DNA from: Sphingopyxis macrogoltabida
GTDB lineage: Bacteria > Pseudomonadota > Alphaproteobacteria > Sphingomonadales > Sphingomonadaceae
DNA length: 64,000 nt
Direction: 5' to 3'
Assembly (NCBI RefSeq): GCF_001314325.1
Contig: NZ_CP009430.1
Coordinates: forward strand, 248,001 to 312,000
The notes under the pieces: generated by a model
Databases searched by the model: none
What the model saw: the letters and a program-made list of their open reading frames with translations, nothing else
What the model was told of the DNA's origin: nothing
Translations under genes and position numbers: made by a program
Shown: piece after piece, positions 1-64,000 of the stretch
Layout: every line of letters begins with the position of its first letter
How positions within the stretch are numbered: position 1 is the stretch's first letter

Positions 1-1587
1 GACGACAGCGCCCGGCGCGGCCTCGACGAACGCGAGCGGAAGCTCGCCCTTCTCGCGGTCGGGGAGCCCGACCGCAGCGGCGAGGAGAATGTCGGGCCGC
101 CGCACCAGCGCCTCCTCGATCAGCGCGGGGTCGATATTATGCCCGCCGCGGATGATCACATCCTTGGCGCGGCCGTCGATCCAGACGAACTGGTCCGCGC
201 CGACACGGCCGAGATCGCCCGAAGAGCCCCATGAGCGGCCGCCCGGGCCGCCCTCGACGAAGAATTGCCGGTCGGCGGCAGCTTCGACATAACCCAGCGC
301 GAGGCACGGACCCGAGCCGATGATGACCCCCTGCTCGCCCGGCGCCATTTCGCGGACGAAGCGATTGCCCTCGTCGACTTCGACCGCCTTGATATCATGC
401 CAGGGCGTGCGCACGCCGACCGAGCCGATGAGCGGGGGCATGGCGTTCGGCATGCAACCAAGGAAGCCGTGAAACTCGGTCGCGCCCCAGACTTCGCGCA
501 GCTCGATCCCGAAGCGCTCGGGAAAGGCGCGTCCGAGCTCGAGCGGGATCGTGCTGCCGCCGGAGCTAAAGGTCCGGATCGGATGGCCTTCATGGTCGGC
601 GCCCGGGCTCGCATGAAGCGCGGCCGCCGTGGTCGGCGTCGCGATTAGCGAGGTGATCCCGTGCATTTTGACGATCGGCCAGAAGTTGCCGACGACCCCG
701 CGGTCGCGAAAGCCCGCGGGACTGAGCAGCACGACCGTCTGGCCGAGCACCGCGGCGCGCAGCGCAAGCATGAGCATGCCGCCGACGTGGAACAGCGGCA
801 TGCCCAGTCCGATGACCTCATCTTCCTCGGCGCCCATCACCGCGCCCGCGATCCAGCCGCTCAGCGCCATCCCGCCCTGGGTGAGGCGCGCGAGCTTGGG
901 AACCGCGGTGGTGCCGCCGGTGGGCAGATACATGGCCTCCGAGTCCCACGTCCCTTCAGGCGTGAAATCGAGCGCATCACCGTTGCGACTCTCGATTGTG
1001 CCGGAAAAGTCGGACGCGGGATCGTCGCCGCCGACTAGGAAGACATGATCGAGCCCCGGGACCGCCGCGACGATCTCGGCGAGATGGTCGGCGGCGCTCG
1101 GACCGTGCGCGGTCGTTGTCACGAGCGCGGTGGCGCCGACGGCCTTCAGGATCGAGATGACGAGCGCGGGCTCGAGATGCGGATTGATCGGGTTGACGAC
1201 GCCGGCCGCGGTCGCGCCCCAAGCGGCCACCAGCGCCTCGGGGACGATGGGAAGCATGAGGGCGACGACGCTTCGCCGATCGCCGGCAAGATGGTGAAAC
1301 AGATTGGCCGCCGCGGTCGATTGGCGAAGATAGTCGCCATAGGTCAATGCCGCATCCACGTCGCCCGAGCCGCCGGGCGCTAGCGCGACGATCGCGGTCT
1401 TGGCAGGGTCGATCCGGGCCGCCGCGGCGAGACAATCATAAACGGTCTCGCCGGCGAGAACCGACCGCGCGGGCACCGACTCGATGGCCTCGACATCCGC
1501 GATTCCCTCGATCCGGCCGCGCATGAAGGGCGAGCCCGGCCCGGCTCCGGCAACCCAGCCCCGGCTTTCCCGTCCCGTCGAACCCAT
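1..1587 (-). CDS. AMP-dependent acyl-CoA synthetase, cut by window edge
   Basis: One frame stays open for 529 codons from the ATG at 1585-1587 to base 1, so the C-terminal part lies outside the window. The family activates carboxylic acids through acyl-AMP to acyl-CoA in the cytoplasm. Visible motifs are the phosphate-binding loop PTGGTTAVPK near residues 222-231, WGATE at 367-371, the GD pair near 457 and DGRAKDVI near 471-478. The loop is a variant of the usual TSGTTGxPK. GGGAGAG lies four bases before the ATG. The gene diverges from the receptor at 1810, and the 222-base gap carries possible TetR half-sites. The substrate is unknown; a branched or cyclic acid is an inference from context. 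Confidence 0.85.
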   Translation of the reverse strand, partial: MGSTGRESRGWVAGAGPGSPFMRGRIEGIADVEAIESVPARSVLAGETVYDCLAAAARIDPAKTAIVALAPGGSGDVDAALTYGDYLRQSTAAANLFHHLAGDRRSVVALMLPIVPEALVAAWGATAAGVVNPINPHLEPALVISILKAVGATALVTTTAHGPSAADHLAEIVAAVPGLDHVFLVGGDDPASDFSGTIESRNGDALDFTPEGTWDSEAMYLPTGGTTAVPKLARLTQGGMALSGWIAGAVMGAEEDEVIGLGMPLFHVGGMLMLALRAAVLGQTVVLLSPAGFRDRGVVGNFWPIVKMHGITSLIATPTTAAALHASPGADHEGHPIRTFSSGGSTIPLELGRAFPERFGIELREVWGATEFHGFLGCMPNAMPPLIGSVGVRTPWHDIKAVEVDEGNRFVREMAPGEQGVIIGSGPCLALGYVEAAADRQFFVEGGPGGRSWGSSGDLGRVGADQFVWIDGRAKDVIIRGGHNIDPALIEEALVRRPDILLAAAVGLPDREKGELPLAFVEAAPGAVV

Positions 1588-1636
1588 TTCACTCTCCCGA
1601 ATCGTGTCGTGCAGACCATCATCTTGCCGCCGCTCA

Positions 1637-1648
1637 CTCGTTAATGAG
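1637..1648. promoter_or_regulatory. CTCRTTAATGAG site in divergent promoter, possible TetR site
   Basis: CTCGTTAATGAG is an almost perfect short palindrome between the synthetase and the receptor at 1810. A related CTCCTTAATGAA lies at 1757-1768, close to the receptor start. The same TAATGAG half-site forms a perfect inverted repeat at 4858-4876 upstream of the TetR gene. That the TetR protein binds here is inference. Confidence 0.4.
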
Positions 1649-1809
1649 TTTAATTTCAACAGCAAATCAGCGGGTAAATTTGCATAGAATCCCCTAGAAA
1701 GCAAGCCATTCGGCAAAGAGATAAACTACTTGACTTTTTTTCCGCTCGGCAACAATCTCCTTAATGAATTCAATTCACCGCCGCAGAGCGGTTAGCTAGG
1801 GGAGAGAAA

Positions 1810-4053
1810 ATGCGGCACGGCTTCAAGGCATGGTTGGTTTGTAGCACCGCGGCGGCGGCAGCTTTGTGGTCGCCGGCGGCGCTCGCTCAGGAGAGCGGCA
1901 CCGACAGCGGCGAGACCCAGTCCGAGACGGCGGCGACGGCGGCGACGACGGCACGCGGCGCCGCGGCCGCTCTCGAATCCGAAGACATCGTCGTGACCGC
2001 GCTCAAACGCTCGGACAATCTCCAGACGGTCCCCGTCGCGATCTCGGCCTATGGCGAAGAGCAGCTGCAGGCGATCAACTTCCGCGACATCGGCAGCCTC
2101 AGCTTCACGATGCCGAACGTCGCTCTCGACGACAATGGCACTTCGAAGGGCTATGCGAACTTCTCGATCCGCGGCATCGGCGTGAACAGCTCGATCCCCT
2201 CGATCGATCCGACCGTCGGCCTGTTCGTCGACGGCGTCTACCAGGGCATCAACGCCGGCCAGGTCTTCGACAATTTCGATCTCGAGGCGGTCGAGGTGCT
2301 GCGCGGTCCGCAGGGCGTGTTGTTCGGCCGCAACGTGACCGGCGGCGCGATCCTCGTGCGCAGCCGCAAACCGACCGACGAATTCGACATGCGCGGCCGC
2401 ATCGCGGTCGAGACGGGCCTGCGCGTCGTTGCCGATGCCTCGGTTTCGGGTCCGATCATCGAAGGCAAGCTGCAGGCGAAGATCGCCGCCTATTACAGCT
2501 ATGACAATGGCTGGTTCACCAACCTCTTCGACAATAGCGAGTTCGGGAAGGACCGGCAGTTCATCGTCCGCCCGATGCTTCGCTTCACGCCGTCGGACAA
2601 TGTCGAAGTCCTGCTGCGCTACGAGCATGGCGAGGCGAACGGCGATGGCCCGGCGACGCAGAACCATGCGCTCTACTCGCGCGATTCGCACGACTTTCTC
2701 GTCAACGACCGCGGCTTCTTCCACAACAAATGGGATTCGCTCACCGGCGAGATCAATGTCGATGTCGGCTTCGGCGACGAAGGCACGATCACCAACATAG
2801 CCGGCTGGCGGCGCTTCAAGGGCGACACGCTGTCGGACCTCGACGGCGTGAACACGGTGCAGTTCAACATCGGCACCTTCACCGACCAGGAGCAGTTCAG
2901 CAACGAACTCCGCTACGCCGGAACCTTCGGGCGCCTGAAGCCGACCATCGGCGTCTATTATTTCACGCAGGACCTCACCTATCTCGAGGACCGGACGCTG
3001 GCCGGCGGCGCGGTCCGCCGCGCGGGCGGTGGCATCGGCACCTTCCAGACCTTCGGTGCCTTCGGCGCGGTCGACTGGGAGTTTATCGACACGCTGACCC
3101 TCAACCTCGGGCTGCGCTACACGTGGGAAAAGAAGGAGGTCGAGATCGCGACCGTGCGCGCGGGCGGCGCCAATTACCCGGCCCGCACGATCGTCGCCGA
3201 CTTCCTCAGCGAGAAGAGCTGGAACGATCTGTCGCCGAAGATCGGCCTCCAATGGCAGCCGAGCAACCGGACGCAGGTCTATGGCTATTTCGCCAAGGGC
3301 TTCCGCAGCGGCGGCTATAACTTCCGCAACACGCTGCTCGGAGCGCCTCCGGGGCCGTTCGATTCGGAGTCGCAGGACGCCTATGAGTTCGGCGTGAAGC
3401 AGCGCATTCCGGGCGGCCGCATTAGCCTCGCGGCGTTCCAGAACACGATCAAGAATATCCAGCGCGAAGTGCAGGTCCCCGTCGTCGGCGTCGGCATCGC
3501 GCAGCTGATCCAGAATGTCGGCACCGCGCGCGTGCGCGGCTTCGAGGGCGAAGTCCAATTCTCGCCCGTCGACAATTTCGTGCTCTCGGGACAGGTCGGC
3601 TATACCGACGGCAAATATACCTCGCTCCTCGTCGACCTCAACGGCGACGGCGTGATCAACGCGACCGACTTCTCGCTGAAACTGCCGCGCCAGTCGCCCT
3701 GGACCTATGGCGCCAGCGCCACGCTCGATATTCCGATGAGCTCGGGGGTCGTCTCGGCGCGCGTGTCGTTCAATCACCGCGACCCGGCGTTCCACACCGA
3801 CAACAATCTCGGCTTCTACAAGGCGGTCGACCTGCTCGATGCCAATTTGAGCTACACGCTGGACGACGGGTCGGTGACCTTCAGCATCTATGGCAAGAAC
3901 CTCACCAACGAAACGACCTATGGCAATGACGCGGTCCTGCCCGACACCGCGGCCTTCGGCGGCGACGGTCCGGCGGGCCCGCGCCCCTTGCCGACCTTCT
4001 CGCCGCTTGGCCGCGGACGCGTGATTGGCGGCGAAATCAGGTTCAACTTCTGA
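1810..4053 (+). CDS. TonB-dependent outer-membrane receptor 1
   Basis: 747-residue receptor. A signal peptide ends near ALAQ (about residue 27). A TonB-box-like segment EDIVVTALKR follows near residue 58, and then the plug with VEVLRGPQGVLFGRN. The remainder is a long beta-barrel ending in the aromatic residue F. The length is normal for sphingomonad receptors of the CirA/FecA type, which import scarce or bulky compounds using TonB energy. It diverges from an acyl-CoA synthetase and is followed by a strong hairpin and a convergent TetR gene. I infer uptake of a catabolic substrate rather than a siderophore, because no iron genes are nearby; the ligand cannot be read from sequence. Confidence 0.9.
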   Translation: MRHGFKAWLVCSTAAAAALWSPAALAQESGTDSGETQSETAATAATTARGAAAALESEDIVVTALKRSDNLQTVPVAISAYGEEQLQAINFRDIGSLSFTMPNVALDDNGTSKGYANFSIRGIGVNSSIPSIDPTVGLFVDGVYQGINAGQVFDNFDLEAVEVLRGPQGVLFGRNVTGGAILVRSRKPTDEFDMRGRIAVETGLRVVADASVSGPIIEGKLQAKIAAYYSYDNGWFTNLFDNSEFGKDRQFIVRPMLRFTPSDNVEVLLRYEHGEANGDGPATQNHALYSRDSHDFLVNDRGFFHNKWDSLTGEINVDVGFGDEGTITNIAGWRRFKGDTLSDLDGVNTVQFNIGTFTDQEQFSNELRYAGTFGRLKPTIGVYYFTQDLTYLEDRTLAGGAVRRAGGGIGTFQTFGAFGAVDWEFIDTLTLNLGLRYTWEKKEVEIATVRAGGANYPARTIVADFLSEKSWNDLSPKIGLQWQPSNRTQVYGYFAKGFRSGGYNFRNTLLGAPPGPFDSESQDAYEFGVKQRIPGGRISLAAFQNTIKNIQREVQVPVVGVGIAQLIQNVGTARVRGFEGEVQFSPVDNFVLSGQVGYTDGKYTSLLVDLNGDGVINATDFSLKLPRQSPWTYGASATLDIPMSSGVVSARVSFNHRDPAFHTDNNLGFYKAVDLLDANLSYTLDDGSVTFSIYGKNLTNETTYGNDAVLPDTAAFGGDGPAGPRPLPTFSPLGRGRVIGGEIRFNF

Positions 4054-4065
4054 CGGACCGCCGCC

Positions 4066-4095
4066 GGCGCCGGCAGTTGGGGAACTGCCGGCGCC
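4066..4095. terminator. Strong hairpin between convergent genes
   Basis: A perfect 13-base-pair stem (GGCGCCGGCAGTT with its complement) and a GGGG loop lie between the receptor stop and the TetR stop. It touches the last base of the TetR stop codon. No T-run follows on either strand, so it is a likely bidirectional transcript end or stabiliser rather than a textbook intrinsic terminator. Confidence 0.6.
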
Positions 4096-4814
4096 TAGCG
4101 CGCCTCGATCCGCGCGATCGCCGCTTCCATCCGTTCCATGCGCGCCGCCATATCGTCGGCGCCGGCGGCGCCGACCGAACCCGGCTGCATGCCGCGGAAC
4201 ACCACCGCCGTGATCCCGTCGGTGGTCTCGTCGACCGAGAAATCCCCTTCCTCGCGCAAGAAGGCCCAGGTCTGGTGCTCGATCGCGCCGAAGATCATGT
4301 CGCGCAGCAGCGGAAGCGATAGCGCGCTGTCGATCTCGCCTTTCGCATGGGCTTCCTTGAGGACCTGCATCACTCCCGACACGAAGGCGCGGTTCAGCCG
4401 GTAAAGCCGCAAATTTTTGTAATCGGGGTCGGGCCGCAATTCCATCAGTACGAAGCGCGTCAGCGCGGGCTCGTGCCGGATGATCGAGAGCGCGCGGCGG
4501 ATCGTGCGGCGGAGCCGCTCCTGCGTCCCGGCAACATGGGCGATGTCTTCTTGCTGGCCGAGCAATTCCTCGAACCAGCTCTCGGCGACCTTGATGAAGA
4601 GATCGCGCTTATTCTCGAAATAGCGGTAGATCGTGCCTTCGACGACCCCGGCGCGCTCGGCGATATCGCTGATCACGCAATTCTCGTAGCCGCGTTCCGC
4701 CAGCAGCGCGCGCGCAGCCGCGATGATTTCGGCGATGCGCCGCTCGGGCGGGAGGCGGTTGGCCGGAACGCGGCGCGGTGGGCGCGGTGCCCTGGCAGGC
4801 TGTAAGCTCGTCAT
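4095..4814 (-). CDS. TetR-family transcriptional regulator
   Basis: 239 residues, slightly longer than usual for TetR proteins. The N-terminal helix-turn-helix is clear near residues 45-70, with GVVEGTIYRYFENKRDLF as the recognition region. The C-terminal half is the variable ligand domain; the last 30 residues look like a short helix with repeated Glu and Arg. TetR proteins usually repress until a ligand, often an acyl-CoA in catabolic clusters, binds. A perfect TAATGAG-N5-CTCATTA repeat sits 44 bases upstream, consistent with autoregulation. The gene converges on receptor 1 and may control it and the synthetase; this is inferred from shared half-sites. Confidence 0.88.
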   Translation of the reverse strand: MTSLQPARAPRPPRRVPANRLPPERRIAEIIAAARALLAERGYENCVISDIAERAGVVEGTIYRYFENKRDLFIKVAESWFEELLGQQEDIAHVAGTQERLRRTIRRALSIIRHEPALTRFVLMELRPDPDYKNLRLYRLNRAFVSGVMQVLKEAHAKGEIDSALSLPLLRDMIFGAIEHQTWAFLREEGDFSVDETTDGITAVVFRGMQPGSVGAAGADDMAARMERMEAAIARIEAR

Positions 4815-4857
4815 GCCCTACCTATGCCCCGCCCCCTCGGGGCTGTCGACCGCTTTG

Positions 4858-4876
4858 TAATGAGCTGGCCTCATTA
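4858..4876. promoter_or_regulatory. Inverted repeat upstream of tetR, probable operator
   Basis: TAATGAG and CTCATTA form a perfect 7-base inverted repeat with a CTGGC spacer, upstream of the TetR start at 4814. Its size and position fit an autoregulatory TetR operator. The half-site recurs at 1637-1648. Confidence 0.55.
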
Positions 4877-4993
4877 GATATCCAGCCCCTTTTCCGGTCG
4901 CGGGAAGCGCGGTTCGGCACGCAGCGATCGTGCGGGGTGACGCGCGCTCAGCGGCCTGCCCTGTAATGCAGGCGGGGCCGGCAATCGTTGAGC

Positions 4994-6136
4994 TCAGCCG
5001 AAAGCGCCGGCTGCGCGGCAGGCATCGCGCTCGCTTTCGGCGACGCCCCAGTCGCGCAAGATGGCGTCGGTGTCGGTCCCTGGCGCCACGGGTGCACGCG
5101 GCGTTCCTGTCGGCGTCCCCCCGAAACGCGGCGCGGGAGCGGGCTGCGCAACGTCGTCCACATCGACGATCGCTTCGCGCGCGCGATTGTGCGGATGCGC
5201 GCGCGCTTCGGCGAGCGTCAGGACGGGCGCGAAACAGGCGTCGCTTCCCTCGAGACGCTCGCACCATTCGGCCTGGGTGCGCGCGCGAAAAGCTTCGGCC
5301 AGGCGGCGCCGAAGCTCGGGCCAGGCCTTGCGGTCGTTCTGCGAAGGGAGATCCGCTGCCGCCAGCCCCATTTTCTCGATCAGGATGGCGAAGAATTTCG
5401 GCTCGACCGGACCGATTGCGACGTGCCGGCCGTCGGCGGTTTCATAGGTGTCGTAGAAGGGCGCGCCGCCGTCGATGAGGTTGGTGCCGCGTCCGCCGCC
5501 CCAGGCCCCCATCTGGGCGAAGGCATATTGCATCGTCAGGAGATGGTTGACGCCGTCGACAACCGCGCCGTCGACGACCTGCCCCTTCCCGGTCGCCCGC
5601 GCGTGCGTGAGCGCGGCGAGCAGACCGATGACGAGGTAGAGCGAGCCGCCCCCGAAATCCCCGACGAGATTGAGCGGGATCGTCGGCGGCGCGCCTTCGC
5701 GGCCGATCGCGTCGAGCGCACCGGTGATCGCGATATAGTTGATGTCATGTCCCGCGCTCGGCGCGAGCGGGCCATCCTGCCCCCACCCCGTCATCCGGCC
5801 ATAAACGAGCTCCGGATTCTCGGCCTCGAAGCTCTCGGGGCCGAGCCCGAGCCTCTCCATGACACCGGGACGGAAGCCTTCGATGAGCATGTCGGCGCGC
5901 CCGATCAGCGCCCGCGCGACGCCGAGACCCGACGGGTTCTGCAGATCGATCGCGATCGAGCGCTTCGAGCGTCCGAGAAGATCGTAACGGGTCGGAAAAT
6001 CGACCCCGAGACCCGATTTGCCGGTGCGGTCGATACGGATGACCTCGGCGCCGAGATCGGCGAGCAGCATCCCGCAAAAGGGTGCAGGACCGATCCCCGC
6101 CATCTCGACAACCCGGCATCCCGCCAGCGGCCCCAT
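4994..6136 (-). CDS. Alpha-methylacyl-CoA racemase-like CoA-transferase family III enzyme
   Basis: 380 residues from ATG 6136, the start that gives the family N-terminus MGPLAGCRVVEMAGIGPAP. The sequence follows alpha-methylacyl-CoA racemases: AGIGPAPFCGMLLADLGAEV, then GHDINYI with the expected catalytic His, NLVGDFGGG with the Asp, and a later PVEPKFF containing the Glu. Such enzymes invert the 2-methyl centre of branched acyl-CoAs so that stereospecific dehydrogenases can act; they belong to the CaiB/BaiF family, so CoA transfer is the alternative. It follows the gene at 6228 on the same strand with a 91-base gap. It fits catabolism of methyl-branched or isoprenoid acids. Confidence 0.85.
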   Translation of the reverse strand: MGPLAGCRVVEMAGIGPAPFCGMLLADLGAEVIRIDRTGKSGLGVDFPTRYDLLGRSKRSIAIDLQNPSGLGVARALIGRADMLIEGFRPGVMERLGLGPESFEAENPELVYGRMTGWGQDGPLAPSAGHDINYIAITGALDAIGREGAPPTIPLNLVGDFGGGSLYLVIGLLAALTHARATGKGQVVDGAVVDGVNHLLTMQYAFAQMGAWGGGRGTNLIDGGAPFYDTYETADGRHVAIGPVEPKFFAILIEKMGLAAADLPSQNDRKAWPELRRRLAEAFRARTQAEWCERLEGSDACFAPVLTLAEARAHPHNRAREAIVDVDDVAQPAPAPRFGGTPTGTPRAPVAPGTDTDAILRDWGVAESERDACRAAGAFG

Positions 6137-6227
6137 CGCGTCATCCTCACATGTTAACTGATTTACTAATTTCCTTTTGCGACGAAGATCGGCTTCGGCG
6201 CAAGCTCTTATTGCGCGGCAGACGCTC

Positions 6228-6782
6228 CTATTTCCCGATATGGTCGGCGAACCTCGCCGCGCCGGGCTCAAGCTCCAGCGCAAGCCCGTTCGCGAGGTAC
6301 GACACGGTGCGGTAGAAGCCAGCCAGCATGATGATCTCGAGAATCTGATCGCGGTCGAAATGCGCCGACAGAGCGGCGTATTCCGCATCCCCAAGCGTCG
6401 ATGTCTCATGCAGCGCGTCGACCGCCCCGATGAGCGCCGCCTCGCGCGCATTCCAGCGCGAGAGCTCGGCGGGCACCTCGAGCAGGTCGCGGATGTCCTC
6501 CTGCGTCAGTCCCGCCTTTTGCGCAAAGATCGCAACGTGGACGCCCCACTCATATTCGCAGCCCGCGCGTGCGCAGGTGCGATCGATCACGATCTCGCGC
6601 TCGCGAAGGCTGAGCAGTCGTCCATCAAGCAGCGCACCACCGCGAAATTTACCCCATGCGCGCGGGCTGGCCGCAAGGGTCCGGAACAGGAGTAGGGGCT
6701 CTTTTCCCTTTCCCATGATGCGCTCGAACGCCTCGGCGGCATCGGCCGGATATGGTTGCTCCAGAGCAGAAAGCCTTGCCAT
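6228..6782 (-). CDS. Carboxymuconolactone decarboxylase / AhpD-like protein
   Basis: 184 residues of the CMD/AhpD all-helical fold. The typical core is visible as ERDIVI-like REREIVIDRTCARAGCEYEWGVHV near residues 62-85, but the two cysteines are separated by four residues rather than the AhpD CxxC. A redox role of the AhpD kind is therefore doubtful, and a lactone or keto-acid decarboxylase-like role is equally open. It is transcribed toward the racemase-like gene and diverges from the HxlR regulator at 6863, whose promoter region contains two palindromes. That arrangement suggests HxlR control of this pair. No substrate can be assigned. Confidence 0.75.
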   Translation of the reverse strand: MARLSALEQPYPADAAEAFERIMGKGKEPLLLFRTLAASPRAWGKFRGGALLDGRLLSLREREIVIDRTCARAGCEYEWGVHVAIFAQKAGLTQEDIRDLLEVPAELSRWNAREAALIGAVDALHETSTLGDAEYAALSAHFDRDQILEIIMLAGFYRTVSYLANGLALELEPGAARFADHIGK

Positions 6783-6797
6783 CTCGATCTCCCAGAA

Positions 6798-6814
6798 GCT
6801 ATCGATTCGATAGC
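6798..6814. promoter_or_regulatory. Perfect palindrome in hxlR divergent promoter
   Basis: GCTATCGA and TCGATAGC flank a central T, giving a perfect 17-base palindrome. A second, looser dyad (TGCTA 6822-6826 with TAGCA 6836-6840) lies next to it. Both are between the divergent starts at 6782 and 6863, where an HxlR operator is expected. Confidence 0.55.
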
Positions 6815-6862
6815 AAATTTCTGCTACGAAAATGATAGCAAGATGGCAAGGATGGATTCCAA

Positions 6863-7231
6863 ATGGCGACTGAGCGGCTGAACCTTCGCGGTCGGCGCCC
6901 GATCATGGCGCTGCTCGACCTCTTGGGGCAGCGGTGGGCGCTCCGGATCCTCTGGGAGCTTCGAAGCAATGCCAGGACGTCGCGCGATCTTCGCGAGGCC
7001 ATCGGGATTTCGCCAACGGTCCTCCAGGCCCGGCTCGACGAATTGCGCGCCGCGGGACTAGCATACCATGAGAAGGGCAGCGGCTACCGGCTGACCCGAC
7101 TCGGCGTCGAGCTTATCGCCGCTTTCGCGCCGCTCTACGGCTTCGCCTCACACTGGGCTGAAGCGCTCACACCCGGCGAAACGACCTCAGCCGGCGCAAG
7201 AACGGAGGAAGGGGCGGAAACGGCGCCTTAA
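6863..7231 (+). CDS. HxlR-family winged-helix regulator
   Basis: 122 residues, the normal HxlR length. The winged helix is visible as LLGQRWALRILWELRSNARTSRDL followed by ISPTVLQARLDELRAAGL, and the wing GYRLTRLG. There is no cysteine anywhere, so thiol-based sensing as in HypR or YodB is excluded and another signal must be used. It diverges from the CMD-like gene across an 80-base gap with two palindromes. It converges on receptor 2, with 27 bases between stops. Likely a local repressor of the CMD/racemase pair (inference). Confidence 0.85.
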   Translation: MATERLNLRGRRPIMALLDLLGQRWALRILWELRSNARTSRDLREAIGISPTVLQARLDELRAAGLAYHEKGSGYRLTRLGVELIAAFAPLYGFASHWAEALTPGETTSAGARTEEGAETAP

Positions 7232-7258
7232 GTACCGTTCCGTCCCTTCCCTTGTAGA

Positions 7259-9505
7259 TCACATCGACCAGCCGACCGTCAGCCCGTAGGTGCGCGGCGC
7301 ACCGGGATAGCCGACCAGCTGTCCCGGCAGCCCGAGCACGGTGCGCCGATAATATTTGTCGGTCGCGTTCATGACGAAGGCGCTCACCCGGAAGTCGCCA
7401 ACCCGCGCCGTCGCGCGCAGGTCGAGCAGCCCGTAGCTTGGCTGCACCGCGAGTGGCGTGGTCGTGCCGTAGATCGCATTGCCCTCGCCCGGCTCGAAGT
7501 AGAACTGGCTGAGCAGCGCATAGTCGGCGCGCAGCTGGAACGAATTGTCGCCGCCGAACGGGATCGTCCACTGCGCTCCGGCATTGACCGAATGGACCGG
7601 CGCCCGGACAAGACGGGTGTCCGAGAAGTCGGTTGTCGCATTGAACGGAAACGCTTTGTATTTGGCATCGGTGTAAGCGTAGCTGAGGTTAGCCTCGAAG
7701 CGGTCCGAAGGACGCGCGACAAGCTCTAGCTCGAACCCTTTGATTTCGCTCGTCGCGGCATTGGTGATCAACGTCGCCGCGCCGCCGCCCGGCACCGCGA
7801 CGACGCGCAGCACCTGGAGATCCTTATAGTCATAATAATAGGCCGAACCGTTGAAGGTCAGGCGCCGGTCGAGAAGCTGGGTCTTGAAACCGACCTCATA
7901 GGCATCGAGGCTTTCTGGCTCGAAGACGACATTCGCCTGGGCCGCCGAGAAGGGCACATATTGAAAGCCTCCCGACTTGAAGCCCTGGTTATAGCTTGCA
8001 TAGAAATTGAGGTCGCGGGTCGGTTGGTACGACAGGGTTATGCGCGGGTCGAAGCTGCTGAACTTGCCGCCCTGTGCCGTGGTGAAATTGGCAGCGACGA
8101 GCGGAATGCCCGGCGCCGTCGTGGTGCCGGTCGAAACCGCGTCCTTGTCGTCTTCGGTGTAGCGGCCACCCAGCGTCAGATCGAGCTTGTCGGTGATGTG
8201 CACCGTCGCCTGCGCAAAGCCAGCAAGGCTTTTGGTAGTGTAACGAGTTGCGGCAACGTCGGTCTGAAGCGCTCCGGTCAATGCGGCCTTGACGCTGTCG
8301 ACGCCGAAATTGAAGGTATCGATGCGCGTACTGCGATCGTCATAATAGAAGCCGCCGACGATCCAGTCGACCACGCCGCCGAAGGATAACGGTCCGCTCG
8401 GATCCGAAGCGAAACGAAGTTCCTGGGTGAACTGCTTGCTGCGCTCGTCGCTGACCTGCTGGATTACATCAAGCGACGTGTTGTCGAAATCGCGATCGTC
8501 AATCGCGCGGTTATGGCGATAAGCGGTGATCGCGGTGAAGGTGCCGACACCGACGTCCCACTCGATCTTGCCACTGAAGGTCTCGACGTTGCGGTCGAGC
8601 AAATTGTCACGGTTGGTACGCTCCTCGTACCGTCCAGGGCTGGTCACCGGCACCGCGCCGGCGCGCGCGAAGAAGACCGCGTTGGGATTGAGGATCGTCC
8701 CCTCGTTTTTACCCGAGAAGGAATAGCCGTCGTCGCGCAGCAGTTCGGCGATCAGGCTGACACGAAAATCGGCGCTCGGTTCAAAATCGAGCCGCAGCCG
8801 CCCGCCATAATTGTCAATTCCTTGCGCGTGATTGCCAGTCTGCGGATTTCGCATATAGCCCTCCGAGAAGGTACGCCAGCCGGCGACCCGGCCCTTCACC
8901 GTGTTGCCGAGCAGCGGCCCCGAGACCGCCGCAAATACATTATAGGCGTCGTAATTGCCGATTCCCGCCTCCGCTTCGAGTGCGAAGCTGTCGGTCGGCC
9001 CCTTGGTGATGACATTGATCGCGCCGCCGATCGTGTTACGGCCATAGAGGGTGCCCTGCGGGCCTTTGAGCACTTCGATCCGCTCGATGTCGCGCAGTGC
9101 ACCGAGCGTGCCCGCGGTGCGTCCCAGATAGACTTCGTCGACGAACACGCCGACCGACGCTTCGGAGCCGGCGTCGAACTGGCGGCTGCCGATGCCGCGA
9201 ATATAGAGCTGCGGCCGGGTCGCGCCCGCGCTGCCGCCGTAAAAGCCCGGAACGCGCGGTGCGATCTGGGTCAGGTTGATGATGCCGCTGCCTTCGAGCT
9301 GCTCGCTCGTAAAAGCCGAGATCGAGACCGGCACGTCTTGGAGGCGCTGCGACCTTTTCTGGGCGGTCACGATGATTTCGCCAGGCGCAGCGTCGCTGCC
9401 CTGGACATTGGTTTCGGTTTCGTTGCCCTGCGCCATCACGGGCGCGGCGCCGAGCAGCGCCAAAGTGAGGATGGACGCACCTGCGCCGCGGATCGCCTTT
9501 TGCAT
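7259..9505 (-). CDS. TonB-dependent outer-membrane receptor 2
   Basis: 748 residues with a signal peptide ending near VMAQ (about residue 26), TonB-box-like GEIIVTAQKR, plug motif IEVLKGPQGTLYGRN and a beta-barrel with the sphingomonad-typical GFKSGGFQYVPF segment. It ends in GWSM rather than a terminal Phe. It is closely similar to the partial receptor at 62081: both share YVPFSAAQANV, DYKDLQV and PSYGLLDLRA in register. Upstream is a 14-base dyad and the divergent MarR-like gene at 9684, pointing to MarR control. The imported ligand is unknown. Confidence 0.9.
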   Translation of the reverse strand: MQKAIRGAGASILTLALLGAAPVMAQGNETETNVQGSDAAPGEIIVTAQKRSQRLQDVPVSISAFTSEQLEGSGIINLTQIAPRVPGFYGGSAGATRPQLYIRGIGSRQFDAGSEASVGVFVDEVYLGRTAGTLGALRDIERIEVLKGPQGTLYGRNTIGGAINVITKGPTDSFALEAEAGIGNYDAYNVFAAVSGPLLGNTVKGRVAGWRTFSEGYMRNPQTGNHAQGIDNYGGRLRLDFEPSADFRVSLIAELLRDDGYSFSGKNEGTILNPNAVFFARAGAVPVTSPGRYEERTNRDNLLDRNVETFSGKIEWDVGVGTFTAITAYRHNRAIDDRDFDNTSLDVIQQVSDERSKQFTQELRFASDPSGPLSFGGVVDWIVGGFYYDDRSTRIDTFNFGVDSVKAALTGALQTDVAATRYTTKSLAGFAQATVHITDKLDLTLGGRYTEDDKDAVSTGTTTAPGIPLVAANFTTAQGGKFSSFDPRITLSYQPTRDLNFYASYNQGFKSGGFQYVPFSAAQANVVFEPESLDAYEVGFKTQLLDRRLTFNGSAYYYDYKDLQVLRVVAVPGGGAATLITNAATSEIKGFELELVARPSDRFEANLSYAYTDAKYKAFPFNATTDFSDTRLVRAPVHSVNAGAQWTIPFGGDNSFQLRADYALLSQFYFEPGEGNAIYGTTTPLAVQPSYGLLDLRATARVGDFRVSAFVMNATDKYYRRTVLGLPGQLVGYPGAPRTYGLTVGWSM

Positions 9506-9607
9506 TGTCTCTCCCTTTCTGCCGGCTTCGTTGGCCAGCCTCGGTCTGCGCCTTCTCTTTCCGGGTCGGGCTGCAGGACGGCACTAACTGCAGAACCAAA
9601 ATAATGC

Positions 9608-9646
9608 AAGAATTGAACAGTCAAAAAATTTCACTGTTGAATTCTT
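9608..9646. promoter_or_regulatory. Long dyad between receptor 2 and marR, probable operator
   Basis: AAGAATTGAACAGT (9608-9621) and ACTGTTGAATTCTT (9633-9646) form a 14-base inverted repeat with one mismatch and an 11-base AT-rich spacer. It lies between the divergent starts at 9505 and 9684. Two TGTTCAA half-sites also occur at 16681-16703. Operator assignment to the neighbouring MarR-like protein is inference. Confidence 0.6.
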
Positions 9647-9683
9647 GGGCTTCATGGCACAGTCACGCCGGGAGAGGACACGC

Positions 9684-10250
9684 ATGGGAAAGCAAGCCAG
9701 TTCGGGCAAGACGCCGGCCAGCCGCACGGTTGGAGACAAGGCGGAGGAATCCGCCGACGAGAAACGGCAGGCGAGCCTCGCCGACCTCCTCTCCTTCTAT
9801 TATCCCATGCACTATAGGATCGGGATCGATGTCGAAACGGTCATGGGCCAGGGCCGCATTTCGCGGAAGCAGGGCACGATCCTCTGGCTCATCCATTCGC
9901 GCGGCGACAAGGACGGCTGGCTCCGCCGCAAGCTCATCGAGGAGCGGCTGTCGGCCTGGTTCGAAATCAGCAATTCGAGCGTTTCGAACCTGCTGCGCGA
10001 GCTCACTCGCCCCCCGCTCGAGCTTGTGAAACAGATCGAGAATCCGACCTCTGGCCGCGAGAAGCTCGTGTGCCTGACTCCGAAGGGCCGCGCCTTCATC
10101 GGCGAATCGATCCGCCAGTCGCTCGACTATCTCGGCCGCCACCTCGAACATGTCGACCAGCAGCAACTCGATCGCGGCATCCAGTTCTTCAAGCTGGCCT
10201 TCCAGCCGCTCAGCACCGACCCCGAGGCATCGGAGAGCGGCGCAAGCTGA
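9684..10250 (+). CDS. MarR-like winged-helix regulator A
   Basis: 188 residues from ATG 9684, chosen because GGGAGAGGA precedes it; an upstream TTG at 9645 would start inside the dyad operator. The core FYYPMHYRIGIDVETVMGQG, the SRKQGTILWLIHS helix and the VSNLLRELT recognition helix fit a MarR-like winged-helix fold. It is a clear paralogue of the protein at 19195, which shares YPVHYRFGMEMEQAMGQG in register. It ends directly against the convergent carboxylase beta gene. Likely controls receptor 2 and perhaps the acyl-CoA carboxylase cluster; the ligand is unknown. Confidence 0.8.
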   Translation: MGKQASSGKTPASRTVGDKAEESADEKRQASLADLLSFYYPMHYRIGIDVETVMGQGRISRKQGTILWLIHSRGDKDGWLRRKLIEERLSAWFEISNSSVSNLLRELTRPPLELVKQIENPTSGREKLVCLTPKGRAFIGESIRQSLDYLGRHLEHVDQQQLDRGIQFFKLAFQPLSTDPEASESGAS

Positions 10251-11861
10251 TCACATCCGGAACACGCCATAGTGCGCCGGGTCCTCGATCGGCGCGTTGA
10301 GCGAAGCCGATATCGCGATCCCGAGCGCATTGCGCGTCGCGACCGGATCGAGAATGCCATCGTCCCAAAGTTCGGACGTTGCGTGCCAGGCGCTCGCCTT
10401 GTCGGCATATTCGGCAAGGATCGGATCACGGATCCCGGCGGCCTCGGCCTCGCCGAGCGTTCGCTCCTCGCGCGCGAGTTGGCGCATCTTCACTTCGGTC
10501 AGCACATTGGCCGCCTGCTCGGCGCCCATCACCCCGACCTGTGCATGCGGCCAGGAGAAGAGAAAGCGGCTGTCGAAGGCGCGCCCCGCCATGCCATAGG
10601 TGCCCGCACCATAGCTCGCATTGGCGTTGACGGTGAACTTGGGCACGCTCGCGCCCGAGACCGCCATGATCATCTTCGCGCCATCCTTGGTGATGCCCCC
10701 GCGCTCATAATCGCGCCCGACCATGAAGCCGGTGATATTCTGGAGGAAAAGCAGCGGCGTGCGGTCCTTGTCGCATAGCTGGATGAAGTGCGTTCCCTTG
10801 AGCGCGCTTTCGGAGAAGAGCACGCCATTGTTGGCGAGGATGCCGACCTTATAGCCCCAGATGCGCGCGAAGCCGCAGACGAGCGTCGTGCCGAAGGCGG
10901 GCTGATATTCATGGAAGCGGCTGCCGTCGGCGATCCGCGCGATCACCTCGCGCATGTCGAACTGGGTGCGCGGGTCGCGCGGCAGGATACCGTAGAGCTC
11001 CTCGGGGTCATAGGCCGGGGGCTCGGCGGCCGCTTCGTCGATCCGCGTCTTCGGCCGCGGCGCGAGCGAGGCGAGGACCTCGCGCGCGAGCGCGATCGCA
11101 TGGGCTTCGGACGCCGCGGGATAATCGGCGACCCCCGAGACGCTGGTGTGCATGTCGGCGCCGCCGAGCTCGTCGACGCTCACCACCTCGCCGGTCGCCG
11201 CCTTGACGAGCGGCGGCCCGCCGAGGAAGACCGCGCCGGTGCCGCGCACGATCACCGAATAATCGCTGAGCGCGGGGATATAGGCGCCGCCCGCCGTGCA
11301 ATGCCCCATCACGATGGCGACTTGCGGCACCGCGAGCTTCGAGAGGATCGACTGGTTCCGGAAGATGCGTCCGGCATGATAGCGGTCGGGGAAGAAATCG
11401 GCCTGGAGCGGCAGGAACCCGCCCGCGCTGTCGCACAGATGGACGACGGGAAGCCGGTTCTCGATCGCGATGTCGAGCGCGCGGACGATCTTCTTCACCG
11501 AGTGCGGATACCAGGCGCCGCCCTTCACCGCGGGATCGTCGGCACGGATCATCACCTCGCGGCCGCCGACGATGCCGATCCCGGTCAGCTGGCCTGCGCC
11601 CGGCACCTCGCCGCCATAAGCGCGGCCTGCCGCCAGGGTGGAGAGCTCGAGGAAGGACGTGCCGGGGTCGAGCAGCGCCGCAAGCCGCTCGCGAAGCCCC
11701 ATCTTCCCCTGCCGCGCGAGCCGCTCGCGATCGCGTTCCGGCCGGTCCTCGCGGGCGCTGCGCTGCCGTTCGGCGAGGTCGGCCGCAATGGCGCGGTGGT
11801 GCGCGACATTGGCCGCAAAGTCGGCCGAGGCCGTCGAAATCCTGCTGATGATGCGCCGCAT
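10251..11861 (-). CDS. Acyl-CoA carboxylase beta subunit (methylcrotonyl/geranyl-CoA type)
   Basis: 536 residues, the usual length for the carboxyltransferase of methylcrotonyl-CoA or geranyl-CoA carboxylase. N-terminal features include ERLARQGKMGLRERLAALLDPG and VGGREVMIRADDPAVKGG. CoA and biotin pocket segments GHCTAGGAYIPALSD, FLGGPPLVKAATGE and ASYGAGTYGMAGRAFD are intact. It transfers carboxyl from biotin to the gamma-methyl of a 3-methyl-2-enoyl-CoA. It is the last gene of the minus-strand run from 16629. I cannot separate leucine-type (LiuB) from terpene-type (AtuC) by eye; context with ligase, dehydrogenase and SDRs resembles an Atu cluster. Confidence 0.88.
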   Translation of the reverse strand: MRRIISRISTASADFAANVAHHRAIAADLAERQRSAREDRPERDRERLARQGKMGLRERLAALLDPGTSFLELSTLAAGRAYGGEVPGAGQLTGIGIVGGREVMIRADDPAVKGGAWYPHSVKKIVRALDIAIENRLPVVHLCDSAGGFLPLQADFFPDRYHAGRIFRNQSILSKLAVPQVAIVMGHCTAGGAYIPALSDYSVIVRGTGAVFLGGPPLVKAATGEVVSVDELGGADMHTSVSGVADYPAASEAHAIALAREVLASLAPRPKTRIDEAAAEPPAYDPEELYGILPRDPRTQFDMREVIARIADGSRFHEYQPAFGTTLVCGFARIWGYKVGILANNGVLFSESALKGTHFIQLCDKDRTPLLFLQNITGFMVGRDYERGGITKDGAKMIMAVSGASVPKFTVNANASYGAGTYGMAGRAFDSRFLFSWPHAQVGVMGAEQAANVLTEVKMRQLAREERTLGEAEAAGIRDPILAEYADKASAWHATSELWDDGILDPVATRNALGIAISASLNAPIEDPAHYGVFRM

Positions 11862-11864
11862 ATG

Positions 11865-12326
11865 TCAGTCCTTCGGCGTGATGGTGGCGAGCGGCGCGCC
11901 GCGATCGAACCCCTGTCCGGCCGCGACATGGAGCGCGAGCGCACCGTCCGCCGGGGCACGGAGGGTCGTCTCGAGTTTCATGCTTTCGATCACGAGCAAG
12001 GGATCCCCCTCGCAAACCTCCTGCCCCTCGGATGCGACAAGACGCACAACGAGGCCCGGCATGGGCGCCGCCACGATATTGTTGGCGCCTGCAGCGCCAG
12101 CCGCTTCATGAAAGGCGACGGGGTCGACCCAGACAAGCTCATGGATTTGGCCGCCGAGATGGACCCAAAGCCGGTCACCGTCGCGCGCATAGGCGACGGG
12201 CCAGCGATCGCCGCCAACGTTGAGCCCGTCCGCCCCCAGCGAAACGAGACGGCCATCGGCCAGCCTCGGCCCCTTCGACAGCGAAAGCGGGGCGACCATG
12301 TCGCCGATGCGCAAATATCCCTGCAT
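11865..12326 (-). CDS. Biotin carboxyl-carrier fragment of acyl-CoA carboxylase alpha subunit
   Basis: 153 residues from ATG 12326. Residues 80-153 form the biotinyl domain, with ESMKLE at 114-119 (biotin Lys 117) and the hinge APMPGLVV. Residues 1-78 look like the BT-domain barrel that, in methylcrotonyl and geranyl enzymes, links the carboxylase to the carrier. The ATG overlaps the stop of the biotin carboxylase gene as TGATG, so translation is probably coupled. In the family alpha subunit these parts are normally one polypeptide of about 650 residues. This is therefore a split alpha subunit or a frameshifted gene. Confidence 0.8.
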   Translation of the reverse strand: MQGYLRIGDMVAPLSLSKGPRLADGRLVSLGADGLNVGGDRWPVAYARDGDRLWVHLGGQIHELVWVDPVAFHEAAGAAGANNIVAAPMPGLVVRLVASEGQEVCEGDPLLVIESMKLETTLRAPADGALALHVAAGQGFDRGAPLATITPKD

Positions 12327-13801
12327 CAGTTCCGCCACCTCCCCATCGCAGCGTGCATCTCCGGCACCGCCTCGAGCGCTGCCGCGACGTCGGGAACGGC
12401 AAGCGCCGCGAGCGCGCAAAGCGCGTCCAGCGTCTCGGCGCTCGGCGGCGGTTCGGCAGCCAGCCCGGCTTTCTCCGCGATGAGCCCGGTATGCATGCGT
12501 CCCGCCGCGACATCGGGATCGGCGAGCAGGCGGCGGAGATAGTTGATGTTGGTGGTCACCCCGAGGAGGGTGAGGCGCGCGAGCGCGCTGTCCATCGCGG
12601 CGAGCGCTGCCGCGCGATCGGCGCCATGGACGATGAGTTTTGCGATCATCGGGTCGAAGGCGGCATGCACCCGTTCGCCTTCGACCAAGCCGGCATCGAA
12701 GCGGGCGCCGGCGGGCGGCACAAGGCGAAGCACCGGTCCCGTGGTCGGCGTGAACCCCGCCGCCGGGTCCTCGGCATAGATACGCACTTCGATCGCATGG
12801 CCTTCACGCAAGAGACCATCCTGCCCCACCGGCAGCGGAGCACCGGCGGCGATCGCGAGCTGCTGTTCGACGAGATCGACGCCGGTGATCATCTCGGTGA
12901 CCGGATGCTCGACCTGGAGCCGGGTGTTCATCTCGAGAAAATAGAATTCGCCGCCGCCGCCATAGATGAACTCGACCGTCCCCGCGCCGCGATAGTCGCA
13001 GGCGCGGGCGATGCCGGCCGCTGCCTCGCAGATGCGCTGGCGCTCGGTTTCGTCCAGCGCCGGCGAGGGAGCCTCCTCGACGATTTTCTGAAACCGGCGC
13101 TGCAGCGAGCATTCGCGCTCGAAAAGATGGAGCGCGCCGCCCTTGCCGTCGCCGAGGACCTGCACTTCGATATGACGGGGATTTTCGACATAGCGCTCGA
13201 TGAACAGGCGCCCGTCGCCGAAATAGCGCTCGCCTTCCGACCGGGCGGTCGCGATCTCCTCTTCGAGCGTATCGAGATCGCGCACGATGCGCATGCCCTT
13301 GCCGCCCCCGCCCGCCGAAGGCTTGATCAGGAGCGGCGCGCCGACCGCGCGCGCATGCGCCGCAAAATTGCCGGGGTCGTCTTCCTCGATGACCGACGGC
13401 GCGACGGGAAAGCCGCGCTCCGCAACGAAGCGGCGGGCCGAGATCTTGTCGCCCATGAGATCGATCGTCTCGGGCGCTGGGCCGATCCAGACGATCCCCG
13501 CTGCCTCGACCGCGCGCGCGAAGGCGGCATTTTCGGAAAGAAATCCATAGCCCGGATGGATTGCGCCGGCGCCCATCGCCCTGGCCGCGGCGATGATCGC
13601 GTCGCCGTCGAGAAAGGCCGCGACGGGAGTGTCGCCTTCGATCATCATCGTCTCGTCGGCCAGCGCCATGGCCGGAGTCCGTCCGTCGACAGCGTGCGCG
13701 ACCAGGAGCGCGCGCAGCCCTTTCGCCTTCACGGTTCGCAGGATGCGCGCCGCGATCTCGCCGCGGTTGGCCACGAGCACGCTGTCGAAAGGATAGGTCA
13801 T
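12326..13801 (-). CDS. Biotin carboxylase fragment of acyl-CoA carboxylase alpha subunit
   Basis: 491 residues carrying the complete biotin carboxylase domain: NRGEIAARI at the N-terminus, ATP-grasp glycine loop KPSAGGGGKGM, EMNTRLQVEHPVTE with metal and catalytic residues, and the following AEDPAAGFTPTTG. It uses ATP and bicarbonate to carboxylate biotin. It ends at GRWRN-stop, which looks like the point where fused alpha subunits continue into the BT domain. The next gene starts in the -1 frame at the same place. Its start is four bases after the SDR stop at 13806, so the genes are in one transcript. Confidence 0.88.
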   Translation of the reverse strand: MTYPFDSVLVANRGEIAARILRTVKAKGLRALLVAHAVDGRTPAMALADETMMIEGDTPVAAFLDGDAIIAAARAMGAGAIHPGYGFLSENAAFARAVEAAGIVWIGPAPETIDLMGDKISARRFVAERGFPVAPSVIEEDDPGNFAAHARAVGAPLLIKPSAGGGGKGMRIVRDLDTLEEEIATARSEGERYFGDGRLFIERYVENPRHIEVQVLGDGKGGALHLFERECSLQRRFQKIVEEAPSPALDETERQRICEAAAGIARACDYRGAGTVEFIYGGGGEFYFLEMNTRLQVEHPVTEMITGVDLVEQQLAIAAGAPLPVGQDGLLREGHAIEVRIYAEDPAAGFTPTTGPVLRLVPPAGARFDAGLVEGERVHAAFDPMIAKLIVHGADRAAALAAMDSALARLTLLGVTTNINYLRRLLADPDVAAGRMHTGLIAEKAGLAAEPPPSAETLDALCALAALAVPDVAAALEAVPEMHAAMGRWRN

Positions 13802-13805
13802 GGCG

Positions 13806-14582
13806 TCACCGCGAGCCGGACGGGACGGGCAGGTCGCCGAGGCGCATGCCGCCGTCGCAGTCGAGGATCGTGCCGGTCACATAGCTCGCGGCATCGCTGC
13901 ACAAAAAGGCGACGGCATCGCCGACGTCGCTGCCGCGGCCGAAATAGGGAAGCGCGAGCGCCGCCTGCACGCGATCGGCGAGATCGCCCTCGCCCGTCAG
14001 CCGCGCCAGCCCTTCGGTATCCGCAATCGGGCCCGGCGAGACACCGTTCACCCGAATACCATGAGCGCCCCATTCGAGCGCGAGGCATTTGGTGAGCATA
14101 TCGACGCCCGCCTTGGCGGCGCAGGCATGCGCCTGGTTGCGCATTGCGCGCTGCGCCTGCGGCGCCGACACGGCGACGAGCGAGGCGCCCGGCCGCGTAA
14201 GATGCGCAAACGCGGCCTTGAAGACGTTGAAGGTGCCGATGAGATCTATCTCGACGACGGTGCGAAAGCCGTTGGCGGACATCTCCTCGGCGGACGCGAA
14301 GAAATTCCCCGCGGCGCCCGAGACGACGATATCGATTCCGCCGAGGTGGCGCGCCGCCTGCCCGGCGACATCCTCCATCGCGGCTGCGTCGCGCACGTCG
14401 CCCGCGATGCCGATCGCGTCGAGACCGTCAGCGCGAAGCCCCTCCGCTGCCGCCGCGATGCGCTCGGGCGTCCGGCTCGCGACGACAAGGCGCGCGCCCT
14501 GCGCGCCGAGCCGTTTCGCGATCGCGAGATTGATCCCGCTCGATGCGCCCACGACGAGCGCCTTCTTACCCGACACATTCAC
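13806..14582 (-). CDS. SDR oxidoreductase, 2,4-dienoyl-CoA reductase-like
   Basis: 258 residues from a GTG start that overlaps the previous stop as GTGA, which supports the start. The nucleotide-binding loop is VVGASSGIN. The usual YxxxK is ACAAK, with Ala in the Tyr position. This replacement, together with DMLTKCLALEWG and RVNGVSPGPIADTEGLARL, resembles peroxisomal-type 2,4-dienoyl-CoA reductases (DECR2), which use NADPH to reduce dienoyl-CoA. That would suit degradation of unsaturated terpenoid chains. A different SDR role cannot be excluded. It lies between another SDR and the carboxylase genes. Confidence 0.78.
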   Translation of the reverse strand: MNVSGKKALVVGASSGINLAIAKRLGAQGARLVVASRTPERIAAAAEGLRADGLDAIGIAGDVRDAAAMEDVAGQAARHLGGIDIVVSGAAGNFFASAEEMSANGFRTVVEIDLIGTFNVFKAAFAHLTRPGASLVAVSAPQAQRAMRNQAHACAAKAGVDMLTKCLALEWGAHGIRVNGVSPGPIADTEGLARLTGEGDLADRVQAALALPYFGRGSDVGDAVAFLCSDAASYVTGTILDCDGGMRLGDLPVPSGSR

Positions 14583-15439
14583 TGTTCCGTTGTTCCTCGA
14601 TCATAGGGGGTGGGACGATGGGTCCAAAGTTCGCCCGAAAGCGCGCCGCCACCGTCGACGACCAGCGTTGCCCCGGTCACGAACGACGCAGCCGGGCTTG
14701 AAAGAAAGGCCACCGCCTGCGCGACCTCCCAAGGGTCGCCCGACCGGCGCTGGGGATTGGCGTTCGCAAAACCGGCACGGGCTTCGTCCGGATAGACGTC
14801 GAGACCCGGCGTCTCGATGAGACCGGGGGCGATGCAATTGACGCGGATCGCGTTGGGAGCCCATTCGACTGCCGCCGTCTTGCTCGCGTTGATCACCCCC
14901 GCGCGCGCGGCGCTGCTGTGAATGATGCCGGGCATGCCGCGTTCGTTCGACGCGACGATATTGACGATCGACCCCGGCCGGCCCGCGCCGATCCAGTGCG
15001 TCGCGGCGGCCTGCATCATGAGCCAGCTGCCGGTCAGGTTGGTTTCGACGACCGCGCGCCAACCCTTGGGAACGATGTCCGCGGCGGCCTGCGGATATTG
15101 CCCGCCGGCGTTGTTGACGAGAGCATCGAGCGATCCGAAACGGCCGGTGACGGCATCGAACAACCGCGCGACCGCCTCTTCGTCGCGGATATCGGTCGGC
15201 ATCCAGAGGAGGTCGATCCCGTGCGCCGTCATGTCGGCGGCCGCCTGTTCCAGCCGCTCGGCCGAGCGCCCACAGATCGCGACGTGCGCGCCAAGCCGGC
15301 CGAAGAGCCAGGCGATCGCCATGCCGATGCCGCTCCCGCCGCCCGAGACCAGCACCGTCCGGCCGGCGAAGAGATCGGGTGCGAGCGCATGCGGCTCGCG
15401 CGCGAGCCGGGTCGCCGAAGTGCGCGCGACGCCGCTCAT
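14579..15439 (-). CDS. SDR oxidoreductase with altered catalytic residues
   Basis: 286 residues from ATG 15439, which overlaps the acyl-CoA dehydrogenase stop as ATGA. The Rossmann loop VSGGGSGIG and NNAG are intact. At the catalytic site it reads SSAARAGV, so the expected Tyr is Ser and the Lys is Arg. Loss of the lysine is unusual even among dienoyl-CoA reductases. The C-terminus GATLVVDGGGAL is typical. Atu-type terpene clusters contain two SDR genes of unclear function (AtuB, AtuG), and this pair occupies a similar place. Activity is uncertain; it may act on another CoA ester or have a binding role. Confidence 0.75.
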   Translation of the reverse strand: MSGVARTSATRLAREPHALAPDLFAGRTVLVSGGGSGIGMAIAWLFGRLGAHVAICGRSAERLEQAAADMTAHGIDLLWMPTDIRDEEAVARLFDAVTGRFGSLDALVNNAGGQYPQAAADIVPKGWRAVVETNLTGSWLMMQAAATHWIGAGRPGSIVNIVASNERGMPGIIHSSAARAGVINASKTAAVEWAPNAIRVNCIAPGLIETPGLDVYPDEARAGFANANPQRRSGDPWEVAQAVAFLSSPAASFVTGATLVVDGGGALSGELWTHRPTPYDRGTTEQ

Positions 15440-16629
15440 TTGAGAAGATCGGCCGCGATGATGAGCTTGCGCACTTCGGTCGTTCCGGCGCCGATCTCCA
15501 TCAGCTTGATCGAACGGAAGAGCCGGTTGATCTCGCTCTCCCAGATATAGCCGGTGCCGCCATGGATCTGCACCGCCTCGTTGAGAACGCGGTTGGCGGT
15601 TTCCGCGGCATACATCACCGACGCGGCGGTGAGCGCATGGATGCGTCCGCGCCCGCCCTCGCCGTGCGCGATGGCCGTACATTCGGCGAGAACCTGATAG
15701 GTGAAGCTGCGCATCGTCTCGATCCAGACGAACATGTCGGCGAGCTTGGCCTGGATCATCTGGAAACCCGCGATCGGCTGGCCGAACTGTTCGCGCGTCT
15801 TGGCATGTTCGATCGTGAGTTCCAGCGCGCGCTCGCAGATGCCGAGCATGATCGGCGAGATGATCGCGCGCTCGAGGTCGAGCCCGCTCATCACCACCGC
15901 GACCCCCTGATTTTCCCCGCGCAGCCGGTTGGCGGCGGGAACGCGGCACTCTTCGAAGACGAGCTCGGCGGTCTGGCTGCCGCGAAATCCCATCTTCGTC
16001 AGTTTCTGCGCGACCTTGAACCCCGGGGTGTCGGTTTCGACGACGAAGGCCGATATGCCCTTGGGACCCGCCGCCATGTCGGTCTTGGCGTAGACAAGGA
16101 CCGCGTCGGCGACGGGCCCGTTGGTGATGTAGATCTTGCCGCCGTTCAGGACATAATCGTCGCCATCGCGCCGCGCGCTCGTGCGCATCGAGCCGAGCGC
16201 GTCGGATCCGGCACCCGGCTCGGTGAGCCCCAGCGCCCCGATCCACTCGCCGCTGAGCAGCTTCGGCAGGAAGCGCGCACGCTGCTCGTCGCTGGCATTG
16301 GCATAGACGTTGCCGAGACAGAGATTTTCGTGGACCACCCAGGCGAGCGCAAAGGCGTGGTTCGAGCGGGCGAAAGCCTGGGCAACGAGGCCGGTGGTAA
16401 AGATGTCGGCGCCGGTTCCGCCTAGCTCGGCAGGCACGCTGATCCCGAAATAGCCAAGCTTGCCGAGCGACCGAAACATCGCGTCGGGCCACCATTCCTC
16501 ATCGTCCATCCGGGCCGCGAGCGGCCTCAGCTCCGAGCGGGCAAAACGGTCGGCTTCGTCGAAGATCTGTTGATGCTCGGGCGACAGCGCCGTGCTCCAC
16601 GGCGCCATATCGATTGCATGGCTGGCCAA
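15436..16629 (-). CDS. Acyl-CoA dehydrogenase, isovaleryl/citronellyl-CoA type
   Basis: 397 residues from a TTG at 16629, chosen because GGGGAG precedes it by six bases; ATG 16608 is the alternative. FAD-dependent alpha-beta dehydrogenation of acyl-CoA. Motifs include LGLTEPGAGSDALG and YITNGP. The segment MEIGAGTTEVRKLI lacks the C-terminal glutamate of medium-chain enzymes. SGLDLERAI instead supplies the glutamate position used by isovaleryl-CoA dehydrogenase. That class also includes citronellyl-CoA dehydrogenase (AtuD). It heads the minus-strand run to the carboxylase and diverges from a ligase across a region with TGTTCAA repeats. Confidence 0.85.
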   Translation of the reverse strand: MASHAIDMAPWSTALSPEHQQIFDEADRFARSELRPLAARMDDEEWWPDAMFRSLGKLGYFGISVPAELGGTGADIFTTGLVAQAFARSNHAFALAWVVHENLCLGNVYANASDEQRARFLPKLLSGEWIGALGLTEPGAGSDALGSMRTSARRDGDDYVLNGGKIYITNGPVADAVLVYAKTDMAAGPKGISAFVVETDTPGFKVAQKLTKMGFRGSQTAELVFEECRVPAANRLRGENQGVAVVMSGLDLERAIISPIMLGICERALELTIEHAKTREQFGQPIAGFQMIQAKLADMFVWIETMRSFTYQVLAECTAIAHGEGGRGRIHALTAASVMYAAETANRVLNEAVQIHGGTGYIWESEINRLFRSIKLMEIGAGTTEVRKLIIAADLLK

Positions 16630-16680
16630 AATCTTCTCCCCGATCCGTCTTTTGCTGTTGGGCCGTCTCCTATGCAAGAT

Positions 16681-16703
16681 TGTTCAATATCGCAAGTGTT
16701 CAA
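16681..16703. promoter_or_regulatory. TGTTCAA direct repeats in divergent promoter
   Basis: TGTTCAA occurs at 16681-16687 and 16697-16703, 16 bases apart, flanked by ATGCAA and TTGCAT. It is centred between the acyl-CoA dehydrogenase (start 16629) and the ligase (16811). The same half-site, as TTGAACA, occurs in the dyad at 9608-9646. A common MarR-type regulator is possible but unproven. Confidence 0.4.
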
Positions 16704-16766
16704 AATTTGCATAATCTGCCGCGCCGCGCATAATGCGGGAGAATCGACAAGAATCGGGAGAGAGAT

Positions 16767-16814
16767 ATGACCGCATCGAACTGCGCCTCCGCGCTCGCGG
16801 GAGCCCGGTCGTGA
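16767..16814 (+). CDS. Short upstream ORF coupled to ligase start
   Basis: ATG 16767 follows a strong GGGAGAGAGAT ribosome site and opens a 15-codon frame encoding MTASNCASALAGARS. Its TGA overlaps the GTG start of the ligase as GTGA. It could be a leader whose translation sets ligase expression, or the true N-terminus of the ligase lost by a one-base shift. No attenuator is evident. Confidence 0.45.
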   Translation: MTASNCASALAGARS

Positions 16815-18343
16815 ACCCGCAAGTGGTAGCGCAGAGCGCGCCGGACCGCGCCGCGACGATCATGGCCGCGACCGGCGAGACGATGACCTATGGCGAGCTC
16901 GACAGTCTCGCCCGCAAGTTCGCCGGGCTGCTGCGGAGGCTCGGGTTCGGGCCGGGCGATCATCTCGCCATGATGATCGACAACGAGATCATGTACCACC
17001 CGGTGGCATGGGGCGCCTGGTATGCGGGGCTCTATTTCACGCCCGTCAGCACGCGCCTGACAGCGAGCGAAGTGGCCTATCTGGTCGAGGACAGCGGTTC
17101 GCGGATCGTCATCGCCTCCCCTGCCCATGAGGGTCTGATCGGCGAAATCAAACCGGGGCTACCGCAGGTCGCGCACTGGATTCTCACCGGCCCGGGCGCT
17201 GGAGGAACACCATCCTTGCGCACCCTGATCGAATCCGAGGCCGAACTCGCGGTCGGGCCGACCGACGCCGTCGGCGCCGACATGCTCTATTCTTCGGGCA
17301 CCACGGGGCGCCCGAAAGGCATCAAGCCGCGCGGCGGTGCCAAGCGCGACGAACCGAACCCGCTCGCTTCGCTTCTGACGCAGCTCTACGGCTTCGACGC
17401 CGCGACGCGTTACCTGACCCCGGCACCGCTCTATCATGGCTCGCCTACCAAATATTCGATGGCGGTCCACCGCGCCGGCGGCACGAACATCATCATGGAA
17501 GGCTTCGATGCCGAGGGCGCGCTTGCGGCCATCGACCGCCATCGCGTAACCCACAGCCAGTGGGTCCCGACGATGCTCCAGCGCATGGCGCGGCTGCCCG
17601 ACGAGACCAAGGCGCGCTACGACCTGTCGAGCCACCGCGTCGCGATCCATGCGGCCGCGCCTTGCCCGCCGGAACTCAAGCAGCAGATGATCGACTGGTG
17701 GGGCCCGATCGTCTGGGAGTTTTACGCAGGGTCCGAGGCGGTCGGCTATACGTCGATCGATAGCGCCGAGGCCCTCGCCCGCCCGGGATCGGTCGGCCGC
17801 TCGGTCTTTGGCGACCTCCATATCCTGGACGGCGATGGCAAGGCGCTGCCGGCGCGCGAGATCGGCCATATCTATTTCGCCAACGGACCCGCGATGGAAT
17901 ATCACAAGGACCCGGCGAAGACCGCGCGCGCCTATAATGACCGCGGCTGGGTGACGCTCGGCGACATGGGCTGGCTCGATGAGGAGGGGTATCTCTATCT
18001 TGCCGATCGCAAGGATTTCATGATCATCACCGGCGGGGTCAATGTCTATCCGGCCGAGATCGAGCAATTGCTCGTCATGCATCCCGAGGTCGACGATGCT
18101 GCGGTGTTCGGCATCCCCAACGAGGATTTCGGGCAGGAGGTGAAGGCTGTCATCCAGCCAGGGGTCTGGCCCGACGACGAAGCGGCCTTCCAGGACGCGA
18201 TCATCGCCTATTGCCGCGCGCATCTTTCACGGATCAAAGTGCCCCGCTCGGTCGACCTTTCGCCCGAATTGCCACGCCAACCCAACGGCAAACTCTACAA
18301 GACCGCGCTCCGCGCCGCCTATCTGAAGGAAAGCCAGTCATGA
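16811..18343 (+). CDS. AMP-dependent acyl-CoA ligase
   Basis: 510 residues from GTG 16811; this start gives VNPQVVAQSAPDRAATIMA, the normal N-terminal layout, and is coupled to the short upstream ORF. An earlier in-frame ATG at 16733 would add an atypical, basic N-terminus. Motifs are YSSGTTGRPKGI, a YAGSEA acyl-adenylate motif, GDMGWLDEEGYLYLADR and the C-terminal Lys in QPNGKLYK. It forms acyl-CoA from a free acid. It overlaps the next gene by ATGA. In an Atu-like cluster it would activate citronellate or geranate (AtuH-like), but this is inference from neighbours. Confidence 0.87.
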   Translation: MNPQVVAQSAPDRAATIMAATGETMTYGELDSLARKFAGLLRRLGFGPGDHLAMMIDNEIMYHPVAWGAWYAGLYFTPVSTRLTASEVAYLVEDSGSRIVIASPAHEGLIGEIKPGLPQVAHWILTGPGAGGTPSLRTLIESEAELAVGPTDAVGADMLYSSGTTGRPKGIKPRGGAKRDEPNPLASLLTQLYGFDAATRYLTPAPLYHGSPTKYSMAVHRAGGTNIIMEGFDAEGALAAIDRHRVTHSQWVPTMLQRMARLPDETKARYDLSSHRVAIHAAAPCPPELKQQMIDWWGPIVWEFYAGSEAVGYTSIDSAEALARPGSVGRSVFGDLHILDGDGKALPAREIGHIYFANGPAMEYHKDPAKTARAYNDRGWVTLGDMGWLDEEGYLYLADRKDFMIITGGVNVYPAEIEQLLVMHPEVDDAAVFGIPNEDFGQEVKAVIQPGVWPDDEAAFQDAIIAYCRAHLSRIKVPRSVDLSPELPRQPNGKLYKTALRAAYLKESQS

Positions 18344-19119
18344 TCAGCAAGGCCGAAAGCGAGGCCGTCGTCACCGAATATGAGGCGGGATTGCTCCGGA
18401 TCAGTCTCGACCGGCCGGCAAACGGCAATGCCGTCACCCCGGGCCTCATCGCCGACCTCATGGGCGCGGTGGCCGAAGCCGAGGATCCCGACGTTCGCGC
18501 GGTCCTGATCGCGGGATCGGGCGCCAATTTCTGCGCCGGGGCAGATCTCAAGCATTTTGCCGGGAAGCTCGACCGCGTCGCAGACGAGCTGCAGGAGATG
18601 GCGACCGGCTTTCACGCGATGCTCGAGCGGCTCTACCGCCTGCCCAAACCGGTCGTGGCCGCTGTACAGGGTACGGCAATCGGCGCCGGCTTCGGACTGG
18701 CGCTCGCCGCCGACCTCGTCGTCGCGGGCCGGTCCGCGCGCTTTTCGACGGGCTATGCCCGGCTGGGCCTCAGCGCCGATGCGGGCGTCAGCTGGTTTCT
18801 GACACAGGCCCTCGGGCCGCGCCAAGCCGGGGCTCTGCTGATGACCGCGCGTTTTCTTGGCGCCGGCGAGGCCCATTCGCTCGGCCTGATCGACGAGGTT
18901 GTCGAGGACGAGGCCTTGCCTGCAGCCGCCGAAACCGCCGCGCGGGCCTTTGCCGCGGGACCCGGCGGAGCCTACGCGGCCATCAAGGCGCTGACCCGCG
19001 CAGCGCGCGGCAACGACCTGCCCGCGCAGCTCGCACTCGAGGAAGCGCATGTCGTTCGCCTCGCGCGCGACCCCGCTGTCGCCGCAGCGATGGCGGCGAT
19101 GCTGAAGCCGCGAAGCTAG
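18340..19119 (+). CDS. Enoyl-CoA hydratase/isomerase
   Basis: 259 residues of the crotonase fold, start ATG 18340 overlapping the ligase stop as ATGA. Oxyanion-hole segments FCAGADL and GTAIGAGFGLALAADL are intact. Around the second catalytic position it reads LSADAGVSWFL. That resembles PaaG-like isomerases, which use an Asp, more than classical hydratases with two glutamates. A double-bond shift or a hydration step are both possible. It is cotranscribed with the ligase. In the Atu analogy it takes the place of isohexenylglutaconyl-CoA hydratase, but sequence does not prove that. Confidence 0.82.
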   Translation: MISKAESEAVVTEYEAGLLRISLDRPANGNAVTPGLIADLMGAVAEAEDPDVRAVLIAGSGANFCAGADLKHFAGKLDRVADELQEMATGFHAMLERLYRLPKPVVAAVQGTAIGAGFGLALAADLVVAGRSARFSTGYARLGLSADAGVSWFLTQALGPRQAGALLMTARFLGAGEAHSLGLIDEVVEDEALPAAAETAARAFAAGPGGAYAAIKALTRAARGNDLPAQLALEEAHVVRLARDPAVAAAMAAMLKPRS

Positions 19120-19145
19120 GCAACGATCAGACCTCATACTTGCGC

Positions 19146-19186
19146 CGTCCCCGCTGCATCGTGCAAGGTAGCGGGCGAAGGGGACG
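19146..19186. other. Nested hairpin upstream of marR B
   Basis: CGTCCCC (19146-19152) pairs with GGGGACG (19180-19186), and an inner CCGCT pairs with AGCGG (19170-19174). The 3' arm includes the AAGGGG ribosome site of the gene at 19195. It could end the upstream transcript or mask the ribosome site; there is no T-run. Confidence 0.35.
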
Positions 19187-19194
19187 ATGCGTCA

Positions 19195-19704
19195 ATGGAA
19201 GAGAGTGAAAATGGAAGTACGCGCGCGCGGCGCGCCGGGCCGGACGCGTTTGCCGAACGTGTGCTCGGCTATTTCTATCCCGTCCACTACCGGTTCGGGA
19301 TGGAGATGGAGCAGGCGATGGGCCAGGGCCAGCTCGGCCGGAAGCAAGCGGCCCTCCTCTGGCTTCTTCATTCCGAGGCCGGCAGTGATGGCTGGATGCC
19401 CCGCAAGGACATCGAGGCGACGCTCGGCTCCTGGTTCGAAATGAGCCCGCCGAATGTCACCAAGATCATCCGCGACACCGCGAGTCCACCGCACGAGATG
19501 ATCGAGATTATCGAGAGCCCGGGATCAGGACGCGAGAAGCTTCTGCGGCTCACACCCGACGGGCGCGCGTTCGTAAGCACGATGATCGCTTCGGCCACGA
19601 AATTTCTCACCGGGCGCGTTGGCCATATGGAACAGGCCAAGCTTGCTGCGGGACTCGCCTTTCTCGAAGAAGCCTTTGGACCGGAAACCAATTTACCACT
19701 TTGA
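19195..19704 (+). CDS. MarR-like winged-helix regulator B
   Basis: 169 residues, paralogous to the regulator at 9684: YFYPVHYRFGMEMEQAMGQG, RKQAALLWLLHSE and the GREKL(L/V)xLTPxGRAF wing align in register. The N-terminus is shorter. It sits just ahead of receptor 3 on the same strand, whereas regulator A diverges from receptor 2, so each is next to a receptor gene. A perfect TTCCAA-C-TTGGAA palindrome follows its stop by three bases, in front of the receptor. A receptor/lipase regulator is the simplest guess. No ligand can be proposed. Confidence 0.78.
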   Translation: MEESENGSTRARRAGPDAFAERVLGYFYPVHYRFGMEMEQAMGQGQLGRKQAALLWLLHSEAGSDGWMPRKDIEATLGSWFEMSPPNVTKIIRDTASPPHEMIEIIESPGSGREKLLRLTPDGRAFVSTMIASATKFLTGRVGHMEQAKLAAGLAFLEEAFGPETNLPL

Positions 19705-19707
19705 AAC

Positions 19708-19720
19708 TTCCAACTTGGAA
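19708..19720. promoter_or_regulatory. TTCCAA-C-TTGGAA palindrome before receptor 3
   Basis: A perfect 13-base palindrome starts three bases after the MarR B stop and 90 bases before the receptor 3 start. It is a candidate operator for MarR B. Spacing to a promoter cannot be fixed by eye. Confidence 0.4.
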
Positions 19721-19809
19721 TCTTACAGAAACTGCATAATATAGCCGCGGCAGCGTCAGGCTGCGCACGGCGAGTCGCATCAGCGACCGCAGGTTCGGGA
19801 GAGGACAGG

Positions 19810-21987
19810 ATGGAATTTCGGAAACTGCGCCGCCGCGCGCTCATGGCCTTGTGCGCGAGCGCCGCTTTCACCCCCGCCGCGGCATGGGCGCAAGGCGACA
19901 GCGACAGCGACGGCGCGGCTGCACCCGACGACGGCACCATCATCGTCACGGCGCAGAAGCGCGAGCAGCGCCTCCAGGACGTGCCGGTCTCGGTCACCGC
20001 CCTCGGCAGCGCACAGCTGGAAGCCGCGGGGATCGACAGCGGAACCGAGATCGCCCGTCAGACCCCCAATCTTCGCGTCTCGGTGCTCGGCGACGAGAGC
20101 CAGCCGAAGTTCGCGATCCGCGGCATCTCGACCCCCGAGTTCAACCTCAACGCGATCTCGCCGACCGGCGTCTTCTACGACGAAGTCTATGTCGGCTCGT
20201 CCTTTCTCGGCGGCGCCCAGATTTTCGATATCGAGCGCGTCGAGGTGCTGCGCGGACCGCAGGGCACGCTGTTCGGCAAGAATACGACGGCGGGCGCGAT
20301 CAACTTCATCTCGCGCGCGCCGACCTTTCGCAACGAGGGCGAGATCAGCGTCGGGTACGGCGAGTATAATTATGCCGAGATCAAGGGCGCCGGCGAGGCG
20401 CCGCTGATCGAAGACAAGCTCTCGGTGCGCTTCGCCTTCAACGTCGCCCATTCGGACGGTTATATCGAGAATGTGAACCCCGCGGGGCGCGACCTCTCCA
20501 ACATCGACCGCAAGGCCGGTCGCCTCACGATCGGCTACAAGGACGACACGGGGTTCGATGCCACGCTGCGGCTCTTCGCGGTCCAGAACGACGCGCGCGC
20601 GATCGGCGCGATCAACGAGGGCCTCGGCCCGGGCGGCACCAATGCCTTCGGCCTCAACCCCCGCCTCAATCCGTTCGACGGCACGCCCCTCACCCGCCAC
20701 CAGGTCGCGACCGACCGCTCGGGCGTGATCGAGGTACGCGGCCGCGGCGCAATCCTGACGATGAACAGGGATCTGGGCGGTGTCACGCTGACCTCGATCA
20801 GCTCCTATATCGGCGGCCACTTCCTCAACCTCGTCGATGGCGACGGCACGATCGCGCCGCTGCTCCACATCGATTTCGGATCGAAAACCGAGGAATATAG
20901 CCAGGATCTCCGCCTCTCGACCAATGGCAGCGGTCCGTTCAACGCGATCGTCGGCCTCTACCACCAGCGCGACGATATCGACATCGAGACGACCTATCTG
21001 CTGTTCGGCGGCCCGCCGGTCTTCCCGGTGCTCACCCAGAGCTATGAGCAGGCGCGCCGCTCCTACGCCGTCTACGCCGACGGCACCTTCGACCTGTCCG
21101 CCGCCCTCGCCGTCTACGGCGGCCTTCGCTACACATGGGACAAGGGCCGGCTCACCAATTTCCAGGTCGCGCCGATCATCCCGGTCCAGGCCGACAAGAG
21201 CTACAGCGACGGCGAACCGACCGGGCGCATCGGGGTCCGGCTGAAGCCTGCCGACGACATCATGCTCTACGGCCAGTTCGCGCGCGGATACCGCAGCAGC
21301 GCGATCAACGGCGGGGCGCTCACCAACCCCGCCGACCTCAACGTCGCCAATCCCGAAAAGCTCGACAGCTGGGAAGTCGGCCTGAAATCGCAATTGTTCG
21401 ATCGCATGCTGACCTTCAACGTCTCGGCCTTCCTCTACAAGTTCCGCAATCAGCAGTTCATCAACGTCGTCGGCATCGGCACGCAGCAGCTCGTCAACGC
21501 CGGTCGTTCCGAGATCAAGGGTATCGAGATCGAGGCCGCGCTTCGCCCCGCCGAGGGCCTGAGCTTGACCGCCGGGCTCGGCCTCCTCGACAGCAAATAT
21601 AAGGAGCTGCTGCTCAACGGGGTCGATCTTTCGGGCAACGAGTTGATCGAGGCGCCGCACCGCACCCTCAACCTTGCGGCCGACTATCGCGTGCCCGTCG
21701 GCGCCGAAGGCTCGCTGAGCTTCCATTTCGATGCCACCAACGTCACCCGGCAATATTTCTCGGCGACGAACAGCGCCGATTTCCGCGTCCCGGCGTTTTG
21801 GGACGTCGGCGCGCGCATCGCTTTCGTCGAGCCATCGGGCCGCTTCGAGATCGCCGCTTATGCCAAGAACCTCACCGACAACCGCAAGTCGACGGGCATC
21901 CAGATCGATCCCTCGACGCTCACCAAATTCTCTACCGTGCCCTATCCGCGCCGCTTCGGTGTCGAGCTGACGGCGCGGTTCCGGTGA
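19810..21987 (+). CDS. TonB-dependent outer-membrane receptor 3
   Basis: 725 residues. Signal peptide ends near AWAQ (about residue 28); TonB-box-like TIIVTAQKREQR and plug VEVLRGPQGTLFGKNT follow, then the barrel. The C-terminus is ELTARFR, so the usual terminal Phe is penultimate. Its TGA overlaps the GTG of the hydrolase gene, so receptor and cytoplasmic hydrolase are translationally coupled, and a lipase and foldase follow. This suggests import of ester-derived products such as long-chain acids or acylglycerols, a role inferred from context. An uncommon combination for a receptor gene. Confidence 0.9.
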   Translation: MEFRKLRRRALMALCASAAFTPAAAWAQGDSDSDGAAAPDDGTIIVTAQKREQRLQDVPVSVTALGSAQLEAAGIDSGTEIARQTPNLRVSVLGDESQPKFAIRGISTPEFNLNAISPTGVFYDEVYVGSSFLGGAQIFDIERVEVLRGPQGTLFGKNTTAGAINFISRAPTFRNEGEISVGYGEYNYAEIKGAGEAPLIEDKLSVRFAFNVAHSDGYIENVNPAGRDLSNIDRKAGRLTIGYKDDTGFDATLRLFAVQNDARAIGAINEGLGPGGTNAFGLNPRLNPFDGTPLTRHQVATDRSGVIEVRGRGAILTMNRDLGGVTLTSISSYIGGHFLNLVDGDGTIAPLLHIDFGSKTEEYSQDLRLSTNGSGPFNAIVGLYHQRDDIDIETTYLLFGGPPVFPVLTQSYEQARRSYAVYADGTFDLSAALAVYGGLRYTWDKGRLTNFQVAPIIPVQADKSYSDGEPTGRIGVRLKPADDIMLYGQFARGYRSSAINGGALTNPADLNVANPEKLDSWEVGLKSQLFDRMLTFNVSAFLYKFRNQQFINVVGIGTQQLVNAGRSEIKGIEIEAALRPAEGLSLTAGLGLLDSKYKELLLNGVDLSGNELIEAPHRTLNLAADYRVPVGAEGSLSFHFDATNVTRQYFSATNSADFRVPAFWDVGARIAFVEPSGRFEIAAYAKNLTDNRKSTGIQIDPSTLTKFSTVPYPRRFGVELTARFR

Positions 21988-22871
21988 GCGAAGCCGCGAT
22001 CGAGGAAGAGCTTTTCCGGCTGCCCGCGCGCGGTGGTCATGCCCCGCTCGCGCGGCGCTGGTCCGTCGGTGCCCCGCCGCGCGCGATGTTGATCGTCGCG
22101 CACGGAATGGGTGAGCATGCAGGCCGCTATCTCGCGCCGCTCGCCCCGATCATCCGCCGCGGGGTCGACGTCGCGGCGATCGACCATCGCGGGCATGGCG
22201 AGGATGCGCTCGCGGCAGCCTCGCTCGGCGACTATGGCGAAGGCGGGTTCGCGGGTGTCGAGGCCGACCTTCTCGCGCTCGTCGACTGGGCCCGCGCGGC
22301 GGCGCCTGGCCGCCCCGTCATCCTTCTTGGCCACTCGATGGGTTCGATGATCGCGCAGGCGCTGGCGATCGATCATGGCGACCGGCTCGACGGTCTCATC
22401 CTCTCGGGATCGGTCGCGGTCGACCATATTCCGGCGGGCGGCGACCCCGCCGGGCTGATCGCGGCGTTGAATTCGCCGTTCGAACCCGCGCGCACCCCGT
22501 TCGACTGGCTGAGCCGCGACGAGGCCGAGGTCGACCTCTATCTCGCCGATCCGCTCTGCGCTTTCGGCCTTACAGACGCGAGCTTCGCCTCGCTCGCTGC
22601 CGCGGGGCCGCGCCTCGCCGATGCGGACGCGCTCGCGGCCATTCCGGCGAGCCTTCCCATTTATATCTTCTCGGGCGACATGGATCCGCTCCACTGCGTT
22701 CTCGGCGGCGTGACGCCGCTGATCGAGCGCTACGAGGCGGCGGGCAAGACCGTCGAGAGCCGCCTCTATGCGGGCGGGCGCCACGAAATGCTGAACGAGA
22801 CCAACCGGGCCGAGGTCGTTGGCGACCTCTGGCGCTGGCTCGAGCCGCTCCTGTCCGAAGGGAAAGGCTGA
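21984..22871 (+). CDS. Alpha/beta hydrolase, monoacylglycerol lipase-like
   Basis: 295 residues from a GTG that overlaps the receptor stop as GTGA. Serine hydrolase of the monoglyceride lipase / lysophospholipase group: AHGMGEHAGRY oxyanion segment, DHRGHG, nucleophile elbow GHSMG, Asp in SGDMDPL and His in GGRHEMLNE. No signal peptide, so it acts in the cytoplasm. It would cleave esters brought in through the receptor or partial glycerides left by the secreted lipase encoded downstream. The exact ester is unknown. Confidence 0.88.
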   Translation: MSEAAIEEELFRLPARGGHAPLARRWSVGAPPRAMLIVAHGMGEHAGRYLAPLAPIIRRGVDVAAIDHRGHGEDALAAASLGDYGEGGFAGVEADLLALVDWARAAAPGRPVILLGHSMGSMIAQALAIDHGDRLDGLILSGSVAVDHIPAGGDPAGLIAALNSPFEPARTPFDWLSRDEAEVDLYLADPLCAFGLTDASFASLAAAGPRLADADALAAIPASLPIYIFSGDMDPLHCVLGGVTPLIERYEAAGKTVESRLYAGGRHEMLNETNRAEVVGDLWRWLEPLLSEGKG

Positions 22872-22928
22872 GACCCGCCGCCACGCCCGCCGACCGATCC
22901 ACAATGATAAACAATCGGGAGACGGACT

Positions 22929-23891
22929 ATGAAGACGCTTACCAGCACGCTCTTGAAAGCGGGGGCGTTGCTCGCCGCCGCGCTGGCCGCCACGCCGGCG
23001 ATGGCGTGGGATATCTGCTGGACGAACTGCGATTTTACGCGGACCAAATATCCGATCGTCCTCGAACATGGGCTCGCGGGCTTTAACGAGCTGGGCGGCG
23101 TCCTCCCCTATTGGAACGGCATCCCCGAAAATCTGCGATCGACCGGCGCCGAAGTCTATGTGACGCAGGTCAGCCCGTTCAACAGCTCGGTCGTGCGCGG
23201 CGAGTCGCTCATCGCCCAGCTCGATGACATCCGAGCCATCAAGGGCAATAACAGCCTCAAATTCAACCTGATCGGGCACAGTCAGGGCGGCCTCGACATC
23301 CGCTATGTCGCCGCAGTGCGCCCCGACCTCGTCGCCTCATTGACCACCGTCGGCTCGCCGCACAAGGGCTCGGACCTCATCACCTTCGACGTCAATGGCC
23401 AGCTCGTTCCGACGCCTGCCACCAACGCCTTCAGCAATTTCGTCAGCATGGTCTGGAGCTCCCTCGGCGGCAGCCCCGACCCGATCAGCATCACCGCGGT
23501 GCTCAAGAATTTCTCGCCGGCGGGAATCGCGGCCTTCAATGCGAGCTTCCCGGCGGGCATGCCGACGACGTCCTGCGGCCAAGGGCAGGCGGTCACCCAG
23601 ACCAGCGCGGGGCCGATCCGCAACTATAGCTGGTCGGGCGACGCACCCTTCACCAATGTCTATGACCCGAGCGACCCCGCGATGGTCGCGCTCAGCCTGT
23701 TCTACGACGAGCCGAACGACGGGCTGGTCGAGCGATGCGCCAGCCATTTCGGCACGGTTATCCGCGACAATTACCGGATGAATCATCTCGACGAGGTCAA
23801 TAATCTCTTCGGGCTGACTTCGGTGCTCGAGGTTGACCCGCGCACCCTCTATCGCAACCACGCGAACCGGCTGAAGTTAGCGGGCCTGTGA
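22929..23891 (+). CDS. Secreted triacylglycerol lipase, foldase-dependent family
   Basis: 320 residues with a signal peptide ending near AMAW. The mature protein follows Pseudomonas/Burkholderia family I lipases: KYPIVLEHGLAGF, catalytic GHSQGG, GSPHKGSDL, Asp in DEPNDGLV and His in NHLDEVNN, the last two also near the calcium site. Cysteines in TSCGQG and ERCASH match the usual disulfide; an extra pair CWTNC at the mature N-terminus is unusual. Such lipases are exported through the general secretory pathway, folded in the periplasm and released by type II secretion. The foldase gene overlaps its stop as GTGA, which supports the assignment. Confidence 0.92.
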   Translation: MKTLTSTLLKAGALLAAALAATPAMAWDICWTNCDFTRTKYPIVLEHGLAGFNELGGVLPYWNGIPENLRSTGAEVYVTQVSPFNSSVVRGESLIAQLDDIRAIKGNNSLKFNLIGHSQGGLDIRYVAAVRPDLVASLTTVGSPHKGSDLITFDVNGQLVPTPATNAFSNFVSMVWSSLGGSPDPISITAVLKNFSPAGIAAFNASFPAGMPTTSCGQGQAVTQTSAGPIRNYSWSGDAPFTNVYDPSDPAMVALSLFYDEPNDGLVERCASHFGTVIRDNYRMNHLDEVNNLFGLTSVLEVDPRTLYRNHANRLKLAGL

Positions 23892-24922
23892 AACGAGGAA
23901 CCGCGCACGCCCGGCCGCATCGCAGGGCGGTCGTCATCGTGAGCGGCAGCGCGCTGCTCCTCGCGGCCATTGCGGCCTGGTGCATGGTTCCGGGAAGCGG
24001 CACCGGTGATGGCGAGCGCGGTTCGGTCGTCTTGCTCGCCGACACCGGCACGGCGGGAGCCGCGCGGGCGACTGTCGTAATCCCGGCGGCGGCGCATGCA
24101 CCGCTGCCGGCATCGCTGGCCGGAACCGCCGTCGACGGCGGTTTCACGATCGACGGCGCCGGGCATTTCGTGCCCGACAGCAATGCCCTTCGTGTCTTCG
24201 AATATTTCTTCAGCGCCAAGGGCGAGGAAAGCCAGGAGGTGCTCCGCGGGCGTATCCTCCTTCACGCGGTCAACAGCGGGCTCGGCGAGAGCGCCGTTGC
24301 CGAGATCGCGGCCGTCCTCGATCGCTATATCGCGTATCAGGGCGCCGCGCGCGCGACGCTTGCCTCGGGGGCTGTGGGCCCGGCGGACCTCGGTGCAAGA
24401 GTTGCCGATATGCGCGCACTGCGAAGTACAACCCTCGGCCCCGCGCTTGCAAAGGCCTTTTATGGCGACGACGCAGAACTTGCCGACATCGAGATGCGGC
24501 GCCAGGCGATCCTCCGCAATGGGTCGATGACGAAGGACGATCGGCAGCGCGCACTCGCTGCGATCGAGGCGGAGTTGCCGACCGAGATAATTGGCGTCCG
24601 AAAACTCTCGAGCGCGCCGACGGCCTTGCACCTCAAGGTCGAGGCCCTTCGCGCATCGGGCGCCGCTGCCGACGAAATCGCCGCGCTCAGGCGCTCGGAA
24701 TATGGCGCGGGCGCCGCCGAGCGCCTCGCTATGCTCGACAGGTCACGCGAAACGTGGAGTCAGCGCATGACCGTCTATCGCAGCGAGGAACAGGGACTGC
24801 GCTCGACCTACGGCAGTCCGGAAAGCGCATCCTATCGGCGAGCGCTTGAGTCACTCCGCCAGCGGCACTTTTCCGCGGCGGAACTCGTCCGGGTTCAGGC
24901 GTTGGACGCAGAGGGGCTCTGA
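23888..24922 (+). CDS. Lipase-specific foldase (lipase chaperone)
   Basis: 344 residues from a GTG start overlapping the lipase stop. A single membrane helix near residues 15-33 anchors a periplasmic chaperone. The family motif RxxFDY(F/C)LSAxGE appears as RVFEYFFSAKGEES around residue 99, and SLAGTAVDGGF precedes it, as in Lif proteins. The rest is a chain of helices rich in Ala, Arg and Glu that wraps the lipase. It is required for folding of the cognate lipase and is the last gene of the receptor-hydrolase-lipase run. The 103-base gap to the convergent rubredoxin gene holds no clear terminator. Confidence 0.92.
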   Translation: MKRGTAHARPHRRAVVIVSGSALLLAAIAAWCMVPGSGTGDGERGSVVLLADTGTAGAARATVVIPAAAHAPLPASLAGTAVDGGFTIDGAGHFVPDSNALRVFEYFFSAKGEESQEVLRGRILLHAVNSGLGESAVAEIAAVLDRYIAYQGAARATLASGAVGPADLGARVADMRALRSTTLGPALAKAFYGDDAELADIEMRRQAILRNGSMTKDDRQRALAAIEAELPTEIIGVRKLSSAPTALHLKVEALRASGAAADEIAALRRSEYGAGAAERLAMLDRSRETWSQRMTVYRSEEQGLRSTYGSPESASYRRALESLRQRHFSAAELVRVQALDAEGL

Positions 24923-25025
24923 GTGACCGGCGTTGCGCACTTTCGCGCCGGCAAGCGACCTCGCGGTCAAACGTCGTCGCTTTCCTCTCAAACTGTCGGG
25001 AGAAAACGAGGCACGATCCAATTTC

Positions 25026-25205
25026 TCAATCCCAGTCGATCATCTCAAAGTCGCGTTTTTCCGACCCGCACTCTGGACAAATCCAATCGTCGGGGACGTC
25101 TGCCCAGCGCGTTCCCGCCGCGATACCTTCGGCGGGCCAACCAAGCTTTTCGTCGTAAATATCACCACAATTGAGGCATTTATAGCGTTTGAAGCCATCT
25201 GACAT
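25026..25205 (-). CDS. Rubredoxin
   Basis: 59 residues, start ATG 25205 with AAAGGGG upstream. Two knuckles CLNCGDIYDE and CPECGSEK bind one iron, with the conserved GWPAEGIAAGT, WADVPDDWICP between them. It is close to rubredoxins that feed electrons to AlkB-type hydroxylases. It lies five bases after the P450 stop, so it is cotranscribed with the CYP153-like gene. CYP153 enzymes normally use a [2Fe-2S] ferredoxin, so the partner here is unusual. It could instead serve another oxygenase of the island; no rubredoxin reductase gene is visible. Confidence 0.93.
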   Translation of the reverse strand: MSDGFKRYKCLNCGDIYDEKLGWPAEGIAAGTRWADVPDDWICPECGSEKRDFEMIDWD

Positions 25206-25210
25206 ACGGC

Positions 25211-26443
25211 CTACCCCTTTCGTATCCGGACCGGCAGATGGTGAAATCCACGCGTGAAGCAGGACGGGATGCGTTCGGGCTCGCCCGCGATCTCCACCGT
25301 CATATCCCGCGCGAGCAATTCTTCGATCAGCACCTGCAGTTGCAACTCGGCGAGGCGCGCGCCAAGACAACGGTGGATACCGTAGCCGAACGACAAATGG
25401 CGGCGGCTGTTGCTGCGACCGACATCCCAGAGGTCGCCGTCGGGAAAAACCGCCTCGTCGCGGTTCGCTGAATTATACCAGAGCGCGACCTTGTCGCCGG
25501 CTTTCAGCTTTTGACCGCCAAGCTCGGTGTCCTGAACCACGGTTCGCCGCATGTGACAGATCGGGGTTTGCAACCGGATGGTCTCGGTTGCGGCTGTCGA
25601 GATCAGCGACCGGTCGGCCTTCAAACGCTCCCACTGGTCGGGAAATTTGTTCATTTGTTCGACCAAGCCCGACATCGAATTGCGCGTCGTATCGTTGCCC
25701 CCCACGAGCAGCAACGCGATCGCACCGATGAAGCGTTGTTCGTCCATATCCGCCATGACTTCCGAATGGGCCATGATCGACAGCAGATCGCCTTTCGGCG
25801 GCATCGCCTTGCGCTCTTCGAACAATTGTTTGAACGCTGCCGCCATTTCGAAGATATGCGTTTCCCGTTCAGCATTGAGCACCGGGTCGGGACCGATATC
25901 GATCTTGGCGGTCCAATCGGACCAGACGGGCAGCCGATGGCGATCGTCCCAAGGCCAGTCGAAAAGCGTGGCTATCATCGAGGTGGTCAATTCAATCGAT
26001 ACCCGCTCGACCCAGTCGAATGTCTCACCCACCGGCAAGCTGTCGAGCAGACGCGCAGTACGCTCGCGCAGCGCCACTGCGTGCCCCGCAATTTCCGACG
26101 GACCGAACGCCGGCGCAACGGTCTTGCGCTGCGCGCCATGTTCGGGATCGTCCATGGCGATGAACATCGCCAGTTTCACATTGGTATCCTGCATATCGAA
26201 AAGGACGATCCCGCCATGTTCGAACGACGAAGAAAATGTCTGCGGGTCAGCCTCCACCGCGACGATATCGTCGTAGCGGGTCACCGACCAATAGGGGCCG
26301 AACACGCTGTCGGGACAGTAATGAATGGGGATCTCGGCACGGAGCTGCGCGAACAGCGGGCGCCAGCTGTCATCGGCATAGAGTTCGCCGCGTGAGACGT
26401 CGAGCGTCGCCAGATCTCCCTTCGTCAGTGCTTGCGTCGCCAT
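25211..26443 (-). CDS. Cytochrome P450, CYP153-like hydroxylase
   Basis: 410 residues. The haem-binding FGYGIHRC (Cys 359), the ExxR motif ETIR at 287-290 and the I-helix GGNDTTRN at 248-255 are intact. CYP153-like segments include FGPYWSVTRYDDI, HGGIVLFD, LPVGETFDWVERVSIELTT and HMRRT. CYP153 proteins hydroxylate terminal methyl groups of alkanes and of cyclic compounds such as limonene. AAGGAG precedes the ATG. It is the penultimate gene of the minus-strand run beginning with receptor 4. I am confident of P450, fairly confident of CYP153 affinity, and cannot name the substrate. Confidence 0.9.
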   Translation of the reverse strand: MATQALTKGDLATLDVSRGELYADDSWRPLFAQLRAEIPIHYCPDSVFGPYWSVTRYDDIVAVEADPQTFSSSFEHGGIVLFDMQDTNVKLAMFIAMDDPEHGAQRKTVAPAFGPSEIAGHAVALRERTARLLDSLPVGETFDWVERVSIELTTSMIATLFDWPWDDRHRLPVWSDWTAKIDIGPDPVLNAERETHIFEMAAAFKQLFEERKAMPPKGDLLSIMAHSEVMADMDEQRFIGAIALLLVGGNDTTRNSMSGLVEQMNKFPDQWERLKADRSLISTAATETIRLQTPICHMRRTVVQDTELGGQKLKAGDKVALWYNSANRDEAVFPDGDLWDVGRSNSRRHLSFGYGIHRCLGARLAELQLQVLIEELLARDMTVEIAGEPERIPSCFTRGFHHLPVRIRKG

Positions 26444-26458
26444 CGTCGCTCTCCTTGT

Positions 26459-27211
26459 TCAATTGTCTACGACCAGATTGCGGACAAGCGCCACGCGCGC
26501 CTTCGCGTTGACGCCGATCGCATCGAGATAGGCATCGATCGACCCACAACGCCCATCGATCTCGGCAAAAGCCGCGGCGAGATAGTCAGCTTTGACGCCG
26601 AGCACCGCTTCCATAATGTCATCGGTGGGCGCAATCCCGCCCTCTTCGACCGCGCGTTCCACCAACCGCGCACGCAGCGGTCCGGCGCTCAGCGCCTCTG
26701 TCGACCGCAGATAGTCCGCGATGACAGCTTCGAAGGGAACACCGAGGACAGTGAGAGTCAGCGCCGCAAACAGGCCCGTACGGTCCTTTCCCGCCGAACA
26801 ATGGATAAGTACAGGGCTGCATCCGTCCGCCATACGGTTCAGCACGGTGTGATAGAGCGACTGGTAAACCGCCTTGAACGGCAGGTCGCGGTAGAAATCG
26901 CGATAGCGACGATCGATCGCTTCGATATCGGCCATGCCGGGGCGGAAGAAGTTGAGATGGGGAGCGGTCTGGTCGGTCGCCTGACCATGCGCGATTATGC
27001 GATCCGCATGGTCGTCGATCCAGAAAGAAGGCGCCTGGGCGCGTTCACCGGGATGCCGGAGGTCGGCAATAAGCGCGAAGTTCATTGTCCTTAGATCGTC
27101 GGCCGTCGTATTGTCGACATGGCTTAGCTGGCCGGAACGATAAAGCTGCCCGCTTCGCACCCGGCGGCCATCGGCGGTCGCCACGCCTCCGAAATCCCGG
27201 AAATTGAAGAT
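26459..27211 (-). CDS. Tyrosine-phosphatase-like protein with apparent ATC start
   Basis: 250 residues if started at ATC 27211. The signature HCSAGKDRTG (about 137-146) and the general-acid region identify the MptpB/LipA-like family (Y_phosphatase3). These proteins begin with NFRDxGG; here FNFRDFGG lies upstream of the first GTG (27184). The only codon with a well-placed ribosome site is ATC, six bases after AGGAGG; no ATG, GTG or TTG exists between it and the in-frame TAA. Some family members also act on phospholipids. A phosphatase in an oxidation operon is odd and may act on a small phosphorylated molecule (speculation). Confidence 0.8.
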   Translation of the reverse strand: MFNFRDFGGVATADGRRVRSGQLYRSGQLSHVDNTTADDLRTMNFALIADLRHPGERAQAPSFWIDDHADRIIAHGQATDQTAPHLNFFRPGMADIEAIDRRYRDFYRDLPFKAVYQSLYHTVLNRMADGCSPVLIHCSAGKDRTGLFAALTLTVLGVPFEAVIADYLRSTEALSAGPLRARLVERAVEEGGIAPTDDIMEAVLGVKADYLAAAFAEIDGRCGSIDAYLDAIGVNAKARVALVRNLVVDN

Positions 27212-27265
27212 CGCCTTCCTCCTGTTTGCTGTTTACTGTTTATTCTCTGGCCCGCCTGACCCCGC

Positions 27266-28366
27266 CTAGAAGGTCAGTACCGGCTTGATCGCCGATCCAT
27301 CTTCAGAGGCTTTTGCCGCCTCGTTGATCTGGTCGAACGGGAAAGTCTTGAGCAACCGGTCGAACGGAAATTTGCCCGCCTTGTACCAGGTGATCATCTG
27401 CGGAATGAAAGTCTGCGGATCGGCGTCGCCCTCGGTGATATATTTGATGATCGTGCCACGGACGAGCATGCTCATCATATTTGCGGGCAGCATCGCCTCG
27501 GGCGGGGGCACCGCGACGAGGCCGACGGTCCCATGGGCGATCGTCGTCTCGACCGCGACCGCCACGACGGCCGGAATACCCGTTGTATCAAGGGCAAGAT
27601 TGACGCCGCCCCCCGACAGCTCCTTGACCGCTGCAAGCACATCGTCGGTCGCGGCGGGGTCGATGACATGCGACGCGCCGAGCTCGAGCGCGAGCGCGCG
27701 CCGCTCGGCATTGGGTTCGACGACGACAACGGTGCCTGCGTCCACTGCGCGGGCACCGAGCAGCGCCGAAAGGCCGACCGCGCCGCCGCCGAAGATTGCG
27801 AGCGACTGGCCGGGACGAAGGCCGAGCGAAATAACCGCGGCCCCTGCCCCGGTCATCACGCCGCAGCCGAGCGGGCCGAGGATCTCGAGCGGCAGGTCCT
27901 TGTCGACCTTCACCGTGTTGCGCCGATGGGCGATCGCATAAGTGCCGAAGGAGGACTGGCCGAAGAAATTGCCGTGGATCACCGCGCCCGTCTGGCTCAG
28001 CGGCGAACTGCCGTCCTCGAGGCGGACGCCGGCAAAATTCTTGCCGAGAAACTGGTGGCAATAGGCGGGCAGACCTTCGTCGCAGGTCGGGCAAGCCGCG
28101 CAGCTGTCGAAGCTCAGCACCACATGATCGCCGGCCGCGAGATCGGTGATCTCGGGACCGACGGCCTCGACGACGCCCGAGCCTTCGTGCCCGAGCACGA
28201 TCGGGAGCGGCACGGGAAAGCCGTCGCGCGCGACAAGGTCGGTGTGGCACATTCCGACGCCCACCATCCGGACACGGACTTCCGCGCCGCGCGGCTCGGC
28301 GACCTCGATGTCTTCGATGACGAAGGGACCGCCGACATTGCGGACGATGGCTGCACTGGCTTTCAT
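27266..28366 (-). CDS. Zinc alcohol dehydrogenase, aryl/allyl alcohol type (XylB-like)
   Basis: 366 residues of the medium-chain zinc dehydrogenase family. Catalytic zinc ligands lie in GMCHTD, GHEGSG and GPLGCG; structural zinc cysteines in CAACPTCDEGLPAYC. The NAD loop is GGGAVGLSA. NFFGQSSFGTYAI, RNTVKVDKDLPLEILGPLGCG and a KFPFDRLLKTFPFDQIN tail closely follow XylB-type benzyl/perillyl alcohol dehydrogenases. It would oxidise a primary alcohol made by the hydroxylases to the aldehyde. It sits between an AttH-like gene and the phosphatase in the run from receptor 4. Confidence 0.9.
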   Translation of the reverse strand: MKASAAIVRNVGGPFVIEDIEVAEPRGAEVRVRMVGVGMCHTDLVARDGFPVPLPIVLGHEGSGVVEAVGPEITDLAAGDHVVLSFDSCAACPTCDEGLPAYCHQFLGKNFAGVRLEDGSSPLSQTGAVIHGNFFGQSSFGTYAIAHRRNTVKVDKDLPLEILGPLGCGVMTGAGAAVISLGLRPGQSLAIFGGGAVGLSALLGARAVDAGTVVVVEPNAERRALALELGASHVIDPAATDDVLAAVKELSGGGVNLALDTTGIPAVVAVAVETTIAHGTVGLVAVPPPEAMLPANMMSMLVRGTIIKYITEGDADPQTFIPQMITWYKAGKFPFDRLLKTFPFDQINEAAKASEDGSAIKPVLTF

Positions 28367-28385
28367 GGCGGGGTTCCGTTCTCGA

Positions 28386-29354
28386 TCAATAGCGGGCGCG
28401 GATGGCGTCGCGGTGGCGCGTCAGATAGGCGCGGCTGAGGCCAAGCTGCTGCACGCCCGTGCCGACCAGCCCCTTGTGCGCGGCGCGAAGCGACGATTGC
28501 AGGTAGGTGTTCGAGGGATAGGGCGCCCAGTAACAGCCGTTGGTCGTCGAATAGGTGAAGTCGAACGACTTGCCGCGCGCGTCGGTGACGCTGACCGCCC
28601 CGCCCATCGGCATCGCGCCCTTATATTCCTGGCGTCCGCTCGCGTGCACGAGCCCCGAAAGTTCGCCGTCTTCCAGTATATAGCCGCTGATCAGCGCGCC
28701 GAACTCGTTGGTCGCCGCGATATCATGCTTGACGAACATATGGCAGGTCAGCGCCTCGCCGAAGCTGACGTGCCACCAGATCACCGCGCCATTTTCGCGT
28801 TCGGGACGCGGCCCCCAGCTGCGGTCGCCGGTCTCGACGCAATCGACGGCATAGGATTGGCCGCGTACCACCAGCTCGCCGGTAATGCGGTACGTCATTT
28901 CATAATGGCCGGACCAGCTGCTGTCCCACGCGGGTCCGTTTCGATCAGCCGCCAGCGGATCGATCGCCGGGTCGTTGATGTCGTAGGCGGTATGCAGCGC
29001 ATGATAATCGAGCTTGAACCAGGTGTCGTCGATCCCCTGATATTCGACGCGGTAATGGTTTATCGGGTCGATCGCCTTGACCGTAAGACCGTTGGGTAGC
29101 GTGAAGTCGCTCAGCTTCTCGGGACAGGGCATATGCTGCTGATTGTCGATATAGGCCTGCTCCTCCCACAGGTCGCTGATCCGGTCGAGGATGGTCACAT
29201 CCGCCATGCACACGCCGAGCATCGGGCGCGCGACGACATAGACTATGACGTTGATGTTCGCCTCGGGGATGCAGAAGGGAAGCGCTATCGTCTCGACCCA
29301 TTGCCAGTGCGAGTCCGGCGTGAAATGGAAATCGGCGTCCTCGGCGCGGATCAT
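28386..29354 (-). CDS. AttH/CrtC-like lipocalin-fold protein 2
   Basis: 322 residues, no signal peptide or membrane segment. Contains the paired motifs of the AttH/CrtC-like superfamily, including CVETGDRSWGPRPE, which matches GHRDHSWGTRDW in the paralogue at 30968, and WWHVSFGEALTCHMF. The superfamily includes carotenoid 1,2-hydratase, which adds water to an isoprenoid double bond, but most members are uncharacterised. Its ATG overlaps the stop of the small helical gene as ATGA. Two copies in one operon with a kinase is the most interesting point. Function is unassigned; a terpenoid hydratase or isomerase is only a hypothesis. Confidence 0.65.
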   Translation of the reverse strand: MIRAEDADFHFTPDSHWQWVETIALPFCIPEANINVIVYVVARPMLGVCMADVTILDRISDLWEEQAYIDNQQHMPCPEKLSDFTLPNGLTVKAIDPINHYRVEYQGIDDTWFKLDYHALHTAYDINDPAIDPLAADRNGPAWDSSWSGHYEMTYRITGELVVRGQSYAVDCVETGDRSWGPRPERENGAVIWWHVSFGEALTCHMFVKHDIAATNEFGALISGYILEDGELSGLVHASGRQEYKGAMPMGGAVSVTDARGKSFDFTYSTTNGCYWAPYPSNTYLQSSLRAAHKGLVGTGVQQLGLSRAYLTRHRDAIRARY

Positions 29355-29830
29355 GCCGCCGCCTCCATCGTGTCGAACCCGTAAGGGAGAAACCAGCGCC
29401 GGTCCTTTTCGACACGGCGCGCTTCGTGGCCGAGAATGAGCTGCGGCAACTTGGTCTTGGCCGCTTCGCTGCCGTCGGCCGACACCGCCTGGACAAGATC
29501 CTCGATGGCCTTGTTGATCGCGCTCAGCGCTGCCCGAACGCCGGATATATCGCCTTCGAGAACCGCATCGAGCCTGCTCCGAGCGGCGGCGGTCCGGGGA
29601 CCTCCATCGATCGCATCGGCGAGTTCGGATGCGAGCAGACGCGCGTCGGCGAGCTCTTCCGCCTCGAAATCCTGGATGCCGTCGATCTGAAAGCGGAGGA
29701 TCTGCAGATGGCCGATCGCGAGCTGAGCCTGCTCCTGCGCCAGCGATGCATCGGCGGGCAAGTGCGGAAGGATCACTTCGGTGAGCGAGCGAATGATGCT
29801 CGCGATCCGTTCGTCGGTGCTAGGGGTCAT
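29351..29830 (-). CDS. Small helical protein paired with kinase (possible DUF6285/LvaB-like)
   Basis: 159 residues predicted almost wholly helical, with no catalytic motif, Cys or signal peptide. N-terminal ILPHLPADASLAQEQAQLAIGHLQIL and later helices rich in Ala, Glu and Asp suggest a protein-binding role. Its ATG overlaps the kinase stop as ATGA, so the two are coupled. In Pseudomonas levulinate degradation the APH-type kinase LvaA needs a small protein LvaB encoded next to it; the arrangement here is similar. Relationship to LvaB or DUF6285 is by gene order and impression, not by alignment. Otherwise unrecognised. Confidence 0.6.
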   Translation of the reverse strand: MTPSTDERIASIIRSLTEVILPHLPADASLAQEQAQLAIGHLQILRFQIDGIQDFEAEELADARLLASELADAIDGGPRTAAARSRLDAVLEGDISGVRAALSAINKAIEDLVQAVSADGSEAAKTKLPQLILGHEARRVEKDRRWFLPYGFDTMEAAA

Positions 29831-30987
29831 GCCGGGGCTCCCTTGCTCAGAAGGCGTACAAGGTCGTTCGCGAACATCGGCGCCGCAGCGGCGAGGAAGG
29901 TCAGCAGCACATCCTGGTGATTATGCTGCGACCGCGCCGCGGCCAGACCGTTGGCCGCAACGATGACATTGCACTTCCAGCTCGACATCACGTCATAATA
30001 ATGAAGCGTCCGCCGGTTCACGGACCGTCCCGAACGGCGCTCATATTCGCCGATGAACTCCTCGCGTTCGAACAGGTCGCTGGCGCGAAACGTGCCGTCG
30101 GGATCGAACGCCCCGAAGATTTCCATCAGCACCCATCCAAGGTCCTCGTGATAGTCGCCGATGCGCGCCAGTTCCCAGTCGAGGAGCGCGGTGATCTCGC
30201 CGCTTTCCTCGTCGAAGAGATAATTGCCGGTGCGATAGTCGCCGTGCAGCATCACGAGATCGGCGGTGTCGGGCATATTGTCGGCCAGCCACTGGCTCGC
30301 GAGCGCCATGATCGGCCGGGCCTCGCCCTCGTCGACATCCCAAAGTTCGCGCCAGTAATTATAGGCCCAGCGCGCCGCCTGCTTCGGGTCGGCGTCGGGA
30401 ACTTCGAACCCGGGAAGCGGATTGGCGCGGAAATCGTAGCGATGAATCTCGACGAGGTGATCGAGAAACTGGTCCTTGATCTTTGCGCGGAGGTCCGGCC
30501 CGAGCCATGTTCCGAGGCCGGAGACTTTTACCCCGGCATCGCTTGGCTTGGTCACCCCCGATACGACGCGCAGGATCGCAGCCGATTGCGGAAAATGCTT
30601 CGCGTCATTGTCGATCCACACCGGTTCGGGAACGGGGACACGTCCCTGCATCGCGCCGATCAGGATGAATTCGCGCTCGCGATCGGTCTCGGTGATCGCC
30701 GAACGCGGGTCCATGCGCAGCAGGAATTTCTCCTCTTCGCCGCCTTCTGAGAGCGTAAAGAAGAACTGCTCCTTCGACGCGCCACCGCCGACGCGGCGGA
30801 CACCGGAGACGGCCGCCCCAGGTCGCTCCTTGGCGAAGAAGGTCGAGAGAATCTCGACGATCTCGTCGGTGAGCGCCGCGCGATAGGGCGGCAGGCTGCG
30901 GTTTGCGCTGCGACGGCCGATAATATGCCGATGGACGGCTTCCATATCGTTCAGCATCGTCGGGCGCTCAATAAGGGCCGTGTGCAC
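29827..30987 (-). CDS. APH-fold phosphotransferase, ACAD10/LvaA-like
   Basis: 386 residues from GTG 30987, which has GGAG seven bases upstream; ATG 30957 is an alternative. Kinase-like motifs are RVGGGASKEQFFF near 65-77, the catalytic loop HGDYRTGN at 248-255 and the metal site DWELARIGD at 270-278. This branch of the aminoglycoside phosphotransferase family includes LvaA and the kinase domains of ACAD10/ACAD11, which phosphorylate hydroxyacyl-CoAs so the hydroxyl can be eliminated. Antibiotic resistance is unlikely in this context. It overlaps the AttH-like gene before it by 20 bases. Substrate is unproven. Confidence 0.8.
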   Translation of the reverse strand: MHTALIERPTMLNDMEAVHRHIIGRRSANRSLPPYRAALTDEIVEILSTFFAKERPGAAVSGVRRVGGGASKEQFFFTLSEGGEEEKFLLRMDPRSAITETDREREFILIGAMQGRVPVPEPVWIDNDAKHFPQSAAILRVVSGVTKPSDAGVKVSGLGTWLGPDLRAKIKDQFLDHLVEIHRYDFRANPLPGFEVPDADPKQAARWAYNYWRELWDVDEGEARPIMALASQWLADNMPDTADLVMLHGDYRTGNYLFDEESGEITALLDWELARIGDYHEDLGWVLMEIFGAFDPDGTFRASDLFEREEFIGEYERRSGRSVNRRTLHYYDVMSSWKCNVIVAANGLAAARSQHNHQDVLLTFLAAAAPMFANDLVRLLSKGAPA

Positions 30988-31915
30988 GGATATGCTCCAG
31001 ATAATCAGTGGGCCAGCAACACTCCATCCAGCCGACGCCTTCCTTGCCGTCGATGATGGAGCGGCCGCCGCTCTCGTTGAGGCTGCAATTCGGTACGGGC
31101 TTCAGCGTGTAGCAACCGAACACGTCGGTCTTGATACTGGTCGTTCGGCCGGCTTCGTCGACGACCTCGGCGGTGTAGCCGGTCTGCCAATATTGATCGT
31201 CATAGATGACATCGACCGCGACGGTCTCGACGCGCGATGCCTTGCCGTCCTTGTAGACATAGCCGCGGATGTTTTCCTTGCCGAGCGCGTTGAAGCGCCA
31301 GAAGTGCACCGAAATCTCGTCGCCGACCTGGCCGACGAACCATTCATATTGCTGGAAAGGCACCCAGTCGCGCGTGCCCCAGCTATGGTCGCGGTGGCCG
31401 GTGGCGTCGAACTCGATCACGCGCTCGCCGATACGCAGCGTGCCCCTGACGCGGCCGGCCTGTTCGATGCGATCGGTCGCGCAATAGGCAGGGCAACCGC
31501 GCGGGTCGGATGCATAGGCATAAGGCGGATGGAAGGCGTTGAATTCGAAATCGAGCGTGGCCTCGGGGGTTTCCCAGCGAACATGCGCGGCGCCGAACTG
31601 GAGATCCTGCTGCATCTCGAAGCCTTCGATCTGCCAGTCGTCGAAGCCCATGTCTGGAGAAACCGGACGGTCGGCGAGGCGCTGCTGGATCGGATCGCCG
31701 CCGACGCCCGGCCCGAAGACGGCGAGCGCGGCACCGGCGACGCTGTCCTTCGAGACCCAAGTGTAGGTGAAGAAGGCGATCTGATGCTCGGGGAGCACGA
31801 CGATATAGGGAATGGATTCGCGTCCCATGGCAACGTCGGGGAGCTTGTGACGCCCGTCATGGACGACATCGATCTCCATATCGGGTTCCACCCAGACATT
31901 GCTCTCAAACATCAT
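30968..31915 (-). CDS. AttH/CrtC-like lipocalin-fold protein 1
   Basis: 315 residues, ATG 31915 two bases after GGAGAGAG. Distant paralogue of the protein at 28386: GHRDHSWGTRDW with FVGQVGDEISVHFW corresponds to the same motif region there. Length and beta-rich character fit the AttH/CrtC-like double-lipocalin fold. No signal peptide, so cytoplasmic. It follows receptor 4 by 88 bases, which contain a 9-base-pair hairpin, and overlaps the kinase by 20 bases. No function is assigned in any member close to this branch that I know of; a role in handling an isoprenoid or alicyclic CoA ester is conjecture. Confidence 0.65.
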   Translation of the reverse strand: MMFESNVWVEPDMEIDVVHDGRHKLPDVAMGRESIPYIVVLPEHQIAFFTYTWVSKDSVAGAALAVFGPGVGGDPIQQRLADRPVSPDMGFDDWQIEGFEMQQDLQFGAAHVRWETPEATLDFEFNAFHPPYAYASDPRGCPAYCATDRIEQAGRVRGTLRIGERVIEFDATGHRDHSWGTRDWVPFQQYEWFVGQVGDEISVHFWRFNALGKENIRGYVYKDGKASRVETVAVDVIYDDQYWQTGYTAEVVDEAGRTTSIKTDVFGCYTLKPVPNCSLNESGGRSIIDGKEGVGWMECCWPTDYLEHIRAHGPY

Positions 31916-31953
31916 CTCTCTCCAATTTTCTTATTGAAATATATGCGGTTACT

Positions 31954-31993
31954 GCATCGCGGCCCCGGCGGGAGGTTGCCAGGACCGCGATGC
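31954..31993. other. Intercistronic hairpin between receptor 4 and AttH-like gene
   Basis: GCATCGCGG (31954-31962) pairs perfectly with CCGCGATGC (31985-31993). On the minus strand no T-run follows, so it is unlikely to be a terminator for receptor 4. It may protect the receptor mRNA end or lower expression of the genes behind. A T-run follows only on the plus strand. Confidence 0.4.
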
Positions 31994-32003
31994 CCCCTTT
32001 TGC

Positions 32004-34616
32004 CTAGAACCGAAGCGTCGCCTCGACACCATAGGTGCGCGGCTGGGCGCGAACGCGGTAGCCAGTGCCGAACAGATTCTCGAGGCTGATACCGAACGGG
32101 TAGTAGAGCTTGTTGGTCAGGTTCTTGCCCCAGACCGAGATCGAATAATTGCCCATCGTATAGGTGGCACGGGCGTTGGCGACCCAATATTTGCCGTTGC
32201 CGTCACCGAACTTGCCCGAGGCCACCGCCGGGAGCGGGCCGCGGCTGTAATCCTTGAACGAGTCGAAATAGAACTGGCCGGTGTAATTGACGTCGCCGTG
32301 CAGCGTGAACTTGTTGTCGCCATCGTCGATGACGTCCCAATCGGCGGCGAAGGACGCCGACTGCTTGGCGGCATAGGGGAAGGGATTGCCCCCGACGCTG
32401 ACCGGCCCGCCCGAGGATACGACGCAGCTGCCGAGCTGCGCGGGGAAGTTAGGAATCGTCGACGGATCGGCGGGGCAGTCGCCGCCCTTGTAGCTTGAGT
32501 CCAGCAAACCGAAGGAGGCGCTGAGCGTGAAACCGTTGACCGGTTCGACGATCGCTTCGACCTCAAGGCCCTTCAGCGTCCCGTCGAGCGAGATGAGGTT
32601 GGCGGTTGCCGACGCATCGACCACCTGTCCCTGCTGCCCCTTATATTTATAGTAGAAGGCCGAGATGTTGAACTGGGCGCGATTGTCCCAGAAGCGCGAC
32701 TTGATCCCGCCTTCGAACGCATCGACCTGCTCGGGCTTGACGAAATAGACCTGGTTGGCGCTGCCATAAGCGAGGCCGTTGAAGGTCCCCGAGCGGTAGC
32801 CGCGGCTGTAGCTGGCGTAGACCATGACATCCTCGACCGGCTTCCAGTCGACGATCGCGCGCCCGGTGACGCGTCCCGCCGAGCCCTGGTTCCTGAGACC
32901 GCCCGGAAGCGGGATCCCCAGACCCTGGAAGGACGGGATGACGACATTGCCCGCCTCGTCGCGCACATCCTGCAGGAAATAGGGGGCGAAGGCCCCGCCC
33001 TGCTGGAAATCGGAGACGGTGATCAGGCGCGCCGTGCCGGTATCGTCAAAATAGGTGGTGACACCGTCGAGGAAGCGGTTCTTGTCCTTCGTGTAGCGCA
33101 GGCCCGCAGTGAACTTGAGGGTCGGCGTCAGCTCGTAGCTCGCCTCGCCATAAGCCGCATAGGACGTGCGCTTCTGGACGAAATGCTGGGTCGCATAGAT
33201 GCCGGTCGGGAGCGAGCCTGCCGAGAGCGCGGTCCCGTTGAACGCGCCGCCCGGGTTGAAATAGCTCGCCGGAAGACCGACCGCGGCCCGCACATCGCGC
33301 AGGAAGTTGAAGAAGTCGGGGGTGTTGTCTCCCGTCACCTTGTCCTTGCCGTAGAACGCTCCGACGATCGCCTTGAACGGACCCCCGTCGAAATCGAGGC
33401 GCACGTCCTGGTTGAACGCGCTGAACTTCGACCGGTAGCCGATCGCGCAGAGGCGGAGCGGGGTGCCGTCGCAGTCGGTCGACGACTGCGAGTAGAGTCC
33501 GTCGTCATAGCCGCTCACCGAGATGAGCTTCAAATTGTCGGTGAGATCGATGCGGGCGTCGAAGACCACGCCGCGGGCCCGTGACGTCGCGACACCGACC
33601 GAGTCGAGTTCGACTTCGTTGATCCCGAGGCCGCGGCCCGACTGGCTGTAGCTCGTCGGAAGGAGCCCCGCCGGCGCGAGCGCCGAGAAGAGCCCGCCGA
33701 GCAGGAAGTTCGGGTTGGTGTAACTGATCACATCGCTCGTGCGCGACGAACCGGTCGGAATCGGGCTCTCGGTGCCGCCTTCGGCTTCGGCTGCGTAGAC
33801 CTTGAGCTTGAGATCGACCGTGTCGACGGGTTTCCAGCGCATCGACAGGCGAAGGCCGTAGCTCTGGGTACCGCCGGGGCTCCGGCCGGTGTTGAAGTTC
33901 AACCCCGAGGCGCCGCCGGCGGCCGCCGTGCTCGGGCCTTCGGGCAACCGGTTCGCGATATAGGAATCGGCATCGACATAGGTGGCCGCGAGGCGGATAC
34001 CGAATTTGTCGGGCGACGGCGTGACTTCGATCGCGCCCTCGAGGTTGATGCGGTTGTAGTTGCCGTAGCCGGCGGTGAAATAGCCCTCCTGCCCTTCGAG
34101 CTGCGGTGACTTGGTAATGAAGTTCACAGCGCCGCCCGTGGTGTTTCGGCCGTAGAGCGTTCCCTGCGGGCCGCGTACGACTTCGATCTGGTTGAGATCG
34201 TAAAGCTGCTGGCCGTGGCTTGAGCGGAATGCCTGATAGACTTCGTCGACATACACGCCGACCGGCGATGCCGCGTTGGCATTGAACTCGGTGCCGACGC
34301 CGACGCCGCGCACCGAGAAGTTCGGCTGCTGCTGGCCGTAAGGCGAGGACACTTGCAAGTTCGGCATCGTGTTGTTGAGATCGCTCGTCTCGAACACGCC
34401 CTTGTTCTGAAGCGATTCGGACGAGATTGCCGAGACGGCGACGGGCACGTCCTGCAGATTCTCGGACCGCTTCGTCGCGGTGACGATGATGTCGCTGAGA
34501 CCGACCTGGTCCTGGGTGGTGCCGGTTTCTTCCGCTGGCGCTTCCTGCGCGAAAGCGGGCGACGACAGGCTTGCGATCGCAACAGCGAGCACGCTCGCGG
34601 ACATAAGATTCTTCAT
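32004..34616 (-). CDS. TonB-dependent outer-membrane receptor 4
   Basis: 870 residues, the longest receptor here. Signal peptide ends near AFAQ (about residue 23), followed by TonB-box-like SDIIVTATKRSENLQ and plug motif IEVVRGPQGTLYGRNT. The barrel ends in RF. Extracellular loops carry cysteine pairs in STDCDGTPLRLC and in GGDCPADPS/LGSC, unusual for this group. It is the first gene of the minus-strand run that ends with rubredoxin, and its upstream region carries the TTGCGT/ACGCAA operator shared with the XylM-like promoter. Uptake of the substrate of the oxidation island is the simplest reading. Confidence 0.92.
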   Translation of the reverse strand: MKNLMSASVLAVAIASLSSPAFAQEAPAEETGTTQDQVGLSDIIVTATKRSENLQDVPVAVSAISSESLQNKGVFETSDLNNTMPNLQVSSPYGQQQPNFSVRGVGVGTEFNANAASPVGVYVDEVYQAFRSSHGQQLYDLNQIEVVRGPQGTLYGRNTTGGAVNFITKSPQLEGQEGYFTAGYGNYNRINLEGAIEVTPSPDKFGIRLAATYVDADSYIANRLPEGPSTAAAGGASGLNFNTGRSPGGTQSYGLRLSMRWKPVDTVDLKLKVYAAEAEGGTESPIPTGSSRTSDVISYTNPNFLLGGLFSALAPAGLLPTSYSQSGRGLGINEVELDSVGVATSRARGVVFDARIDLTDNLKLISVSGYDDGLYSQSSTDCDGTPLRLCAIGYRSKFSAFNQDVRLDFDGGPFKAIVGAFYGKDKVTGDNTPDFFNFLRDVRAAVGLPASYFNPGGAFNGTALSAGSLPTGIYATQHFVQKRTSYAAYGEASYELTPTLKFTAGLRYTKDKNRFLDGVTTYFDDTGTARLITVSDFQQGGAFAPYFLQDVRDEAGNVVIPSFQGLGIPLPGGLRNQGSAGRVTGRAIVDWKPVEDVMVYASYSRGYRSGTFNGLAYGSANQVYFVKPEQVDAFEGGIKSRFWDNRAQFNISAFYYKYKGQQGQVVDASATANLISLDGTLKGLEVEAIVEPVNGFTLSASFGLLDSSYKGGDCPADPSTIPNFPAQLGSCVVSSGGPVSVGGNPFPYAAKQSASFAADWDVIDDGDNKFTLHGDVNYTGQFYFDSFKDYSRGPLPAVASGKFGDGNGKYWVANARATYTMGNYSISVWGKNLTNKLYYPFGISLENLFGTGYRVRAQPRTYGVEATLRF

Positions 34617-34675
34617 TAGCGCTCTCCCGTATGCACTCGGATGGGGAGCTCCGGTGCGATCATGTCCGCAATTTA

Positions 34676-34696
34676 TTGCGTGACCTTGATACGCAA
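34676..34696. promoter_or_regulatory. TGCGT-N9-ACGCA operator, receptor 4 / reductase divergent promoter
   Basis: TTGCGT and ACGCAA form a perfect 6-base inverted repeat with a 9-base spacer, about 60 bases from both divergent starts (34616 and 34753). The spacer (GACCTTGAT) resembles that of the site at 38787-38809, so both arms and spacing are conserved. Probable binding site of the MerR-like protein encoded at 38899. Confidence 0.7.
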
Positions 34697-34752
34697 AATA
34701 ATCTGTGCCACAAACATGTCAACCACTTTACGAATTTTGAGAGAGATGCCGA

Positions 34753-35799
34753 ATGTCGCTGTTATCCAAGCTTTTTGGGAAGGCACCCGACCGCGCCGTC
34801 GAAATCGAGTCGTCGGGTGACCACTTCAATGTGCCTCCGGGTACCACGATTCTTGAACGCGCGCTCGCCGAGGGAATCGCCTATCCGCACGACTGCACGG
34901 TCGGCACCTGCGGGTCGTGCCGAACGCGCCTGATTTCCGGTAAAGTCGAGGCTATCACGCCCTTCGGCTACACGCTCAGCCGCGAGGAGCTCGAGGCCGG
35001 ATATATACTGGCCTGTCAGGCCCTGCCGAAGTCCGATCTGGTGCTCGATGTCGAGATCGGAAGCAGCGCCGACGCGCAGGCTGTCCGGCAATCCGCGACG
35101 TTCTTCAACGCGAGCGAACTCACCCATGACATAAGGCGCGTTGCAATCAGAGTTGATAAACCGATAAACTATCGCGCCGGCCAATATGCCAATGTTCATT
35201 GGGGCGATGGCTCGGTCCATCGCTCTTACAGTTTTGCCGATGCTCCGATCGCCGGGGGAACCACCGAACCCCATTTCTTCATTCGGCATGTTCCGGGCGG
35301 CCAGTTCACCGACCGCCTCTTCGGCGGCTCGCTTCCCGGTGAGCCTCTCGAACTCGATGGGCCGCACGGCAATTTCTGGCTCCGGGACGGCAAAGGGCCG
35401 ATCATCTGCATCGCCGGTGGGTCGGGCCTCGCCCCCCTCATCAGCCTCTTGCAGGACGCGGCAAATCGGCGCGTGCGTCGCGACTGCATCCTGCTGTTCG
35501 GGGGACGCGGCGAGCGCGACCTTTATGCGGCGGATGCCATCGCCGCGATCCGGAGCGCCTGGACCGCGAGCTTTGACTATTGGCCCGTCCTCTCCGAGGA
35601 GACGAACCCCCAATATCGCAGCGGTTTCGTCACCGACTATGTCCCGCAGGCGCTTGAACGGCTCGGCCCCGGCGCGCAGGGCTATATGTGCGGGCCGCCG
35701 CCGATGATCGATGCGGGCATCCACGCGCTGACCGAGGCCGGGATCGGCCTGCCCGACATCCATTATGACAAATTTACAGACGCCAGCACCGGCGCGTGA
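34753..35799 (+). CDS. Ferredoxin-fused NAD(P)H reductase of a XylMA-type monooxygenase
   Basis: 348 residues with the order plant-type [2Fe-2S] ferredoxin, FAD domain, NAD domain, as in XylA of xylene monooxygenase. Iron-sulfur cysteines are in HDCTVGTCGSCRTRL near residues 45-60 and ILACQAL near 92. The FAD motif is RSYSFAD, the nucleotide motif GGSGLAPLISLL, and MCGPPPMID closes the NAD site. It passes electrons from NAD(P)H to a membrane di-iron hydroxylase; the obvious partner is the XylM-like gene at 37653. It diverges from receptor 4 across the shared operator and leads into the aldehyde dehydrogenase gene. Confidence 0.92.
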   Translation: MSLLSKLFGKAPDRAVEIESSGDHFNVPPGTTILERALAEGIAYPHDCTVGTCGSCRTRLISGKVEAITPFGYTLSREELEAGYILACQALPKSDLVLDVEIGSSADAQAVRQSATFFNASELTHDIRRVAIRVDKPINYRAGQYANVHWGDGSVHRSYSFADAPIAGGTTEPHFFIRHVPGGQFTDRLFGGSLPGEPLELDGPHGNFWLRDGKGPIICIAGGSGLAPLISLLQDAANRRVRRDCILLFGGRGERDLYAADAIAAIRSAWTASFDYWPVLSEETNPQYRSGFVTDYVPQALERLGPGAQGYMCGPPPMIDAGIHALTEAGIGLPDIHYDKFTDASTGA

Positions 35800-35815
35800 T
35801 TCACGGGAGAATGAG

Positions 35816-37255
35816 ATGAGCCTTGATCGCAACAACTTTTTCATCGGCAATGAATGGGTCCGGCCCGCGTCCGACCGTCGCTTCAAGATCCATAACGCCT
35901 CGACCGGCGAGCATGTCGCGACCGTGCCCGAAGGCGTCGAGGCCGACGTCGATGCCGCCGTCGCCGCAGCACGCCAAGCCTTCGACCATTCGCCCTGGCC
36001 GCGCCTCAAGCCCGCCGAGCGTGCCGACATCATGCTGCGCTTCATGGCCGAGCTCGTAGAGCGCGGCAGCGCGATCGCCGAGGCCGTCAGCCTCCAAAAC
36101 GGTATGCCGGTCACCCTCGCCAACATGCTCGAGGCGCAGTTTCCGGCAGGCGTCCTCCAATATTATGCGAGTCTCGCCGACAGCATCACGGCTAGCGAAA
36201 GCCGCCCCTCGCAGATGGGGCAGGAAACGCTCGTCGAACGCGCGCCGGTCGGCGTCGTCGCAGCGGTCGTGCCGTGGAACTTCCCGGTGACCCTCGCCTT
36301 CAGCAAGATCGCTCCGGCGATGCTGACCGGCTGCACCCTGGTAATCAAGCCTTCGCCCGGGACGGTGCTCGATTCCTATCTCGTCGCCGAAGCCGCGCTG
36401 GCGGCAGGAGTCCCCCCAGGCGTCATCAATATCGTCGCCGCCGACCGCGAGGTCGGCGCCTATCTCGTATCGCATCCGGGTATCGACAAAGTCGCCTTCA
36501 CAGGCTCGACCGGTGCCGGCCGTGCGATCGCCGCGCAATGCGGCCAGCTCCTCCGGCCGGTCACGCTCGAGCTAGGCGGCAAGTCCGCGGCGCTGCTCCT
36601 CGACGACGTCGACCTCGGCGCCTTTCTGCCTGCCATTCCGATGGTAAGCATGCTCAATAACGGGCAGGCCTGTTACAACGGAACGCGGCTTCTCGTGCCA
36701 GATACGCGCTACGACGAGATCGTCGGCGCGGTGGCGGAGACGGTGTCGAGCTTCACGGTCGGCGATGCGCTCGACCCCGCCACGCATGTCGGGCCGATGG
36801 CCTCGGCTGCGCATCGCGACCGCGTCGAATCCTATATCGCGAAAGGCCGCGACGAAGCGCGGCTCGTTGCCGGCGGGGGCCGTCCCAAGGGACATAACAG
36901 CGGCTGGTTCGTGGAACCGACAGTATTCGCCGATGTCGGCGAGAATGCCGTCATCGCCCAGGAGGAAATCTTCGGCCCGGTGTTGTCGATCATCCGCTAC
37001 GCCGACGAAGCCGATGCCGTGCGTATCGCCAACGCCTCGCAGTTCGGTCTCGGCGGCTCGGTGTGGAGCCAAGACCAGGCGCGCGGCATCGCGGTTGCGC
37101 ATCAGGTCGAGAGCGGCACGATCGGCGTCAACGGCTATATGCCGTCGCTCGGCTCACCCTTCGGCGGGATCAAGGCGAGCGGCATGGGCAGCGAGTTCGG
37201 CCCCGAGGCTCTCGCCGGCTACCAGCGCACCAAGTCGATCTATGTGATGGGATGA
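35816..37255 (+). CDS. Aldehyde dehydrogenase
   Basis: 479 residues from ATG 35816, with GGGAGA five bases upstream; the ATG at 35811 is followed at once by a stop. All family elements are present: VVPWNFPVTLAFSKIAPAM, the NAD segment FTGSTGAGRAIA, catalytic Glu in TLELGGKS, catalytic Cys in NNGQACYNG and EEIFGPVLSII. It oxidises an aldehyde to the free acid with NAD(P). It follows the reductase by 16 bases. With the XylB-like dehydrogenase and the hydroxylase it completes a methyl-to-carboxyl oxidation, equivalent to XylC in the xylene pathway. Confidence 0.92.
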   Translation: MSLDRNNFFIGNEWVRPASDRRFKIHNASTGEHVATVPEGVEADVDAAVAAARQAFDHSPWPRLKPAERADIMLRFMAELVERGSAIAEAVSLQNGMPVTLANMLEAQFPAGVLQYYASLADSITASESRPSQMGQETLVERAPVGVVAAVVPWNFPVTLAFSKIAPAMLTGCTLVIKPSPGTVLDSYLVAEAALAAGVPPGVINIVAADREVGAYLVSHPGIDKVAFTGSTGAGRAIAAQCGQLLRPVTLELGGKSAALLLDDVDLGAFLPAIPMVSMLNNGQACYNGTRLLVPDTRYDEIVGAVAETVSSFTVGDALDPATHVGPMASAAHRDRVESYIAKGRDEARLVAGGGRPKGHNSGWFVEPTVFADVGENAVIAQEEIFGPVLSIIRYADEADAVRIANASQFGLGGSVWSQDQARGIAVAHQVESGTIGVNGYMPSLGSPFGGIKASGMGSEFGPEALAGYQRTKSIYVMG

Positions 37256-37305
37256 AGCATGAGGAAAGGCGCCGCGGCGCGGCGCCCTTCCCAGCTGCCT
37301 CTAGC

Positions 37306-37653
37306 TCAGCCGGCGGTGCCGGCCTTGGCGAGATGGCGCTCGCGCGCCACGAGATAGAGCGGGAAGGCGAAGCAGGTGCCGATGAAGGACAGGCCGAAAT
37401 AGAGCCAGCCCTTGCGCGCACCAAGCCCGATCCGCACCGCATCGGGCACGACCCAGATCATGAAGACCGCCCAGGCCGCCAATATGTCGATGGTGAGAAA
37501 GGCGGCGGCGCTGCCGCTGCGATAGGCATCGAGAAAGAAGGTCGGCAGGAGCAGCAGATTGCCGCCCTCCCTCACCCACGCGATCCCGTGAAACCAGGCC
37601 GCGGCCGCCGAGGCAACCGCGATCAGGATATAGAGCAGGTGGCGGGCGACCAT
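37306..37653 (-). CDS. DUF2834-like small membrane protein
   Basis: 115 residues with about three membrane helices (residues 5-21, 50-70 and 82-103). FLTIDILAAWAVFMIWVVPDAVRIG and FGLSFIGTCFAFPLYLVARER match the DUF2834 pattern. Its ATG overlaps the stop of the XylM-like gene as TGATG, so the two are made together. No known function; a helper or stabiliser of the membrane hydroxylase is a reasonable but untested idea. The 50-base gap to the aldehyde dehydrogenase stop contains no obvious terminator. Confidence 0.75.
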   Translation of the reverse strand: MVARHLLYILIAVASAAAAWFHGIAWVREGGNLLLLPTFFLDAYRSGSAAAFLTIDILAAWAVFMIWVVPDAVRIGLGARKGWLYFGLSFIGTCFAFPLYLVARERHLAKAGTAG

Positions 37654-38762
37654 CAGCTGGCGGCCCAGGCGCCTGCAGGCTTTTCGTCGAACCAGTCGGG
37701 CCAGCCGGCGGCGCGGTTTTGCGCCCTCGCAAGCTCGCGTTCCTCAGGCGTCGCCAGTTCATTGTCCCAGCGCTTCAGCGCCGGCTTGATCACGGCATTG
37801 TGCCAGAGCGGCGGGATCAGAGCCGAGAAGAAACAGACGAACACGCTCGGCATCGGGATCCACTGGCGGTCAGGACGGAGCTCGTGGAAGGCGGCGAAGC
37901 TGTCGGTGTGGTGGTCGGCATGGTTGGTGATCTCGAAGCCCATCACGCGCGACAGGGGCTTGAGATGATTCCAGACATGGCGGCGCGCGATCGCGCCGCC
38001 GGGGACCCGAGTGAGCCCGTAATGCTGGAAATAGTTGAAGCTCTCGACCCAGAAGCGCGCGCCGACCATGCCGGCAAGAACGACAGCCACCGCGGTCCAG
38101 CCGCCGATCAGGAAGACGAGGCTCTGCATCACGAGCTGCGCGAGGAGCGCTTTCCAGATGCGGTGCTGGATCGACCAGCGGCCGTAGCCCTGCTTCTCGA
38201 GGCTGTCGCTTTCCATCCGCCACGCGTCGCGCGTGCTCTGGATGACCGCCTTGCCGGTAAAGCCGTAGAGCGAGACGCCGCGGCGCGCGGTGTCCCCGTC
38301 ATGTTCGGTCGCGACGTCGAGGTGGTGACCGGTCACATGCGCGATCTCGCGGGTGCAGTCGAGATAGCAGACCTGCGAATAGGTGCCGATGAACCGGCGC
38401 AGCTTGCCGCGCTGATGATAGAGCTCGTGCGAGGCGGGCACGAGCGGGACAACGCTCATCCAGGCAAGCGAAAGGATCGCACCGGCATATTGCCAGGGCG
38501 TGATCGCCTCTGAAGAACGCACCCAGAAGGCCGCCATGAAATAGAGCCCGACCGCGAGGATTGTCGCGAGCCAAACGGGCAAGTCCGCCATCAGGCCGCG
38601 CTTCATTTCACGCGGACGCATATCGTTGGGCAGCACCGAATCGATCAACCCGAGCAGCGGAAGCGAGGCGATGCCGATGAAGACCCAGTTCCCGCCTAGC
38701 GCAAACCCCGCATAAGCGGCGATCTGCACGAGCACAGGGGTATAATAACGCGTGTAGTCCAT
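37653..38762 (-). CDS. Membrane di-iron hydroxylase, XylM/AlkB family
   Basis: 369 residues from ATG 38762 with GAGGAG upstream; longer forms would begin inside the operator. Four to six membrane helices. Histidine boxes are HELYHQR (112-118), HVTGHHLDVAT (142-152), NYFQHYG (243-249) and NHADHH (280-285). The C-terminal half with FHELRPD, MPSVFVCFF, LIPPLWH and ATPEERELA is much closer to XylM of xylene monooxygenase than to alkane AlkB. It inserts oxygen into a methyl group, likely aromatic, allylic or cyclic. Electron donor is probably the XylA-like reductase. The operator lies just upstream, and a regulator diverges. Confidence 0.92.
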   Translation of the reverse strand: MDYTRYYTPVLVQIAAYAGFALGGNWVFIGIASLPLLGLIDSVLPNDMRPREMKRGLMADLPVWLATILAVGLYFMAAFWVRSSEAITPWQYAGAILSLAWMSVVPLVPASHELYHQRGKLRRFIGTYSQVCYLDCTREIAHVTGHHLDVATEHDGDTARRGVSLYGFTGKAVIQSTRDAWRMESDSLEKQGYGRWSIQHRIWKALLAQLVMQSLVFLIGGWTAVAVVLAGMVGARFWVESFNYFQHYGLTRVPGGAIARRHVWNHLKPLSRVMGFEITNHADHHTDSFAAFHELRPDRQWIPMPSVFVCFFSALIPPLWHNAVIKPALKRWDNELATPEERELARAQNRAAGWPDWFDEKPAGAWAAS

Positions 38763-38786
38763 CGTCGGAACTCCTCTCTCCGACTC

Positions 38787-38809
38787 AATGCGTAACATAT
38801 ATACGCATT
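38787..38809. promoter_or_regulatory. TGCGT-N9-ACGCA operator, hydroxylase / regulator divergent promoter
   Basis: AATGCGTA and TACGCATT form a perfect 8-base inverted repeat with a 7-base spacer, 25 bases from the hydroxylase start. The inner TGCGT-N9-ACGCA core matches the site at 34676-34696, including several spacer bases. It lies beside the MerR-like gene, consistent with autoregulation plus control of the island. Confidence 0.72.
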
Positions 38810-38811
38810 AC

Positions 38812-38827
38812 GATAAAGCACTTTATC
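38812..38827. promoter_or_regulatory. Second palindrome GATAAAG-CA-CTTTATC
   Basis: A perfect 7-base inverted repeat with a 2-base centre lies two bases from the previous operator. It could be a site for a second regulator or overlap the regulator promoter. It is not present at the 34676 site. Confidence 0.45.
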
Positions 38828-38898
38828 ATTTGACGACTTATGAGCGATTTTTTGCGTTGCCCTCGGCGCAAGGGAAGGCTTATTCGGGGCGCGTGAAA

Positions 38899-39627
38899 AT
38901 GCGCGATCTGGAAAAGCGGACAGGGGTCCACCGGGAGACGATCCGGGTTTACTTTCGGCACGGGCTCCTCCCGGAGCCGGAGCGACCGGCGCCCAATGTC
39001 GCCGACTATGGCGAGACGCATGTCCAGGCGGTGCTTGCGGTCCGCAAGCTGCAGCGCGACGACGGTCTCACCCTGCCCCAGATCAAGGAAGCGCTACGCG
39101 GGCAAAACAGCGATGGCCGGGTCGATGCCGCGGCCTTCCGCAACCTCGAGGCGCTGGTCGCCGCGCGCGTCGGCATGGACGGCGAGGTCCTGCTTGAAAC
39201 GCTGACCGCGGCCTGGCCCTATGCCGAGCATGACGCGAAGGTCTTTCAGGGTCTCGGGATCGTCGAGATCCTCGACACGCCCAAAGGCCCTGCCCTCAGC
39301 ATCATGGACAGCCGCATCGTCACGATCTGGCAGTTGATGCGCGCCGAGGGCTATACCGAGGAAAACGGGTTTCCTCCGACCGTCGTCGATTTCTACGCCA
39401 AGCCCGCCGACATGGTCGCCCGCGAGGAATCGCAGCGGTTCATCGATGCGACCGAGGGACGAATGGACGACGCCGAGGCCGCGCGCATCTTCCATGCCGG
39501 TATTCGTCACATGGTCGACTTCTTCGCGCTTCTCCGTCTCAAGAGCCTGATGCGCTATATCCATTTCGACGACGTGACCGGTCATGTCGACGCGGCGCGG
39601 CGCGACGCGAACGGACCGCCCAAATAG
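38899..39627 (+). CDS. MerR-like transcriptional regulator
   Basis: 242 residues from ATG 38899; GTG 38893 is possible, while the longest frame from 38788 would start inside the operator. The N-terminus MRDLEKRTGVHRETIRVYFRHGLLPEP is a MerR-type winged helix with the typical following DYGETHVQAVLAVRKLQ. The remaining 160 residues are helical and match no ligand domain I know; there is no metal-binding Cys motif. It diverges from the XylM-like gene across two palindromes and probably controls the oxidation island through the TGCGT-N9-ACGCA sites. Its 3' end overlaps the convergent gene at 39582 by 46 bases. Confidence 0.8.
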   Translation: MRDLEKRTGVHRETIRVYFRHGLLPEPERPAPNVADYGETHVQAVLAVRKLQRDDGLTLPQIKEALRGQNSDGRVDAAAFRNLEALVAARVGMDGEVLLETLTAAWPYAEHDAKVFQGLGIVEILDTPKGPALSIMDSRIVTIWQLMRAEGYTEENGFPPTVVDFYAKPADMVAREESQRFIDATEGRMDDAEAARIFHAGIRHMVDFFALLRLKSLMRYIHFDDVTGHVDAARRDANGPPK

Positions 39628-40754
39628 GCCGGATAGCCAAGCTGGCTGACCACCGCATAGTCGGCCATCCGCAGATCCTCGTCGGCGCGTCCGTCCGCAA
39701 AGGGTGCAATGGCTTCGGCGGCGCTCTCGCGCGCAGCCACGTCACCTAAGCGGCCTTTCAAGGGCTGCAAGGCCGCTACGACATCGGCAATGAAGGCCGG
39801 AAGCGTCTCCTTGCGGGCGTGCCGATCATAGTCGGTCTTCCCAAGGAAGAGCGTCTGGATCATGTTCCGCGGTTCGGGGCGCTGAATGAGATGCGCGAAG
39901 ATCGCCATTTCGCTGCGGATCGCACCATCGAAGCATTGCGGGAGACCGAACTCGATACAGTCGAGGATCGCGATCGGCGCCGGATAATAGCCCTCGGTCT
40001 CTGCCATTACACGGGCGCGCACCGGATCGATCTGCGCCGACACCGAGGCCGGCCCCAGATCGAGCCAGTCCTCCTTGTCCCACGGCTGTGCGGCTTCCGG
40101 CCGCGAGAGAAGCCAGGCCTCGGCGGCCGCGACTTCGTCGCCCTCCGGGACGAGCGCATGGACAAGGCCTGCATCGAGCGCCGCCTGTCCAGCGAGGCGA
40201 GCGCCCTCGAGCAGGATCGGCAGGGCGGCCTGGACGCCGACGAGGCGCGGGAGGCGCTGCGTCCCCCCCGCGCCGGGAAGCAGACCGACGAGCGATTCCG
40301 GAAGCCCGAGCGCGGCACGCGGGCTGTCGACGAGAACACGGTAGTGCGTCGCGAGCGAAAGCTCGCAGCCTCCCCCGAGCGCGAGGCCGGCAATCGCCGA
40401 GGCCACCGGCTTGCCGGCGGTCTCAAGCGCGCGGAGGGCAGCGCTCAGCGGGAAGAAATGGTCGAAGGCGATGGTGAAGCGTTCGCGCGCCGGCGCCGCG
40501 ACGATCATGTCATATGCAACGCCGAGTTCGGTGAGATCGGCCCCTGCGCAAAAGGCATTGTCCTTGCCTGACCGGACAAGTACGCCGAGGACATCGCTCG
40601 TACCGAGCCAGGCCGCAAAGGCCTTGAGCTCATGGATCGCGGCGTTCGAGAAGACGTTCATCGTCCGTCCCGGCGCGTCGAAGACAAGATGGACGAGGCC
40701 ATTGTCCTGAAACTCCAGCCGGAACTGTTCCATGGCGGGCGGCGGATTGGTCAT
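39582..40754 (-). CDS. Enoyl-CoA hydratase, FadB/FadJ N-terminal-half type
   Basis: 390 residues from ATG 40754. Residues 1-200 are a crotonase domain with FCAGADL, both catalytic glutamates (GGGCELSLA and LGLPESLVG) and GAGGTQRLPRL, as in the hydratase part of FadB/FadJ. Residues 250-310, including EGYYPAPIAILDCIEFGL, match the linker helices that precede the dehydrogenase domain in those fusions, but the dehydrogenase itself is absent. It would hydrate a 2-enoyl-CoA; in a ring-cleavage scheme it could act like BadK. Last gene of the ten-gene operon; its end runs antisense to the MerR-like gene. Confidence 0.85.
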   Translation of the reverse strand: MTNPPPAMEQFRLEFQDNGLVHLVFDAPGRTMNVFSNAAIHELKAFAAWLGTSDVLGVLVRSGKDNAFCAGADLTELGVAYDMIVAAPARERFTIAFDHFFPLSAALRALETAGKPVASAIAGLALGGGCELSLATHYRVLVDSPRAALGLPESLVGLLPGAGGTQRLPRLVGVQAALPILLEGARLAGQAALDAGLVHALVPEGDEVAAAEAWLLSRPEAAQPWDKEDWLDLGPASVSAQIDPVRARVMAETEGYYPAPIAILDCIEFGLPQCFDGAIRSEMAIFAHLIQRPEPRNMIQTLFLGKTDYDRHARKETLPAFIADVVAALQPLKGRLGDVAARESAAEAIAPFADGRADEDLRMADYAVVSQLGYPAYLGGPFASRRAAST

Positions 40755-40768
40755 CGTCTTTCCTTCGG

Positions 40769-42160
40769 TCAGGGGGCGGGCGCAAGCCGGCCCTTGCGGA
40801 CCTTGCCGGCGTCGTCGCGCACGGGCTGGGTCCGGGTTTCGAGGCTGCGCGGATGCTTTTCGCGCGCAAGCCAGGGATTGAGAAACTGGCCAAGCTCGGC
40901 GAGGCTGAGCGTGCCCGTATCGGCTTCGACAACGGCATGAACGGCCTGACCGAGATCGGGGTGCGGAATGCCGACGACGGCGCAGGAGCGGACCGCCGGG
41001 TGTCGGAGGATCGCCGCCTCGACTTCGGCCGGCCAGACGTTGACGCCGCCCGAGATGATGAGGTCGGTGCGCCGGTCGGCAAGGTAGAGATAGCCATCGG
41101 CATCGAGCCGGCCGATATCGCCGACCGATTCCCACCCATCGGACGTGGCCCGCCGTTCGGCGCCGATATAGCGATAGGTCGAGCCCGGCCCCCCGGGGGG
41201 CATGGCGAACACTTCGCCTTCCTCCCCCGCCTCGCACACCTGCCCGTCGTCGCGCAGGATCCGGAGGCGCCCGCCGCCGATCGGACGCCCGACAGAACCC
41301 GGGCGCTCAAGCCATTCGCGCCCGCCGATCCAGCAGCGCACCAGACCCTCCGTGGCGCCATAGACTTCCCAGATATGATCGCGCCCGCACCATTCGATCC
41401 ACGCCTGCTTGAGCCAGGGCGCCATCGGGGCCGCCGTGTGGACCACCATCGCCCAGCGCGAGAGGTCGTGACAGGCGCGCGCCGTCGGCGTGAGCGCCAT
41501 GATCCGGTGCATCATCGTCGGAACCATCAGCGCCCATGTAGCGCCCTCGTCGTCGATCAGCCCCAGCGCCGTCACGGCATCGAACTTGTCCATCGTGACG
41601 ATCGTCGAGCCCTTCCAGAGGGCGAAGACCGCCGCGCTGAAGGGCGCGTTATGATAGAGCGGCCCCGGTACCAGCACGCAGCTGTTCGCCGGAATTCCGA
41701 TGAAGTCGGTCCCCTCGGGAAAGCCTGCGCTTCTCCCGTCGACGATGACCTTCGGCACGCCCGTGCTGCCGCCGCTCGTACAAGCCTTCCACGATGCCGC
41801 GACATGCCTCGAAGCTTCGCCCTGCGGATCGCCCGGCGCAGGCCCCTCCTCCCCGCCCACGACGAGGCGGGGCTGCATGACGGCGATGATCGCTGTGCGC
41901 TCATGCGCCGTGATCTTCCAGGATATCGGCGCCGGGGTGGCGCCCGCGCGGTAAGTGCCGAAGGCGAGCGCGATGAAGTCGGGCCCGTTGGGCAGCGCGA
42001 AGGCAACGAGATCGTCGGCCGTCACACCGCGCGAGGTCAGCCACGCGCACCATTGTGCCGAGCGGCGATCGAGATCGCCCCAGGTCCAACGCGCCGCGCC
42101 GTGCACGATCGCGAGGCGATCGGGCGGAAAGGCGGCGGGGACGTCGGCGAGCGGGCGCAT
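40769..42160 (-). CDS. AMP-dependent acyl-CoA ligase
   Basis: 463 residues from ATG 42160, two bases after the preceding stop; shorter than most ligases because the N-terminal subdomain is compact. Motifs TSGGSTGVPKVI, YGATEG, GDIGRLDADGYLYLADR and SGGVNVWPAEVE are intact. The C-terminal catalytic Lys lies in a GKVRKGR tail. It activates a carboxylic acid as CoA ester. Placed with ring-cleavage genes it is a candidate for an alicyclic acid ligase analogous to AliA, which is inference only. Fourteen bases separate it from the hydratase. Confidence 0.87.
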   Translation of the reverse strand: MRPLADVPAAFPPDRLAIVHGAARWTWGDLDRRSAQWCAWLTSRGVTADDLVAFALPNGPDFIALAFGTYRAGATPAPISWKITAHERTAIIAVMQPRLVVGGEEGPAPGDPQGEASRHVAASWKACTSGGSTGVPKVIVDGRSAGFPEGTDFIGIPANSCVLVPGPLYHNAPFSAAVFALWKGSTIVTMDKFDAVTALGLIDDEGATWALMVPTMMHRIMALTPTARACHDLSRWAMVVHTAAPMAPWLKQAWIEWCGRDHIWEVYGATEGLVRCWIGGREWLERPGSVGRPIGGGRLRILRDDGQVCEAGEEGEVFAMPPGGPGSTYRYIGAERRATSDGWESVGDIGRLDADGYLYLADRRTDLIISGGVNVWPAEVEAAILRHPAVRSCAVVGIPHPDLGQAVHAVVEADTGTLSLAELGQFLNPWLAREKHPRSLETRTQPVRDDAGKVRKGRLAPAP

Positions 42161-42162
42161 CG

Positions 42163-43086
42163 TCAGAAGCCGACCTTGTCGCCGCCCTTGAGCGCCAGGA
42201 TTTCGCGCGCTTCGTCGGGTGTCGCGGCCTCGAGGCCGAGCCCTTCGATGATCTGGCGCACCCGCGTCACCTGCGCCGCGTTGCTCGGGGCGAGGACGCC
42301 CTTGTCGAGCCAGAGATTGTCCTCGAGGCCGACGCGGACATGTCCGCCCATCGCGGCCGCCTGCGCAGCGACCTTCATTTGCGACGCGCCGGCACCGAGC
42401 ACCGACCAACGATAATTGTCACCGAACAGCCGGTCGGCGGTGCGCTTCATATGCAGCACTTCCTCGGGATGCGGGCCGATACCGCCAAGGAGCCCGAAGC
42501 AGGTCTGGATGAACAGCGGCGCCTGCACGAGGCCCTCGGTCCAAAAATAATGGAGATTGTGGAGGTGGCTCGTGTCGTAGCATTCGAACTCGTAGCGCGC
42601 GCCGGTCGCGTTCAACGTCTCGAGCGCGTAGCGGATGTCCTTGAAGCTGTTGCGAAAGACGAGGTCGTGACTGCCCTCGAGCATCGCGGGCTCCCACTCA
42701 TGCTTGAACTCCTTGTAGCGCTTCAGCATCGGGAACAGCCCGAAGTTCATCGACCCCATGTTCAGGCTCGCGACCTCGGGCTTCCAGACCGCTGCGGGCT
42801 GCACGCGCTCTTCGACCGGCATATAGGGCGAGCCGCCGGTCGTGAGGTTCACCACGACGTTCGACGACTGCTTGATGACCTTGAGGAAGGGCTCGAACGC
42901 CTCGGGGCTCTGGTCAGGTCGCCCGTCTTCGGGATTGCGCGCATGGAGATGGACGATCGCGGCACCCGCCTCGGCGGCGCCGAGCGCGCTTTCGGCAATT
43001 TCTTCGGCGGTCACCGGCAGATGCGGTGACATCGAAGGGGTGTGGATCGATCCGGTGATCGCGCAGCTGATGATGACCTTGCTCAT
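42163..43086 (-). CDS. Beta-keto acid cleavage enzyme (DUF849/BKACE)
   Basis: 307 residues. The zinc and substrate motifs of the family are clear: VIISCAITG at the N-terminus, IVHLHARNPEDGRPD with two His, YEFECYDTSHLHNL with Glu and His, and GHVRVGLEDN. BKACE enzymes swap the acyl part of a beta-keto acid with acetyl-CoA, giving acetoacetate and a new acyl-CoA, without a thiolase. The adjacent CoA-transferase could recycle acetoacetate or activate the keto acid. Specificity residues cannot be judged by eye. Unusual in an alicyclic pathway and possibly a bypass around a blocked beta-carbon. Confidence 0.9.
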   Translation of the reverse strand: MSKVIISCAITGSIHTPSMSPHLPVTAEEIAESALGAAEAGAAIVHLHARNPEDGRPDQSPEAFEPFLKVIKQSSNVVVNLTTGGSPYMPVEERVQPAAVWKPEVASLNMGSMNFGLFPMLKRYKEFKHEWEPAMLEGSHDLVFRNSFKDIRYALETLNATGARYEFECYDTSHLHNLHYFWTEGLVQAPLFIQTCFGLLGGIGPHPEEVLHMKRTADRLFGDNYRWSVLGAGASQMKVAAQAAAMGGHVRVGLEDNLWLDKGVLAPSNAAQVTRVRQIIEGLGLEAATPDEAREILALKGGDKVGF

Positions 43087-43098
43087 ATCTCGTCCTTT

Positions 43099-44343
43099 TC
43101 AAAGTTTCGCCGCATAGGCGCGCCAGCCGGCGGTCAGCGCCTCGCGGTGCTGCGGGGCGGCGATGGCGACGAGCGCTTCGGCGCGCTCGTCGTAGGAAAG
43201 CCCCCGGATATCGGCAGCGCCGAACTCGGTGGCGATGATGTCGCTGTCCATGCGGCCGAGCGTCACCGGTCCCGCCGAGGCGCCCGGCAGCCCGATCCGG
43301 CTGATCGCGCCGCCATCGGCGGCGGCCGGCAGCGCGATGACGCGGAGCCCCCCGCCCTGCCGCGCGCCCGCCGTGAAATCGGGCGCGCCGCCTGGCCCCG
43401 ATATCAGCCCGCGCGGCCCGAATTCCGAAAAAGCCTGGCCGAGGAGATCGACCTCGAGCGCCGAATTGATCGCGACAAAATTGGCTATGCCCGCGATGAT
43501 TGCGCGGTCGTGCGTGACCGCGGCAGGAAGAAAGGCAAATTCTGGCCCCTCGATCGCGCGGTAGAGCCGGCGCGAGCCGATCGCGACCCCCGCGGTGACC
43601 GCCTGTCCCATTGCGAGCGCGCCCGCCTCGAGAAGATCGACAACCTCGTCGCCGACAAGTCCGCTGTGGACACGCAGGTTCCGCCGCCCGGTGAGCGCAC
43701 GCAAGATGGCGCCAGGCACCTTGCCGACCCCGGTCTGAAGCGTGGCGCCATCGGTGATCCAAGGCGCGACGTGGCCCGCGATCGCGTCAGCGACCGGGTC
43801 GGCGCTGCCATCGGGCTCGCCGTCGAACCCCGCCGACTGCTCAACATAGGCGGTGAGCGCGCTGAAAGGGATGCCGCTGTCGCCGCGCGTTCGCGGCATC
43901 GCGGAATTGATGTGCGCGATCCGGACCGGGATATGCGGCCAGAATTCGGCCGCGAAATCGACCGCGGGCCCGAAGCTGCAGACGCCCTCGTCGTCGGGCG
44001 GCGTTACCATGCAGATCAGCGCGTCGATCTGGATATTGCGGAGCCGGCGGCGGATGTCGCTGTAGCAAAGCGGCAGCTGTTCGACGCGCCCGCCCAGATC
44101 CTTCTTGAGCGGCGGGGTCACGAAGAAGGTCTCGACGCGCGCCGCAGCGCTCGCAAGATAGCTATGGCGATTGAGTCCCGGCACGAAAATGCCGGTGAAG
44201 GTCATCGCGCCGAGCCGCTCACCGGCTGCCATCACGGCCTCGGCGAGAAGCACAGATTCGCCCGAGGCTCCCGTCACCAGCACGCGCCCGCCGACCGGCA
44301 ACCAGTCGGCTATATCGGCGGGCAGGAAGGAAACGGGAGCCAT
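43099..44343 (-). CDS. Acetyl-CoA hydrolase/transferase family CoA-transferase
   Basis: 414 residues. Family I CoA-transferase of the 4-hydroxybutyrate CoA-transferase / acetyl-CoA hydrolase group: VTGASGESVLLAEAV, GVGKVPGAI, catalytic Glu in INSALEVDLLGQ and the closing ATEFGAADIRGLS. It moves CoA between acids through a glutamyl-CoA intermediate. It is 12 bases upstream of the BKACE gene and 18 downstream of the BadI-like gene. It may load CoA onto a diacid from ring opening or onto acetoacetate from BKACE; context does not decide. Confidence 0.88.
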   Translation of the reverse strand: MAPVSFLPADIADWLPVGGRVLVTGASGESVLLAEAVMAAGERLGAMTFTGIFVPGLNRHSYLASAAARVETFFVTPPLKKDLGGRVEQLPLCYSDIRRRLRNIQIDALICMVTPPDDEGVCSFGPAVDFAAEFWPHIPVRIAHINSAMPRTRGDSGIPFSALTAYVEQSAGFDGEPDGSADPVADAIAGHVAPWITDGATLQTGVGKVPGAILRALTGRRNLRVHSGLVGDEVVDLLEAGALAMGQAVTAGVAIGSRRLYRAIEGPEFAFLPAAVTHDRAIIAGIANFVAINSALEVDLLGQAFSEFGPRGLISGPGGAPDFTAGARQGGGLRVIALPAAADGGAISRIGLPGASAGPVTLGRMDSDIIATEFGAADIRGLSYDERAEALVAIAAPQHREALTAGWRAYAAKL

Positions 44344-44361
44344 GTCGGTCGCTCGTCCGCC

Positions 44362-45156
44362 CTATTTCACATATTTGTGGAAATCGGGCGTCCGCTTCTC
44401 CTGGAAGGCGCGCATGCCTTCCTTCGATTCCTCGGTGTCGTAGAAGAGCTTGACCGAGTTCAGCGCCAGCATGGAGATGCCGCGGATATTGTCGCTGTCC
44501 GCATTGAAGCTGCGCTTGGCGAGCGCCAGCGCCGTCGGCGAGCGCTGCGCGATGATGTCGGTCCATTCGTTGACGGCGGCATCGAGTTCGTCGGCGGGCA
44601 CGACCTTGTTGACGAGGCCCATCTCGAGCGCTTCCTGCCCGCTATACTGGAGGTTCAGGTACCAGATCTCGCGGGCCTTCTTGTCGCCGACATGGCGCGC
44701 GAGGAAGGCGGTGCCCCAGCCCGCGTCGACCGAACCGACCTTGGGGCCGACCTGGCCGAGCTTCGCGGTGTCGGCCATGATCGAGAGGTCGCAGAGCGTC
44801 GCGAACACATTGCCGCCGCCGATCGCGAAGCCGTTGATGCGCGCGATCACGGGCTTCGGAATGTCGCGGATGATCGACTGGAGCTCGTCGATCGGCAGGC
44901 CGACGATACCGCGGCCGTCATATTGGCCGTCCTTCGCGCTCTGGTCGCCGCCGGTGCAGAAGGCCTTGTCGCCGGCGCCCGTCAGGACGACCGACGAGAC
45001 GCCCTTGTTATCGGACGCAAGCTTGAACGCCGCGATCAGTTCCTCGATCGTCTGTGCACGGAACGCATTATAGAGCTTCGGGCGGTTGATGATGATCCAC
45101 GCTGCGCGGTCGCGAATCTCGTAGAGAATGTCTTCAAATTCAGGAGTGCTGCTCAT
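44362..45156 (-). CDS. badI: 2-ketocyclohexanecarboxyl-CoA hydrolase-like ring-cleavage enzyme
   Basis: 264 residues, crotonase fold of the MenB/BadI branch. The stretch FCTGGDQSAKDGQYDGRG, then GLPIDELQSIIRDIPKPVIAR, QVGPKVGSVDAGWGTAFLAR, KKAREIWYLNLQYSG and SPTALALAKRSFNAD matches Rhodopseudomonas BadI as I remember it. BadI adds water to a 2-ketocyclohexanecarboxyl-CoA and opens the ring to pimelyl-CoA. A BadH-like dehydrogenase and a MarR regulator lie upstream in the same order as the bad genes. The natural ring here may carry alkyl groups. Misassignment to a MenB-like or other Dieckmann-type hydrolase is possible. Confidence 0.82.
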   Translation of the reverse strand: MSSTPEFEDILYEIRDRAAWIIINRPKLYNAFRAQTIEELIAAFKLASDNKGVSSVVLTGAGDKAFCTGGDQSAKDGQYDGRGIVGLPIDELQSIIRDIPKPVIARINGFAIGGGNVFATLCDLSIMADTAKLGQVGPKVGSVDAGWGTAFLARHVGDKKAREIWYLNLQYSGQEALEMGLVNKVVPADELDAAVNEWTDIIAQRSPTALALAKRSFNADSDNIRGISMLALNSVKLFYDTEESKEGMRAFQEKRTPDFHKYVK

Positions 45157-45171
45157 GGTGAAATCCTTTCA

Positions 45172-45582
45172 CTAATTGTTTCGGTAAATCGCGTGCGAGC
45201 GCGCCATCACGCGCTCGCCGACCCGGGCGATCGCCTGCGTGAAGATCATGGTGCGCGTCTTTTTGATCAGTTCGACATGGGCGACGAGCCAGTCGCCCGC
45301 TAGCGGCGGCGCCAAGAAGTCGACATGCAGCGATATGGTCGGAGTGTGGTTGCTCCCATCTTCCTCGAGCGAAATGACGACCATGCCATGTCCGTCGAGG
45401 AAGGTCGCCATCGCGCCCCCATGCATGGCGCCGGTGGCATTGCAATGTTCGGGCTTGACCAACAGGCAATAGCGGGCGGACTCGCGATCTATCCAGATTT
45501 CGCCAATGGACCAAGGGCCCGTATTGGTGACGAAGGTCCGCTCCCAATTGCCGTCGACCGCCGGGCGTTCGACGTTGTTCAT
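45172..45582 (-). CDS. Hot-dog fold thioesterase, PaaI-like
   Basis: 136 residues of the PaaI/acyl-CoA thioesterase family. The motif HGGAMATFLDGHGM, with Asp as the likely catalytic residue, is preceded by NATGAMHGG and followed by SLHVDFLAPPLAGD. It hydrolyses acyl-CoA esters and probably rescues CoA from stalled ring or branched intermediates, as PaaI does in phenylacetate degradation. It lies between the BadH-like and BadI-like genes with gaps of 4 and 15 bases. Substrate unknown. Confidence 0.87.
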   Translation of the reverse strand: MNNVERPAVDGNWERTFVTNTGPWSIGEIWIDRESARYCLLVKPEHCNATGAMHGGAMATFLDGHGMVVISLEEDGSNHTPTISLHVDFLAPPLAGDWLVAHVELIKKTRTMIFTQAIARVGERVMARSHAIYRNN

Positions 45583-45586
45583 CGCG

Positions 45587-46351
45587 CTAAATCATGTTCA
45601 TGCCACCGGCGACCGAGAAGGTCTGGCCGGTGATGAAGCCCGCATCGTCGGATGCGAGGAAAGCGACGATGCCCGCATAATCCTCGGGCTCACCCATGCG
45701 CTTCAGCGGAATGCCGCGAACCATCGCGTCCTTCCACTTCACCGCCTGCTCGCCTTCGCCGAGCACGCTCGCCATCATCGGCGTGTTGGTCGGGCCCGGG
45801 CAGACGACGTTGAGCAGCACGCCCTTCGAGGCAAGCTCGCGCGCGACCGACTTGGTAAAGCTGATCAGGCCCCCCTTGCAGGCCGAATAGACTGCTTCGT
45901 TGCTCGTCCCGACGCGCGCGGCGTCCGACGCGATATTGATGATCCGCCCGCCGCCACGCGCGACCATGCGCGGTGCAACCGCGGCATGGGTGAACAGCGG
46001 ACCGTAGAGGTTGATCGCGATGATCTTGTCCCAGAGCGCCTTGTCGGTCGCGAGGAACGGCGACGGCTTGTCCCAGCCGGCATTGTTGACCAGCGCCCAA
46101 ATGGGGCCGAGATCGGCCTCGACCGCCTCGACCGCGGCGTTCACCGCGTCCTGGTCGCTGACGTCGAGCGCATAGGTCTTGATGACCGCCCCCTCGCCCG
46201 CGATCCCGGCGGTTTCCTCGCCGGCTTCCGCCTTGAGATCGAAGATCGCGACCTTGCAACCCTCGGCTGCGAGGCGGAGCGTAAGCGCCCTGCCGATACC
46301 CTGACCGCCGCCTGTGACGATCGCTACCTTGCCCTGCAAACCCAACACCAT
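45587..46351 (-). CDS. badH: 2-hydroxycyclohexanecarboxyl-CoA dehydrogenase-like SDR
   Basis: 254 residues from ATG 46351 (AGGAGAG upstream). Classical SDR with TGGGQGIG, NNAGWD and an intact catalytic set in NIASDAARVGTSNEAVYSACKGG (Ser, Tyr, Lys). The segments NNAGWD-KPSPF, IASDAARVG, VCPGPTNT and SDDAGFITGQTFSV closely follow BadH. BadH oxidises 2-hydroxycyclohexanecarboxyl-CoA to the 2-keto ester that BadI opens. The linked BadI-like and MarR genes make this the most secure pathway assignment in the window. The ring may be substituted. Confidence 0.82.
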   Translation of the reverse strand: MVLGLQGKVAIVTGGGQGIGRALTLRLAAEGCKVAIFDLKAEAGEETAGIAGEGAVIKTYALDVSDQDAVNAAVEAVEADLGPIWALVNNAGWDKPSPFLATDKALWDKIIAINLYGPLFTHAAVAPRMVARGGGRIINIASDAARVGTSNEAVYSACKGGLISFTKSVARELASKGVLLNVVCPGPTNTPMMASVLGEGEQAVKWKDAMVRGIPLKRMGEPEDYAGIVAFLASDDAGFITGQTFSVAGGMNMI

Positions 46352-46365
46352 ATCTCTCCTGATTG

Positions 46366-46851
46366 CTAAGTCATGAATTCTGGATCGGAGCCCAGCGCCT
46401 CGGCCTCGCTTCCGGCGAGTTCGAGGAGCGTCTCCTTGATGGTCAGAAGTGTCGCGGCGGCCTGGTTCAGCGCATCCTCCGACACATTTTCGAGGATCTG
46501 GAGCTCGATCTGCTCCACATTCTCGCGGATGGTGATCACCATCTTGCTGCCGGCGCGGGTCAGATAGACGCGGCGCGCGCGGCCATCGCTCGCATCGGCG
46601 CGGCGTTCGACGAACCCTGCCGCTTCCATGCGGTCGAGCAAGCCGCCGATCGCGACCTTGGTGAGGTCGAGGTCCGCCGCGAGCGCGGTCTGGGTCATGC
46701 CGTCGCGGCGCGACAGGAAGGCGAGCACCCACCATTGCGAGCGGGTGATGCCGAGCGGCTTAAGCGCCCGGTCCACCACGACGCGGCGCAGGCGCGACAC
46801 GTCGTGAATGAGAAAGCCGAAGCGAAGTCCGGTGTTGAGGTCTTTGGTCAC
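46366..46851 (-). CDS. MarR-family regulator, BadR-like position
   Basis: 161 residues from GTG 46851, which has AAGGA six bases upstream; an in-frame ATG at 46947 would add 32 atypical residues and lacks a ribosome site. MarR core: RLRRVVVDRALKPLGITRSQWWVLAFL, recognition region MTQTALAADLDLTKVAIGGLLDRME and wing RRADASDGRARRVYLT. In Rhodopseudomonas, BadR, also MarR type, represses the badHI/ali genes and responds to the keto-ring CoA. Here the gene lies inside the operon just before the BadH-like gene. Similar control is likely but no operator is visible in the 14-base gap. Confidence 0.83.
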   Translation of the reverse strand: MTKDLNTGLRFGFLIHDVSRLRRVVVDRALKPLGITRSQWWVLAFLSRRDGMTQTALAADLDLTKVAIGGLLDRMEAAGFVERRADASDGRARRVYLTRAGSKMVITIRENVEQIELQILENVSEDALNQAAATLLTIKETLLELAGSEAEALGSDPEFMT

Positions 46852-46954
46852 AGCAGATCCTTGGTGTTGGTTTGCACCGCCACCGCTAGCCCCGATTGAT
46901 AGATTTTCAAAAGGAACTGTTTCGGAATCTTTTGGACCGCGTGCCATAATCCGG

Positions 46955-48121
46955 TCAGCCCCGGTTCTTCTGGAGCTTGCCCTTGAACATCTCGCGCGCG
47001 ATGATCGTCTTCATGATCTCGATCGAGCCGCCCGCGATCTTGACGATGCGCGCATCGGCATAGGCCCGGCAGATCGGATATTCCCACATATAGCCCCAGC
47101 CGCCGAACAGCTGGAGACACTTGTCCGCAGTCTCGCAGTGCAGTTCGGACGTCACCATCTTCGCCATCGCGGCGTCGACGGGATCGAGCTCGCCCTTCAT
47201 GAAAAGGTCGATACATTTGTCGGTGAAGACGCGCGCCATCACCGAGCGCGCCTTGAGATCTGCAAGCACGAACTGGGTGTTCTGGAAATCGCCGATCGAC
47301 TGGCCGAACGCCTGGCGCTCGGCAGTGTAGTCGACCGTCCATTCGAGCATCACCTCGGTGACCGTCGCCGAGCGGATCGCCTGCGCAAGGCGTTCCTGCG
47401 GCAGCTTGGTCATCATGAGCTTGAAGCCTTGCCCCTCGCCGCCAAGCATTGCGCTCTCGGGAATGCGCATATTGTCGAAAAAGAGCTCGGACGTGTCCTG
47501 CGCCTTCATGCCGAGCTTTTCGAGATTCTGGCCGCGGTTGAATCCGGGGGTCGCCGCATCGACGAGGAACAAGGTTACGCCGTGCGCGCCGGCCTGGCTG
47601 TCGGTCTTGGTCGCGAGCACGATGACGTCGCAAAGCTGCCCGTTCGAGATGAAGACCTTCTGGCCGTTGATCACAAACTCGTCGCCGTCGCGCACCGCCT
47701 GCGTCCGCACGGCCTTGAGGTCGCTGCCCGCGTGCGGCTCGGTCATGCCGAGCGAGCCGATCGCCTCGCCCCGGACCATCTTGGGCAACCAGTGGCGCTT
47801 CTGCTCCTCGGACCCGAAGGAGAGGATGTAGGTTGCGACAAGGTCGGTGTGGATCAGGAAGCCGGGACCACTCGCGCCGACGCGCCACAATTCTTCATAG
47901 ACGACGGCGTCGAAAAGATAGTCGAGGCCGAGCCCGCCATATTCCTCGGGCACGGTGCAGCAGAGCATGCCCGCCTCGCCCGCCTTCAGCCAGAGCTCGC
48001 GCGGGACGATGCCTTCCTTTTCCCACCGGTCATGATGCGGGACGATTTCCTTCTCCACAAATTTGCGGACGGACTCGCGCCACATTTCATGTTCTTCGCT
48101 AAAAATATTGCGTTCGATCAT
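46955..48121 (-). CDS. Acyl-CoA dehydrogenase
   Basis: 388 residues. FAD-dependent acyl-CoA dehydrogenase with SLGMTEPHAGSDLKAV, VFISNGQL, FGGWGYMWEYPI and KIAGGSIEIMKTIIAREM. The usual C-terminal catalytic Glu is absent and the likely base is in LPQERLAQ, as in long-chain and isovaleryl-type enzymes. In a ring-cleavage setting it may desaturate the ring carboxyl-CoA as AliB does. Gap of 28 bases to the SDR upstream and 103 bases to the MarR start used here. The substrate is inferred only from neighbours. Confidence 0.87.
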   Translation of the reverse strand: MIERNIFSEEHEMWRESVRKFVEKEIVPHHDRWEKEGIVPRELWLKAGEAGMLCCTVPEEYGGLGLDYLFDAVVYEELWRVGASGPGFLIHTDLVATYILSFGSEEQKRHWLPKMVRGEAIGSLGMTEPHAGSDLKAVRTQAVRDGDEFVINGQKVFISNGQLCDVIVLATKTDSQAGAHGVTLFLVDAATPGFNRGQNLEKLGMKAQDTSELFFDNMRIPESAMLGGEGQGFKLMMTKLPQERLAQAIRSATVTEVMLEWTVDYTAERQAFGQSIGDFQNTQFVLADLKARSVMARVFTDKCIDLFMKGELDPVDAAMAKMVTSELHCETADKCLQLFGGWGYMWEYPICRAYADARIVKIAGGSIEIMKTIIAREMFKGKLQKNRG

Positions 48122-48149
48122 CGCCTAGGCCCCTTTAATCTCTTGGTCT

Positions 48150-49037
48150 TCAGCCTGCCCGATTGGCCTTGTCGCGCTGCGTGGATTGCTCGATCGCCTC
48201 GCGCGCGGTCTGCCACTGCGCGTCGGTCATGCCGGTCAGGTCGGCGAAGGTGCCGGGGCCGGCGAGATGCTGGCCGCCGTCGATCGCGATCGTCTGTCCG
48301 GTGAGATAGTCGCACCCGTCCGAGAACAGGAAGGTGATGAGGTTCTGGAGTTCGGGCATCGCCCCGTAGCGCCGGAGCGGCACCGTCTCTTCACTCGTCG
48401 CCGACGATTTCGCATCGGGGATCGGATTGAGTTTCTCCCAGGCGCTTTCGGTCGGAAAGGGTCCGGGGGCGGTCGCGTTGAGGCGGATGCCATAAGGCCC
48501 CCATTCGACCGCGAGCGACATGGTCATGGCGTGGAGCGCGGTCTTCGCCATCGCCGAGGGAACGACGAAGGCCGAACCCGTCCACACCCAGGTGACGAGG
48601 TTGCTGACCACCGACCCCTTGATGCCTTCGTCGATCCAGCGTTTGCCGAGAGCGAGCGTGACGTGGAAGCTGCCGTCCATCACCGTCGAGGTGATGGCGC
48701 GAAAGCCGCGCGGGCTCAGCCCCTTGGTCGGCGCGATGAAGTTGGCGGCGGCGTTGTTGAGGAGGCTGGTGACCGGTCCGACCTTCCACATCGCCTCGAC
48801 CATCGCGTCGACCTGATCGGCGTCGCGGATGTCACAAGTATGCCAATGTACCTTTCCGGGGTTCTCCAGCGCGATCTCGGCAGCGGCGGCTTCGAGGACG
48901 TTAGCGCGGCGGCCGCAGATATGGACCGTCGCCCCTTTGGCAGCCAGCGCCTTCGAGATTTCGAGGCCTAGCCCTGATCCGCCGCCGGTCACGAGAATGG
49001 ATTTGCCCGCGAGCACGTCGGACCGGAATATGTCCAT
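48150..49037 (-). CDS. SDR oxidoreductase, 2,4-dienoyl-CoA reductase-like
   Basis: 295 residues, first gene of the ten-gene operon. TGGGSGLG and NNAA are present. The YxxxK position reads SAMAK, keeping Lys but not Tyr, and SLAVEWGPYGIRLNATAPGP follows, as in dienoyl-CoA reductases. NADPH-dependent reduction of a ring or chain dienoyl-CoA is the likely reaction. A second, unrelated-looking C-terminal extension of about 25 residues (ADLTGMTDAQW onward) is present. The GTAAG/TTTAC site lies 57 bases upstream. Confidence 0.8.
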   Translation of the reverse strand: MDIFRSDVLAGKSILVTGGGSGLGLEISKALAAKGATVHICGRRANVLEAAAAEIALENPGKVHWHTCDIRDADQVDAMVEAMWKVGPVTSLLNNAAANFIAPTKGLSPRGFRAITSTVMDGSFHVTLALGKRWIDEGIKGSVVSNLVTWVWTGSAFVVPSAMAKTALHAMTMSLAVEWGPYGIRLNATAPGPFPTESAWEKLNPIPDAKSSATSEETVPLRRYGAMPELQNLITFLFSDGCDYLTGQTIAIDGGQHLAGPGTFADLTGMTDAQWQTAREAIEQSTQRDKANRAG

Positions 49038-49093
49038 GGTGAACCTCTTCCCCGTTTGATTTCTGGCAAGCGACTTGGCGTCGCCCTAATTTC

Positions 49094-49107
49094 GTAAGCC
49101 AGTTTAC
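49094..49107. promoter_or_regulatory. GTAAG-N4-TTTAC site between two ten-gene operons
   Basis: GTAAG and TTTAC flank CCAG in the 137-base gap between the divergent operons starting at 49037 and 49175. The same sequence with spacer TATG, and with similar TT and A flanks, is found at 61915-61928. It is a probable operator for a common regulator, perhaps TetR type, not identified in this window. Confidence 0.6.
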
Positions 49108-49174
49108 AACTTCAAAAATTGCTGTCAAGGATGGTTGCAGGAAACAACTGAACAATGGCGGGAGGTAGCAAGAG

Positions 49175-50605
49175 GTGACCCATCAACCGGGGTCGATTGT
49201 GGCTGTCGGCGGCTATTTGCCGCTGCTGCGCCTGGACCGGGCGCAGGCTGCCAGATCGCTGAAACATTTCGGACTCGGCGGACGCCAGGCGGGCTATCGC
49301 GCCGTCGCGGGTTGGGACGAGGATGCCTTCACGCTCGCCGCCGAAGCGAGTCGGGCGCTCACCGAGTCGGCGCCCGCGCGCATCTGCTTCGCATCGACCT
49401 CGGCGCCCTTCATCGACCGCGCGCATGCGAGCCTGCTCGTCGACGCGCTGGCGCTGCCGCTCACGACGCGCACGCTCGATGTCGCCGGGAGCCGGCGCTG
49501 CGCGGTCGCGGCACTGCTCGACACGTTGCTCGGCGCCGACGACAGCGTGATTGCGGCGGGCGAGCGGCGTCCGGCGAAGCCCGGCAGCCCGGCGCATCTG
49601 GCCTATGGCGACGGCGGCAGCGCGGTGCGCACGGGTAGCGATGGGCCTGCGAAGCTCGTCGGCTGGGCCTCGCAGGCGCACGACCTGCTCGACAGCTACG
49701 CCTCGCGCGGTCACGAAACCGCTTATCCGAGCGAAGAGCGCTTCGTGCGCGACATTGCGAGCAGCGCGATCATCGCTCCGGCGATCAACGATGCCTGCGC
49801 GAAGGCCGGGATCGCCGCCGGCGATGTGAAATGGGCGGCGGTCCACGAGCCGCTCTCAGGCATGTGGAAAGATATCGCGCGCCGCACCGGCATCACCGCG
49901 CCAAACCTTGCCGCCACCCTCGCCGAGCAGGCGGGCGATCTTGGCGCCGCGCATGCGCTGTTCGCGCTCGGCCTCGCGTTCGACGCCGCGCGTCCGGGCG
50001 ACCATGTCCTGCTCGCGGGCTTTGGCAGCGGCTGCGACGCGCTGATTTTCCGCGTCGATGCCAAAGTGCCCGGCGCGAGCTCGGTCCGGGCGGCGCTCGG
50101 CGCGGGCGAGGCGTTGACCGACTATGTCCGCTTCCTCTCGCTCAGCGGCGGCGTCGATCTCGATTTCGGGGTCCGCTCCGAATTCGAACAAAAGGCGCAG
50201 GCGACTGTGGTCGAGCGCTATGGCCGCGACACGCTCGGCTTCATCGGGGGCCGCGACGAGCAGGGCAATGTCCAGTTCCCCAAGACCCCTATCCCCGTGC
50301 GTCCCGGCGCCACGGGACGCGAGGCGCTCGAGGATGTGCGGCTGGCCGATCTGCCGGCGAAGGTCGCGTCGGTCACCGCCGACCGCCTGAACTACACGCC
50401 CGACCCACCCTTCTGGTTCGGGCTCGTGCAGTTCGACAATGGCGCGCGCATCCTGATGGAGCTCACCGACGCTAGCGGCGCCGGCTTTGCGGTCGGCGAC
50501 GCGCTCGGCATGCGCCTGCGGATCAAGTCAATCGACAAAAAGCGCGGCATGCGGACCTATTTCTGGAAAGGTGCGCCCGCCCAGCGGCCGCAGATGGAGG
50601 CCTGA
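49175..50605 (+). CDS. HMG-CoA synthase-like protein fused to a DUF35 OB-fold domain
   Basis: 476 residues from GTG 49175 (GGGAGG upstream; overlaps the stop of a 7-codon ORF from 49155). Residues 1-330 resemble the thiolase fold of HMG-CoA synthase; residues 350-470 a DUF35/OB domain (TPDPPFWFGLVQF, GMRTYFWK). At the active site VAGSRRCAVAAL aligns so that the nucleophile Cys appears replaced by Arg. The OB domain lacks the zinc cysteines normally around QFPKT. It probably is not a classical synthase. The thiolase gene follows by three bases; in archaea thiolase, DUF35 and HMG-CoA synthase form one complex. Confidence 0.78.
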   Translation: MTHQPGSIVAVGGYLPLLRLDRAQAARSLKHFGLGGRQAGYRAVAGWDEDAFTLAAEASRALTESAPARICFASTSAPFIDRAHASLLVDALALPLTTRTLDVAGSRRCAVAALLDTLLGADDSVIAAGERRPAKPGSPAHLAYGDGGSAVRTGSDGPAKLVGWASQAHDLLDSYASRGHETAYPSEERFVRDIASSAIIAPAINDACAKAGIAAGDVKWAAVHEPLSGMWKDIARRTGITAPNLAATLAEQAGDLGAAHALFALGLAFDAARPGDHVLLAGFGSGCDALIFRVDAKVPGASSVRAALGAGEALTDYVRFLSLSGGVDLDFGVRSEFEQKAQATVVERYGRDTLGFIGGRDEQGNVQFPKTPIPVRPGATGREALEDVRLADLPAKVASVTADRLNYTPDPPFWFGLVQFDNGARILMELTDASGAGFAVGDALGMRLRIKSIDKKRGMRTYFWKGAPAQRPQMEA

Positions 50606-50608
50606 GCG

Positions 50609-51808
50609 ATGGCGACGGGTATCAAGGACAGGGTCGCGATCATCGGTATGGGCTGCTCGGTCTTCGGCGAACGCTGGGACCGCGGCGCCGACGATCTGAT
50701 GATCGAGGCGTTCGAAGAAGCGATCGGCGACGCCGGCATCGACCGCAGCCAGATCGAGGCGGCGTGGATGGGCAATGCGCTCGACGACATCAATGTCGGC
50801 AACAGCGCCCTCCCCCTCGCTCATGCGCTCCGGCTTCAGACCATCCCGGTGAGCCGGGTCGAGAATATGTGCGCGACGGGCACCGAGGCGCTGCGCGCCG
50901 CGGTCTATGCCGTCGCCTCGGGCGCGATCGACTTCGGGCTCGCGCTCGGCGTCGAGAAATTGAAGGACACGGGCTATGGCGGCTTGCCGCTCCGGACCAA
51001 GGGCCTCGCGAACGATTTGTGGATGCCTTATGGTTCGGCGCCGGGTACCTTCGCGCAGCTCGCCGGCGCCTATAGCGCCGCACACGGCCTCGACGGCGGC
51101 GATCTCAAGCGTGCGATGGGGCATGTGAGCTGGAAGAGCCACCAGAATGGCGCACTTCATGGCAAGGCGCATCTCAGAAAAGCGGTCGAGATGGAGACGA
51201 TCCTGAAAGCTCCGATGATCGCCGATCCGCTCGGGCTGTTCGACTGCTGCGGCGTCTCCGACGGTGCGGCCTGCGCGATCGTGACGACCCCCGAGATCGC
51301 CAAAAGCCTCGGTATCGACAATCCGGTCACGGTGAAAGCGATCCAGCTCTCGGCGAGCAACGGCTGGGAGATGGGGTATGGCGAATGGGACGGTGCCTCG
51401 GTGCGCAACACCCAGGTCGCCGCCAAGCGCGCCTATGCCGAGGCTGGCATCGCCGATCCGCGCGCCGAGATTTCGCTGACCGAGGTCCATGACTGTTTCT
51501 CGGTGACCGAGCTGGTGACGATGGAAGATCTCGGCCTCTCGGATTCGGGCCGCGCGGTGTTCGACATTCTCGACGGCAAATATGATCGCGGCGGCGCGAT
51601 CCCGTGCCAGACCGATGGCGGCCTCAAATGTTTCGGCCATCCGGTCGGCGCGTCGGGCCTGCGTATGGCTTATGAGGTCTATAACCAGCTTCGCGGACGC
51701 GCCGGCGACCGGCAGCTTTCGCAGGTCGATTTCGGGCTGACGCACAATCTTGGCGGCGCGCCGTTCAACAGCGTCGCGGCGGTCTCGATCCTCGGCCGCC
51801 TCGACTAG
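50609..51808 (+). CDS. Thiolase (SCP2/acetyl-CoA acetyltransferase-like)
   Basis: 399 residues. Nucleophile in ENMCATGTEAL, His in EVHDCFSVTEL and the final Cys-Gly-His set in GGLKCFGHPVGASG are all intact, so catalysis of thiolytic cleavage or condensation is expected. It belongs to the SCP2-like, lipid-type thiolases common in steroid and branched-chain degradation. It is tightly linked to the synthase-like/DUF35 fusion, which may be a partner subunit. It probably cleaves a 3-ketoacyl-CoA from the branched chain. Confidence 0.9.
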   Translation: MATGIKDRVAIIGMGCSVFGERWDRGADDLMIEAFEEAIGDAGIDRSQIEAAWMGNALDDINVGNSALPLAHALRLQTIPVSRVENMCATGTEALRAAVYAVASGAIDFGLALGVEKLKDTGYGGLPLRTKGLANDLWMPYGSAPGTFAQLAGAYSAAHGLDGGDLKRAMGHVSWKSHQNGALHGKAHLRKAVEMETILKAPMIADPLGLFDCCGVSDGAACAIVTTPEIAKSLGIDNPVTVKAIQLSASNGWEMGYGEWDGASVRNTQVAAKRAYAEAGIADPRAEISLTEVHDCFSVTELVTMEDLGLSDSGRAVFDILDGKYDRGGAIPCQTDGGLKCFGHPVGASGLRMAYEVYNQLRGRAGDRQLSQVDFGLTHNLGGAPFNSVAAVSILGRLD

Positions 51809-51819
51809 GGAGAGAATAG

Positions 51820-52272
51820 ATGGCGGGACTTTATTTCGAGCAGTTCAGCGTGGGCCAGGCTTTCGATCACGAGATCCGCCGCACGGTGACCGACATGGAC
51901 AATATATTGTTCAGCTCGCTCACCTATAATCCGGCGGCGATCCATATCGATCATGCCTATGCGGCGACGACCGAGTTCGGCAAGCCGCTGATGAACTCGA
52001 TCTTCACCCTCGGGCTCGTCATCGGGCTGTCGGTGCAAGACACGACGCTCGGCACGACGATCGCCAATCTCGGGATGAGCGAGACGACCTTCCCCAAGCC
52101 GGTCTTCGCCGGCGACACGATCCGCGCGCGCACCACGGTGCTCGAGCTCAGGGACAGCAAGTCGCGGCCGACGCAGGGCATCGTCACCTTCGAGCATATC
52201 GGGCTCAACCAGAAGGACGAGATCGTCTGCCGCACGCTGCGCGGCGCACTGATGATGCGGAGCCCCGCGTGA
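51820..52272 (+). CDS. MaoC-like dehydratase, mesaconyl-CoA hydratase type
   Basis: 150 residues, hot-dog hydratase. The region SSLTYNPAAIHIDHAYA corresponds to the hydratase 2 motif, but Thr replaces the usual Asp, as in MaoC proteins that accompany CitE-like lyases. FVxTLGLVIGLSV, TTLGTTIANLGM and FPKPVFAGDT are further markers. It probably hydrates a methyl-branched unsaturated dicarboxylyl-CoA such as mesaconyl-CoA. The downstream lyase overlaps it as GTGA, supporting a two-step reaction. Confidence 0.83.
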   Translation: MAGLYFEQFSVGQAFDHEIRRTVTDMDNILFSSLTYNPAAIHIDHAYAATTEFGKPLMNSIFTLGLVIGLSVQDTTLGTTIANLGMSETTFPKPVFAGDTIRARTTVLELRDSKSRPTQGIVTFEHIGLNQKDEIVCRTLRGALMMRSPA

Positions 52273-53132
52273 GGCTTCGCTCGCTCCTCTTCGTGCCCGG
52301 CGACAGCGAGAAGAAATTCGTCAAGGCCAGCGGCATCGGCGCCGACGTCCTGATCCTCGACCTCGAGGACAGCGTCGCGCCAAGCATGAAAGAGGCCGCG
52401 CGCGCGCAGGTCGCCGCGCTCCTCGACGACAGGAGCGAGCATGACTGGTCCTTCTTCGTGCGGGTGAACCCCTTCGACACCGGCCTGACTTTCGACGATC
52501 TCGCGGCGGTGGTGAAGCCGGGGCTCGACGGGCTGCTCATCCCGAAGGCCAATGGCGCTGCCGATATCGAACGGATCGGACAGGAGCTCGACCGCCTCGA
52601 GGCCAAGGCCGGAATGGAGCAAGGCAGTGTCAAGATCGCCGTCGTCGCGACCGAGACCCCGCTCGCAATGTTCAACCTCGGCAGCTACGCGCCGCCGCAT
52701 CCGCGGCTTGTTGCGCTCACCTGGGGCGCCGAAGATCTCGCCGCCGCGATCGGCGCAACGGGCAATAAGGAAGAGGACGGCCACTGGACCGATCCCTACC
52801 GCCTCGCCCGCTCGCTCTGTCTCTATGCCTCGGCCGCGGCAGGCGTCGCGCCGGTCGACACGCTTTATGCCGATTTCCGCAACCCCGAAGGGCTCGAGGC
52901 CGATTGCCGCCGCGCGCGCCGCGACGGCTTCACCGGGCGCATCGCGATCCATCCCGACCAGGTCGCGATCATCAACCGCTGCTTCAGCCCCTCGGACGAG
53001 GAGATCGCCGAGGCGCAGAAGATCGTCGATGCCTTTGCCGCGAACCCCGATGCGGGAACGCTCGGCATCGACGGGAAAATGGTCGACATCCCGCATTTGA
53101 AGGCCGCGCGCCGCACGCTTGCCAGCGCCTGA
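52269..53132 (+). CDS. CitE-like CoA-ester lyase (HpcH/HpaI family)
   Basis: 287 residues from a GTG overlapping the MaoC stop. TIM-barrel lyase: RSLLFVPGDSEKKF, DLEDSVAP with metal Asp/Glu, RVNPFDT, PKANG, VATETPLAM, WGAEDLAAAIGA and IHPDQV. Related enzymes cleave malyl-, methylmalyl- or citramalyl-CoA to an acyl-CoA and glyoxylate or pyruvate. With the hydratase it forms a module that removes a methyl-branched diacid. Product identity is not deducible. Confidence 0.87.
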   Translation: MRLRSLLFVPGDSEKKFVKASGIGADVLILDLEDSVAPSMKEAARAQVAALLDDRSEHDWSFFVRVNPFDTGLTFDDLAAVVKPGLDGLLIPKANGAADIERIGQELDRLEAKAGMEQGSVKIAVVATETPLAMFNLGSYAPPHPRLVALTWGAEDLAAAIGATGNKEEDGHWTDPYRLARSLCLYASAAAGVAPVDTLYADFRNPEGLEADCRRARRDGFTGRIAIHPDQVAIINRCFSPSDEEIAEAQKIVDAFAANPDAGTLGIDGKMVDIPHLKAARRTLASA

Positions 53133-53147
53133 CCACGGAGAGAGGTT

Positions 53148-54326
53148 ATGACTGCCACCCGCCCGCTTCCCACCGAAGACGATCTCGCCGCGATCCGCGA
53201 AGGCGTCCGCGCCGTCTGCGCGCCGTTCGACGATGAATATTGGCTCGACCGCGACAATACCGGCGAGTTTCCGAAGGATTTCCACCGCGCCATGGCGGAC
53301 GGCGGCTGGCTCGGCATCACCATGCCCGAGGAATATGGCGGCTCGGGCCTCGGGGTCACCGAGGCGATGACGATGATGAACGAAGTGGCCGCGTCGGGCG
53401 GCGGCTTCGCCGCGGCCTCGACGATCCATATCAATCTGTTCGGCCCGCACCCGATCGTCGTGAAAGGCACGCCCGAGCAGAAGGCGCGTTGGGTCCCCCG
53501 GCTGGTCGCCGGCGAGGACCAGTGCTGCTTCGGCTTCACCGAACCCGATGCGGGGCTCAACACGACGCGGATCAAGACCTTCGCCGAGAAGGTGCCGGGC
53601 GGTTATGTCGTGAACGGGCAGAAGGTCTGGACCTCGACCGCACAGGTCGCGAACAAGATCATGCTGCTCACGCGCACGACCAAGTTCGAGGATTGCGCCA
53701 AGCCCACCGACGGTATCACCATCTTTTACACCGACCTCGACCGCGCCAAGATCGACGTCCATCTCATCCCCAAGATGGGCCGCAAGGCCGTCGATTCGAA
53801 CGCGATCTTCATCGACGGCCTGTTCATTCCCGAAGAGGACCGGATCGGTGAGGAGGGCAAGGGCTTCTCCTACATCCTTCACAGTCTCAACCCCGAGCGG
53901 GTGCTGATCGGCGCCGAGGCGATCGGTATCGGCCGCGACGCGCTGCGGCGCGCGACCCAATATGCCAAGGAGCGCATCGTGTTCGACCGCCCGATCGGAC
54001 AGAACCAGGGCATCCAGCATCCGCTCGCCGAGAAATGGATGTATCTGGAATCGGCTTGGCTGATGGTCGAAAAGGCCGCGCGCCTCTATGACAGCGGTCT
54101 GCCCTGCGGCGCCGAGGCGAACAGCGCCAAGTTCCTCGCCGCACGCGCGTGCCACGATGCCGCCTGGCAGGCGGTCGCGACGCATGGCGGCTTCGGCTAC
54201 GCCAAGGAATATCATGTCGAGCGGCTCTACCGCGAAAGCGCGCTGACCCGCCTCGCCCCGATCACCGAGCAGCTGATCATGAGCTTCATCGCCGAGAAGG
54301 TGCTCGATCTCCCCAAAAGCTATTGA
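53148..54326 (+). CDS. Acyl-CoA dehydrogenase
   Basis: 392 residues with GITMPEEYGGSGLG, FGFTEPDAGLN, QKVWTSTAQVANK and the C-terminal FGYAKEYHVERLYRESALTRLAP. FAD-dependent formation of an enoyl-CoA. The region around APITEQLI may supply the catalytic Glu, as in the FadE group. It follows the lyase by 15 bases and precedes an (R)-hydroxyacyl dehydrogenase-like gene. Chain length and branching preference unknown. Confidence 0.87.
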   Translation: MTATRPLPTEDDLAAIREGVRAVCAPFDDEYWLDRDNTGEFPKDFHRAMADGGWLGITMPEEYGGSGLGVTEAMTMMNEVAASGGGFAAASTIHINLFGPHPIVVKGTPEQKARWVPRLVAGEDQCCFGFTEPDAGLNTTRIKTFAEKVPGGYVVNGQKVWTSTAQVANKIMLLTRTTKFEDCAKPTDGITIFYTDLDRAKIDVHLIPKMGRKAVDSNAIFIDGLFIPEEDRIGEEGKGFSYILHSLNPERVLIGAEAIGIGRDALRRATQYAKERIVFDRPIGQNQGIQHPLAEKWMYLESAWLMVEKAARLYDSGLPCGAEANSAKFLAARACHDAAWQAVATHGGFGYAKEYHVERLYRESALTRLAPITEQLIMSFIAEKVLDLPKSY

Positions 54327-54337
54327 GGACGAAACAT

Positions 54338-55252
54338 ATGGGAATGATGGACGGAAAAGCCGTGCTGGTGACCGGCGCGGGACGCGGCGTCGGCCGCGGT
54401 ATCGCGCTCGAGATGGCGAAGGCCGGCGCCGCGGTGGTGGCCAACGACCTCGGCGTATCGCTGACCGGCGAGGGCGGCGACGAAGGCTCGCCCGCCGAAC
54501 AGGTGGTCGCCGAGATCGTCGCAATGGGCGGCAAGGCGGTTGCCAATCATGACAGCGTCGCCGACTGGGACGGCGCCTGCGCGATGGTCAAGGCCGCGGT
54601 CGACGGCTTCGGCCGCATCGACGCGGTAGTGAACAACGCCGGGAACCTGCGCGACGTCTATTTCCACAAGATGGGCCCCGACGATTTCGACGCGGTGCTC
54701 GCCGTGCATTTGAAGGGCAGCTTCAACACGAGCCGCGCCGCCGCCCCTTTCTTCAAGGAGCAGGCGTCGGGCGCCTATGTCCATATGACCTCGACGAGCG
54801 GGCTCATCGGCAATTTCGGGCAGGCCAATTATGCCGCGGCCAAACTCGGCATCGTCGGCCTCTCGAAATCGATCGCGCTCGACATGCAGCGCTTCGGCGT
54901 GCGCTCGAACGCGATCGCGCCCTTCGCCTGGACGCGCATGATCGACTCGATCCCGACCGATACGCCCGAGCAGCAGAAGCGCGTCGACGGCCTCAAGAAG
55001 CTCGAGGCCGACAAGATTGCCCCCTTCGTCGTCGCGCTCACCGGCGATGCCGGCGCCAAGGTGACCGGGCAGATCTTCGCGGTGCGCAACAACGAGATCT
55101 TCCTCTTCTCGCAGCCGCGCCCGATCCGTACCGCGCACACCGCCGACGGCTGGACCCCCGAGACGGTCGCCGAGCGCGTCTTCGACCAGTTCGCGAACGA
55201 CTTCTACCCGCTGCACCGCTCGGCCGACGTCTTCACCTGGGAACCGGTCTGA
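54338..55252 (+). CDS. SDR, (3R)-hydroxyacyl-CoA dehydrogenase-like (HSD17B4 type)
   Basis: 304 residues from ATG 54338 with GAGGA upstream. TGAGRGVGRG loop, ANDLGVSLTGEGGDEG, NNAGNLRD, then Ser in TSTSGLIGN and an intact YAAAK catalytic pair in QANYAAAKLGI. This layout is typical of the dehydrogenase part of multifunctional enzyme type 2, which oxidises (3R)-hydroxyacyl-CoA. The next gene encodes a hydratase 2-like protein, the second part of that enzyme in peroxisomes, so the two together can carry out R-specific beta-oxidation. Confidence 0.85.
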   Translation: MGMMDGKAVLVTGAGRGVGRGIALEMAKAGAAVVANDLGVSLTGEGGDEGSPAEQVVAEIVAMGGKAVANHDSVADWDGACAMVKAAVDGFGRIDAVVNNAGNLRDVYFHKMGPDDFDAVLAVHLKGSFNTSRAAAPFFKEQASGAYVHMTSTSGLIGNFGQANYAAAKLGIVGLSKSIALDMQRFGVRSNAIAPFAWTRMIDSIPTDTPEQQKRVDGLKKLEADKIAPFVVALTGDAGAKVTGQIFAVRNNEIFLFSQPRPIRTAHTADGWTPETVAERVFDQFANDFYPLHRSADVFTWEPV

Positions 55253-55255
55253 TCC

Positions 55256-56110
55256 ATGACCTTCCGGCCCGATCGCATCCTCGCGCATGATTTCGGCGAA
55301 GCGCGGCAGAGCTACATCGCGCGCGATGCCATCCTCTATGCGCTCGGCGTCGGGCTCGGCCACGACCCGCTGGACGAGGGAGACCTCGCCTTTCTCGACG
55401 AGACAAGGCTGTCGGTCCTCCCGACCTTCGCGGTCACGCTCTGCTCGCCCGGCATGTGGATCCGCGACGCCGCCTTCGGCGTCGACTTCCGCCGCCTCGT
55501 GCACAGCGCGCAGGCCGCAACCTTTCATGCGCCGCTTTCCCCAAGCGCAGATGTCCTCGGGACAGCGCGGGTCGTCGGCCTCACCGACCGCGGTGAGGGC
55601 CGCGGCGCGATCCTCGAGCTCGAGCGCCAGATCGCCAATGCCGCCGACGGCACCACCTATTGCACGCTTCGCCAGACGCTCTTGCTGCGCGGCAACGGCG
55701 GCTTCGGTGGTCCTGCGGCGCCTCGCGCATCGACGGTCATCCCAGAGACGGCGCCGGGCGCCCAAACAAGCACCTCCCTCTCGCCGCGCGCCGCGCTGAT
55801 CTACCGCCTCTCGGGCGACTGGAACCCGCTCCATATCGACCCCGCTTTTGCCAGGTCGGCGGGCTTCGACCGGCCGATCATGCACGGCCTTGGCAGCTAT
55901 GGCGTCGCAGGCGCGGCATTATCGCGCGCGCTGGGCCGCAACCCCGCCGAGACGAGCGCGCTCTCCTGCCGTTTTTCCGGCATCGTCTTTCCCGGCGACA
56001 CGCTTGCGTTCAGCATCTGGCCGGACGCACACGGCGCCGCCTTCCGCGCCCATGTCGGCGAGCGCCTCGTCCTCGACGAGGGCCGGATCGCCTGGCGGAG
56101 CGCCGCATGA
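55256..56110 (+). CDS. 2-enoyl-CoA hydratase 2-like (double hot-dog MaoC)
   Basis: 284 residues, two hot-dog repeats. The C-terminal repeat carries the hydratase 2 motif RLSGDWNPLHIDPAFA with Asp and His, followed by FDRPIMHGLGSYG. The N-terminal repeat has lost catalytic residues, as usual for this group. It hydrates trans-2-enoyl-CoA to (3R)-hydroxyacyl-CoA. Three bases after the SDR stop, and overlapping the next gene as ATGA. Confidence 0.87.
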   Translation: MTFRPDRILAHDFGEARQSYIARDAILYALGVGLGHDPLDEGDLAFLDETRLSVLPTFAVTLCSPGMWIRDAAFGVDFRRLVHSAQAATFHAPLSPSADVLGTARVVGLTDRGEGRGAILELERQIANAADGTTYCTLRQTLLLRGNGGFGGPAAPRASTVIPETAPGAQTSTSLSPRAALIYRLSGDWNPLHIDPAFARSAGFDRPIMHGLGSYGVAGAALSRALGRNPAETSALSCRFSGIVFPGDTLAFSIWPDAHGAAFRAHVGERLVLDEGRIAWRSAA

Positions 56111-57054
56111 CGAGCGCCGGCCTCGCCGCCCGGCTCAAATCCGGCCTTCGCCTCCCGGTCATGGCGGGGCCGATGTTCATCGCCTCGACGGCCAATCTCG
56201 TCATCGCGCAGTGCAACGCCGGCATCATCGGCGCGATGCCCGCGCTCAATCCGCGTAGCACCGAAGCGCTCGACAAGGATCTCGCGCGCATTGCGGCAAG
56301 CGTCGGCACGCAGCCCTGGTGCGTCAATCTCGTCGCGCACAAGAGCAACGAGCGGCTCGCCCCCGATCTCGATGTCGTGCTGAAGCACAAAGTCCCGATC
56401 GTCGTGCTGGCGCTCGCCGCCGACCCCGGGCTCGTGCGCGAACTGCAGGCCAACGGCAGCCTTGTCTTCCAGGATGTCATCCGCAACCGCCATGCCCAGA
56501 AATGCGCCGAAATGGGGGTCGACGGCATCATCGCGGTCGCCGCCGGCGCCGGCGGCCACACCGGCGACCAGTCGCCTTTCGCGCTCGTCGGCGAGATCCG
56601 TGAATGGTGGGACGGGCTGCTGCTGCTCGCGGGCTGTATCGCGAACGGGCGCGGCATCCTCGCGGCCGAAGCGTTGGGCGCCGACCTTGCCTATATCGGC
56701 TCGCCCTTTCTCGCCTCGAGCGAAGCCAACACTCAGCCCGGGTTCAAAGCCATGCTTGTCGAGGGGAGCGCGAAGGATGTGCTCGTCACGAGCTGCTTTA
56801 CCGGCGTGAAGGCGAGTTTCCTGAAGCCTTCGCTCGTCGAGAACGGACTCGACCCCGATAATCTTGTCCCGGCAACGAGCGGCGGTGCGATCAACATCAA
56901 CAATGGCGGCGCGAACAGCAAGGCGTGGCGCGATATCTGGAGCGCGGGCCAAGGGATCGGCGCGATCAAGTCGGCGGGACCCGCCGCGGAATGGCTCGAC
57001 TGGCTTGCCGGCGATTATGCCGCCGCACGCCGCAGCATGGGACTTGCCCAATGA
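56107..57054 (+). CDS. Nitronate monooxygenase-like FMN enzyme
   Basis: 315 residues of the NMO/FabK TIM-barrel family: PVMAGPMFIASTANL at the start, GAGGHTGDQS as phosphate-binding loop and GADLAYIGSPFLAS. FMN-dependent. Bona fide nitronate oxidation is possible, but in CoA-ester operons related proteins are suspected to act as oxidoreductases of unsaturated acyl-CoA. The family glycine and His positions (GGHTG) are intact. Flanked by ATGA overlaps on both sides, so its product is probably needed in step with neighbours. Confidence 0.8.
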   Translation: MTSAGLAARLKSGLRLPVMAGPMFIASTANLVIAQCNAGIIGAMPALNPRSTEALDKDLARIAASVGTQPWCVNLVAHKSNERLAPDLDVVLKHKVPIVVLALAADPGLVRELQANGSLVFQDVIRNRHAQKCAEMGVDGIIAVAAGAGGHTGDQSPFALVGEIREWWDGLLLLAGCIANGRGILAAEALGADLAYIGSPFLASSEANTQPGFKAMLVEGSAKDVLVTSCFTGVKASFLKPSLVENGLDPDNLVPATSGGAININNGGANSKAWRDIWSAGQGIGAIKSAGPAAEWLDWLAGDYAAARRSMGLAQ

Positions 57055-58046
57055 ACCGCCAGTGCCTCCTCGTCTGCCGCCCCGAAGGCATTGCGCAAGC
57101 GAAGAATTTCGAGATCGTCGAGGCGCCGCACCAGCCGCTCGGCGAAGGGGAGATCCGGGTCCGCAACCACTTTCTGTCGGTGGAGCCCGCGATGCGCGGC
57201 TGGATCGCCGACAAGGGCAATTATGCCGAACCGGTGGCCATCGGCTCGGTGATGCGCGCGCTTACCGCTGGTGTCGTCACCGAAACGCGTCACCCCGGCT
57301 ATGCGGTCGGCGACGCGGTCACCGGCTGGTTCGGCTGGCAGGAAGAGGCGGCCGCGCCCGCGAGCGCCGTCGTTCGCAAGATCTCCGAGACCGATCTTCC
57401 GCTGTCGCTGAGCCTCGGCATATTGGGGATCAACGGCGTCACGGCGCACCTCGCGCTCACCGGCATCGGCAAACCGGCGCCCGATGAGACATTGCTCGTC
57501 TCGACCGCAGCCGGAGCGGTCGGGTCGGCGGTCGGACAGATCGGCAAGCTGCTCGGTTGCCGTACCGTCGGCATTGCGGGCGGTCCCGACAAGGTGAAGC
57601 TCTGTCTCGAGCGTTTCGGCTATGATGCCGCTATCGACTATAAGGCGGGCGACCTTCGCGCTGCGCTTGCCCGCACCTGCCCCGAGGACATCGATATCTA
57701 TTTCGACAATACCGCGGGCGCGATCAGCGACGCGGTGCTGGCGCATCTCGCGCTCCGTGCCCGCGTCGTCGTTTGCGGCACGGCTGCCATCGATCGTTGG
57801 GATCCCTGGCCCGAAGGCCCGCGCATCGAACGGCACCTGCTCGTCAAGCGCGCGCGCATGGAAGGCTTTGTCATCTTCGATCATATGGACCGCTATGAAG
57901 CGAGCGTCGCGCAGCTTGCCGAATGGGTCCGTACCGGTCAGCTCGCCTATGAAGAAGATATCCTCTCGGGTATCGAGGCGTGCCCCGATGCGCTCGCCGG
58001 ACTGTATCGCGGCGAGAACAAGGGCAAGATGATCATCCGGCTCTGA
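57051..58046 (+). CDS. Zinc-free NADP-dependent oxidoreductase (MDR, PTGR/CurA-like)
   Basis: 331 residues of the medium-chain reductase family without zinc ligands. Similar to prostaglandin/2-alkenal reductases: EGEIRVRNHFLSVEPAMRGW, LGILGINGVTAHLAL, AAGAVGSAVGQIGKLLG and DIYFDNTAG. Reduces activated double bonds or ketones with NADPH. Starts by ATGA overlap. In this operon it may saturate an enoyl intermediate. Confidence 0.85.
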   Translation: MNRQCLLVCRPEGIAQAKNFEIVEAPHQPLGEGEIRVRNHFLSVEPAMRGWIADKGNYAEPVAIGSVMRALTAGVVTETRHPGYAVGDAVTGWFGWQEEAAAPASAVVRKISETDLPLSLSLGILGINGVTAHLALTGIGKPAPDETLLVSTAAGAVGSAVGQIGKLLGCRTVGIAGGPDKVKLCLERFGYDAAIDYKAGDLRAALARTCPEDIDIYFDNTAGAISDAVLAHLALRARVVVCGTAAIDRWDPWPEGPRIERHLLVKRARMEGFVIFDHMDRYEASVAQLAEWVRTGQLAYEEDILSGIEACPDALAGLYRGENKGKMIIRL

Positions 58047-58060
58047 AGGAAAGACGCGAC

Positions 58061-58771
58061 ATGCTCGAAGGCCGTCACATCGTTATTCTCGGGGGAAGCT
58101 CGGGGATCGGCTTCGCCGTTGCCGAGTCCGCGATTGCCGCCGGCGCCACTGTCCATATCGGTTCGACGAACCTGGCAAAAATCGAGGATGCGCTCGCGCG
58201 GCTTGGAGCGCAGGCCAGCGGCGCGGTGGTCGATACGACCGACGAGACCAGCCTCGCTGCCTTCTTCGAAGGCTGCAGCGCGATCGATCATCTCGTGCAC
58301 ACGGCAGGCGACCGGCTCCCCCGCGGGCTCACGATCGGCTCCGACTTCGACCTGGCGGCCGCGCAAAGCGCCATGGGTGCCCGCTTCTGGGGGCCGCTGC
58401 TCGCGGTCAAGCACGCGCTGCCCAAGCTGTCGCCCGAGGCCTCGATAACGCTGACGGCCGGGCTCTACGCGCACCGGCCGACCAGGGGATCGACGATGTC
58501 GACCGCGATCGCCGGCGCGGTCGAACATCTCGCGCGCGGCCTCGCGGTCGACCTTGCGCCGGTCCGGGTGAATGCGGTGACGCCGGGGCTGATCGCGACC
58601 GAGATGTGGGCGAAGGTTCCCGAGGATGCGCGGGGCGCGATGACGAAAGCCCAGCCGCTGCCGCGGATGGGCTTTCCCGTCGAAGCCGCCGAAGCCTATC
58701 TTTATTTCATGCGCGCGGGCTTCACGACCGGACAGGTCGCTGTGGTCGACGGCGGCCGGCTATTCTCTTGA
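58061..58771 (+). CDS. SDR-fold protein without YxxxK
   Basis: 236 residues from ATG 58061 (GAAGGAAAG upstream). The cofactor loop GGSSGIGF and HTAGD are present, but at the catalytic site MSTAIAGAVEHL has Met and Ile where Tyr and Lys are expected. RVNAVTPGLIATEM and the C-terminal VAVVDGG are family-typical. A related SDR subgroup lacks the motif, so the loss is not a sequencing artefact by itself. Catalytic role uncertain. Its 3' end overlaps the convergent hydratase gene by 12 bases. Confidence 0.78.
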   Translation: MLEGRHIVILGGSSGIGFAVAESAIAAGATVHIGSTNLAKIEDALARLGAQASGAVVDTTDETSLAAFFEGCSAIDHLVHTAGDRLPRGLTIGSDFDLAAAQSAMGARFWGPLLAVKHALPKLSPEASITLTAGLYAHRPTRGSTMSTAIAGAVEHLARGLAVDLAPVRVNAVTPGLIATEMWAKVPEDARGAMTKAQPLPRMGFPVEAAEAYLYFMRAGFTTGQVAVVDGGRLFS

Positions 58772-59542
58772 ACCGCCCTCGCCCTGCTGCGCGCGGGCGC
58801 GGTTAAAGCCTGCCGCGACCGCGTCGGGTGCGACGTCGAGATTGGCGGCGCGCGCCGCTGCGTCTTCCATGCGAAGGCCTGCCTCGAGCGTGGCCTCGAA
58901 CCCGGACCGGATCAGCGCCTTCATCGCCTCAACGCCCCCAGGCGCGTGCGCGGCGATCTGATCGGCCAGCGCGAGCGCCGCAGGCACGAGCTCGCCCGCT
59001 GGATAGACATGATTTGCGAGGCCCCAAGCCACCGCTTCATGCGCGGCAAGTGGACGCGCCGATAGCGACAGCTCGTTGGCGCGCGATAGTCCGACCGCCC
59101 GCGCCAAGCGCTGCGACAACCCCCAGCCCGGTGTAATGCCGACGCGGACATGGCTGTCGATGAAGGAGGCTTCCTCGGCGACGAGCAGGATATCGAGTGC
59201 CAGCGCGATCTCGAACCCGCCCGTCACCGCGATACCGTTGATCGCGCCGATGAGCGGCTTCGGAAAGGCGGCGATCGCATCGACCATGTTCTCGGCGCCG
59301 ACATTGTCCTCGACGCTTGCCCCGGAGGCCGCGATCTCGCCGAGATCGAGCCCGGACGAAAAGGCTCGCCCCGCGCCCGTCAGAACCACCGCGCGCACCT
59401 CGTCGTCGTCCGCGAGGTCAGAAAGAGCGGCAATAAAGGCGCGGCGGAGCGCCGACGTAAGCGCGTTGAGCTTATCGGGGCGGTTGAAGGTAAGCAGCGC
59501 TACCGCACCGCGGCGTTCGACGAGCAGCGGATCGCCGCTCAT
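58760..59542 (-). CDS. Enoyl-CoA hydratase/isomerase
   Basis: 260 residues from ATG 59542, overlapping the ligase stop as ATGA. Crotonase fold with FSSGLDL, the second oxyanion segment GIAVTGGFEIALALD and HVRVGITPGWGLSQRL. The two glutamates of classical hydratases are not both evident, so isomerase or another crotonase reaction is possible. Last gene of a three-gene minus-strand operon starting at 61888. Confidence 0.82.
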   Translation of the reverse strand: MSGDPLLVERRGAVALLTFNRPDKLNALTSALRRAFIAALSDLADDDEVRAVVLTGAGRAFSSGLDLGEIAASGASVEDNVGAENMVDAIAAFPKPLIGAINGIAVTGGFEIALALDILLVAEEASFIDSHVRVGITPGWGLSQRLARAVGLSRANELSLSARPLAAHEAVAWGLANHVYPAGELVPAALALADQIAAHAPGGVEAMKALIRSGFEATLEAGLRMEDAAARAANLDVAPDAVAAGFNRARAQQGEGGSRE

Positions 59543-61098
59543 GCGACGCTGCGCTGTTGCCCATCCCAATAGGGCGCCCGAAGGTCCTTCTTGGACACCT
59601 TGCCCGACGGCACGAGCGGGAAGGCCTCGACAAAATCGACGCTTTTGGGGACCTTGTAGCCGGCGAGCAGGCCGCGACAGTGGGCGACCAGCACATCTTC
59701 GTCGGCAGCATGCCCCTCGCGCACGATGACGATCGCCTTCACGCTCTCGCCCCAGCGCGGATCGGGGACACCGATGACGGCGACGCCAGCAACCGCCGGA
59801 TGGGTCGACAGCACATTCTCGATCTCGGCCGAGTAGATATTCTCGCCGCCCGAGACGATCATGTCCTTGGCGCGGTCGACGATATAATAGAGCCCCTCTT
59901 CGTCACGCCGCGCGATATCGCCCGAGCGATACCAGCCATTTTCGATTGCCTGCTGGGTCAGTTCGGGCTGGCGCCAATAGCCCGTGGTGATCGACGGCTG
60001 GCGGATGAGAAGTTCGCCCGGTTCGCCGTCGGGCACTTCGCGGCCATCGGCGTCGACGATGCGAAACTCGATCAGCGGCAGCGGGCGGCCGCAGCTCTTG
60101 AGCTTTTCTTCATGCTCGAGATCATGCTCGTCGGGCCGGAGGATCGATGTCGCCCCGCCCGCCTCTGTCGAGCCGTAGAATTGCATGAACTCGCCGGGCA
60201 TGGTGGCGATCGCGCGCTTGATGAGGCCGAGGCTGATCGGCGAGCCCGCATAGAGCGTCAGACGGATCGACGAGAAATCGGTCTTCGCTGCATCGGGATG
60301 GTCGAGCAGCATCTGGAGCATCGTCGGGGTCAGCGTCAGGAGCGTCGGCTTCATGCGGTCGATGGTGGCGAGCATCGCGGCGGGGTCGAACTGCCGCACG
60401 ATGTCGATCGCCACGCCATTGTAGAGGCACTGCAGCATGATACCGATGTGCAGCAGATGGAAATTGGGCAGGCCGTTGACGAAACTGTCGCCCGCCTGCC
60501 ATTTGTAGGTCGGTTCGAGATGCTCCGAGAGCCGCATCATGTTGGTGCCGCCATGCGAGAGCATCACCCCCTTGGCATTCCCCGTCGTACCCGAGGTGTA
60601 GAGCTGGAACGCCGTGTCCTCCAGATGCGGCCGCTTGGCGACCGGCTTTTCGGAACAGCCCGCCACGCGCTTTTCCAGCGTCTCCTGCTCGTCGATCCAG
60701 ATCGCCTGCGGGGGCGTGCTGAGGTGCGCGCACGCCGCCTGCCAGAGCTCCGCCTGCTCGCGTTCGACGATCGCATGGCGGACCTCGCTGTCGGCGATCT
60801 GCGCGGCGAGCTCGGCGGGCGCGAGGCGCCAGTTGAAGATGACGAGGCCGGCGCGGGTGCGCGCACAGCCGAAGAGCGCGAAATAGAAGTCGAAGCTGTT
60901 CTTGCCCATGAAGCCGACCAGCTCACCGGGACGCGCGATCCCGTCCGAGAGATAGTTGGCGACGCGCGCGCAGGCGCGATCGAACTCGGCAAAGTCGACG
61001 ACCCGCGCCGCCGTGCGGAGTGCCGCGCGCGAGGGATCATGGCGCGCCCAATATTCGGGATATTGGCCAAGGCTACGGATTTCCGGAAAGAGCCACAT
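59539..61098 (-). CDS. AMP-dependent long-chain/branched acyl-CoA ligase
   Basis: 519 residues from ATG 61098, the start that gives the compact MWLFPEIRSLGQYP N-terminus; longer open frames lack ribosome sites. Motifs: YTSGTTGNAKGVM, FYGSTEAGG, SGDIARRDEEGLYYIVDR, SGGENIYSAEIE and the Lys in PSGKVSKKDLR. FadD-like but short, similar to fatty or cyclic acid ligases of sphingomonads. Only one base separates it from the preceding hydratase gene. Confidence 0.88.
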   Translation of the reverse strand: MWLFPEIRSLGQYPEYWARHDPSRAALRTAARVVDFAEFDRACARVANYLSDGIARPGELVGFMGKNSFDFYFALFGCARTRAGLVIFNWRLAPAELAAQIADSEVRHAIVEREQAELWQAACAHLSTPPQAIWIDEQETLEKRVAGCSEKPVAKRPHLEDTAFQLYTSGTTGNAKGVMLSHGGTNMMRLSEHLEPTYKWQAGDSFVNGLPNFHLLHIGIMLQCLYNGVAIDIVRQFDPAAMLATIDRMKPTLLTLTPTMLQMLLDHPDAAKTDFSSIRLTLYAGSPISLGLIKRAIATMPGEFMQFYGSTEAGGATSILRPDEHDLEHEEKLKSCGRPLPLIEFRIVDADGREVPDGEPGELLIRQPSITTGYWRQPELTQQAIENGWYRSGDIARRDEEGLYYIVDRAKDMIVSGGENIYSAEIENVLSTHPAVAGVAVIGVPDPRWGESVKAIVIVREGHAADEDVLVAHCRGLLAGYKVPKSVDFVEAFPLVPSGKVSKKDLRAPYWDGQQRSVA

Positions 61099-61099
61099 G

Positions 61100-61888
61100 T
61101 CACACCCCTCCGAATTCGGGTCGACGACGCTCGGTGAACGCCTTGATGGCGCCCGCCGCGTCGCGCGTCCCCGACGACCGGCTGAGCGCCTGGGCTTCGA
61201 GTTCGAGCTGGGTCTCGAGCGGCTGGTCGAAGACCGAAAGCATGAGGCGCCGGATCTCGCCGAACGCCTTGGTCGGCCCTGCGGCCAGTTGCCGGGCCAC
61301 CTCTTCGGCCCGCGCGCGGAACGCATCCTTCGAATGGACTTCGTCGGCAAGGCCGCATGCGAGCGCGGCCTCGGCGCCGAGACTTTCGTTGAGCAGGAGG
61401 AACCGGCGCGCGCGCGCCGCGCCCATGCGCCGCGCATACATGATCGACGATCCCGCGTCGCACGAGAAGCCGATCCCGGGATAGGCGGCGACGAACTTCG
61501 CATCCTCGGCTGCGATCAGGATGTCGGCGCCGGCGACGAAAGCCGACATGCCGCCTGCACAAACGCCGTGCACCGCCGCGACGACCGGCGCATCCATGCG
61601 CTGGAGCCGCGCTATCCCGCTGTGGAGCGATGTCGTCCAGCGCTTGATATTCGCGGGCAGCGAGTCGAGATCGTTCACGAAGCTGGTGATGTCGCCGCCA
61701 TAGCCGAACGCGTCGCCCAACGCGGTGACGAGGACGCAGCGTACCGAGGGATCGACCGACAACAGGGTCGCTGCTTCGCAGGTTTCAGCGCAGAAGGTCT
61801 CGTCGATCGGGTTGCCCCGCACCGCATTGTTGAATTCGAGACGGGCCAGCCCGCCTTTGACCGTCAGCGTCAAGCGCTCGAACGCCAT
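61100..61888 (-). CDS. Enoyl-CoA hydratase/isomerase
   Basis: 262 residues from ATG 61888 with GGGAGAG upstream. Crotonase fold with FGYGGDITSF in the first oxyanion region and VCAGGMSAFVAGAD in the second. The next segment PGIGFSCDAGSSI carries Asp at a position used by some isomerases. It heads the three-gene operon, below the GTAAG/TTTAC site. Likely a double-bond isomerase or hydratase for a branched CoA ester. Confidence 0.82.
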   Translation of the reverse strand: MAFERLTLTVKGGLARLEFNNAVRGNPIDETFCAETCEAATLLSVDPSVRCVLVTALGDAFGYGGDITSFVNDLDSLPANIKRWTTSLHSGIARLQRMDAPVVAAVHGVCAGGMSAFVAGADILIAAEDAKFVAAYPGIGFSCDAGSSIMYARRMGAARARRFLLLNESLGAEAALACGLADEVHSKDAFRARAEEVARQLAAGPTKAFGEIRRLMLSVFDQPLETQLELEAQALSRSSGTRDAAGAIKAFTERRRPEFGGV

Positions 61889-61914
61889 GCCACTCTCCCA
61901 TGACAACCCATTTT

Positions 61915-61928
61915 GTAAGTATGTTTAC
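61915..61928. promoter_or_regulatory. GTAAG-N4-TTTAC site upstream of hydratase-ligase operon
   Basis: GTAAG and TTTAC flank TATG, 27 bases upstream of the start at 61888. It matches the site at 49094-49107. On the minus strand a possible -35 TTGACC (61949-61944) lies 16 bases before TAAACA, which overlaps the site, consistent with repression. Confidence 0.58.
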
Positions 61929-61992
61929 TAGATTGCGCAATAGGGTCAAGCCGGAGGAGCCCCGCTAATCAAATTATGCCAAATGAACACGT

Positions 61993-62038
61993 AAAAAGGG
62001 GGCCGGAGATGCCGCGTTGCCGACATCTTCCGGCCCCC
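61993..62038 (-). terminator. Intrinsic terminator of receptor 5
   Basis: Read on the minus strand, GGGGGCCGGAAGATG pairs with CATCTCCGGCCCCC with a single bulge and a 12-base loop, followed by TTTTT. It lies 42 bases after the receptor stop and fits a Rho-independent terminator for that gene. Confidence 0.85.
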
Positions 62039-62080
62039 AAGTCCGCCGACTGCTAGCCCTAGCAGGACGGCCGGAGGAGA

Positions 62081-64000
62081 TCAGAAGCGATAACCGACTT
62101 TGAGGCCGTAGATTCGCGGTTCGCCCGGAAAGTCGCTCAGCGTCGAGCCGAGAGCCAGGACCGTGCGGCGATAATTTTGCTTGGTCGCGTTGGTAACATA
62201 AGCGGTGATCCGGAAATCACCAATCTCGTACGCCGCGCGGAGATCGAGGAGGCCGTAGGAGGGCTCGCGCGACAGGCTGACGGCACCGCCATAGATGGGA
62301 TTGGCATTGCCCGGCTCATGGTAGAATTCGTCGAGCAGTGCATAGTCGGCGCGCAGTGTCAGACCGCTATTATCGCCAGTCGGAATCCGCCATTCGGCAC
62401 CGACATTGATGCTGTGCTTGGGCGCACGCACCAGACGCCGGTCAGAGAAATCGGTCGCGGCAGTCGGCGGAACACCATCAGCGTTAGTGAAATAGGCGTC
62501 ATATTTCGCGTCGAGATAACCATAGGTCACGCTGAAGTCGATATTGTCGCTCGGACGCAGCAGGAGTTCGACGTCGGCGCCGTAGATCTTCGACGCAGCG
62601 GCGTTGCTTATCAGGCTGGCGGCCGAGCCGCCGCCCAGATCGACGATCCGCGAAACCTGCAGATCCTTATAGTCATAATGGAAGGCCGCCACGTTGAAAC
62701 GGAGCCGGCGATCGAGCCATTCGGACTTGAAACCGACTTCATAGGTCTTGATGTCCTCGGGCTGGAACAGGACGTTCGCTTGTGCCGCCGAGAAGGGCAC
62801 ATATTGAAAGCCGCCGCTCTTGAAGCCGGTCGAATAGCTCGCATAGATGCTTGCGTCGGGGCTGAACTTGTAAGTGGCGACGATGCGCGGATCAAAACTC
62901 TCGTAGGTCGCGCTGTTGTCGACCAGGAAAGGCACGGCGATGAGCGGAACCCCGGGCCGGGTGTTCAGGCCCTGCTGCACCGCCCTCTTCTCGTCGCGCG
63001 TATAGCGGCCGCCGAGGGTGACTTCGAATTTTTCGCCAAGATGGATCGTCGCCTGGCCAAAGATGGCATAGCTGTCGATCTCATAATCCGAGATTGCGGT
63101 GCTGACTTGCGGCCCACCGCTGAGCAACGCTACGACGCTATCGACGCCCAGGCGAAATTCGTCGCTCCGCGCGCTGCGGTCACGATAATAGAAGGCGCCG
63201 ATGATCCAATCGAGGTTTCCGTCGAACGACGCTGGCCCGCTTGGATCGGAAGTGATGCGAATTTCCTGGCTGAACTGCTTCGAGCGCTCGTTACTAAGCT
63301 GGTTCGCAATGTCGAGAGAAGTGCCCTCGAGATCACGGCCGTCTGAAATGCGAAGCTTCTTCAGCGCGCTGATCGACGTGATCGTCGCAAAACCGGCATC
63401 ATATTCAACGCGTCCGATATATGTCTCGGTCTTGCGGTCGAGATAAGGATCAAACGACAGGTTGCCCGCATTGCCGCCAAAATAGGGGATAGGTGTGCGA
63501 CCGGGGCGGCCAAGGAATGTCGCGAGAGGATTGGCAGGCGTGATGACTCCGGCAAGTGACTCCGCGGGCCCGCTGCCGCGGCTAAAACCAGAAAATGCCG
63601 CCTTGTCGCCGTCGCGCGACAATTCGGCCGTCAAATCGATCGTGAGTTGTTCACTCGGTGCGAAGCGCAGCCGCGCCCGTCCACCCCAATTGTCGATGCC
63701 CTGGAATTTGGTGCCAGTCTGCAAATTTGTCTGGTAACCATCGCGCTCGGCCTTCCAGCCCGCTACGCGAAACATTAGCTTATCGCCCGCAATCGGGCCG
63801 CCGACGGCGCCGAACAGGCTATAGCCGTCATAATTGCTGATGCCGGCCTCTGCCTCACCCGTGAAATAGTCGGTCGGACCTTTGGTAATCACGTTTATCG
63901 CACCAGCGATCGTGTTGCGACCGTAGAGCGTGCCTTGCGGACCGCGCAAGACTTCGATGCGCTCGACATCGCGAAGCGAACCGAACGAGCCTGAGGCACG
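62081..64000 (-). CDS. TonB-dependent outer-membrane receptor 5, N-terminus outside window
   Basis: The frame is open from base 64000 to the stop at 62081, giving 639 residues without signal peptide or TonB box. It begins inside the plug with DVERIEVLRGPQGTLYGRN. The barrel is close to receptor 2 at 7259: both contain GAINVITKGPTD, GFKSGGFQYVPFSAAQANV, DYKDLQV and PSYGLLDLRA, and it ends in GYRF. The pair probably arose by duplication and brackets most of the catabolic genes. A terminator follows. Ligand unknown, possibly similar to that of receptor 2. Confidence 0.9.
   Translation of the reverse strand, partial: RASGSFGSLRDVERIEVLRGPQGTLYGRNTIAGAINVITKGPTDYFTGEAEAGISNYDGYSLFGAVGGPIAGDKLMFRVAGWKAERDGYQTNLQTGTKFQGIDNWGGRARLRFAPSEQLTIDLTAELSRDGDKAAFSGFSRGSGPAESLAGVITPANPLATFLGRPGRTPIPYFGGNAGNLSFDPYLDRKTETYIGRVEYDAGFATITSISALKKLRISDGRDLEGTSLDIANQLSNERSKQFSQEIRITSDPSGPASFDGNLDWIIGAFYYRDRSARSDEFRLGVDSVVALLSGGPQVSTAISDYEIDSYAIFGQATIHLGEKFEVTLGGRYTRDEKRAVQQGLNTRPGVPLIAVPFLVDNSATYESFDPRIVATYKFSPDASIYASYSTGFKSGGFQYVPFSAAQANVLFQPEDIKTYEVGFKSEWLDRRLRFNVAAFHYDYKDLQVSRIVDLGGGSAASLISNAAASKIYGADVELLLRPSDNIDFSVTYGYLDAKYDAYFTNADGVPPTAATDFSDRRLVRAPKHSINVGAEWRIPTGDNSGLTLRADYALLDEFYHEPGNANPIYGGAVSLSREPSYGLLDLRAAYEIGDFRITAYVTNATKQNYRRTVLALGSTLSDFPGEPRIYGLKVGYRF

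Follow-up and report, generated by a model that had tools for sequence, protein, structure and literature searches.

We asked which ring compounds might be opened by a plasmid-borne gene cluster of Sphingopyxis macrogoltabida that carries both a BadH-like dehydrogenase and a BadI-like hydrolase. Much carbon flows through the breakdown of cyclic terpenoids, for which few pathways have been characterised in aerobic bacteria.

Gene content of the locus

The window, that is, the whole stretch of 64,000 nucleotides analysed here, matches plasmid unnamed1 of S. macrogoltabida 203N, its first 49,500 bases being identical; the host is a sludge bacterium. The first-pass annotation had placed genes for a MarR regulator, an SDR, a thioesterase, a BadI-like hydrolase, a ligase, an acyl-CoA dehydrogenase and a hydratase on the minus strand with a hydroxylase adjoining, and all of these were recovered at the same positions. 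Its account of the operon was nonetheless incomplete, as it overlooked BKACE, the CoA-transferase-like gene, SDR1 and the divergent operon. The minus-strand operon (39582-49037) holds ten genes, the BadH- and BadI-like ones among them, and faces a plus-strand operon (full core loci are defined below):

39582..40754, minus: enoyl-CoA hydratase-related protein with a long C-terminus (ECH), role possibly like MrcF/BadK
40769..42160, minus: acyl-CoA ligase (AMP-binding)
42163..43086, minus: beta-keto acid cleavage enzyme (BKACE; NF053538, PF05853; closest solved chain 8rio)
43099..44343, minus: acetyl-CoA hydrolase/transferase C-terminal-domain protein, CoA-transferase-like (CoAT; PF13336)
44362..45156, minus: BadI-like, putatively ring-opening hydrolase (best family TIGR03210, below cut-off; tree)
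45172..45582, minus: PaaI-type hotdog thioesterase, variable and non-core (PF03061; 8/23 full core loci at 45% identity or more)
45587..46348, minus: BadH-like SDR dehydrogenase (best family TIGR03206, below cut-off; tree)
46366..46851, minus: MarR regulator (PF12802; 23/23 full core loci), predicted to bind the operator at 49094
46955..48121, minus: acyl-CoA dehydrogenase ACAD1
48150..49037, minus: SDR1, 2,4-dienoyl-CoA reductase-like, role possibly like MrcC (NF005811, 225.7 bits, below the cut-off of 318)
49175..50605, plus: KS_OB, KAS III/HMG-CoA-synthase-like, with Arg replacing the catalytic Cys
50609..51808, plus: SCP2-type thiolase THL (NF004810, 646.3, above the cut-off of 403)
51820..52272, plus: MaoC1 hydratase (PF01575, PF19315, mesaconyl-CoA hydratase)
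52269..53132, plus: CitE-type CoA-ester lyase (PF03328)
53148..54326, plus: acyl-CoA dehydrogenase ACAD2
54332..55252, plus: SDR2, 3-hydroxyacyl-CoA dehydrogenase-like
55256..56110, plus: MaoC2-type hydratase, non-core (PF01575, PF22622; 6/23 full core loci)
56110..57054, plus: nitronate monooxygenase-like flavoprotein, non-core (PF03060; 8/23 full core loci)

Identity of the BadI- and BadH-like proteins

The window BadI scored best against the NCBIfam badI model TIGR03210 (409.6 bits, vs. 326.9 for the runner-up MenB model), and BadH, read as 45587-46363, against TIGR03206 (325.3 bits); both stayed below the curated cut-offs (467.6 and 431.2, respectively), and BadH also passed the generic glucose 1-dehydrogenase subfamily NF005559 (218.0, cut-off 215). 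The BadI and BadH of Azoarcus KH32C score alike (411.9 and 325.7 bits), and this BadI, too, lies below its cut-off. All 38 core BadI rows (at least 74% identity to the window BadI) fell on one side of a branch with 100/100 support, while two MenB references formed a separate 100/100 pair and deeper forks were weak. In a quick BadH tree, for which three weak 'adjacent' rows had been reassigned to the other group beforehand, the window BadH fell among the BadI-adjacent BadH proteins, with a fork at 98 uniting all 30 adjacent and three other rows. By phylogeny, then, the window BadI is separate from the MenB references and BadH from the other SDRs sampled, and the phylogenetic outcome that the first-pass annotation had named as its refutation did not arise. 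Its AliB and AliA counterparts fared worse: ACAD1 reached 223.0 bits against the AliB model TIGR03207 (cut-off 575.35), and among the 85 families listed for the ligase AliA did not reach the top 25.

Relationship to a monoterpene island and co-inheritance

Judged by sequence, the closest gene set found appears to be a betaproteobacterial monoterpene island and not the Rhodopseudomonas bad-ali operon. Reciprocal best matches to the KH32C island, a putative monoterpene island, were obtained for ACAD2 (80%), ACAD1 (72%, to the dehydrogenase adjoining BadH/BadI), SDR2 (71%), THL (68%), MaoC1 (68%), BadI (65%), CitE (57%), BadH (55%), MarR (49%), KS_OB (39%), CoAT (39%) and ECH (38%, to the KH32C hydratase). 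The KH32C BadI is closer to non-core rows (69-71%) than to any core row (at most 67%), so it is the set of genes as a whole that carries this kinship. The 40.8-kb stretch of KH32C yielded no BKACE, and its ligase passes the acetoacetate-CoA ligase model TIGR01217 (902.9, above 520.9); the Sphingopyxis genome has no match to that model above cut-off and three below. Castellaniella was compared through the published table, in which a BKACE might go unnoticed among the hypothetical proteins; its limonene island holds the same gene kinds, and mrcF and mrcC mutants fail on limonene, according to the available sections of that report (PMC4109377).

Sphingomonads share the block, in this gene order, with a Bradyrhizobium and others, which is not chance. 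Across 23 full core loci (at least 7 kb either side of BadI; presence scored at 45% identity or more, 30% for KS_OB), CoAT was present in 22, and BKACE, THL, MaoC1, CitE and KS_OB in 21 each, vs. 29 non-core BadI loci in which the same criteria gave none for BKACE, CoAT and CitE, one for MaoC1 and four each for THL and KS_OB. Two loci (L193 and L195) have the MaoC1-CitE pair without other pathway genes, and a further one (L196) has the core, with no BKACE or ligase found in the 28.8 kb taken. The betaproteobacterial islands were reached via a plasmid collection; they did not appear in a phylum-wide CitE search (398 genomes), and the best 120 matches of a hydratase protein search included no named betaproteobacterial island. 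BKACE itself, which passes NF053538 (531 bits vs. a cut-off of 430), is frequent outside the cluster (60/289 class genomes at 1e-100), and in ten other regions with a BKACE at 66-73% identity the genes tested for gave no matches except BKACE itself and weak SDR/ADH ones, so that BKACE alone is no marker of the pathway.

A shared putative operator and candidate entry genes

A putative operator in the divergent promoter recurs elsewhere in the window, including before candidate entry genes:

4994..6136, minus: CaiB/BaiF protein (PF02515)
6153..6166, plus: putative operator 17 bp upstream of the CaiB/BaiF gene (matrix score 17.1)
34718..34731, plus: second putative operator (1 mismatch), 22 bp upstream of the reductase gene
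34753..35799, plus: XylA-like 2Fe-2S reductase (Fer2, FAD- and NAD-binding domains; BenC-type match below cut-off)
35816..37255, plus: aldehyde dehydrogenase
37653..38762, minus: AlkB/XylM-family membrane hydroxylase, probable entry step, accessory (PF00487; AlkB structures 8f6t, 8sbb)
49094..49107, plus: putative MarR operator GTAAGCCAGTTTAC, 14 bp, in the divergent promoter
61915..61928, plus: putative operator before the ECH3-LIG2-ECH2 gene run (matrix score 19.5)

The 14-bp operator has a single exact match in the 5.75-Mb genome, and its pattern was present in 23/23 divergent promoters examined. With one mismatch allowed there was no genome-wide enrichment (48 matches vs. 93 for the reversed control); a matrix built solely from foreign sites ranked six plasmid promoter sites on top. 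One-mismatch versions stood upstream of the hydroxylase-reductase gene in 6/6 loci, a like site lay 22 bp before ECH3 in L021, and one canonical locus (L109) also carried the pattern; no site of score 15 was found in L012, L113, L114, L115 or L196. The BadR-like control implied by the first-pass annotation was not borne out, as the BadR-type motif CAAnnnnTTG is missing from window positions 48001-50000, the divergent promoter included; it was present in 3/22 other core divergent promoters, and CAATnnATTG in 6/13 canonical loci scanned. We suggest that, as long as no CoA ester of the pathway is present, the MarR protein keeps the core, entry and uptake genes repressed. Although a XylM-type hydroxylase is present in just 4/38 core loci, the shared operator before the reductase gene ties the XylM/AlkB-type system to ring opening. 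Together with the monoterpene-island kinship, it supports the earlier suggestion that a methyl group on a cyclic terpenoid or alkylcyclohexane is oxidised to a carboxyl group before the ring is opened in BadH/BadI fashion.

A proposed route for terpenoid rings

We consider it reasonably likely that the cluster encodes the terpenoid ring-cleavage pathway (mrc, lrc) in an aerobic, alphaproteobacterial form. This reading draws directly on the genes present and their order, on phylogeny, on co-inheritance and on the shared operator; from these we infer every reaction and the substrate. A ring methyl would be oxidised by the AlkB/XylM-type hydroxylase with its reductase, or by an upstream CYP153-like P450, after which dehydrogenases would give the acid and the ligase its CoA ester. 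ACAD1 (if the ring is saturated), the hydratase, BadH and BadI could then yield a 5-substituted pimelyl-CoA, and one round of beta-oxidation (an ACAD, a hydratase, SDR2 and THL with KS_OB) a 3-R-glutaryl-CoA; with R on its beta carbon, this compound would not pass ordinary beta-oxidation. ACAD2 and MaoC1 may convert it to the tertiary alcohol 3-hydroxy-3-R-glutaryl-CoA, which CitE would cleave, in the fashion of HMG-CoA lyase, to acetyl-CoA and the free beta-keto acid R-CO-CH2-COO-; BKACE, with acetyl-CoA, would turn the latter into R-CO-CoA and acetoacetate, to be recovered by CoA-transferase and thiolase. With R on ring C4, the substrates would be p-menthane-type (limonene/perillate-like) or related para-substituted alicyclic acids.

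Individual enzymes bear on these assignments. CitE and MaoC1 are closer to malyl-, beta-methylmalyl- and mesaconyl-CoA enzymes than to Rv2498c, and the closest solved structure to MaoC1 is a beta-methylmalyl-CoA dehydratase; archaeal acetoacetyl-CoA thiolases are among those closest to THL. Arg107 of KS_OB, invariant in 14/14, aligns with the Cys of 6esq_I that we take to be catalytic; its fold model is poor past residue 320, and an OB/DUF35 tail is speculative. A CitE-type protein has (R)-HMG-CoA lyase activity (available text of PMC6689899), and Paracoccus BKACE15 takes beta-ketohexanoate (available text of PMC11961710); judging from its substrates, BKACE15 probably falls under the same model as the window BKACE. 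A carboxyltransferase at 10251-11861 scored higher as methylcrotonyl-CoA type (598.8 bits) than as geranyl-CoA type (427.6) and was kept out of the model.

More tentatively, and with somewhat less than even confidence, we propose that a plasmid regulon under one regulator mineralises terpenoid rings through a CitE-type retro-aldol step after BadI, with BKACE replacing the acetoacetate-CoA ligase of KH32C, and that R has an alpha stereocentre, the substrates perhaps being larger than limonene. The operator-linked CaiB/BaiF gene, whose product presumably resembles alpha-methylacyl-CoA racemase, suggests such a stereocentre, as in bisabolane-type sesquiterpenoids. Removal of the side chain by CitE and then BKACE is a route that we did not find in the literature searched. 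The cluster supplies candidate terpenoid-ring genes in sphingomonads and relatives, an operator as a means of recognising the regulon, and a proposed class of physiological substrates for one BKACE and one CitE-type lyase.

Alternative readings

A plain cyclohexanecarboxylate (bad-ali) operon yielding pimelyl-CoA would account for BadH and BadI as the best-matching families and for a MarR gene (compare BadR); in Aromatoleum CIB, too, the bad-ali genes form two divergent operons, one of which contains badR in the opposite direction, as the available part of PMC9795900 describes. We nevertheless regard this as quite unlikely, since both proteins stay under the curated cut-offs, ACAD1 is far under the AliB model, the BadR motif is missing from the divergent promoter, the window BadI falls in its own clade, and BKACE, CitE and MaoC1 are co-inherited yet unneeded for unsubstituted pimelyl-CoA. 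Petroleum-type alkylcyclohexanes or naphthenic acids, in place of plant terpenoids, would suit the AlkB-type and CYP153-like hydroxylases, which are alkane-type, and any 4-alkylcyclohexanecarboxylate fits the same chemistry; a Marinobacter plasmid region (L198) indeed combines an alkane monooxygenase, BadH/BadI types and an aliB-annotated gene. That, of the gene sets found, monoterpene-type islands come nearest, and that SDR1 resembles the 2,4-dienoyl-CoA reductase required for limonene in Castellaniella (available sections of PMC4109377), makes such substrates unlikely in our view.

Degradation of steroids, chiefly estrogens, comes to mind from the edc cluster of Novosphingobium tardaugens, which has BadI-like, thiolase, lipid-transfer and HMG-CoA-synthase genes (available text of PMC7793797), and from BadH and BadI being drawn in the estrogen pathway (available text of PMC12507874). 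Outside the window, at a distance of 12-22 kb, the same plasmid also carries two genes of the types annotated for EdcC and EdcB: one of the indolepyruvate-ferredoxin-oxidoreductase type (C2:323844-327347, 44% to an annotated example) and one like a biphenyl-2,3-diol-dioxygenase (C2:333508-334395, 334.9 of 366.45 bits), respectively. Yet the window and 40 core-type loci (677 kb) contain no relatives of these two genes or of a second dioxygenase, and the nearest operator-like scores in that plasmid region are 10.3 and 8.9. The genome, rated 100% complete, has no KshA_C match, KshA serving the 9,10-seco route only and being unneeded for estrogens. PF01144 was matched only twice, both times on C1, with a subunit that reads by eye like 3-oxoacid CoA-transferase, so that the ring C/D enzymes IpdAB, whose family we take this to be, seem absent. 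We disfavour the steroid reading as very unlikely and retain terpenoid ring cleavage.

Comparison with known systems

The window shares BadH, BadI, a MarR regulator and the ligase, ACAD and hydratase roles with the bad-ali systems of Rhodopseudomonas and Aromatoleum CIB, and divergent operons with the latter; it differs in scores below the BadI/BadH cut-offs, another operator and an extra branched-chain module. Contrary to the first-pass annotation, the Rhodopseudomonas gene order is not mirrored, as badR there is divergent from badHI-aliBA-badK (both comparisons from the available part of PMC9795900). The edc cluster, by its description in the available text of PMC7793797, resembles it in divergent operons with a BadI-like gene, a thiolase and an HMG-CoA-synthase-like gene; by gene type, EdcB and EdcC types lie outside the window's cluster, and KshA_C and an IpdAB-like pair were not found in the genome.

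With mrc (Castellaniella defragrans 65Phen, as far as the published table extends, and KH32C) the likeness extends to BadH/BadI (MrcD/E), hydratase (MrcF), thiolase, acetyl-CoA hydrolase/transferase, ETF, Tyr phosphatase and MarR, to an identical MaoC-CitE-ACAD order and, in Castellaniella, to the 2,4-dienoyl-CoA reductase MrcC. The window differs in its divergent-operon layout, in BKACE where KH32C has acetoacetate-CoA ligase, and in entry, with AlkB/XylM-type and CYP153-like hydroxylases in contrast to the limonene dehydrogenase ctmAB of Castellaniella. The lrc system of Syntrophobacteraceae LiM6, from a methanogenic enrichment, is alike by description in its ring hydrolase, thiolases, HMG-CoA-synthase-superfamily protein, CoA-transferase and branched glutaryl-CoA logic, and tertiary C-C cleavage has been proposed there for LrcC, the HMG-CoA-synthase-superfamily protein (available text of PMC12583861). 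The LrcC-like protein of the window is without the catalytic Cys, whereas CitE and BKACE are present, and the CitE/BKACE proposal offers a testable alternative to that published HMG-CoA-synthase-like tertiary C-C cut.

Gene content of the BadI/BadH locus

We confirmed the operon with BadH- and BadI-like genes that the first-pass annotation had placed at 39582-49037; it is a minus-strand block of ten genes, from which a second operon diverges on the plus strand, starting 137 bp off. An adjoining block carries an AlkB/XylM-family hydroxylase, a XylA-like reductase, an aldehyde dehydrogenase and a MerR regulator, and a CYP153-like P450 gene lies further left of this hydroxylase/reductase group.

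Genes on either side of the divergent promoter, in transcription order
39582-49037, minus strand: SDR1 (2,4-dienoyl-CoA reductase-like), ACAD1 (acyl-CoA dehydrogenase), MarR, BadH-like SDR, thioesterase, BadI-like hydrolase, CoA-transferase-like protein, BKACE (beta-keto acid cleavage enzyme), ligase, enoyl-CoA hydratase
Divergent operon, plus strand: KS_OB (KAS III/HMG-CoA-synthase-like), thiolase (SCP2-type), MaoC1, CitE, ACAD2 (acyl-CoA dehydrogenase), SDR2, MaoC2, NMO-like

The P450 gene is accompanied at 25026-28366 by genes for a rubredoxin, a tyrosine phosphatase and an alcohol dehydrogenase, and this group is a possible second entry hydroxylase. Elsewhere in the window, 10251-16608 holds a biotin-dependent carboxylase set (biotin protein, biotin carboxylase and a carboxyltransferase resembling that of methylcrotonyl-CoA carboxylase) with SDRs and an acyl-CoA dehydrogenase, and at 28386-31915 a small protein and an APH-type phosphotransferase are flanked by two DUF7064-type proteins. 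The 64-kb window has five TonB-dependent receptor genes (1810, 7259, 19810, 32004 and 62081, the last named from its own sequence).

BadI and BadH identity

The best family model for the BadI-like hydrolase was badI (409.6 bits, below the curated cut-off of 467.6) and that for the BadH-like SDR was BadH (325.3 bits, below 431.2); the latter protein also narrowly passed a generic SDR subfamily model. A maximum-likelihood BadI tree was built from 74 distinct BadI-type proteins plus two MenB references (76 rows). In it a long-stemmed branch (100/100) set off the 38 rows with at least 74% identity to the window's BadI, hereafter core, and the MenB pair was placed elsewhere (100/100); deeper forks were weak, the core rows being joined with three above-cut-off rows at 80/0. 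In a BadH tree of 80 rows, built by a quick method with three weak BadI-adjacent rows assigned to the other group beforehand, the window's BadH fell within a fork (support 98) that takes in the full set of 30 rows labelled as BadI-adjacent plus 3 further rows. The trees thus did not group these proteins with MenB or generic SDRs, the outcome that would have refuted the first-pass reading, but they set the core rows apart in a clade of their own. Matches to TIGR03210 at 1e-70 occurred in 10 of 298 genomes of a family sample, none over the cut-off, and in a class sample 37 of 289 genomes had a match, 9 of them over it.

Co-inheritance of the core genes

The loci comprised 33 taken from named records and 45 further genome regions (partly overlapping genomes), and collapsing identical BadI sequences left 38 core and 36 other loci. 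Homologues were counted at 45% identity or more (30% for KS_OB) in the 23 of 38 core loci with at least 7 kb on either side of BadI, a set that leaves out the window itself, represented among the loci by a short stretch only. BadH, MarR and ACAD1 were present in 23/23, the CoA-transferase in 22/23, BKACE, thiolase, KS_OB, MaoC1, CitE and the hydratase each in 21/23, and SDR1, ACAD2 and SDR2 each in 20/23; the ligase (11/23), thioesterase (8/23), NMO (8/23), MaoC2 (6/23) and XylM-type hydroxylase (3/23) were less regular. Non-core BadI loci with the same flanks had BadH in 15/29, KS_OB and thiolase in 4/29 each, and MaoC1 and a XylM-type gene in 1/29 each, with BKACE, CoA-transferase and CitE in 0/29. 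The XylM-type hydroxylase, found in 4 of 38 core loci, is accessory.

Two core-type loci were added outside these counts: L194 has BKACE (88%), and L196, on a Rhodobacteraceae QY30 plasmid, has the core ring-opening set with neither BKACE nor acetoacetate-CoA ligase in 28.8 kb. L196 also carries a CaiB/racemase-like gene (53%). The S. italica locus (L005) has BadH 98% and BadI 93% identical to the window's, and the intervening thioesterase (45172-45582 vs. L005:9585-10004) only ~43%, which we read as a local gene replacement. In genome G560 (L094:604-10482), an AlkB/XylM-type hydroxylase (66%) lies ~8 kb from an above-cut-off BadI, both apart from that genome's core-type cluster. Four non-core loci (L089, L091, L092 and L098), of which three exceed the cut-off for BadI, have thiolase (64-65%) and KS_OB (34-37%) genes close to BadI and are perhaps a further variant.

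A putative operator and the estrogen alternative

The divergent promoters share an imperfect inverted repeat, GTNARNNNRTTTAC, in 23/23 regions (the window and 22 loci), a pattern drawn up after viewing the alignment of those same promoters, and in 22/23 a TGTCAA box stands 29 nt beyond it. Searched exactly, GTNARCNNGTTTAC has a single hit in the 5.75 Mb of the genome, at window 49094. Allowing one mismatch brings no genome-wide enrichment (48 matches, spread over 43 places; reversed control, 93), although 4 of the 43 places fall within the 64-kb window (5 matches vs. a shuffle mean of 0.31, 5 never being reached in shuffles). We then scanned the 422-kb plasmid and 40 kb of chromosome with a weight matrix built from 18 distinct foreign promoter sites, excluding the window and S. 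italica; on the plasmid six sites scored 16.6-19.5 and the next best 13.8, and five Markov-shuffled plasmids yielded in total one site of at least 16.6.

Putative operators, matrix scores 16.6-19.5 (C2, the whole plasmid's own coordinates)
6153: before CaiB/BaiF gene
34718: before reductase gene
49094: divergent promoter
61915: before ECH3-LIG2-ECH2
C2:312444: before TonB receptor
C2:342098: between ETF and third acyl-CoA dehydrogenase

One of the window's TonB-dependent receptor genes borders the operator-bearing intergenic region 34617-34752. A one-mismatch site preceded the reductase gene in 6/6 loci, two pairs among the six being closely related. Across 31 core-type loci, 38 of 39 sites scoring at least 15 had a pathway gene starting no more than 700 bp downstream; those in the divergent promoter are mostly the matrix training sites, and the independent evidence comes from the 13 elsewhere, 12 of which stand in front of pathway genes (reductase, MarR, ECH3 or MerR/XylM). 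Five core-type loci (L012, L113, L114, L115 and L196) had no site of at least 15, and 1 of 13 canonical BadI loci (L109) also matched the pattern. The putative operator is common to the promoters of the hydroxylase system and of the ring-opening core, and so links the two. It is unlike the BadR operator, CAAnnnnTTG (PMC9795900), which is absent from the window's divergent promoter and present in 3/22 other core promoters; CAATnnATTG turned up in 6 of the 13 canonical loci that were scanned.

The operator also bears on whether the core cluster might instead serve estrogen degradation. Indolepyruvate-oxidoreductase-type and biphenyl-2,3-diol-dioxygenase-like genes, the types to which EdcC and EdcB of the estrogen cluster are annotated, do lie on the same plasmid, 12-22 kb past the window; however, the window and 40 core-type loci contain no relative of either gene or of a second dioxygenase, and the matrix scan gave no strong operator-like site among the EdcB/EdcC-type plasmid genes, so that an estrogen role is unlikely for the core, though the plasmid as a whole may have one. 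Moreover, the genome, rated 100% complete, has no match to KshA_C and only two to CoA_trans, both on the main chromosome, the one read looking 3-oxoacid CoA-transferase-like by eye. The plasmid stretch past the window (L122, L141) is an apparent aromatic meta-cleavage region, mostly named by eye:

C2:315025-334395: aldolase, hydratase, two Rieske-type oxygenase genes, two extradiol dioxygenases, indolepyruvate-oxidoreductase-type gene

Proposed route of ring opening

BadI opening of a ring bearing R at C4 would give 5-R-pimelyl-CoA, and one beta-oxidation would convert this to 3-R-glutaryl-CoA, the same branched-glutaryl logic that the study of lrc, a methanogenic-enrichment limonene operon, sets out for limonene (PMC12583861). 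That study assigns the tertiary cut to an HMG-CoA-synthase-superfamily protein (PMC12583861), whereas the like protein here, KS_OB, has an invariant Arg where the synthase has Cys (14/14 sequences); this substitution and the protein's fold matches, among them archaeal HMG-CoA synthase and, from the PhlABC acyltransferase, PhlA, lead us to read it as a partner of the thiolase. The tertiary C-C cut may be better given to CitE, because Rv2498c, a distant CitE-type enzyme, is an (R)-HMG-CoA lyase (PMC6689899). CitE would release a free beta-keto acid, and such acids are what BKACE enzymes act on: BKACE15 of Paracoccus takes beta-ketohexanoate and beta-ketopentanoate (PMC11961710), and the Clostridium triacetate lyase of this superfamily makes acetoacetate and acts beside a CoA-transferase and a thiolase (PMC10470551). 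BKACE here and an acetoacetate-CoA ligase in Azoarcus sp. KH32C could be alternatives at one step. Counting against this CitE/BKACE model, CitE and MaoC1 are nearer to malyl-, beta-methylmalyl- and mesaconyl-CoA enzymes, and L196 has its core set with neither BKACE nor ligase in the 28.8 kb examined. MaoC1-CitE pairs also occur with no BadI or BKACE within 20-kb stretches (L193 in G040, L195 in G484), which suggests a wider role for the pair.

Kinship with monoterpene islands

The first-pass annotation had read the pathway after the cyclohexanecarboxylate genes of Rhodopseudomonas; its direction was right, but the closest relatives found are monoterpene islands and its gene inventory was incomplete. 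Castellaniella defragrans carries a 70-kb island for degrading limonene, and mutants of mrcF (perillyl-CoA hydratase) or mrcC (2,4-dienoyl-CoA reductase) do not grow on limonene (PMC4109377). Its MrcD and MrcE are BadH/BadI-like, and the island table lists an (R)-specific hydratase, a citrate lyase and an acyl-CoA dehydrogenase consecutively, together with acetoacetyl-CoA synthetase, thiolase, acetyl-CoA hydrolase/transferase, ETF and MarR genes (PMC4109377). The nearest relatives given there for MrcD and MrcE are KH32C proteins (PMC4109377), which we infer to be encoded on plasmid pAZKH, where the accession order fits if accessions are equated with locus tags. A phosphatase, as at window 25026-28366, is also in the Castellaniella and KH32C gene lists.

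The KH32C acetoacetate-CoA ligase passes TIGR01217 (902.9 over 520.9), and a search for this ligase across the compared loci returned KH32C itself and one 28% match (L033) only; three matches to TIGR01217 occur in the genome of Sphingopyxis, none of them over the cut-off, and BKACE had no match in the 40.8 kb of KH32C examined. Reciprocal best hits link the window to KH32C (ACAD2 80%, ACAD1 72%, SDR2 71%, thiolase 68%, MaoC1 68%, BadI 65%, CitE 57%, BadH 55%, MarR 49%, and KS_OB 39%, CoA-transferase 39% and hydratase 38%), and ETF genes in another part of the plasmid of Sphingopyxis match those of KH32C at 60% and 69%. The KH32C BadI (411.9 bits) and BadH (325.7 bits) score nearly the same as the window's, although this BadI is 69-71% identical to some non-core rows and at most 67% to core rows.
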